A stretch of 22,144 nucleotides of DNA from a virus. Under the pieces are notes generated by a model that was given only the letters and a program-made list of their open reading frames with translations, made no database searches and was not told where the DNA came from. Positions 1 to 22,144 of this stretch are shown here, one piece after another; within the stretch, counting starts at the first letter, position 1, and every line of letters begins with the position of its first letter. The DNA lies in the IMG/VR virus record IMGVR_UViG_3300048589_000791, positions 1-22,144 of that record. One strand, written 5' to 3'. The translations under genes were made by a program, and so were the position numbers.

Positions 1-1
1 T

Positions 2-217
2 GAGAGGCGGCGTCAGGCGCGTACGCCGTCTGCGTCGAAGGGCTCGACACTGAACGCCGCCGCCAAAGCAAAAGGGAAACCATTCCGCCTCGCAGACTTC
101 TTCAGCACCCTGTTAGTCGCCGAGCGGATCCCAACCTCTGTCCGTTCATTGGCAAAGGCCGAGGGCATCACGGCGTACGAAATTGGGTGGCCGATGCAGC
201 TAACGCGTGTCGCCTGA
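2..217 (+). CDS. Possible C-terminal end of a gene entering from the left edge
   Basis: A reading frame without stops enters from the left edge and ends at TGA 215-217. The last ~55 residues have a plausible protein composition, containing LADFFSTLLVAERIPTSV and then LAKAEGITAYEIGWP, with moderately G/C-ending codons. No family is recognised. Its stop abuts, with no gap, the stop of the leftward gene at 218, so the two genes converge. It could be the tail of a host gene disrupted or flanked by the element, or a phage gene. It could also be a chance open frame in GC-rich DNA. No start codon is visible because the window begins inside it. Confidence 0.3.
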   Translation, partial: ERRRQARTPSASKGSTLNAAAKAKGKPFRLADFFSTLLVAERIPTSVRSLAKAEGITAYEIGWPMQLTRVA

Positions 218-601
218 TCAGTTGAAGACCCGCTCCGGCTGTTCGTGCCACGGCAGGGCCGCGACATCGGTCAGTTTCAACAGCGTCACGGCGGGCACCT
301 CGCGCTTGTAGACCAGTCGCTTGAGGACCCCCGGCGCGAGATAGGCGAGCCGCAGCTGTCGGCTGACATGCCGTTCGGCAAGCCCCACGGCTTTCGCCAG
401 ATCGGTGACCGTGTTGAATTTGCCAGACTCCATGCGCCGCCGCCAGCCCCACGCCCGGCCGATGGCGCGCAGGATATGCGGATCCTGCGTCCGGTCTTCA
501 CTGGGCAGATAGGTGGCGGGCGGCATGATCTTCGGCCGCCCGTTCTGCTTGCGGACCTTGAGCGGTACGAAGATCTGGATGGACTCGTCAGGTTTCATCA
601 T
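218..601 (-). CDS. Small ParB-like helix-turn-helix protein, recombinase operon
   Basis: A 127-aa protein and the last gene of the leftward recombinase operon. Residues ~60-95 (TVTDLAKAVGLAERHVSRQL followed by RLAYLAPGVLKRLV) resemble the central HTH of ParB/KorB-type DNA-binding proteins. The N-terminus is basic (KVRKQNGRPK). The start overlaps the recombinase stop as ATGA (601-598), which indicates translational coupling. A second ATG follows immediately at 598. The HTH and the coupling suggest an accessory DNA-binding factor, for example one that modulates recombination or represses the operon. That role is inference; only the HTH resemblance and the arrangement are seen. No ParB CTPase or N-terminal box is present, so this is not a partition protein as such. 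Confidence 0.8.
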   Translation of the reverse strand: MMKPDESIQIFVPLKVRKQNGRPKIMPPATYLPSEDRTQDPHILRAIGRAWGWRRRMESGKFNTVTDLAKAVGLAERHVSRQLRLAYLAPGVLKRLVYKREVPAVTLLKLTDVAALPWHEQPERVFN

Positions 602-1923
602 TCCGCCGCCACCTTCTTTCGTGGGGCCATCATGTCGCGCATGACGCCCGAGACGCCGTCGGTCCTGACATCAATCACCAGCCCCTCGGACGTGACGGTG
701 ACCCGGTGCACCAGCAACTGCACGATCCGGGTCTGCTCTGCAGGGAACAGCTGGCCCCAGACGTCATCGAACGTCTGCAGCGCGGAGATCACGTCGGCCT
801 CTTCGAAGGCGTGACCCTCGCGCGCCAACTGGGCGATGACCTGTGCCGTGATCGACGGGGCGCGCATCACTCGCCGCAACTCGGTCACCACGGCCGCTTC
901 CACGAGGTCGGCGGGAAGGCGGCGCGGGATGCCCTCATCGCTGGGTTCGCGATTCTTGATGACGTCCATCGAGACGTAGTACCGGTATCGCCGCGCGCCC
1001 TTCTTCGTGCTGCTCGGGGTCATGGCGGCGCCCGTGGCCGTAAAGATCAGCCCCTTGAGCAGCGTAGGCGCCTGTGCGCGGGTGTTGTTGGCGCGCTTTC
1101 GCGGGTTCTGCCGCAAGATGGCATGGACCTTATCCCACAGCTGCTCGTCGATGATGGCCTGATGTTCGCCGGGATAGGCCTTGCCCTTGTGGACCGCGTC
1201 GCCGCGATAGACGCGATTCATCAGCACCCTGTAGATGTATCCCTTGTCGACCAAGGTGCCCTGCTTGTTGCGGAGCCCTTTGCGGCGCAGTTCGCGGGCC
1301 AGCACGGTCGCTGATCCGACCTCGACGAACCGTTCGAAGATGCCCCGCACGGTGGCGGCTTCGTTTTCATTCACCACGAATTTGCGGTCCTTCACATCAT
1401 ACCCGAGCGGGACATAGCCGCCCATCCACATGCCCTTCATGCGGGAGGCGCGGACCTTGTCGCGGATGCGCTCGGCCGTGACCTCGCGCTCGAACTGGGC
1501 GAAGCTGAGCAAGATGTTCAGCGTCAGCCGCCCCATGGACGTGGTGGTGTTGAAGGACTGCGTCACCGAGACAAACGTTACGCCGTTGCGGTCGAAGACC
1601 TCGACCAGCTTCGAGAAATCCATCAGCGACCGCGAAAGGCGGTCGATCTTGTAGACGACCACCACATCGATCAGGCCGTCCTCGATGTCGGCCAAAAGCT
1701 GCTTGAGGCCGGGCCGTTCCAGCGTCCCGCCCGAGATGCCGCCGTCGTCATACTGATCGCGGACCAGCACCCAGCCCTCGGAGCGTTGGCTGGCGATGTA
1801 GGCCTCGCAGGCCTCTCTCTGGGCGTGCAGGCTGTTGAACTCTTGCTCCAGCCCTTCCTCGGAGGATTTGCGCGTGTAGATGGCGCAACGTTGGCGGCGG
1901 ATGGGATTTGTGCGCTGATCCAT
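598..1923 (-). CDS. Serine recombinase (site-specific integrase/resolvase)
   Basis: A 441-aa serine site-specific recombinase, probably the integrase of this element. The resolvase catalytic domain spans ~10-155: YTRKSS has the nucleophile Ser20 two residues after Arg18, YKIDRLSRS carries the active-site arginines, and FAQFEREVTAERIRDKV begins the long E helix. A Recombinase domain (~165-270) follows, with GYVPLGYDV, ATVRGIFERF and YIYRVLMNRVYRG. The zinc-ribbon region (LLKGLIFTATGAAMTPSS) keeps the fold pattern but has no cysteines, and the coiled-coil tail is short, so the protein is smaller than many large serine integrases. The ATG at 1923 shares one base with the upstream stop (TGATG); a TTG at 1926 is the alternative. 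It is coupled to DUF2924 upstream and an HTH protein downstream. Integrase function is inferred from family and terminal position; no att site was identified. Confidence 0.95.
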   Translation of the reverse strand: MDQRTNPIRRQRCAIYTRKSSEEGLEQEFNSLHAQREACEAYIASQRSEGWVLVRDQYDDGGISGGTLERPGLKQLLADIEDGLIDVVVVYKIDRLSRSLMDFSKLVEVFDRNGVTFVSVTQSFNTTTSMGRLTLNILLSFAQFEREVTAERIRDKVRASRMKGMWMGGYVPLGYDVKDRKFVVNENEAATVRGIFERFVEVGSATVLARELRRKGLRNKQGTLVDKGYIYRVLMNRVYRGDAVHKGKAYPGEHQAIIDEQLWDKVHAILRQNPRKRANNTRAQAPTLLKGLIFTATGAAMTPSSTKKGARRYRYYVSMDVIKNREPSDEGIPRRLPADLVEAAVVTELRRVMRAPSITAQVIAQLAREGHAFEEADVISALQTFDDVWGQLFPAEQTRIVQLLVHRVTVTSEGLVIDVRTDGVSGVMRDMMAPRKKVAAE

Positions 1924-2378
1924 CAATCATTCCCCCGCTTTCGTTCGCGCAACCCGAAGAAGCGGTAGCCATTCCAGCGTGTCCCGGTGATCGCCCGCGC
2001 AATCGCCGACAGGGATTTGTACGGTCGCCCCTGCCACTCGAACGCATCCCGCAAGACCGTGATCGTGTGCTCTACCCCGTTCCATTCGCGGATCAGCCTC
2101 GTGCCGACCACGGGATTGCGAGGATCGGCGATCTGGCTCTTGCGCGTCAGGGTGCCGCTGACCTCGTCGGCCAGCAGGTCCAGCATGCGCCGCGTTTCGC
2201 GATCAGGACCGCCATACGTCAGCTCCTGGATGCGGTAGGCCAACCTGCTCTCGAGGAACGCTCGGCTGTTGTTCGGCGCCGCCGTGGCAAAGATCGTCTG
2301 CCACTCCGCCTTCAACTGGGTGACGGACATGGACTTCAGCGCGGCCAGGCGCGCAGGGATGAGATCGGGCTTCGTCAT
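1923..2378 (-). CDS. DUF2924 family protein
   Basis: A 151-aa protein that I recognise as DUF2924, a family of unknown function common in alphaproteobacteria and their prophages, usually beside a serine recombinase. Characteristic stretches are LAALKSMSVTQLKAEWQTIF near the N-terminus, SRAFLESRLAYRIQELTYGG in the middle, and GTRLIREWNGVEHTITVLRD then YKSLSAIARAITGTRWNGYRFFGL at the C-terminus. The last part looks like a compact DNA- or nucleic-acid-binding fold. The start at 2378 was chosen because an SD-like GGAG lies just upstream; the open frame extends to 2438 with unconvincing sequence. It overlaps the upstream gene by ATGA and the recombinase by TGATG. Its conserved coupling makes it a candidate recombination directionality or accessory factor. 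That is inference. Confidence 0.9.
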   Translation of the reverse strand: MTKPDLIPARLAALKSMSVTQLKAEWQTIFATAAPNNSRAFLESRLAYRIQELTYGGPDRETRRMLDLLADEVSGTLTRKSQIADPRNPVVGTRLIREWNGVEHTITVLRDAFEWQGRPYKSLSAIARAITGTRWNGYRFFGLRERKRGND

Positions 2379-2590
2379 GCGTTTCTCCGGTGAGTTGGAG
2401 CTGCATGACGGCATTGGTCGTCGGGATAGTGTAGGCAACGTTCTCCAGTATTGTCAGATACTTCGCACCCGCGCCCAAGTAACCGAACCAGCCCGAGCGC
2501 CAGCAGGCCGCACAGCTCGGCGCGGCGTTCTGCGGGCACCATCTGGTCGGGCGGGAGCGGATTGGGGCGTTTCAACTTGGTCTCCGTCAT
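2375..2590 (-). CDS. Small protein heading the DUF2924-recombinase operon
   Basis: A 71-aa protein and the first gene of the leftward operon. It begins MTETKLKRPNPLPPDQMVPA, followed by an amphipathic helix (ERRAELCGLLALGLVRLLGR), and ends in a polar tail with C and H residues (ERCLHYPDDQCRHAAPTHRR). Proteins of this look (a short basic-proline start, then AELCGLLALGLVRL) commonly precede DUF2924 genes in alphaproteobacteria, to my recollection; the function is unknown. Its stop overlaps the DUF2924 start as ATGA. About 30-60 bp upstream lies the minus-strand copy of the three-copy TGTCCCGATC-N12-TGGCTTTTC motif (2622-2652), which may drive or control the operon. Confidence 0.75.
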   Translation of the reverse strand: MTETKLKRPNPLPPDQMVPAERRAELCGLLALGLVRLLGRGCEVSDNTGERCLHYPDDQCRHAAPTHRRNA

Positions 2591-2621
2591 GCGGCGCTTG
2601 GCTGCAGCGCGCTCTGAGAGA

Positions 2622-2652
2622 GAAAAGCCAAGTGGTCGGCCTGATCGGGACA
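2622..2652 (-). promoter_or_regulatory. Repeated leader motif, minus-strand copy (copy A)
   Basis: Read on the minus strand this is TGTCCCGATC, 12 variable bases, then TGGCTTTTC. The same two blocks with exactly the same spacing recur on the plus strand at 4613-4643 and 6117-6147. Here the motif ends about 32 bp upstream of the ATG at 2590 that opens the recombinase operon. The conserved spacing and the position upstream of three separate genes argue for a promoter, an operator or a short structured leader. No match to a standard -35/-10 promoter is evident. Confidence 0.6.
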
Positions 2653-2751
2653 GCTGCCGTCAGAAGAGCCTGATACCGGGAATCCGAGCCGCCTAAACCG
2701 GCCTCAAGGGGCTCCCCATAGGTCATCCGTGTCTGGGGGTTCCATATGCTT

Positions 2752-2837
2752 GTTATGCGCCTTCCGTTCTACTGCGCACATAACGTCTTTATCAGGAGAC
2801 GCTGGCGACTTGGCCGGAGAGATGAATACGTCTCCTG
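2752..2837. promoter_or_regulatory. Inverted repeats in the divergent control region (2591-2916)
   Basis: The 326-bp space between the leftward operon (start 2590) and the rightward winged-helix gene (start 2917) holds no convincing gene. It contains GTTATGCGC (2752-2760) facing GCGCACATAAC (2774-2784), an inverted repeat with a 2-base bulge. It also has a perfect 9-bp inverted repeat, CAGGAGACG (2793-2801) and CGTCTCCTG (2829-2837), separated by 27 bases. CATATGC and GCATATG also flank the region. These are plausible operators for a divergent promoter pair, or part of an att site for the recombinase. The sequence alone cannot distinguish these. Confidence 0.45.
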
Positions 2838-2916
2838 CCCCGAGACGCATATGTCCGCTTTAGAGAGCTTGCGCCGAACGGTGGGCGACAGCATCTATGG
2901 TGCAAGGAGAACACGA

Positions 2917-3426
2917 ATGACCGAACAGAATCAATCAGAAACGACCACATCGTCCAAGAAGCCGCGTCGGTCACCGAATGCGGACAAGTGGGGCGCGAAG
3001 GTTATGGAGCAGGGTTTCTGCATGATCCCGTCGCTGCTGCTGCGCGCGCAACGTCGGCTGCACCTGAACCCGTCTCAGCTCGCAGTCCTGCTTCAGATCA
3101 TCGATCATTGGTGGGACGCCGCACGCAAGCCGTATCCCAGCAAGAAAGAGCTTTCCTCGCGCCTCGGCATCAGCGAGCGCCAGGTTCAGCGGTACATTAC
3201 CGATTTGGAAAATGAGGGGCTCCTGCGCCGGCAGGAGCGCTACGGCGAGCACGGTGGGCGGCAGACGAACATCTACGACCTGCAAGGCCTCGTCGACAAA
3301 CTGGCCGAAATTGAACCCGAGTTCCGTGAGGCGCGCGAACAGGCCCGGAAGAGCAGGAAGACTGCTGCCTCACCCGGCTGGCGTCCCAAGAAGAAGACCA
3401 GGGCTCACAAGGACGGCCCCAGCTAA
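2917..3426 (+). CDS. Winged-helix DNA-binding protein (replication-initiator/regulator type)
   Basis: A 169-aa protein with a winged helix-turn-helix at ~74-105 (PSKKELSSRLGISERQVQRY, then ITDLENEGLLRRQERYGEHG). It is preceded by a helical segment (QLAVLLQIIDHWW) and followed by a basic tail (RKSRKTAASP.. KKKTRAHK). The layout resembles phage helix-turn-helix proteins of the MarR or replication-protein-O type, which bind an origin or operator. ATG 2917 was chosen because AAGGAG lies 8 bases upstream (2904-2909). The frame is open back to 2746, but the added residues look non-coding. It is the first rightward gene after the divergent control region and is followed by a strong hairpin at 3462-3486. 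The choice between regulator and replication initiator remains open. Confidence 0.85.
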   Translation: MTEQNQSETTTSSKKPRRSPNADKWGAKVMEQGFCMIPSLLLRAQRRLHLNPSQLAVLLQIIDHWWDAARKPYPSKKELSSRLGISERQVQRYITDLENEGLLRRQERYGEHGGRQTNIYDLQGLVDKLAEIEPEFREAREQARKSRKTAASPGWRPKKKTRAHKDGPS

Positions 3427-3461
3427 GCCCGACTGATCCAGTCCACCCGAAGACCTCATCA

Positions 3462-3486
3462 CGAAGCAGCAAGATGCGCTGCTTCG
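3462..3486 (+). terminator. Perfect 9-bp hairpin downstream of the winged-helix gene
   Basis: CGAAGCAGC (3462-3470) and CGTAGC-free complement GCTGCTTCG (3478-3486) form a perfect 9-bp stem with a 7-base loop, 36 bp after the stop at 3426. No T-run follows (AACAATTCC), so this is not a canonical Rho-independent terminator. It may be a processing or pausing hairpin, or a dyad operator before the next gene. The rest of 3427-3601 shows nothing else recognisable. Confidence 0.4.
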
Positions 3487-3601
3487 AACAATTCCGCACG
3501 TCCTGATTTTCGAGGGCCAAGAAGAAAGGCGCCGCATGCACCAACATACCAAACACAGTAATCATCGGTCGCGTCGCCCTATTGGCGGCGGAGGCGGTGC
3601 C

Positions 3602-3775
3602 ATGGACGCCGAGTTCACGCGGGAATGGCGGTGCCACGACTGCGGGCGGCTCCTCGGCAAGACCAATGGCGCTCAGATGCAAATCCGCCGCAAGCCGTTC
3701 GATTATGTCGTCGGGTTTCCGGTGCTAGCGACCTGTCCCGGCTGCGGGTCGCTGAACGTGACGAACAAGCCGTAA
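3602..3775 (+). CDS. Com-like zinc-ribbon protein
   Basis: A 57-aa zinc ribbon with two knuckles, CHDC at 11-14 (WRCHDCGRLLGK) and CPGC at 45-48 (ATCPGCGSLNVTNKP). Spacing and flanking residues resemble the Com family of phage Mu, a small zinc-finger protein that binds mRNA and activates translation of the mom DNA-modification gene. The ATG at 3602 has GGAGG about 10 bases upstream. The frame extends to 3536, but the extra residues (HQHTKHSN.., GGGGG) look non-coding. In Mu, Com acts on a modification gene; here the methyltransferases are ~11 kb away, so any such role is speculative. It could equally be a general phage zinc-ribbon protein. Confidence 0.75.
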   Translation: MDAEFTREWRCHDCGRLLGKTNGAQMQIRRKPFDYVVGFPVLATCPGCGSLNVTNKP

Positions 3776-3884
3776 GCGCGCGGCAACGCGCCCCCAACCC
3801 AACCCTCTGAAACCCAAGAGACGCGCGACGTCCTGACCTGGCCACGAGAAGGCGCCGGACGCCTGGCCGCAAGGCAGGCGTTCG

Positions 3885-4607
3885 ATGTCTATCGCGTGGC
3901 ACGAGATCCGTGATCACCTTACTGATTCATCCTCCAAGCTTCACTTCCAGCGCAGCTTCGACGCCGTCCGGCATGGACAGGCTGCCCTCGCCCCGTTCCG
4001 GGATCCGGCAGCCCTGCTGGACGGGCTGCACCGCACGCCCGGCGATCCGGCCCGGAAAAACCTGATCCTCGCCGCGCTCGTCAGTGCGGCGCAGGGCGAC
4101 GGGCCCGCGTCCGACTGCGCCCTCACGCTGCTGTTGCTGGCGCTCTGGCCGGGCCTCGATGCCATCCGCCGCCGGTCGCTCTGGCGCAGGATCGGCACCG
4201 CTGACGAGGTCGCGTCCGACGTTCTGGCGCGCACCACCGAAACAGTCCGCAGCCTCGATCTCAGGCGCGTCAACTGGATCGCGGCCACGGTGCTGCGCAA
4301 CGTCGAGCGCGACATGATCCGCGTGCGCCGGCGCGACACGGCGCGCGAATATCTCGCCAGCTGCGCCGATCCCGACGAGGTGGCGGACAGCGGCAACAGC
4401 GGCATCGGCGCGGCCGGGTACGCGCGACTGAACGGCGCCGTGCGGAAGCTGGTCGGCGACGACGCCCTGTTGGTGATCCGCGTGGCGATCGAGGGCTTCT
4501 CCCAGGCCGAGGTCGCCGTCGAACTGGGCCTGACCGAAGCCGCCGCCCGCAAGCGGTACCAGCGCGCCATGCGCCGGCTGCACGACGCCCTCGAGGAAAT
4601 CCCCTGA
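3885..4607 (+). CDS. Sigma-70-family-like (ECF-type) protein
   Basis: A 240-aa protein. Residues ~200-238 (EGFSQAEVAVELGLTEAAAR then KRYQRAMRRLHDALEE) match the region-4 HTH of ECF sigma factors. Residues ~125-150 (NWIAATVLRNVERDMIRVRRRD) resemble region 2.3-2.4. The N-terminal ~110 residues are an alanine/leucine-rich helical extension unlike a standard ECF region 2. It could redirect host RNA polymerase to phage genes, act as a sigma-like transcriptional regulator, or merely use the HTH to bind DNA. It opens the long rightward replication block. A copy of the repeated motif (4612-4645) begins 5 bp after its stop, which makes that motif a candidate target promoter. Start 3885 has AAGG upstream; a terminator was not seen. 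Confidence 0.7.
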   Translation: MSIAWHEIRDHLTDSSSKLHFQRSFDAVRHGQAALAPFRDPAALLDGLHRTPGDPARKNLILAALVSAAQGDGPASDCALTLLLLALWPGLDAIRRRSLWRRIGTADEVASDVLARTTETVRSLDLRRVNWIAATVLRNVERDMIRVRRRDTAREYLASCADPDEVADSGNSGIGAAGYARLNGAVRKLVGDDALLVIRVAIEGFSQAEVAVELGLTEAAARKRYQRAMRRLHDALEEIP

Positions 4608-4611
4608 ACCA

Positions 4612-4685
4612 ATGTCCCGATCCGGTGCCGCCGGTGGCTTTTCCCATTCGAGCGCCCCGAGCGCCTTCCCTCCAACCGAAAGCAG
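4612..4685 (+). promoter_or_regulatory. Repeated leader motif, copy B
   Basis: Bases 4612-4645 match 6116-6149 at 29 of 34 positions by hand alignment: ATGTCCCGATCCGGT is identical, 7 bases vary, then GTGGCTTTTCCC is identical. A second shared block at 4669-4685 (CCTCCAACCGAAAGCAG) corresponds to 6174-6190 (CCTCCAACTGAAAGGAG). The AAAGGAG Shine-Dalgarno of copy C is AAAGCAG here, so this leader may translate poorly. The core blocks also occur on the minus strand at 2622-2652. Each copy has GCC, a short loop, GGC and TTTTC, which could be a very weak hairpin plus T-run. Confidence 0.65.
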
Positions 4686-4691
4686 ACACGC

Positions 4692-4886
4692 ATGAACCGC
4701 ACTGCCGATCTGTCGCTCGAGGATTTCAGGCGTCTTCCGGGGCTCTATCGCCGCTGGGAGCTGACCGAGGTCTGCGAGCCCAACCGCAACTATCAGATCG
4801 AGGACGCCGGCGCCCATGCCGACGGGACGCCGCTGTTGGCGATCTACGTCGCCGAGCCCGCGCCCGACGTCCGCGAGGCCGCGTGA
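4692..4886 (+). CDS. Small hypothetical protein
   Basis: A 64-aa, mildly acidic soluble protein beginning MNRTADLSLEDFRRLPGLYR, then RWELTEVCEPNRNYQIEDAG, then PLLAIYVAEPAPD. It reads like a compact beta-rich domain, and no family is recognised. Its start sits at the end of the copy B leader, where the Shine-Dalgarno position holds AAAGCAG rather than AAAGGAG, which suggests weak initiation. The stop at 4884-4886 overlaps an ATG at 4886, but the next gene more likely begins at 4925. Codon usage matches its neighbours and the gene lies in the replication block. Confidence 0.65.
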   Translation: MNRTADLSLEDFRRLPGLYRRWELTEVCEPNRNYQIEDAGAHADGTPLLAIYVAEPAPDVREAA

Positions 4887-4924
4887 TGCGCCTCCTCGAT
4901 CACCTCATCTCACGGAGAAAAGCC

Positions 4925-5221
4925 ATGCCGGACCAGCCGGACGACATCACCCGTCTTCGCAAGGCGAGCTACGCGCTCGAAGACCTCCCCGAAACCATCG
5001 CCTTCCCGCAGCGCGCCGGTGACGAGCCGCGCGAGCCGCTGCCGGTCATCGAGGCGACCGTCGACGAGATCGCCTTCGCGATCGTGGAGGCTGAGCGGGA
5101 GAGCACAGTCGCCTACCGCCGCGCAGACGCGCTGAAGCGGCTCTACAAGCTCGCCCGCGAGGCAGGGTGCATCGGCGCAGATCGCGCCGCCGCTGCAGTA
5201 ATGAAAAAGGAGGGCCAGTGA
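4925..5221 (+). CDS. Small hypothetical protein upstream of the Sak4-like ATPase
   Basis: A 98-aa protein beginning MPDQPDDITRLRKASYALED, with a helical C-terminal half (AIVEAERESTVAYRRADALK then RLYKLAREAGCIGADRAAAA). It looks like a small helical phage protein, and no family is recognised. The start at 4925 is set by GGAG seven bases upstream (4914-4917). An in-frame ATG at 4886 overlaps the previous stop (TGATG) and would add 13 residues. The stop shares a base with the next gene's ATG (TGATG at 5219-5223), so it is probably co-translated with the Sak4-like ATPase and may serve the same recombination step. Confidence 0.75.
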   Translation: MPDQPDDITRLRKASYALEDLPETIAFPQRAGDEPREPLPVIEATVDEIAFAIVEAERESTVAYRRADALKRLYKLAREAGCIGADRAAAAVMKKEGQ

Positions 5222-6096
5222 TGGCCCTTCCCATCATCGGCGCCGACGAACGGCTCGCGCAACGCAAGGGCATCAAGGGCGTCATCTTCGGCCGGTCCGG
5301 CATCGGCAAGACCAGCCTGCTTTGGACGCTGAACGCCTCGACCAAGCTCTTCCTCGACCTCGAGGCCGGGGATCTGGCGGTCGAGGGTCTGGAGATCGAC
5401 ACGCTCCGGCCCCGCACCTGGAAGGAATGCCGCGATTTCGCGGTGTTCATCGGCGGCCCAAACCCCGCGCTGCGCGAGGACCAGCCCTACAGCCAGGCGC
5501 ATTTCGACGAGGTCTGCGGCCGCTACGGCGACCCGGCCGTGATCGGGAAATACGAGACCGTCTTCATCGACTCGATCACCGTGGCCGGGCGGCTCTGCTT
5601 CCAGTGGTGTCGCGGCCAGCCCGAGGCGTTCTCGGAGAAGACCGGCAAGCCCGACATCCGCGGCGCCTACGGGCTGTACGGCCGCGAGATGATCGGCTGG
5701 CTGACCCACCTGCAACACACTCGCGGCAAGCATGTCTGGTTCGTGGGCATCCTCGACGAGCGGCTCGACGACTTCAACCGCAAGGTCTTCCAGCCGCAGA
5801 TCGACGGCAGCAAGACCGGGCTCGAACTGCCCGGGATCGTCGACCAGGTCATCACCATGGCCGACATCGCCGATGCCAACGGCCAGCCGCAACGCGCGTT
5901 CGTCTGCCAGACGCTGAACCCGTGGGGCTATCCGGCCAAGGATCGGTCCGGCCGCCTCGACAGGGTCGAGGCCCCGCATCTCGGCCGGCTGATGGAGAAG
6001 ATCCAGCGCCCTGCGGCGCCGGCCTCCGAACGCCTGACCTGGCCGCCGGTGACCCCGGCCGATCCCGCCCCCGCGCAGGAGCCCGGCCATGGCTGA
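5221..6096 (+). CDS. Phage nucleotide-binding RecA-like ATPase (AAA_24 / Sak4-like)
   Basis: A 291-aa P-loop ATPase. The Walker A is FGRSGIGKTSLL (GRSGIGKT at 24-31), and the Walker B region is YETVFIDSIT at ~110-119. The layout is that of AAA_24 phage nucleotide-binding proteins, which include the Sak4 group of short RecA-like single-strand annealing or recombination proteins. These promote homologous recombination of phage DNA and are often linked to an SSB-type gene. The next gene here is a probable ssDNA-binding protein, which supports this reading. ATG 5221 follows AAGGAGG and overlaps the upstream stop. The C-terminus is Pro/Ala-rich (PVTPADPAPAQEPGHG). Assignment to the AAA_24 fold is firm; annealing activity is inferred from family and context. 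Confidence 0.85.
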   Translation: MALPIIGADERLAQRKGIKGVIFGRSGIGKTSLLWTLNASTKLFLDLEAGDLAVEGLEIDTLRPRTWKECRDFAVFIGGPNPALREDQPYSQAHFDEVCGRYGDPAVIGKYETVFIDSITVAGRLCFQWCRGQPEAFSEKTGKPDIRGAYGLYGREMIGWLTHLQHTRGKHVWFVGILDERLDDFNRKVFQPQIDGSKTGLELPGIVDQVITMADIADANGQPQRAFVCQTLNPWGYPAKDRSGRLDRVEAPHLGRLMEKIQRPAAPASERLTWPPVTPADPAPAQEPGHG

Positions 6097-6115
6097 GCGC
6101 ATCTCGCCATCCTCG

Positions 6116-6190
6116 ATGTCCCGATCCGGTCGCCGGGGTGGCTTTTCCCTTCTGACGCCGCTGCGCGTCCCATCCTCCAACTGAAAGGAG
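6116..6190 (+). promoter_or_regulatory. Repeated leader motif, copy C
   Basis: This is the best-preserved copy of the leader motif. ATGTCCCGATCCGGT lies at 6116-6130, GTGGCTTTTCCC at 6138-6149, and CCTCCAACTGAAAGGAG at 6174-6190; the last block includes the Shine-Dalgarno for the gene at 6198. Spacing between the first two blocks is identical to copies A and B (22 bases from TGTC to TGGC). It occupies most of the 101-bp gap between the Sak4-like gene and the ssDNA-binding protein gene. A highly expressed ssDNA-binding protein could benefit from its own promoter or leader here. Confidence 0.65.
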
Positions 6191-6197
6191 CCGCGCA

Positions 6198-6821
6198 ATG
6201 TCCGGACCTTGGAACGACTTCAACTCCGCCCAATCCAACACCAACGTCATCCCGAAGGGCACGCTCGCCAAGGTGCGCCTGACGCTCCGCCCGGGTGGCT
6301 TCGACGACCCCTCGCAGGGCTGGACCGGCGGCTGGGCGCGCCGCGCCGCCACCGGCGCCGTCTATCTCGACGCCGAATACACGGTTCTCGAGGGGCCATA
6401 TGCCCGGCGCAAGGTCTGGTCGCTGATCGGCCTCTACAGCCCCAAGGGACCGGACTGGGCGAACATGGGGCGCGGCGTGATCCGCGGTATCCTCAACTCG
6501 GCGCGCGGCGTGTCCGACAAGGACAACTCGCCCGAGGCGCAGGCCCGCCGCCGCATCAACGGGTTCGGTGATCTCGACGGCGTCGAATTCGTCGCCCGCA
6601 TCGACATCGGCACCGACACCAACGGCGAGGACAAGAACGAGATCCGCGCTGCCGTCACGCCCGACCATCGCGACTACGCCGCGCTGATGGGCGCGGTCGC
6701 GCCGCAATTCACCGCCGCCCCGGCGCAGGGCCACGCCCAGCAGCAGCCCACCACGGCCACCCAGCCCAGCCAGCCCGCGTCCGCCCCCGGCACCGCCGGT
6801 CGGCCGAGCTGGGCGCAGTAA
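6198..6821 (+). CDS. Probable phage ssDNA-binding protein (DUF669/SSB-like)
   Basis: A 207-aa protein. The N-terminal ~160 residues suggest a beta-rich domain (NVIPKGTLAKVRLTLRPGGF, then AVYLDAEYTVLEGPYARRKV, then FVARIDIGTDTNGEDKNEIR). A low-complexity Ala/Gln/Pro/Thr-rich linker follows (QGHAQQQPTTATQPSQPASA) with a short terminal peptide, GRPSWAQ. A folded OB-like core with a disordered Gln/Pro tail is the usual build of SSB-type proteins. VxxGxxxxRL plus a 'WSLIGLYSPKG' segment also occurs in phage DUF669-type replication proteins. It follows the Sak4-like ATPase, the usual SSB position. AAAGGAG lies upstream of ATG 6198. It lacks the acidic DDDIPF tip of cellular SSB. The function is inferred. 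Confidence 0.65.
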   Translation: MSGPWNDFNSAQSNTNVIPKGTLAKVRLTLRPGGFDDPSQGWTGGWARRAATGAVYLDAEYTVLEGPYARRKVWSLIGLYSPKGPDWANMGRGVIRGILNSARGVSDKDNSPEAQARRRINGFGDLDGVEFVARIDIGTDTNGEDKNEIRAAVTPDHRDYAALMGAVAPQFTAAPAQGHAQQQPTTATQPSQPASAPGTAGRPSWAQ

Positions 6822-6835
6822 GGGGGAGACCGGCC

Positions 6836-8521
6836 ATGCGCCTGCGCCCCCGCCAGAAAACCTTCGTCGAGCGCAGCGTGGCTGCGCTCGCTTCCCGCGG
6901 CAACACGCTGGGCGTGGCGCCCACCGGCGCGGGCAAGACCATCATGCTCTCGGCGGTCACCGGCGAAATGATCGGCGACGGGGCCAAGGCCTGCGTGCTG
7001 GCCCATCGCGACGAGCTGACGGCGCAGAACCGCGCCAAGTTCCAGCGCGTGGTGCCGGGCGTCGCCACATCGGTCATCGACGCCACGGAGAAGTCCTGGG
7101 GCGGCCAGGTCGCCTTCGCCATGGTGCCGACGCTGGCGCGGGCTTCGAACCTTGCCGACATGCCGCGCCTCGACCTGCTGGTCGTGGACGAGGCGCATCA
7201 CGCCGTCGCCAACAGCTACCGCCGGATCATCGACCGGGTGCGCGAGGCCAATCCCGACGCCCGCATCTTCGGGGTCACGGCGACGCCGAACCGGGGCGAC
7301 TGGAAGGGCCTGCGCGAGGTCTTCGACAATGTCGCAGATCAGGTGCGGCTGGGCGAGCTGATCGCCTCGGGCCATCTGGTGCCGCCCCGCACCTTCGTCA
7401 TCGACGTGGGCGTGCAGGACGAGTTGCGCTCGGTCCGCAAGACCATGTCGGATTTCGACATGGCGGAGGTGGCGGGCATCATGGACCGCGCCCCCGTCAC
7501 CGACGAGGTGATCCGCCACTGGAAGGAGAAGGCGGCCGACCGGCAGACCGTGGTGTTCTGCTCCACCGTCGCGCACGCCGAGCATGTCACCGAGGCGTTC
7601 AGGGCCGCAGGCGTTTCCGCCGCGCTGATCCACGGCGATCTGGCGGCAGAAACCCGCAAGGCGATCCTCGCCGACTACGCGGCGGGCGACATCCGCGTCG
7701 TCGTCAACGTGGCGGTGCTGACCGAGGGCTGGGACCATCCGCCCACCTCCTGCGTCGTGCTGCTGCGACCGAGTTCCTACAAGTCCACCATGATCCAGAT
7801 GGTCGGGCGCGGCCTGCGCACCGTCGATCCCGAGGAACATCCTGGCATCGTGAAGACCGATTGCGTCGTGCTGGACTTCGGCACTTCCAGCCTGATCCAC
7901 GGCACGCTGGAACAGGATGTCGATCTCGAGGGCAAGACCGAGGCTGGAGAGGCCCCGACCAAATCCTGCCCCGGCTGCGGCGCTGAAATCCCGCTGGCTG
8001 CCACGGAATGCCCGCTCTGTGGCGAGGTATTCCCGCGGGAGGATGAAGACGGCGGCGAAGGCGGCACGGCCCCGCTGTCCGGCTTCATCATGACCGAGAT
8101 CGACCTGTTGAAGCGGTCCAGCTTCGCATGGGTCGATCTCTTTGGCACCGACGACGCGATGATGGCCACGGGCTTCACGGCCTGGGGCGGTATCTTCTGG
8201 CTGGACGGTGCCTGGTTTGCCGTAGGCGGCGCGAAGGGCGAACGCCCGCACCTGCTGGGTGTTGGCGAACGCACCGTCTGCCTCGCACAGGCCGATGATT
8301 GGCTGAACACCCATGAAACCGACGAAAGCGCCTTCAAGACCCGTTCCTGGCTGCGCCAGCCGCCGACCGAAAAGCAGCTGCAATACTTGGCCCCCGAATG
8401 CCGCCATGATTTCGGCCTGACGCGCTATCGCGCCTCGGCGCTGATGACCTTCGGCTTCAACAAGCGCGCCATCCGCCAGTTGATCGACAGCGCGGCCAGC
8501 CCCGAGCGGAGGGCGGCATGA
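6836..8521 (+). CDS. DEAD/DEAH-box superfamily 2 helicase with zinc ribbon
   Basis: A 561-aa SF2 helicase. Motif I is APTGAGKT (28-35), motif II is DEAH (118-121), motif III is TATP in GVTATPNRGD (~150), and motif VI is QMVGRGLR (~325). A C-terminal helicase domain includes VVFCSTVAHAEHV, IHGDLAAETR and LTEGWDHPP. Around 380-400 lies a four-cysteine zinc ribbon (CPGCGAEIPL..CPLCGEVF), followed by an extra ~150-residue domain. This arrangement is typical of phage DEAD/DEAH helicases related to RecG/UvsW-like or type I/III restriction-type motors, used for replication fork remodelling or unwinding. Start 6836 is preceded by GGGGGAG. The stop at 8521 is 3 bp from the next start. It is not a restriction subunit, as no nuclease or modification partner is adjacent. 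Confidence 0.93.
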   Translation: MRLRPRQKTFVERSVAALASRGNTLGVAPTGAGKTIMLSAVTGEMIGDGAKACVLAHRDELTAQNRAKFQRVVPGVATSVIDATEKSWGGQVAFAMVPTLARASNLADMPRLDLLVVDEAHHAVANSYRRIIDRVREANPDARIFGVTATPNRGDWKGLREVFDNVADQVRLGELIASGHLVPPRTFVIDVGVQDELRSVRKTMSDFDMAEVAGIMDRAPVTDEVIRHWKEKAADRQTVVFCSTVAHAEHVTEAFRAAGVSAALIHGDLAAETRKAILADYAAGDIRVVVNVAVLTEGWDHPPTSCVVLLRPSSYKSTMIQMVGRGLRTVDPEEHPGIVKTDCVVLDFGTSSLIHGTLEQDVDLEGKTEAGEAPTKSCPGCGAEIPLAATECPLCGEVFPREDEDGGEGGTAPLSGFIMTEIDLLKRSSFAWVDLFGTDDAMMATGFTAWGGIFWLDGAWFAVGGAKGERPHLLGVGERTVCLAQADDWLNTHETDESAFKTRSWLRQPPTEKQLQYLAPECRHDFGLTRYRASALMTFGFNKRAIRQLIDSAASPERRAA

Positions 8522-8524
8522 CCC

Positions 8525-8935
8525 ATGACCTCCATCACCATCATCACGGCCGAGGACCGGCGGCGGCTTTGGCATCCGCGTGGAACGCTCTGTGCTGTCT
8601 GCCGGCAACCCAGCCGTGGCTTTGGCTGGTTCGATCCGCACCGGTCGAAGCGGCCCCGGCCATCGGTCTGGTTCTGCTCGATGTCCTGCCAAGGCTACTG
8701 GACGCGTTTGGCGCGGGAGCGTGTGGCCATGGTTGACCTGACCGATGAAGAGCGCGCGGCCATCGCCGCCACCATGAAACGCGTCGCCTTGCTGATGGAC
8801 GAGATCGGATGGGCCACCCCGCTGGCTGGTCTGACCGAGGCGCAAGTGCGTGCCCTTATCGAGGAGTCCGTCGAGGGCTTCCGCGAGGCCATGTCCGACA
8901 TCGCGAAGGCCAATGCGCCGGAGGTGCCGTTTTGA
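8525..8935 (+). CDS. Zinc-finger protein, DUF6511-like
   Basis: A 136-aa protein with a four-cysteine treble-clef-like motif near the N-terminus (CAVCRQP at ~23-29, then VWFCSMSCQGYW at ~48-59). A helical C-terminal half follows (LTDEERAAIAATMKRVALLM, then LTEAQVRALIEESVEGFREA). To my recollection this matches DUF6511, small proteins that sit between the helicase and nuclease genes in alphaproteobacterial phages; function unknown. The start at 8525 lies just after the helicase stop, with GGAGG about 11 bases upstream. Its stop overlaps the TTG start of the nuclease gene by TTGA. A role in docking to nucleic acid or partner enzymes is a guess. Confidence 0.8.
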   Translation: MTSITIITAEDRRRLWHPRGTLCAVCRQPSRGFGWFDPHRSKRPRPSVWFCSMSCQGYWTRLARERVAMVDLTDEERAAIAATMKRVALLMDEIGWATPLAGLTEAQVRALIEESVEGFREAMSDIAKANAPEVPF

Positions 8936-9702
8936 CGCTGGACTTCAATCACCGCCCGAGCTTCGCCGAGCAGGTCAATGCCGCCGTCGATCAGGCGCTG
9001 ACCGCCGATCAGGCAACACGCACGCCCCGCGACTATCTTGGCGGCTCTCGCCTCGGCCACGCCTGCGAGCGCGCCCTGCAGTTCGAGTTTACTGCGACGC
9101 CGAAGGACGACGGTCAGGACTTCTCAGGCCAGTCGCTGCGCATCTTCGCCATCGGCCACGCGCTCGAGGATCTGGCCGTCACCTGGCTGCGCGGCGCGGG
9201 CTTCGATCTCTATACCCGCAAGGGCAACCGCCCCGATGGCGGCCAGTTCGGCTTCTCGGTCGCGGGGGGACGCATCCGCGGTCATGTCGACGGCATCATC
9301 GCCGAAGGCCCCGAAGGCTTCGGTCTGGCCGTTCCCGCCCTCTGGGAATGCAAGACGATGAACGCGAAGAACTGGCGCGCCTGCGTCAAGGACGGCGTGA
9401 CCAAGTCGAAGCCGGTCTATGCCGCCCAGATCGCGGTCTATCAGGCTTACATGGAAACCAGCGTGCCCGGCATCAGCACCGCGCCCGCCGTGTTCTCCGC
9501 GATCAACAAGGACACGGCCGAGATGCACCACGAGCTGGTGCCCTTCGATGCCGATCTCGCGCAGCGCATGTCCGACCGGGGCGTGCGGATCCTTCAGGCG
9601 ACCGATGCGGGCGAGCTTCTGCCGCGCGTGGCCACCACGCCCGACTTCTTCGAATGCCGCTTCTGCCCGTGGTCCGAGCGCTGCTGGGGGCTGCCCGCAT
9701 GA
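8932..9702 (+). CDS. PD-(D/E)XK nuclease, Cas4/RecB-like, with probable Fe-S cysteines
   Basis: A 256-aa RecB/Cas4-type nuclease. The metal-binding acid is in GRIRGHVDGIIA (~115-122), the E-x-K in LWECKTM (~138-143), and the trailing Q in AAQIAVYQAYM. One cysteine near residue 45 (LGHACERA) and three near the C-terminus (~242, 245, 251; ECRFCPWSERCWG) match the four-cysteine 4Fe-4S arrangement of Cas4 and AddB enzymes. Such nucleases resect DNA ends, giving single strands for annealing proteins like the Sak4-like ATPase here. The start is a TTG at 8932, preceded by GGAGGTG, and overlaps the upstream stop as TTGA. The frame continues to 8809 but overlaps the previous gene. There are no Cas1/Cas2 or CRISPR repeats, so this is a phage exonuclease and not a CRISPR component. 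Confidence 0.9.
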   Translation: MTLDFNHRPSFAEQVNAAVDQALTADQATRTPRDYLGGSRLGHACERALQFEFTATPKDDGQDFSGQSLRIFAIGHALEDLAVTWLRGAGFDLYTRKGNRPDGGQFGFSVAGGRIRGHVDGIIAEGPEGFGLAVPALWECKTMNAKNWRACVKDGVTKSKPVYAAQIAVYQAYMETSVPGISTAPAVFSAINKDTAEMHHELVPFDADLAQRMSDRGVRILQATDAGELLPRVATTPDFFECRFCPWSERCWGLPA

Positions 9703-12020
9703 GCGACGACGGCATCCTGCACTTCAACCCGTGGATGGACTTCAACGACGGGCCGCCGTCCGAGAACCCCTTCGGCTGCGACCCCGACCTCGGGCAGATC
9801 GCCGTCTTCCTCGATACCGTGTTCAGCTGGTGCGAGGGGCTGATCCCGCTCCGCGGCTTCGTCGACAAGGGTCAGGGCCGGGACGGCAAGCCGCACAACA
9901 TCTGGATCACGGCCGACGACACCGCGCCGGGGAAACTCGCGACCTTCGCCGCATGGGCGAACCGCGAGGGCGCCGCCGTCTATGTCATTCCCGGCACGGT
10001 CGAGGAACAGGGCCAGGCCCGCGCCGCCGACGTGCTGCAGATGCAGGCCATCGTCGTCGATCTCGATGCGGGCGACATCCCGGCCAAGCTGGACCATGTC
10101 ACCCGCCACCTCGGCGCGCCCACGCTCATCATCGAAAGCGGCGGACGCACGCCCGAGGGCGCGGCGAAGCTCCATGTCTGGTGGAAACTGACCGAACCCG
10201 CCGAGAGCGAAGAGCTGGCCACTCTCTGCCGCCTGCGCGGCGAGATCGCCGTGAAGGTCGGCGGCGACACGCATTTCCGCTCGGCCCACCAGCCGATCCG
10301 GGTGCCGGGCACGGTCTATCACAAGCATGGCCACCAGCGCCTCGTGCAGATCCGCGAACATCGCGCCATTGAGGTAGACCTAGCGGATTTCGGCGAGAAG
10401 GTCGCCGAGATGCCGCCGCTGCCCGGCGTGGGCTTCGCCAGTGACGTTGCCACGGCGACTGTGAAGCCCGGCATCGACGCAGTGCTCACCACGCCGGTTC
10501 GCGAAGGCGCGGTCGACGACTGGTCCCGGTTCCAGAGGGCGAGCGCCGCCATTGGCCATTACGTCCGACTGGTGCACGAGGGCCGCCTCGACCCCTTTGC
10601 AGGCTGGGAGGCGATCTGCGGCTACAACGCCGCCATGCTGCGCCCATCCTGGCCGCTCGATCGGCTTCAGGCAGAGTTCGAGCGGCTCTGGACGCTGCAT
10701 GTGAAGCGCAATGGTCCACCGCTCCTGCGCGCGGCCCACGCCGATGCCCCGTCCAGCCCGCTGCCTACCTTCAGCCTCGGCGCGCTGCTGGATGACACGG
10801 GCCCGATGCCCGAGGACATCATCGGCCCCCGCGTACTGACGCCGGGCGGGCTGCTGGTGCTGGGCGGTGCGCCCAAGGTCGGCAAGAGCGACTTCCTGAT
10901 CTCATGGCTCGTGCACATGGCGGCGGGCGTGCCCTTCCTCGGCTTCACGCCGCCACGGCCGCTGCGCGTGTTCTACCTGCAAGCCGAGATCCAGTATCAC
11001 TACCTGCGCGAGCGCCTGCAGCAGATCGCGCTGCCCGCCGCCGTCATCGCCGCCGCGCGTGACACCTTCATCGCCACGCCGAAGCTGAAGCTGCTGCTCG
11101 ACGCGGAGGGCGTCGCCCGCGTCACCGAGGCGATCCGGGCCGCATTTCCCGACGCGCCACCGGACATCATCGTCATCGATCCGATCCGCAACCTGTTCGA
11201 CGGCGGTCCTGATGGCGGTGGCGAGAATGACAACACCGCCATGATGTTCTTCCTGAAGGACCGGGTGGAGCTCCTGCGCGAGGCGGTGAACGCGGACGCG
11301 GGCGTCATCCTCGCCCACCACACCCGCAAGGCCAGCAAGCACCAGGTCAAGGACGATCCCTTCCTCGCCCTCTCCGGCGCCAGCGCGCTGCGCGGCTTCT
11401 ACACCTCGGGACTGCTCATGCACCGGCCTGACGAGGACAGCTGCGTCCGCAGGCTGGAGATCGAGCTGCGCAACGGCCCCGCGCTGCCGGGCAAGCTCAT
11501 CGACAAGGTGAAGGGCGAGTGGGTCGAGCTGAACCCGCTGAACGAGCGCCTGGTGCGCAAGGAAGTCGGCGCGAAGCTCGATGCCGAACGGCTGCGCAAG
11601 CACGATGTCATCCTCGGCATGCTGCTGGATGAGGCGGCCGGTGAGCGCCTCTACACCGCCATGCAGTTCGCCGAGACCTTCGAGAACCGGGGCGGTCTGG
11701 GCAGCAAGCACACGATCCGCGAGCGCCTGAGCGTCCTCGGTACGAAGGGCTTCGTGAAGTTCCTGCGTGACCCCTCAGGGTTCGGCTACCCCGTCACCCG
11801 GTCCCGGTTCGGCTATCTCTGCGTCGAGAGGATGCAGTTCGGCGCACCCGTCGATCATGTCGATCCAGACACCGGCGAGGTCACCACCGAGGTCCGCCCG
11901 GTCCTGCCCAGCCACTTCAAATGCCCCCAGTCCGGGCTCTGCCTGCAGGTCGAAAACCCCGCCGTCTGGGTCTACCCGGAGGGGCTGGAGGACGACCTAA
12001 CTCATATGAGTGAGGCCTGA
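9699..12020 (+). CDS. Primase-helicase: AEP-type primase domain fused to a RecA-like (RepA/AAA_25) helicase
   Basis: A 773-aa replication protein with two modules. The N-terminal half resembles archaeo-eukaryotic-type (RepB/Prim-Pol) primases: VVDLDAGD (~118-125) supplies the acidic DxD, LHVWWKL the strand with conserved His, and HQPIRVPGTVYHKHG the third motif. The C-terminal half is a RecA-fold helicase: Walker A GGAPKVGKSD (~388-397), Walker B IIVIDPIRNLF (~488-498), then VILAHHTRK. It should prime and unwind DNA at the element's origin. ATG 9699 overlaps the nuclease stop by ATGA; a longer upstream frame exists but lies within the nuclease gene. The last codons and stop lie inside the ATGAGTTAGG repeat cluster, so the coding end and a probable origin or operator overlap. 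Confidence 0.9.
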   Translation: MSDDGILHFNPWMDFNDGPPSENPFGCDPDLGQIAVFLDTVFSWCEGLIPLRGFVDKGQGRDGKPHNIWITADDTAPGKLATFAAWANREGAAVYVIPGTVEEQGQARAADVLQMQAIVVDLDAGDIPAKLDHVTRHLGAPTLIIESGGRTPEGAAKLHVWWKLTEPAESEELATLCRLRGEIAVKVGGDTHFRSAHQPIRVPGTVYHKHGHQRLVQIREHRAIEVDLADFGEKVAEMPPLPGVGFASDVATATVKPGIDAVLTTPVREGAVDDWSRFQRASAAIGHYVRLVHEGRLDPFAGWEAICGYNAAMLRPSWPLDRLQAEFERLWTLHVKRNGPPLLRAAHADAPSSPLPTFSLGALLDDTGPMPEDIIGPRVLTPGGLLVLGGAPKVGKSDFLISWLVHMAAGVPFLGFTPPRPLRVFYLQAEIQYHYLRERLQQIALPAAVIAAARDTFIATPKLKLLLDAEGVARVTEAIRAAFPDAPPDIIVIDPIRNLFDGGPDGGGENDNTAMMFFLKDRVELLREAVNADAGVILAHHTRKASKHQVKDDPFLALSGASALRGFYTSGLLMHRPDEDSCVRRLEIELRNGPALPGKLIDKVKGEWVELNPLNERLVRKEVGAKLDAERLRKHDVILGMLLDEAAGERLYTAMQFAETFENRGGLGSKHTIRERLSVLGTKGFVKFLRDPSGFGYPVTRSRFGYLCVERMQFGAPVDHVDPDTGEVTTEVRPVLPSHFKCPQSGLCLQVENPAVWVYPEGLEDDLTHMSEA

Positions 12021-12097
12021 CTCATATGACAGCGCCAACTGTGCACTCAATGAAATCAAAGGTTTACGAGAAAATATGAGTTAGGTCCCGAACTCAT
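11996..12097. repeat. Five-copy ATGAGTTAGG-like decamer cluster (iteron-like; candidate origin or operator)
   Basis: The decamer occurs at 12006-12015 (ATGAGTGAGG) and 12076-12085 (ATGAGTTAGG) on the plus strand. On the minus strand it occurs at 11996-12005 (ATGAGTTAGG), 12016-12025 (ATGAGTCAGG) and 12088-12097 (ATGAGTTCGG). Pairs make palindromes. Bases 12002-12029 are a 28-bp palindrome with 13 of 14 base pairs complementary (arms TCATATGAGT/ACTCATATGA, centre AGGCCT). Bases 12076-12097 pair at 9 of 11 positions. An A/T-richer stretch (12048-12076) lies between them. Iterated sites plus A/T-rich DNA at the end of the primase-helicase gene resemble a replication origin or a strong operator for the RuvC-like operon downstream. 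Confidence 0.65.
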
Positions 12098-12102
12098 GCC
12101 CG

Positions 12103-12159
12103 AAGACTTCATGAAGTCTTATTCCCCAATGATTTCAGCCACTTGTTCTCCCCGGAACA
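12103..12159. promoter_or_regulatory. Perfect 18-bp palindrome and a TGTTC-N6-GAACA dyad
   Basis: Bases 12103-12120 (AAGACTTCATGAAGTCTT) are a perfect 18-bp palindrome immediately after the decamer cluster. At 12144-12159 a second dyad reads TGTTC, six bases, GAACA. Neither is coding, and neither matches the alphaproteobacterial LexA direct repeat (GTTC-N7-GTTC). They are likely protein-binding sites in the 340-bp gap 12021-12360, which has no gene. The palindrome has no T-run after it, so a terminator is unlikely. Confidence 0.5.
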
Positions 12160-12174
12160 GTTAGGTGTCAAACC

Positions 12175-12323
12175 CCCATACTACGTATGGGAGGGCCACC
12201 CCACAGGGTTGGCCACTCCTCCCATACGTCCGGGCCAGCCGCGCGCGCCGCCGTGACGGTCTGTTGTGCTTCTCGATCCGACGACGGCGGCCCCGTACCG
12301 CCAAGCACCAGACCGCCGTCGTC
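12175..12323 (+). promoter_or_regulatory. Leader with two sets of mutually exclusive hairpins before the RuvC-like gene
   Basis: Set 1: CCCATAC (12175-12181) can pair with GTATGGG (12185-12191). Alternatively ACGTATGGGAGG (12183-12194) pairs perfectly over 12 bp with CCTCCCATACGT (12218-12229), enclosing a second small stem GCCA/TGGC (12195-12198 with 12210-12213). Set 2: GACGACGGCGG (12280-12290) pairs perfectly over 11 bp with CCGCCGTCGTC (12313-12323), while CCGCCGT (12248-12254) can compete for the same strand. These alternatives resemble an attenuator-like leader or clustered operators. The Shine-Dalgarno AAGGAG (12349-12354) lies downstream, so control would be by termination or antitermination rather than direct SD masking. 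No ligand class is recognised. Confidence 0.5.
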
Positions 12324-12360
12324 TTCCACCACCACAGGCCACCGGCAAAGGAGACCCATT

Positions 12361-12900
12361 ATGGCTCAGCCGACTCTGATCCCGAATTGCGACGGCGCAA
12401 GGTTTGAATCGCTGCCGCTAGACACCCCCCGCAACCGCTGCATCCTCGCGCTCGACCTCGGCACCTCGACCGGCTGGGCGATCCGTGGCCATGACGGCCT
12501 GATCACCAGCGGCACCGTCTCGCTGCGTCCCGGCCGCTTCGTCGGCGGTGGCATGCGCTACCTGCGCTTCACGAACTGGCTGACCGAGATCGACCGGCTG
12601 TCCGGTCCTGTCGCCGCGATCTGGTTCGAGGAGGTCCGCCGCCACGCGGGCACCGACGCGAGCCACATCTACGGCGGGCTCATGGCCACGCTGACCGCAT
12701 GGGCCGAGCTGCGCGGCGTGCCCTACGAGGGCGTCCCGGTCGGCACGATCAAGCGTCATGCCGCAGGCAAAGGCAACGCCGACAAGGCCGCCATGGTCGC
12801 CGCCGTCCGCGCCCGCGGCTTCAGCCCGGCCGACGATAACGAGGCCGACGCCATCGCCATCCTGCTCTGGGCGATCGAGACGAAGGGAGGTGTCGCATGA
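12361..12900 (+). CDS. RuvC-like Holliday-junction resolvase (RNase H fold)
   Basis: A 179-aa protein. ILALDLGTSTGWAI places the first catalytic Asp at ~32, IWFEEVRRHA the Glu at ~90, and DDNEADAIAILLWA the terminal acidic cluster at ~158-163. TIKRHAAGKGNADKAAMVAA is the usual helix before it. These are the RuvC/RNase H-fold signatures, and length fits RuvC (~170 aa). Phage versions resolve branched recombination intermediates before packaging, which suits the Sak4/nuclease/helicase set upstream. ATG 12361 is set by AAGGAG seven bases upstream; the frame extends to 12187 but crosses the hairpin leader. Its stop overlaps the next gene by ATGA. Confidence 0.88.
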   Translation: MAQPTLIPNCDGARFESLPLDTPRNRCILALDLGTSTGWAIRGHDGLITSGTVSLRPGRFVGGGMRYLRFTNWLTEIDRLSGPVAAIWFEEVRRHAGTDASHIYGGLMATLTAWAELRGVPYEGVPVGTIKRHAAGKGNADKAAMVAAVRARGFSPADDNEADAIAILLWAIETKGGVA

Positions 12901-13097
12901 GATGGCATCCCCACGGCTACGGCGGCCGACGCCGGGATCCCGAGCAGGTCAAGCGCGAGGGTTGGCAGGAACAGGGCGTCCTCGCGGTCTCCGCCGATGA
13001 CGACCGCCTCACCTGGCCCGAGCGTGAACTGGTCCGCCAGCTCGGCGAAAAGCTCTACGGCCCGCGTCCCTCCGACGGGGAGGCGCGCCATGGCTGA
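12897..13097 (+). CDS. Small hypothetical protein between RuvC-like and DUF6362-like genes
   Basis: A 66-aa hydrophilic protein beginning MRWHPHGYGGRRRDPEQVKR, then EGWQEQGVLAVSADDDRLTW, and ending in a polar, charged tail. It overlaps the RuvC-like stop by ATGA and the following start by 8 bp, which is typical of a co-translated phage operon. SRL-type DNA-binding motifs are not visible; a short helix (WPERELVRQLGEKLYG) may mediate protein contacts. No family is recognised. Third-position G/C bias and tight packing support that it is translated. Confidence 0.7.
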   Translation: MRWHPHGYGGRRRDPEQVKREGWQEQGVLAVSADDDRLTWPERELVRQLGEKLYGPRPSDGEARHG

Positions 13098-13470
13098 TCG
13101 CGAATGGACCGCCGACTGCGTCGCCGATCATTTCGAGGAGGCGTTCCGCACCCTGCGCAAGCTGCCGCCGGTGAAGGCGCAGGGCTACTTCAACACCTGG
13201 CCCGACATCGTGCGGACCAGCCGCGAGATCGCGGCGATGGAGCCGCAGCCGATGCGGGTCTGGCCCTCGGCCGCCGCGATCACCCGGCTCGAGCAGACCT
13301 TCGACTGGGTGCTCTGGATTGAGGAGGCGGAGCGCAAGCTGGTCTGGTCCCGCGCAGCCCGTGTGCCGTGGAAGCAGATCAGCGGCGAGCTGGGGTGCGA
13401 CCGCACGACCGCATGGCGGCGTTGGCAGCTGGCACTGACCAAGATCGCTGCGCGCCTGAATGCGCAGTGA
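13090..13470 (+). CDS. DUF6362-like helix-turn-helix protein
   Basis: A 126-aa protein. The C-terminal part (ARVPWKQISGELGCDRTTAW then RRWQLALTKIAARLN) is a sigma-region-4-like HTH. The N-terminal part (WTADCVADHFEEAFRTLRKL then KAQGYFNTWPDIVRTSREIA) is helical with conserved-looking aromatics. I believe this corresponds to DUF6362, a family seen in alphaproteobacterial phages, though the name is from memory. ATG 13090 is preceded by GGGGAGG. It is the last gene of the rightward replication block. Two dyads follow, including the strong hairpin at 13539-13573 that likely ends transcription. It could be a late-gene activator or antiterminator, given its location before the modification and packaging genes; that is inference. 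Confidence 0.8.
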   Translation: MADREWTADCVADHFEEAFRTLRKLPPVKAQGYFNTWPDIVRTSREIAAMEPQPMRVWPSAAAITRLEQTFDWVLWIEEAERKLVWSRAARVPWKQISGELGCDRTTAWRRWQLALTKIAARLNAQ

Positions 13471-13477
13471 CTCCAAT

Positions 13478-13573
13478 GTGTTGCAACACTTTTTCCTTCG
13501 ACATCTGCAACATGATCGTGCTATTCCGAAGGCAAGATGGGGAGAGTGCGCTGGAAAGCTCGCTCTCCCCTTT
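13478..13573 (+). terminator. Terminator region ending the replication operon (palindrome plus strong hairpin)
   Basis: Just after the stop at 13470, GTGTTGCAACAC (13478-13489), a perfect 12-bp palindrome, is followed by TTTTT (13490-13494). Further on, GGGGAGAG (13539-13546) pairs perfectly with CTCTCCCC (13563-13570) around a 16-base loop and is followed by TTTGCATTTG. The second hairpin is a credible Rho-independent terminator for the plus strand and sits 8 bp from the end of the antisense gene at 13581. It may therefore serve both convergent units. The first could instead be an operator. Confidence 0.6.
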
Positions 13574-13580
13574 GCATTTG

Positions 13581-14174
13581 CTATTGGTCAGTGGGCTTCT
13601 TCTGCAGCGACTTCCGGATAGATTCCTCAAAGCGCTCCGGCCGAGAGAAATAGAAGGAGATCTCTTCGTTCGGCAAAGGCTGACCAGGCTGAGGCGGCTG
13701 GCCATCATCGCCTGTAGGTGGCTGACCGGGCGTGAACACCTCTCGCGCTAGCGAGACCACATCGTCACGCAAGTGCCCGAAGCCGACTTTGGCGTCCTGA
13801 TAATCGGCGAGAAAGCTCGCCGCCGAAGATGCAATGGTTATCGTTGAAGCCACGATGACAGCTCCAACTTGAATTTTGGCGAGAACCGAGCCAGCCTCGT
13901 AGCTGATACTGATGACAGTCAAGCGTTCAAGCAGCAGAAGCTGTTCATCTACTCCCAAGGTTTCCGAACGCCGCTCTGGCTTGAATGCGAACTCGCGAGG
14001 ATTGACCCCGTCCAAGCGGGTTTGAAGAATACCGAGCCGTTCGACGAAATAGGGTAAGTCGTTCGACTGTGCGCCAGTACGAACGAAGTCAGCAAAGTTG
14101 CGGTCGGACAATCGATAGGAAATCGTCCCAACATAGGCGGTAAAGCGACCTTCGCCCAATTTCGAATCTACCAT
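13581..14174 (-). CDS. Antisense single-TM protein of unknown function (cargo/moron)
   Basis: A 197-aa protein encoded against the surrounding phage genes. Codons are less G/C-biased than in the flanking replication genes, which suggests separate acquisition. The N-terminal half is soluble (TAYVGTISYRLSDRNFADFV, then LGVDEQLLLLERLTVISISY). One hydrophobic segment, at ~101-122 (KIQVGAVIVASTITIASSAA then SFLADY), is a likely membrane helix. The tail is Pro/Gln/Gly-rich (FTPGQPPTGDDGQPPQPG) and ends in a basic stretch (SIRKSLQKKP). No signal peptide or known family is seen. ATG 14174 has GGAG nine bases upstream; the frame runs open to 14549, but that part looks non-coding. Placement, own terminator and composition fit a lysogenic-conversion or defence/exclusion gene. 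The function is not known. Confidence 0.75.
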   Translation of the reverse strand: MVDSKLGEGRFTAYVGTISYRLSDRNFADFVRTGAQSNDLPYFVERLGILQTRLDGVNPREFAFKPERRSETLGVDEQLLLLERLTVISISYEAGSVLAKIQVGAVIVASTITIASSAASFLADYQDAKVGFGHLRDDVVSLAREVFTPGQPPTGDDGQPPQPGQPLPNEEISFYFSRPERFEESIRKSLQKKPTDQ

Positions 14175-14215
14175 CGCGAACAGCTCCAGGATGACGCAAG
14201 CTACTGGTATGCGGG

Positions 14216-14431
14216 ATGTATTGCCGCTGTGAAGCGAAATCCGCCGCTGGGTGGATGAAGAGCCTCGGATCGGTGATGACTGAAAGGCGGGCACCACGGG
14301 GTTTCCGGTTCCTTCTGCGCGACATTCGTATGCTGGCGGGCGAAGCGCGGGACATCGCCAGCGACAGGGCCGGATTTTTGGGAAGCCACCCGGAAGCCGG
14401 AGCCACTCGCGCGCTGCGCAAACCCCAATGA
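14216..14431 (+). CDS. Doubtful small frame in the gap before the ParB-methyltransferase
   Basis: The 373-bp gap 14175-14547 holds one plus-strand frame of 71 codons. Its central part reads ERRAPRGFRFLLRDIRMLAG, with a basic amphipathic look, and its stop overlaps an ATG at 14428 (ATGA) that is in frame with the following methyltransferase. No Shine-Dalgarno stands out and no family is recognised. The gap also repeats short CCGGAG/CCGGAAGCC words (14383-14512) with no clear order. It may be a small phage gene, a remnant, or untranslated sequence upstream of the methyltransferase. Confidence 0.25.
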   Translation: MYCRCEAKSAAGWMKSLGSVMTERRAPRGFRFLLRDIRMLAGEARDIASDRAGFLGSHPEAGATRALRKPQ

Positions 14432-14547
14432 ACGCTGGCCTTCCGACCGGACACCGCTGGTGGCCGCTGGACCCCGCGTGGAGTCCGGCCCGGCATCCGG
14501 AGTCCGGAAGCCACCGGCATCCACCCGACCGAGGAACCTTGCCCACC

Positions 14548-15924
14548 ATGACGCTGAGCTTCGCCCCGGACGCGATCGAGACCTGGCCGCTGTCGCGCCT
14601 CCAGCCCTACGCGAAGAACGCGAAGGCGCACGGGGCGGACCAGGTCGCGAAGATCGCCGCCAGCATGGCCGAGTTCGGCTGGACCGTGCCGTGTCTCGTC
14701 GGCGAGGACGGCGAGCTGATCGCGGGACACGGGCGCGTGCTGGCCGCCACACAGCTCGGGCTGACCGAGGCGCCGGTGATCGTGCTCGGGCATCTGACCG
14801 AGGCGCAGCGCCGGGCGTATCGGATCGCGGACAACAAGCTGACCGAACTCGGCACCTGGGACGAGGCGCTGCTGTCTGCGGAACTGAACGATCTGCTGGC
14901 CGAGGATTTCGACCTGTCGCTGGTCGGCTTCTCGGACGGCGAACTCGACAAGCTGCTGGCTTTCGTGCCGGAGGGGGACGTTGAAGAAGGTGGCGCCGGG
15001 GGCTCCGTGCCGCCGGTAACCATCCCCGAGCCGCCGCGCAATCCTGCGTCGCGTACCGGCGATCTCTGGATCCTCGGCGACCACCGGCTGCTCTGCGGCG
15101 ACAGCACCAGCGCGGCCGATGTGCGCCGCCTGATGAACGGCGAGCGGGCGATCCTGTTTGCCACCGATCCGCCCTATCTGGTGGACTACGACGGCTCGAA
15201 CCATCCGACCCGCAACAAGGACTGGTCCGCGTCCTATGGCACAACTTGGGACGACTCCTCTCAGGGCGCGGAGCTCTACGACGGCTTCATCGCTGCGGCG
15301 GTCGCCGAGGCCATCGCCGAAGACGCCGCCTGGTACTGCTGGCACGCCTCGCGCCGCCAGGCGATGCTGGAGGCCTGCTGGGAGAAGGCGGGCGCTTTCG
15401 TCCATCAGCAGATCATCTGGGTGAAGGATCGTGGGGTTCTCACCCGCTCGCATTACCTCTGGAAGCACGAGCCGTGCTTCATGGGCTGGCGTCGCCCGAA
15501 CCGTCCGCCGAAGGTGGCGGAGCAGACGCTGCCGTCGACATGGGAGATGCCGTCCTTCGCCAAGGACGAGCGCCCGGACCACCCGACGCCGAAACCGCTC
15601 GACGCCTTCGGGATCCCTATGCGCTGGCACGTCGCCCGTGGCGGCCTCTGCTACGAGCCGTTCTCGGGGTCCGGGTCGCAGATCATGGCGGGCGAGGCCA
15701 ACGGCCGCCGGGTCTTCGCGATGGAAATCAGCCCGGCCTACATCGATGTCGCCGTGGAACGCTGGCAGGCCGAGACCGGCCGCGACGCGATCCTCGACGG
15801 CGACGGTCGGAGCTTCGCGCAGGTAAGGACCGAGCGGCTGGGCGACGACGCCGCCCCCGCGGCAGATACGCCGGACACGGACGCCGCCCCCGAGCCCGCG
15901 CGAAAGCGCAAGACCGCTGCGTGA
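14548..15924 (+). CDS. ParB-domain DNA N6-adenine methyltransferase (DPPY, beta-type order)
   Basis: A 458-aa fusion. Residues ~10-110 form a ParB/Srx-like nuclease-family domain with the box ELIAGHGRVLAA. After a linker rich in G/V/P comes a methyltransferase: ATDPPYLVDYDGS (DPPY at 207-210, catalytic) and later YEPFSGSGSQ (~370, SAM-binding FxGxG). Catalytic motif first and SAM motif second is the beta-class order. DPPY points to N6-adenine, though N4-cytosine cannot be excluded. Phage ParB-methylase fusions like this modify viral DNA, plausibly for evading restriction or timing packaging. ATG 14548 was chosen at the start of the ParB-like domain; GAGGAA lies 12-17 bases upstream. An ATG at 14428 would add 40 Pro/His/Trp-rich residues. 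No partner endonuclease is adjacent. Confidence 0.92.
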   Translation: MTLSFAPDAIETWPLSRLQPYAKNAKAHGADQVAKIAASMAEFGWTVPCLVGEDGELIAGHGRVLAATQLGLTEAPVIVLGHLTEAQRRAYRIADNKLTELGTWDEALLSAELNDLLAEDFDLSLVGFSDGELDKLLAFVPEGDVEEGGAGGSVPPVTIPEPPRNPASRTGDLWILGDHRLLCGDSTSAADVRRLMNGERAILFATDPPYLVDYDGSNHPTRNKDWSASYGTTWDDSSQGAELYDGFIAAAVAEAIAEDAAWYCWHASRRQAMLEACWEKAGAFVHQQIIWVKDRGVLTRSHYLWKHEPCFMGWRRPNRPPKVAEQTLPSTWEMPSFAKDERPDHPTPKPLDAFGIPMRWHVARGGLCYEPFSGSGSQIMAGEANGRRVFAMEISPAYIDVAVERWQAETGRDAILDGDGRSFAQVRTERLGDDAAPAADTPDTDAAPEPARKRKTAA

Positions 15925-15925
15925 C

Positions 15926-17107
15926 ATGCATGACCTGGCTCTACCTTCCTCCGGACGCGCTTCCGGAACCGGAGACGCATGCCTCTTCGGCCTCTCCTTC
16001 TGTTCCGGCGCAGGCGGGCTCGACCTCGGGCTCACCATCGCCATCCCCGGATATCGTGCTGTGGGCCATGTCGAACGGGAAACCTACGCCGCAGCAACTC
16101 TTGTGGCGCGGATGGAAGACGCGTCCCTGGATCAGGCTGTTGTCTGGGACGATGTTGCCACCTTCGACGGCCGCCCGTGGCGCGGCGCGGTGGACATCAT
16201 CACTGCGGGTTATCCGTGCCAGCCGTTCTCTGTCGCGGGCAAGCGCCGGGGCGCCGACGACCCGCGCCACCTCTGGCCCCATGTCGCCCGCATCATCGGT
16301 GAAATTAAACCGCCCTTCGTGTTCCTCGAAAATGTCGCCCATCATCTCCGCCTCGGCTTCCCCGAAGTCGCCAGCGGACTGGTCGGCATGGGCTACCGCC
16401 TTGCGGCAGGCCTCTTCACGGCGGCGGAAGTCGGCGCGCCCCATCGACGCGAGCGGCTGTTCATCCTTGCCATTCGAGAAGGCGACACGCTGGCCGACCC
16501 CGCGCGCCTGCTCTGGCACCCGGTCGAGTGGCGGCAACCGGACGGAACTGCTGTGTCTCTGGCCGACGCCGAGGGCCAGCGCCAACGAGAACCGGCAGAC
16601 GAAACCCACGCCGTCGCAGGAAGCGGGTCAGCACGGCATGAACCTCGCGACGACCGCCGCGCTCTGGCCGACGCCCCAGATCGACAGTTTCCGCAGTCGG
16701 GGTGGCGAGCGGAAGGACGAGAAGGGTCTGGACCGGATGGCGCGGGACTGGCCAACGCCGATGGCGAACGACGGCTGCAAGCCGAGCGCAGGCAATCGCA
16801 AGACGGCCGATCTGACCCATGCGGCGGGGATGTGGATGACGCCGACGGCGCGCGATCACAAGGATGGGGCGACGACACTGGCGAACACGCCGGTGAACGG
16901 GTTGCTTGGCCGCCAGGTCCTGGTGACGCCGATGGCTGGGAGCGATACCTGCGATGTGCGCCGGACCTTGAACCCGCTGTTCGTCGAGGCGCTGATGGGA
17001 TGGCCCACCGGGTGGACCGGCTTCGCCTCTGTGGCAACGGCGTGGTCCCTCTGGTTGCAGCGCATGCGCTGCGAACTCTCGCGGCTGAGCTGCTGGCCGA
17101 TGGATGA
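15926..17107 (+). CDS. dcm: DNA (cytosine-5-)-methyltransferase
   Basis: A 393-aa C5-cytosine methyltransferase. Motif I is FCSGAGGLDLG (25-35), motif IV GYPCQPFS with catalytic Cys98, motif VI FLENVA (~132-137), motif VIII RRERLFILA (~175-183), and motif X RLRLCGNGVVPLVAAHALRT near the end. It transfers a methyl group from SAM to cytosine in double-stranded DNA; target specificity is unknown. The region between VIII and X (about 16490-16990), where a target-recognition domain should be, is an odd Asp/Gly/Arg/Ala-rich sequence with LADA repeats. Its third codon positions are far less G/C-rich than the +1 frame: 48 of 86 codons against 74 of 86, counted by hand over 16737-16994. This suggests overlap with another coding frame, or a frameshift. 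It starts 1 bp after the adenine methyltransferase stop. Confidence 0.85.
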   Translation: MHDLALPSSGRASGTGDACLFGLSFCSGAGGLDLGLTIAIPGYRAVGHVERETYAAATLVARMEDASLDQAVVWDDVATFDGRPWRGAVDIITAGYPCQPFSVAGKRRGADDPRHLWPHVARIIGEIKPPFVFLENVAHHLRLGFPEVASGLVGMGYRLAAGLFTAAEVGAPHRRERLFILAIREGDTLADPARLLWHPVEWRQPDGTAVSLADAEGQRQREPADETHAVAGSGSARHEPRDDRRALADAPDRQFPQSGWRAEGREGSGPDGAGLANADGERRLQAERRQSQDGRSDPCGGDVDDADGARSQGWGDDTGEHAGERVAWPPGPGDADGWERYLRCAPDLEPAVRRGADGMAHRVDRLRLCGNGVVPLVAAHALRTLAAELLADG

Positions 17108-17156
17108 GGTCGGAAGTTCGTTTTCTGAACCCCAGCTGTATGCTATCAAAGTCTAG
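15930..17156 (+). CDS. Overlapping +1-frame reading frame with W-P-T-P repeats (dual-coding candidate)
   Basis: A 408-codon open frame in the +1 frame of the C5-methyltransferase; its ATG (15930) lies 4 bases after the methyltransferase ATG (15926; ATGCATG). It begins MTWLYLPPDALPEPETH. It includes GKPTPQQLLWRGWKTRPWIR, LLSGTMLPPSTAARGAARWT and a Ser/Thr-rich stretch. It then has repeated WPTP/TPTA units (LWPTPRASANENRQTKPTP, RDWPTPMAND, WMTPTARDHKD) and LNPLFVEALMGWPTGWT. I recall annotated phage proteins with just these features (RAWK..W, LSG..PST, repeated WPTP, LMGWP.GWT). The LADA repeats of the methyltransferase and WPTP here are the same bases in two frames. Third-position G/C strongly favours this frame from ~16490 to ~17090. 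It may be a real overlapping gene, or the true C-terminus reached by frameshift. Confidence 0.45.
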   Translation: MTWLYLPPDALPEPETHASSASPSVPAQAGSTSGSPSPSPDIVLWAMSNGKPTPQQLLWRGWKTRPWIRLLSGTMLPPSTAARGAARWTSSLRVIRASRSLSRASAGAPTTRATSGPMSPASSVKLNRPSCSSKMSPIISASASPKSPADWSAWATALRQASSRRRKSARPIDASGCSSLPFEKATRWPTPRACSGTRSSGGNRTELLCLWPTPRASANENRQTKPTPSQEAGQHGMNLATTAALWPTPQIDSFRSRGGERKDEKGLDRMARDWPTPMANDGCKPSAGNRKTADLTHAAGMWMTPTARDHKDGATTLANTPVNGLLGRQVLVTPMAGSDTCDVRRTLNPLFVEALMGWPTGWTGFASVATAWSLWLQRMRCELSRLSCWPMDEVGSSFSEPQLYAIKV

Positions 17157-17176
17157 GGCTTTAGTGAGACTCGAGC

Positions 17177-17617
17177 ATGGCACTTTGGAACTGGTTCAAA
17201 AAAGCACCGGAGCCTGACCGACTCACCGTCAGTGAGATCATGGAGAACCGTCTTTTCTTCACTCGCAAGAAGAATAGACACGGGTATGTTGTTGAGGCTG
17301 AAAAATCTATCGACGAAGCATTTCATCTTTTTCGGCTGGAGCTATTTAAACTCCGAATGGCGGAAATTGGTGTATCAGATGATTGGGTAAAGCAAAACTC
17401 TCCGATCAAAGTTGAAGTAGAAGACCTCCCGGAGCTCAGTCAAATGAGCAGGCGAGAGCTCGATGCTTTGACAAGGAAGCTCCAGTCAATTGAGTATCTT
17501 CGTTCAGAAGTCATCGTGGCTTCGGCTCGGCTAGCAAAGCAAGCAAAGCTTGCACGACATAGGAAACATGAGGCCGAGGCGGGTCAGGCGGAAGGGCCAA
17601 AGAAAGACTTAATCTGA
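17177..17617 (+). CDS. Hypothetical protein, first gene of an A/T-richer two-gene module
   Basis: A 146-aa soluble, charged, mostly helical protein. It starts MALWNWFKKAPEPDRLTVSE, has a basic segment (FFTRKKNRHGYVVEAEKSID) and a likely helix EAFHLFRLELFKLRMAEIGV, and ends in a long charged helix (LRSEVIVASARLAKQAKLAR then HRKHEAEA). The DNA is visibly richer in A/T than the methyltransferase and terminase genes around it, with A/T-ending codons, so the pair was probably acquired separately. No family, signal peptide or membrane segment is recognised. Its stop shares a base with the next ATG (TGATG, 17615-17619), so the two proteins are probably made together. That suggests a functional pair such as toxin-antidote, effector-partner or an exclusion system, but function is unknown. 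Confidence 0.75.
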   Translation: MALWNWFKKAPEPDRLTVSEIMENRLFFTRKKNRHGYVVEAEKSIDEAFHLFRLELFKLRMAEIGVSDDWVKQNSPIKVEVEDLPELSQMSRRELDALTRKLQSIEYLRSEVIVASARLAKQAKLARHRKHEAEAGQAEGPKKDLI

Positions 17618-18636
17618 TGAAAGCAGAAGACGGAAAAGAAAGTCAAGAGGATCATCGACCGCAAGCTTGGTCGTACGATCTTTTGGTTGAATCTTTATGT
17701 GCGTCGATTGGTAACGATCTGAATACCTCATCTGGAAAGTTAAGAACCCTATTGGGAACATCTCATGGGTATTTTTCCAAGTCCGCCATGCAGGAGTACG
17801 AGTCGCACCTCAGCGAAATGATACAGTCAGCGGGAATTAAGCCTCATTCCGACACGATTAACGCATTTGCTCACGCCTACGCATCTGCGCTCATATACGT
17901 ATCGACCAGTCAATATCTATCGGAAAACTTAGGTGGGCAAGTGGCTACCGTTTTGGGAAATATGAAGGAAACCAGCTACAGGGAAGTGATCGGATTGAAG
18001 GGAGACACAAAGGCCGACTCGATCAAGGATCAGCTAGACAATGCCCTCGGAAGAGATGTGGGGCGCTACATCATTTCAACCGGAGGCGGAGTTTCCGACA
18101 TTCCGCAAGTCTTGGTGGATCGCTATTTTAATGGAGACTTTTATCTTCTGGAGCCGGACGAAGCCACGATCGTGCACAGTGATGGATTGCCATTTGGGAC
18201 GGTTGTCGGCGGTGATTTAATCATTGAAGGGGCGCCATCTCATTTGTCATTGGAATCAAGAGATGAGCTTTATAGCCCCGATTTTGGCTGGCCAGACCTT
18301 GAAGCCAGTCTGGATAACTTGTTTGAAAATGGCATAACAAGCCAAACTTCGCTTGATATAAGTGGTTATGATATTTTCGGTTTTAGTCACTTCGACTATG
18401 GCATCGAGAGCTCCAGTGATCACCTCGAGAACGACGACTCAGGTCAGGGCGAACACTCAAGTGACGGTAGCGATCGGCATGACGCCTATGACAATGACTT
18501 GCAGGAGGGAATAGAAATGAACGATCTAAGTGATGTTGGTGGATATTCGTCTGGTGTTGCCGCCAATGAGAGAGATGGACAAAGTGGTAACTTTAACAAT
18601 CTCGATCACCGGAGCCCCGGGAATACATCAACCTAG
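17617..18636 (+). CDS. Hypothetical protein with AFxHAY...DNxxGR pattern and disordered acidic tail
   Basis: A 339-aa protein and second gene of the A/T-richer pair. Residues ~80-150 read TINAFAHAYASALIYVSTSQ, then after ~40 residues KDQLDNALGRDVGRYI. An A-F-x-H-A-Y helix and a distal D-N-x-x-G-R helix resemble, loosely, the DUF6973-type domain seen at the ends of some secreted or toxin-like proteins; this match is tentative. A short segment VDRYFNGDFYLLEPDEATIV follows. The last ~90 residues are Asp/Ser/Gly/Asn-rich (SSSDHLENDDSGQGEHSSDG) and probably disordered. No signal peptide or membrane helix is seen. It converges on the small leftward gene ending at 18688, without a clear hairpin between them. 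The role is unknown; a cargo toxin or defence effector is inference. Confidence 0.75.
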   Translation: MKAEDGKESQEDHRPQAWSYDLLVESLCASIGNDLNTSSGKLRTLLGTSHGYFSKSAMQEYESHLSEMIQSAGIKPHSDTINAFAHAYASALIYVSTSQYLSENLGGQVATVLGNMKETSYREVIGLKGDTKADSIKDQLDNALGRDVGRYIISTGGGVSDIPQVLVDRYFNGDFYLLEPDEATIVHSDGLPFGTVVGGDLIIEGAPSHLSLESRDELYSPDFGWPDLEASLDNLFENGITSQTSLDISGYDIFGFSHFDYGIESSSDHLENDDSGQGEHSSDGSDRHDAYDNDLQEGIEMNDLSDVGGYSSGVAANERDGQSGNFNNLDHRSPGNTST

Positions 18637-18687
18637 TATTCGCTTCTCTCTTCAAGTAACAAAAGATTTCGCTCAAGCCTTGTACTT

Positions 18688-18912
18688 TCACTCGGCGTGT
18701 TCGCCTTCCTTGAAGGCAATGTCGGTGATCTCGCGCAGCTTGGCGCGGTAGTGGTTCAGGGTGCCGACGTCGCCCCAATGGATATCGTCGGGGCTGGTCG
18801 CGAAATGGTCGGCGCTGAGGGCCACAAGGCGCTCCAGCATCGCGTCGATCTCGGTCTTGGCGGCGATGAAGGCGTCGAGGGCTTTGGCGTTGTCGGTCGC
18901 GCGGTGGGTCAT
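18688..18912 (-). CDS. Small conserved-looking protein divergent from the terminase genes
   Basis: A 74-aa helical protein: MTHRATDNAKALDAFIAAKT, then EIDAMLERLVALSADHFATS, then DIHWGDVGTLNHYRAKLREI and an acidic end (TDIAFKEGEHAE). ATG 18912 has AAGGAG eight bases upstream on the minus strand. An upstream open frame to 19302 is a shadow of the terminase small-subunit gene. Proteins with the DIHWGDVGTLNHY segment are familiar to me from alphaproteobacterial prophages next to Nu1-type terminases; function unknown. It is transcribed away from the terminase, across a 112-bp space holding a perfect dyad (18973-18995), and could be a small regulator or accessory packaging protein. Confidence 0.8.
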   Translation of the reverse strand: MTHRATDNAKALDAFIAAKTEIDAMLERLVALSADHFATSPDDIHWGDVGTLNHYRAKLREITDIAFKEGEHAE

Positions 18913-18972
18913 CTTGGTGGCTCCTTGGTCAGGTTGCATCGTTGCGTTGGACCCACCTTCGCTCTGTCTGCG

Positions 18973-18995
18973 ATGCTTATCAACGAGATAAGCAT
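18973..18995. promoter_or_regulatory. Perfect 9-bp inverted repeat between divergent genes
   Basis: ATGCTTATC (18973-18981) and GATAAGCAT (18987-18995) form a perfect 9-bp inverted repeat with a 5-base spacer. It lies in the A/T-rich 112-bp space between the divergent small gene (start 18912) and the terminase small subunit (start 19025). ATGTTTTTG follows. A GATAAT hexamer (19008-19013) may be part of a terminase promoter, though it is close to the start. The dyad suits an operator controlling packaging genes. A weak terminator is less likely at this place. Confidence 0.5.
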
Positions 18996-19024
18996 ATGTT
19001 TTTGAATGATAATCGGAGCAGCCA

Positions 19025-19585
19025 ATGCAGGGCATGAGCGAGCGCCAGTACGCCGCGCATGTCGGCCTGTCGCGGGGCGCGATCCAGAAGGCGAAGACGG
19101 CTGAACGATTGGTGCTGTTCGCCGATGGCAGCATCGATGCCGAGGCCAGCGATGTGCGCCGGGCGGAAACGACCGACCCGTCGAAGACGCGGAAGCAGCA
19201 CGAACCGAAGTTGAAGCCGGTACCCGAGGCGGCCGTTGCTGCTGTCGGCGATACGCTGCGCGAGCAGGGTCTGGCGGTGCCAGCGGTCGGTGGTGGCACC
19301 ACTTACCTGCAGGCCAAGACCGCCAACGAGGTTCTGAAGGCGCAGGAGCGACGTATCCGGCTGCAGAAGCTGAAGGGGGAGTTGATCGAGCGTGCCCGGG
19401 CGTTGTCGCTGGTGTTCCGGCTGGCTCGGGAGGTGCGGGACGCATGGGTGAACTGGCCCGCGCGCTCGTCTGCGCTGATGGCGGCAGAACTGGGGGTCGA
19501 ACCGGCCGCGATGCAGAAGGCCTTGGAAAAACATGTCCGCGCCCACCTCGACGAACTTGCCGAGGTCCGGCCTGATTTCCGGTGA
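19025..19585 (+). CDS. Terminase small subunit (Nu1-like)
   Basis: A 186-aa protein. The N-terminus has an HTH of the Nu1/'phage DNA packaging' type (SERQYAAHVGLSRGAIQKAK). The middle has ANEVLKAQERRIRLQKLKGE then LIERARALSLVFRLAREVRD, and the end has WVNWPARSSALMAAELGVEP. This order (DNA-binding HTH, then a helical LKGELIxxxxA..VF...R..RD.W..WP region) is the recognisable signature of small terminase subunits that bind cos/pac DNA and hand it to the large subunit. ATG 19025 has CGGAGC about 8 bases upstream; a second ATG at 19034 is possible. The C-terminal end overlaps the large-subunit start by 53 bp in another frame. Confidence 0.88.
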   Translation: MQGMSERQYAAHVGLSRGAIQKAKTAERLVLFADGSIDAEASDVRRAETTDPSKTRKQHEPKLKPVPEAAVAAVGDTLREQGLAVPAVGGGTTYLQAKTANEVLKAQERRIRLQKLKGELIERARALSLVFRLAREVRDAWVNWPARSSALMAAELGVEPAAMQKALEKHVRAHLDELAEVRPDFR

Positions 19586-21527
19586 TGATGACGGTCTGAC
19601 GGATTTCGACGGCGCAGCGGAGATCCTGCGCACCTGGGGCGCGGGGCTGACGCCTGATCCCGATCTGACGGTGTCGCAATGGGCGAACAAGCATCGGATG
19701 CTGTCGGGTCGCGCATCGGCTGAACCGGGGCGCTATCGCACGGCGCGCACGCCTTACATGCGCGAAATCATGGACCGGCTGTCGCCCGGCGATGTGATGC
19801 AACGCATCGTGTTCATGAAGGCGGCACAGGTCGGCGCGACCGAGGCGGGGAACAACTGGATCGGCTTTGCCATCCACCAGGCGCCGGGCCCGATGCTGGC
19901 GGTCCAGCCGACGGTGGAACTGGCGAAACGCAACTCGCGCCAGCGGATCGATCCGCTGATTGATGAGAGCCCGGACCTGCGGGAGCGGGTGAAACCGGCC
20001 CGGTCGCGGGACGCTGGCAACACCATGCTGTCGAAGGAATTCGCGGGCGGCATCCTGATCATGACGGGCGCAAACTCGGCAGTCGGGCTGCGGTCCACCC
20101 CGGCGCGCTACATCTTTCTCGACGAAGTCGATGCCTATCCCGCCTCGGCCGACGAGGAAGGCGATCCGGTCACGCTGGCCGAGGCGCGGTCGCTGACCTT
20201 CGCCCATCGGCGCAAGGTGTTCTTGGTCTCGACGCCCACCATCCGGGGGCTGTCGCGCATCGAGCGCGAGTACGAGGCCAGCGACCAGCGCCGGTTCTTC
20301 GTGCCGTGCCCGCATTGCGGCGCGATGCAGTGGCTGAAGTTCGACCGGCTGCGCTGGCAGAAGGGCCGCCCCGAGACGGCGGAATATCACTGCGAGGGCT
20401 GCGAGACGCCCATCGCGGAACATCACAAGACGGCGATGCTGGAAGCGGGCGAATGGCGGGCTACGGCCACCGCCGCCGATCCGACCACGGTCGGCTACCA
20501 CCTCTCGGCGCTCTACTCGCCGATCGGCTGGCTGAGCTGGGAGCGGATCGTGCGGGCATGGGGCGCGGCACAGGGGTCGGACGAGGCGATCAAGGCGTTC
20601 CGCAACACGATCCTCGGCGAGACATGGGTCGAGACCGGGGAAGCTCCCGACTGGCAGCGGCTTTACGACCGGCGCGAGCGCTGGACATCCGGCACTGTGC
20701 CTGCGGGCGGGCTGTTCTTGACCGCCGGGGCGGATGTGCAGAAGGACCGGATCGAGGTCGATGTCTGGGCCTGGGGTCGCGGGCTGGAAAGCTGGCTGGT
20801 CGATCACCTGGTGATCGAAGGCGGGCCTGGCGATGCCGCCTGCTGGCAGGGGCTGTCCGCTCTGCTGGGGCGTAGCTGGACCCACGCGCATGGCGCGCCG
20901 ATGACCATCACACGGCTGGCGATCGACACCGGGTTCGAGACCAGCGCGGTCTATGGTTGGGCCCGACAGGCCGGGTTTGCACAAGTGGCACCGGTCAAGG
21001 GCGTGGAAGGGTTCAACCGGGCCAGCCCGGTCTCGGGTCCGACCTTTGTCGACGCGACAGTTGGTGGCAAACGGCTGCGCCGCGGCGCCCGGCTCTGGAC
21101 CGTGGCGGTCTCGACCTTCAAGGCCGAGACCTATCGGTTCCTGCGGCAGGACCGTCCGACCCGTGAGGAACTGGCAAGCGGTGCTGTGTCTCCGCCGGGA
21201 ACCATCCATCTGCCCGGCTGGGCAGACAGCGAGTGGCTGAAGCAGCTGGTGGCCGAGCAACTGGTGACGGTGCGCAACAAGCGCGGTTTTGCCAGGCTGG
21301 AATGGCAGAAGCTGCGCGAACGCAACGAGGCGCTGGATTGCCGGGTCTATGCCCGGGCGGCCGCATGGATCACCGGGGCCGACCGATGGTCCGAGGCGCA
21401 CTGGCTGGACCTGGATCGACAGGTGGCGGCGCCGATCGAAGACGGCATTGGGCCGGGACAGGCCGTGGGTCGCCCGGTGCGGCCGACACGACAGCGGCGC
21501 GCGGTGCGCTCGAGCTACATGGGGTGA
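19533..21527 (+). CDS. Terminase large subunit (lambda gpA type)
   Basis: A 664-aa packaging motor. The N-terminal ATPase contains KAAQVGATE (96-104; the gpA-type Walker A region) and the Walker B YIFLDEVDAYP (FLDE 195-198), followed by motif III (LVSTPTIRGLSRI). A zinc-binding segment lies at C259, C262, C287 and C290. The C-terminal nuclease domain contains AGADVQKDRIEVDVWAWGRG and RLAIDTGFETSAVYGW, which hold the metal-binding acids. The enzyme cuts concatemeric DNA and pumps it into the capsid at the portal. Length and order match GpA/phage terminase GpA. ATG 19533 is internal to the small-subunit gene. No later start fits, since residues needed for the ATPase fold follow closely. The basic tail is RPTRQRRAVRSSYMG. 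Confidence 0.95.
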   Translation: MSAPTSTNLPRSGLISGDDDGLTDFDGAAEILRTWGAGLTPDPDLTVSQWANKHRMLSGRASAEPGRYRTARTPYMREIMDRLSPGDVMQRIVFMKAAQVGATEAGNNWIGFAIHQAPGPMLAVQPTVELAKRNSRQRIDPLIDESPDLRERVKPARSRDAGNTMLSKEFAGGILIMTGANSAVGLRSTPARYIFLDEVDAYPASADEEGDPVTLAEARSLTFAHRRKVFLVSTPTIRGLSRIEREYEASDQRRFFVPCPHCGAMQWLKFDRLRWQKGRPETAEYHCEGCETPIAEHHKTAMLEAGEWRATATAADPTTVGYHLSALYSPIGWLSWERIVRAWGAAQGSDEAIKAFRNTILGETWVETGEAPDWQRLYDRRERWTSGTVPAGGLFLTAGADVQKDRIEVDVWAWGRGLESWLVDHLVIEGGPGDAACWQGLSALLGRSWTHAHGAPMTITRLAIDTGFETSAVYGWARQAGFAQVAPVKGVEGFNRASPVSGPTFVDATVGGKRLRRGARLWTVAVSTFKAETYRFLRQDRPTREELASGAVSPPGTIHLPGWADSEWLKQLVAEQLVTVRNKRGFARLEWQKLRERNEALDCRVYARAAAWITGADRWSEAHWLDLDRQVAAPIEDGIGPGQAVGRPVRPTRQRRAVRSSYMG

Positions 21528-21546
21528 GAACGATCGAGACCTTTTG

Positions 21547-22144
21547 TCAAAGCAGGCAGCACTTCTTGAATTTCCTGCCGCTGCCGCAGGGACAGGGATC
21601 GTTGCGGCCGACCTTGGGCATCTCGCGCTGGAAGGGTTCGCTGGCGAAGTCCGTCAGCCAGTCGTCGTGATGGCCGCGTTGCTTTTGGTCACTCTGGTAC
21701 TTGTCGGAAAAGCAGTACCAGCCGGACAGCTCGTCGATGGCGCTCTCGATGGGTCGGGTATTGCGGCTTTGGTGAAACCAGCTGGACGTACCGGTCCCGA
21801 CCGCCTCCTGCAGGGTGCGCCGGAAGTCGTCGACCGTCGAAAGGTCCGGGGAAATCCATTCGTCTTCGTAGGCCTGGACGACCATCGGCTCCAGATGGGC
21901 AAGGCCGAGTTCGGCCACCGCGAAGGCCCAAGTGTCCCACAGTTCCTCCGGTTTTTCCATGTCGGCTGAAACGAACGCCTCCATGTATGCCGCGATGTCG
22001 GGGGCCTTTTCCGGATGGCGCCGTGCGATCATGACCAGCGCGTCAATCATCTGGCTGCGCACGAAAACGTCGGCTCCCGCATCCTCGACGACCTCGAGGA
22101 TCGGCGTCAGATCGCCGTCGAACACCCCGGCGATGACCCGGGCC
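21547..22144 (-). CDS. DUF1186-like protein with C-terminal SEC-C zinc motif (5' end outside window)
   Basis: At least 199 residues, running off the right edge; GTG at 22125 could be read as a start, but sequence upstream continues in frame (ARVIAG), so it is probably internal. The N-terminal part is helical and HEAT-like ([20 protein letters not shown] then [20 protein letters not shown]), which suits DUF1186. The C-terminus is a SEC-C motif ([16 protein letters not shown]), a zinc-binding module like that of SecA. SEC-C proteins are poorly characterised; many bind nucleic acid or ribosome-linked partners. It lies antisense, 19 bp after the large terminase, where portal genes often follow. 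It may be a cargo gene or mark the end of the phage remnant. No SecA-like ATPase domain is present. Confidence 0.85.

Follow-up and report, generated by a model that had tools for sequence, protein, structure and literature searches.

The interval between the gene for a 773-amino-acid primase-helicase (9699–12020, top strand) and the gene for a RuvC-like resolvase (12361–12900) is probably the origin from which a temperate phage infecting Rhodobacterales/Rhizobiales replicates, and at its right edge lies an element that is inherited separately. We put the probability of this reading at roughly 0.6, and the origin function is inferred from sequence. The window, i.e., the whole 22,144-nt stretch that was analysed, is an IMG/VR virus record in which serine integrase, replication module, and terminase genes are present. 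Two ORFs without a family match (17177–18636) form a stretch of ~50% GC within a phage of 65%–70% GC, probably a recent insertion. The DNA between the two genes had no match in INPHARED, and a search of Rfam returned no family above the gathering score, the single hit being a chance-level match to mir-218 (19 bits; cut-off, 62). Relatives were drawn from viral contigs and genomes, the latter including those of Paracoccus, Jannaschia, Rhodovulum, Hoeflea, Labrys, and Devosia, and counts across the relatives are partially corrected for kinship. In the window (seen over 12270–22144) and in 47 loci, the sign of the GC skew switches ~1 kb to the right of the right-hand element, in a setting where most genes lie on the same strand throughout; in what are mostly integrated prophages, this is weak evidence for an origin.

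The protein encoded at 9699–12020 has the composition of a replication initiator, with a primase at the N-terminus, a helicase in the middle, and a C-terminal domain (11619–12017), as judged from Pfam, a fold model, and the coupling to repeats described below. The middle domain is a RepA-like helicase (PF13481, AAA_25, E = 1.5e-23). The N-terminal domain (residues 1–275) has a sub-threshold Pfam match to RepB_primase (PF16793, E = 0.087), and its AlphaFold model, built from seven sequences with a pLDDT of 66 (medium confidence), has as its three best Foldseek matches, each with a probability of 1.00, the PrimPol of cyanophage S-2L, free RepB' of RSF1010, and RepB' with initiator DNA. The structures matched include 6zp9 (E = 2e-8) and two of RepB', 3h20 (E = 2e-7) and 3h25 (E = 3e-6), the last being RepB' of RSF1010 in complex with initiator DNA. 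On this model, the N-terminal domain is a RepB'-like archaeo-eukaryotic primase fold. A search of PDB sequences with the primase-helicase gave chance matches only, and no full-length match to the RepB'-RepA-type fusion was found in INPHARED. The C-terminal domain was modelled with a pLDDT of 82; its structural search gave no significant match, and the weak matches include winged-helix proteins.

What might the C-terminal domain do? The end of the replication gene overlaps an array of ACTCAT/ATGAGT half-sites (11994–12097) that are probably origin iterons. The half-sites lie at 12000, 12006, 12020, 12076, and 12092, and there are no others in the window. Across relatives, the unit of the array changes as a set (ACTCAT, GTCCTC, TGTCAT, CCTCAT, AACTCCT, and others), giving five main iteron classes plus several more within one protein frame. 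The C-terminal 130 residues track the iteron class, with an excess of 20.6 identity points once helicase-domain identity is corrected for, a value reached in 0 of 2,000 label permutations. The permutation test assumes that sequences are exchangeable, but the conclusion also holds in recombinant pairs: where helicase domains are 88%–97% identical, C-terminal domains are 91% identical within a class and 62% identical between classes. These patterns suggest that the C-terminal domain reads the half-site array. The earlier note had offered clustered operator half-sites as its alternative reading; half-sites of this kind do exist in the array, which lies outside the interval that the note described, and they look like origin iterons. 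A perfect 18-bp palindrome, AAGACTTCATGAAGTCTT (12103–12120), which is present in the ACTCAT class, is situated between the iterons and the first of two structured elements.

Element 1 (12173–12231, top strand) consists of three strands that can pair in two ways. S1, CCCCCATAC (12173–12181), is followed by S2, ACGTATGGGAGG (12183–12194), by an inner stem of GGCCA/TGGCC with an apical loop and a 3' bulge, CACT (12195–12217), and by S3, CCTCCCATACGT (12218–12229). S2 pairs perfectly with S3 over 12 bp, and S1 is its alternative partner. The core of S1, CCCATAC (12175–12181), is found in 99 of 103 unique copies, a figure to be read with the knowledge that element 1 loci were gathered partly by sequence pattern and so are biased toward the conserved core. 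The element folds with a z-score of −4.3. Among relatives, the long stem has compensatory changes in its inner pairs (AGG/CCT, ATG/CAT, GCG/CGC), and its covariation is above that of shuffles, which reached the same score in 3 of 500 cases. The three-strand plan is likewise conserved: a sequence X is followed after 3–5 nt by its complement, then by a hairpin, and then by X again. Of 46 non-redundant regions, 26 contain an exact S1-S2-S3 triple of 5 nt or longer, where dinucleotide shuffles predict 1.1; this test used origins located via the protein, which avoids part of the pattern bias, with pattern-fetched loci still included. The triples are built from several unrelated sequences (CCCATAC, CCACCCCC, CACCCC, CTACCC), and since they recur with differing sequences, the S1/S3 switch is a conserved feature.

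The position of element 1 ties it to the replication gene. Wherever the primase-helicase gene can be seen in a fetched locus, element 1 is on its 3' side, and in nearly every non-redundant origin, element 1 or a counterpart is found 145–293 nt past the stop codon. For the strongest hairpin per origin region, the median z-score is −4.25, with 38 of 46 below −3. Element 1 is also present where no RuvC gene follows (loci L260, L297, and L310). A GC-rich stem-loop that is co-inherited with a gene and kept at a fairly constant distance 3' of it could be a terminator or a stabiliser of the mRNA 3' end of the primase-helicase operon, unconnected with origin function. We consider this rather unlikely, given that there is no T-run, that element 1 lies beyond the iteron array and away from the stop codon, and that S1 has been kept as a complement of S2 over unrelated sequences, something that a terminator would not require. 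A coding role is far less probable still. The window does have open frames that would allow a small ORF in element 1 or a RuvC protein extended at its N-terminus (ORF 12187–12900), but the S2-S3 spacing in relatives takes values of 24, 25, 26, 27, 28, and 29 nt, and together with single-base indels in the leader this disrupts every frame; the indels in relatives refute the coding reading. The excess of G.T over A.C in element 1 (15:5) was not kept as a sign of top-strand preference, since S3 would yield that ratio by its base composition, and neither G.T:A.C counts nor fold stability per strand gave a clear strand preference.

Element 2 (12276–12327) differs in being, by its pairing, a structure of the bottom strand. 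On the top strand, it forms an 11-bp stem, GACGACGGCGG (12280–12290) with CCGCCGTCGTC (12313–12323), around a loop of 22 nt that stays open. On the bottom strand, the same DNA (GACGACGGCGGTCT-G-GTGCT-TGGC-GGTAC-G-GGGCCGCCGTCGTC) forms 19 pairs, as 14 pairs, a 1x1 G.G mismatch, five pairs, and a UGGC tetraloop. The minimum free energy is −37.6 kcal/mol on the bottom strand versus −22.5 on the top, with fold z-scores of −7.3 and −3.7, and the bottom strand is the more stable in all 70 unique copies. Shuffles of the loop alone indicate that composition explains −6.9 of −12.3 kcal/mol, about half of the bottom-strand energy advantage, so the claim for the bottom strand rests on pair-by-pair counts. 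In 50 unique aligned copies, 92.3% of cells are paired on the bottom strand versus 76.5% on the top, and G.U cells number 171 versus 22; a single pair runs through U.G, C-G, and U-A among copies. Read on the top strand, stem changes to A.C exceed those to G.U (21:8 events, p = 0.024), contrary both to what a top-strand RNA needs and to the local substitution bias. The standing G.U pairs favour RNA over DNA, and hence we slightly prefer to see element 2 as an RNA made from the bottom strand, antisense to the leader of RuvC; a site in bottom-strand single-stranded DNA is the slightly less likely alternative.

All of the repeats could be double-stranded DNA operators for regulators, with the hairpins as by-products of dyad symmetry: the upstream half-site array is dyad-like, and S1, S2, and S3 might be three half-sites that change together. 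However, pairs of the element 1 inner stem outside S1–S3 also co-vary, and element 2, with its arm spacing of 20–23 nt across copies and its strand-specific pairing, is unlike double-stranded sites. Such an explanation of the whole interval seems improbable to us.

Element 2 is inherited with the RuvC-like gene. That gene encodes 179 amino acids (phrog_159, E = 6.5e-28) and is preceded by a ribosome-binding site, AAAGGAG (12347–12353). Element 2 lies directly 5' of it in 161 of 161 matches with a contig reaching into the gene. Two loci are exceptions to this adjacency: in one (L278), the RuvC gene is ~640 nt beyond; in the other (L301), element 2 (7382–7438, bottom strand) lies immediately before a gene for DUF6362 and there is no RuvC gene, an arrangement that probably arose by RuvC loss. 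Element 2 is found beside unrelated replication genes in two loci (L124 and L096) and is absent from four (L267, L279, L295, and L315), which makes it dispensable for the replicon and not a core part of the origin. Three distant matches to the element 2 model (L362, L474, and L475), which are weak and without any neighbouring genes, were set aside as probably due to chance. We also discarded CATAAT, which resembles a leftward promoter and lies at the start of RuvC in the window, since CATGAT is the form in most relatives.

The 5' end of the RuvC gene is joined to different replication modules, as seen in the window (12361–12440) and in three other loci (L223, L225, and L041). In these three, the RuvC core is 97%–99% identical from residue ~26 onward, the leader and the first ~25 codons are unrelated, and element 2 is missing despite the identity of the core. 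Five other loci (L053, L055, L066, L070, and L082) have RuvC leaders without element 2 but with a small GAAGGC...GCCTTC hairpin at the start codon. In L178–L216, the RuvC-like protein is 97%–99% identical across several host orders (Paracoccus, Labrys, Devosia, Hoeflea, Aurantimonas), which suggests that it has spread widely and recently by horizontal transfer. It is conceivable that element 2 and the RuvC edge mark a recombination boundary for module exchange, with the structure used by the RuvC-like nuclease. Loci share no related sequence on the 5' side of element 2, whose stem is ~7-fold more conserved than that flank (1.5–1.9 versus 13 changes per site), and the element is retained beside different replication modules. 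Nevertheless, short shared edges are expected for any conserved element at the edge of a module, the preference for the bottom strand is left unexplained, and the nuclease target is only putative; we regard this explanation as a long shot.

The earlier note, which considered a single strand and missed the far better bottom-strand pairing of element 2, had proposed an attenuator-like leader of the RuvC-like gene, that is, one top-strand transcript that switches between two sets of hairpins. Its observations of sequence are sound: CCCATAC, GTATGGG (12185–12191), CCGCCGT (12248–12254), and ACGGCGG (12284–12290) are where it placed them, and the perfect repeats of 12 bp and 11 bp are beyond chance by their fold z-scores. 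The compensatory base changes in homologous leaders that it suggested looking for were found as well, in conserved stem-loops. The two switches fared differently. The first, in element 1, is conserved at well above the expected frequency, as described above. The second shows no such conservation: a 7-base complement of the 5' arm of element 2 occurs upstream in 2 of 48 non-redundant relatives, where 2.3 are expected, and the 49-nt top-strand fold of that switch is unremarkable (z = −1.3). The conserved, mutually exclusive S1-S2 and S2-S3 pairings, the location of both hairpins 5' of the RuvC gene, and the z-score of −4.1 for the fold of the whole of 12021–12362 do speak for an attenuator. Against it, there is no intrinsic terminator with a T-run in 11900–12500 (0 sites), element 2 belongs to the bottom strand, element 1 goes with the replication gene and is present where RuvC is absent, and RuvC genes that are 97%–99% identical over the core occur in other loci with neither element. 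The separate genetic partners, and the loci with one element only, fit poorly with one leader RNA carrying two linked switches. An attenuator-type leader is thus unlikely for the region, and the tests of strand, linkage, and the second switch led us to drop a single attenuator for RuvC.

How would such an origin work? First, the C-terminal domain of the primase-helicase would recognise the half-site array (11996–12097); the covariation demonstrates their coupling, and binding is inferred from it. Second, the RepA-like motor would open the DNA, as expected from its family. Third, element 1, whose bulged stem-loop has the shorter S1-S2 hairpin as an alternative, would be exposed in single-stranded form or as RNA; its architecture and conservation are consistent with a place where the RepB'-like primase starts or is loaded, and competition between S1 and S3 may decide whether the long hairpin forms. 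Fourth, element 2, a bottom-strand hairpin that travels with the RuvC 5' end, may act as a structured antisense RNA or as a single-stranded DNA site. A bolder proposal, which we offer tentatively and consider doubtful as a whole, is that a three-strand switch (S1-S2 versus S2-S3) gates priming by a fused RepB'-RepA-type protein and has been re-invented in several sequences along with changes of iteron class, and that next to it a new structured RNA is encoded opposite RuvC.

If the interval is an origin, it would represent an origin type of a widespread and barely described group of temperate phages of Alphaproteobacteria. The relatives would provide a natural series of swaps in initiator-iteron specificity, making origin recognition and incompatibility directly testable. 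Element 2 adds a conserved bottom-strand hairpin that is missing from Rfam.

Several known systems share parts of this arrangement. In attenuators and in ColE1 RNA II, alternative stems form because a shared middle strand pairs with either neighbour, as S2 of element 1 can; they differ in that there is neither a terminator nor a leader peptide here, and the switch here is predicted from sequence. The alpha/ori system of phage P4 resembles the window in having one protein with a primase, a helicase, and C-terminal recognition of repeats; to our knowledge, it has no conserved three-strand hairpin. The P4 primase is of the TOPRIM type (PMC4234260). In RSF1010, the work is divided, with RepC reading the iterons, RepA opening the DNA and exposing the ssi stem-loops, and RepB' priming (PMC4234260, PMC4434180). 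The likeness to the oriV of this IncQ plasmid lies in the RepA-type AAA_25 helicase, the RepB'-type primase fold, and iterons adjoining hairpins. The differences are that here one fused protein is encoded, with a C-terminal domain apparently in place of RepC, and that the hairpins are longer and bulged, with element 2 tied to the next gene and dispensable. The resemblance to ssiA and ssiB is by published description rather than letter by letter. The ssi hairpins carry a GTG priming mark within 13 nt on their 3' side (PMC4434180); neither hairpin here is followed by it within that distance on either strand, so the proposed origin can be said to work like that of RSF1010 but not to be one. RSF1010 has one ssi per strand; here, element 2 belongs to the bottom strand and element 1 is without a clear strand preference. 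Replicons of the pRN1 type (the Sulfolobus pRN plasmids and phage BIP-1) also have a large, structure-conserved stem-loop 3' of a primase-helicase gene; in pRN1, it is a 100-nt stem-loop that is needed for replication and whose structure is kept while its sequence is not (PMC4234260). pRN1 differs in having an SF3 helicase and no iterons, whereas the window has a RepA-type helicase, iterons, and the S1-S2-S3 arrangement. Judged by these comparisons, the anatomy of the interval combines features of RSF1010 with features of pRN1.

Follow-up and report, generated by a model that had tools for sequence, protein, structure and literature searches.

The stretch of DNA analysed here, which we call the window, is a virus record of 22,144 bases that carries a serine recombinase, replication-type genes, two DNA methyltransferases and a GpA-type terminase. 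Between two of its backbone genes lies an intact frame of 197 codons on the minus strand, referred to below as the cargo gene (Table 1). The genes on either side, encoding a DUF6362 protein and a ParB-domain DNA methyltransferase, are both on the plus strand. This orientation against the neighbours had been pointed out in the original prediction for the locus and was confirmed, as was a less G/C-rich composition: the cargo gene has a GC content of 0.547 and a GC3 of 0.60, compared to 0.685-0.693 and 0.83-0.89 in the three nearest backbone genes. The Pro/Gln-rich part of the protein, likewise predicted, was located to a stretch near residues 149-170.

Elsewhere in the window, two adjacent AT-rich genes at 17177-18636 (146 and 339 aa, GC 0.475-0.478, GC3 0.48) sit between a C5-methyltransferase and the terminase small subunit. 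Their best family match had an E-value of 0.026, and none was above the curated cut-off. This region is possibly a second cargo site.

Table 1. Positions in the window of the cargo gene and of the elements that surround it.
Feature	Position	Strand	Basis
DUF6362 gene, predicted helix-turn-helix protein, left anchor	13090-13470	+	PF19889, E 9.9e-37
Conserved noncoding block 1 (backbone): palindrome, promoter-like sequence, hairpin	13469-13569	+	DNA search, conservation
Palindrome GTGTTGCAACAC, directly 3' of the DUF6362 gene	13478-13489	+	sole exact copy in the window
Promoter-like TTCGACA...TGCTATTCC, flanked by palindrome and hairpin	13497-13527	+	conservation
Backbone hairpin with plus-strand T-run, not cargo	13539-13570	+	core in 41 contigs; 45 variants
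Slot A, insertion slot (737 bp in the window; roughly 70-80 bp in most relatives)	13570-14306	.	block comparison
Cargo gene (P0001), 197 aa, without known family	13581-14174	-	frame call; relatives L001, L003, L004; purifying selection
Conserved promoter-like block in the insert, its end 10 nt ahead of the cargo start	14185-14242	-	three-copy identity
Conserved noncoding block 2 (backbone), right border of the slot	14307-14388	+	conservation
ParB-domain DNA methyltransferase gene, right anchor	14548-15924	+	family match; start by comparison with L001

The cargo gene and its product

Relatives of the cargo gene were sought in genome and viral contigs by exact peptide words, and distant relatives may therefore be missed. 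Three records carried the gene: L001, a Rhodobacteraceae MAG record held in genome G001, L003 and L004. L003 matches the window at 100% identity across 15,180 bp and is one phage with it. The independent copies are therefore three in number, namely those of the window, L001 and L004. All of them sit antisense at one and the same junction, and the start and frame are kept in all three. Breakage of the frame in relatives, named beforehand as the outcome that would speak against the prediction, was looked for and was absent; the frame had no internal stop in 3/3 records holding relatives. When the relatives were compared against the window, pN was 0.13-0.14 and pS was 0.75-0.78 (saturated), and dN/dS between the two diverged relatives, L001 and L004, was 0.035. 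Because of the low pN relative to pS and the low dN/dS, we count the cargo gene as a selected protein gene, which by these substitution ratios is under strong purifying selection.

The family was found in three phages of two DUF6362 lineages (L001 being of type II) and in only one of 394 Rhodobacteraceae genomes, G001. Beyond G001, none was detected in 385 genomes of the class except for two weak matches (L130 and L131), which we rejected as chance, and a tblastn search of phage and plasmid records gave no match. Within the sequences searched, the cargo family is rare. The DNA of block 1 was present in 23 of the 394 Rhodobacteraceae genomes. Aligned codons of the window and L004 genes were 71% identical, compared to 97.1% identity for the left and 90.0% for the right flank. 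The cargo gene has diverged far more than its flanks and has therefore moved or been exchanged independently of them.

Upstream of the cargo gene, 33 of the 58 positions of the promoter-like block were identical in the three copies, as opposed to 14 of 76 fourfold-degenerate sites. Other offset triples (941,098 in number) gave at most 21 identical positions out of 58, although the stretch was picked after viewing the alignment and this control answers for the selection in part only. A scan for consensus promoters returned no minus-strand site. Judged by its conservation, the block is probably the gene's own promoter and is treated here as a candidate.

The protein belongs to no recognised family, in agreement with what had been stated originally. 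P0001 had no match at E ≤ 0.1 in Pfam or PHROGs, none at E ≤ 10 in NCBIfam, and 0 PADLOC families at E ≤ 1; for the L001 and L004 proteins, 0 PADLOC families matched at E ≤ 0.1. One PHROG match at E 7.3, obtained in the family searches of the cargo protein and its relatives, was counted as nothing, and the best PDB sequence matches (E 1.4 and E 0.029) were judged to be chance. Two AlphaFold2 models made from the same three sequences, with mean pLDDT values of 59.5 and 50.9, were both mixed alpha/beta. With the 59.5-pLDDT model as query, fold searches found nothing at E ≤ 0.001, and VIA-align reached a Z of at most 5.9 to assorted alpha/beta folds, from which we drew no function.

A single transmembrane (TM) helix had also been predicted. 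Such a helix could hold a cytoplasmic domain at the inner membrane, where it would block entry of the DNA of related phages, and the gene would then serve superinfection exclusion. In each of the three copies the Kyte-Doolittle maximum, taken over 19 residues, is 1.87-1.88, which would fit this, as would a 135-aa protein, membrane-like by eye, in the same slot of L152 and L190. However, this hydropathy is borderline, the supposed segment (near residues 97-120) contains a lysine, 7 of its residues are missing from both diverged relatives, and it forms a beta strand in both low-confidence AlphaFold2 models. The helix was not confirmed and appears doubtful on both sequence and models, and we consider superinfection exclusion from a membrane anchor quite unlikely. 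The cargo product is probably a soluble alpha/beta protein, an assignment of low confidence.

The hairpin and the DUF6362 gene

A strong hairpin next to the cargo gene had been predicted and is indeed present, with a stem of -24.2 kcal/mol alone and a z of -3.5 in context. Its reading as the gene's own terminator did not hold up. The exact 25-nt core of the hairpin was found in 41 viral contigs, 2 of which have the cargo gene. In the 39 core-bearing contigs without it, the backbone resumes directly after the hairpin. The distance from the hairpin start to the methyltransferase start was 338-379 nt in the 33 of these 39 contigs with the start in reach, compared to 983 and 1,009 nt in the two cargo carriers. 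Among 45 aligned hairpin variants, the stem keeps 11-13 pairs and the inner stem and loop vary. On the plus strand, 40/45 variants had 5 or more T among the 8 bases that follow the stem, and the minus side never had more than 4; in two of the 45, only 2-3 T follow the stem. These 45 are drawn from 48 distinct forms, and the three left out include the altered form of L004, which folds less distinctively (z -1.3). As the core occurs mostly in cargo-free contigs and the T-run is on the plus strand, the hairpin belongs to the rightward strand of the phage, and by its distribution and strand it is part of the phage backbone, not a terminator of the cargo gene. An insert in L141 deletes the 3' arm, and therefore the hairpin is not indispensable.

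A simple terminator scan listed none on either strand, and Rfam gave nothing at gathering score in the window, nor at E ≤ 0.5 in L012. The four kinds of antisense cargo seen in type I slots all come to an end 12-18 nt away from the point where the block 1 match stops. Given this spacing, a common stop point for antisense cargo genes near the end of block 1 is possible.

The DUF6362 frame is open from 12997, and its start was set by comparison with the type II protein. Two sub-threshold matches to helix-turn-helix (HTH) domains were obtained for the protein. DUF6362 falls into two lineages, 41% identical (window versus L001), both of which match PF19889. Immediately after the type I gene, TGTTGCAACA was present in 90/93 distinct regions, and the type II gene was followed by a TGTnYGSCRGACA-type palindrome in 65/70; no crossing between types was seen among these 93 type I and 70 type II regions. 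The 8 non-matching regions contain near variants, and a few, including L258, have no such palindrome. Type I loci were partly gathered by block 1 DNA patterns, and the pairing of protein and palindrome is confounded by common ancestry. From this arrangement we consider DUF6362 a candidate phage regulator with its own operator. The term DUF6362 was absent from the open-access papers searched. The DUF6362 gene, a type-specific palindrome, a promoter-like sequence and a GGGAGAGnGCG stretch occur together at 13090-13569 of the window and in loci L233-L312.

The insertion slot and its occupants

The cargo gene occupies a slot between two conserved noncoding blocks. The start of block 2 is present in most type II loci as well, and block 2 is found in both DUF6362 lineages. 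Block 2 also carries a GCTGGCG...CGCCAGC inverted repeat and a T-run. Among distinct sequences with both blocks, the slot was empty (<115 bp) in 105/123, intermediate (118-241 bp) in 7 and occupied (349 bp or more) in 11; this count omits 13/225 loci in which block 1 was present and block 2 gave no match, of which 12 have 600 or fewer bases left and the other is L157. Slot, interval and palindrome tallies are of distinct sequences, and the tally of 225 is of loci, several per contig.

In 18/181 distinct sequences, the interval from DUF6362 to the methyltransferase was over 250 bp longer than its median, versus 1/178 for the neighbouring interval from the resolvase to DUF6362 (Fisher p 5e-5, uncorrected for relatedness). 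The idea that all phage junctions are equally variable was rejected on this one neighbouring junction. The 18 enlarged intervals comprised 13 in slot A, 3 beyond block 2 (L123, L167 and L232) and 2 without a recognised block 2 (L310 and L311). Part of the loci were gathered by block 1 DNA patterns, which leads to an under-count of inserts destroying block 1, and the counts draw on 80 of 507 matches in one set and 80 of 139 in another. We conclude that the junction is very likely a cargo hotspot and the 197-codon gene accessory cargo.

Inserts were also seen at a second position, between block 2 and the methyltransferase gene, in L122/L167, L123, L232 and L093/L095. This interval measured 300 bp or more in 5/109 distinct intervals, and in L123 it holds a nitronate-monooxygenase-like gene. 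HNH-like frames were noted by eye in L122, L157, L310 and L311.

The other occupants of the junction are varied. A 359-aa Fic protein in the type I slot of L126 matched SoFic (PADLOC PDLC03963) at E 9.2e-48, and a SoFic-like Fic gene (E 1.5e-50) accompanies a TacA1-type antitoxin gene in the type II locus L258. These Fic genes lie antisense in the interval of both lineages, as does the 197-aa family. A MazE and Fic/Doc pair was found in the type II locus L273 and a similar pair in L304; the type II interval of L001 holds the 197-aa family. Type I slots also contained a VRR-NUC protein (L220), a beta-lactamase-fold gene apparently split across two frames, and proteins of 189, 199, 98 and 135 aa with no Pfam or PADLOC match. 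Most cargo kinds of the slot lack a defence match, and with the split beta-lactamase-fold gene this indicates that the slot is not purely a defence site.

The presence of MazE-Fic/Doc pairs and of a TacA1-type antitoxin gene in the same interval of other phages raises the question of whether the cargo gene is half of a toxin-antitoxin or addiction unit, its partner being encoded elsewhere or consisting of a small RNA. However, no second conserved frame accompanies it in the slot, and in L004 it is the only slot frame of 45 aa or more; we regard such a unit as decidedly unlikely. The shared position of the gene in the methyltransferase gene leader of three phages would also suit a phage function in the lytic cycle or in regulation, for instance in modulating the methyltransferase transcript, with the gene having been lost from most relatives. 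This is very improbable, as most of the distinct sequences have an empty slot and unrelated genes occupy the same place elsewhere. That the frame is spurious and merely antisense to a noncoding leader, as its missing family matches might hint, has practically no chance of being correct given the substitution ratios and the start and frame kept in three copies.

Proposed explanation and relation to known systems

The explanation that we favour, and consider quite likely, is that temperate Rhodobacteraceae phages have an insertion hotspot here and that the cargo gene is one of its accessory fillings. The conserved flanks would let cargo be swapped by homologous recombination. In the lysogen, the gene would be transcribed leftward from its own promoter, and its transcript would run out against the backbone hairpin, which would itself mark where the rightward transcript of the phage begins. 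The product would help the lysogen, most plausibly against competing phages, since SoFic-like Fic genes and MazE-Fic/Doc pairs occupy the slot in other phages. By analogy with this other cargo, action of the cargo protein against phages can be suggested tentatively. Against the favoured explanation we count the missing consensus promoter on the minus strand, the small number of independent copies, three, and the chance that an antisense cargo gene could hamper the rightward transcript.

The cargo gene is an accessory gene in a phage cargo hotspot and encodes a protein of an unrecognised family. A broader reading is unlikely as a whole. In it, the 197-aa protein would be the first of a new anti-phage effector family, in an undescribed hotspot of two Rhodobacteraceae prophage lineages and behind a new late-control element (DUF6362 with its cognate palindrome, plus a promoter and a transcript-start hairpin). 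Among the matches listed from the open-access literature, none named such hotspots in this bacterial group. Two genome surveys, one covering Rhodobacter capsulatus phages (PMC8601537) and the other alphaproteobacterial phages (PMC10783043), do not contain the terms moron, hotspot or DUF6362.

A bordered slot in many alphaproteobacterial prophages offers a site at which to search for candidate genes of phage competition, and some slot genes already match known defence families. The pairing of DUF6362 with its palindromes provides a concrete and testable candidate for a phage regulator.

A moron in the strict sense is a gene with its own promoter and its own terminator. The moron-like character proposed originally was supported by the mostly empty slots of other phages (105/123), the deviant composition, the strong selection and the conserved promoter-like block. 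As it has no terminator of its own, we class the cargo gene among accessory hotspot genes and do not call it a strict moron. One study (PMC7067206) describes a gene that a prophage carries antisense to the lytic genes and under its own promoter, in a region called characteristic of accessory loci. Like prophage accessory (moron) loci, the cargo gene is antisense, missing in relatives, deviant in composition and equipped with a candidate promoter; unlike them, it has no terminator of its own and is followed by a hairpin that belongs to the backbone.

The SoFic system (PDLC03963; PMC12249575) is linked to the 197-aa protein by position, a SoFic-like gene lying in the same interval of L126 and L258, whereas no relation in sequence was found. 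In layout, the slot resembles the P2/P4-type hotspots with anti-phage systems (PMC9122126): in both cases a small, high-turnover locus lies between conserved phage elements, and part of the cargo matches known defence families. The slot differs in its phage group, in its anchors (DUF6362, the ParB-domain methyltransferase and two noncoding blocks), in inserts that are smaller, with one or a few genes, and in that defence is represented here by profile matches only.

In lambdoid phages, cargo lies behind Q in the Q - pR' - tR' region. For this region see an Stx-phage paper (PMC6266700). In our phages, DUF6362 is at most a candidate antiterminator or activator, and its pairing with the palindrome is confounded by ancestry. 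The order of elements is nevertheless alike, with a resolvase, a small regulator-like gene, a promoter-like block with a hairpin, a cargo slot and a run of genes ending in the terminase. By this analogy, we infer that the DUF6362 locus may resemble the lambdoid Q late switch.
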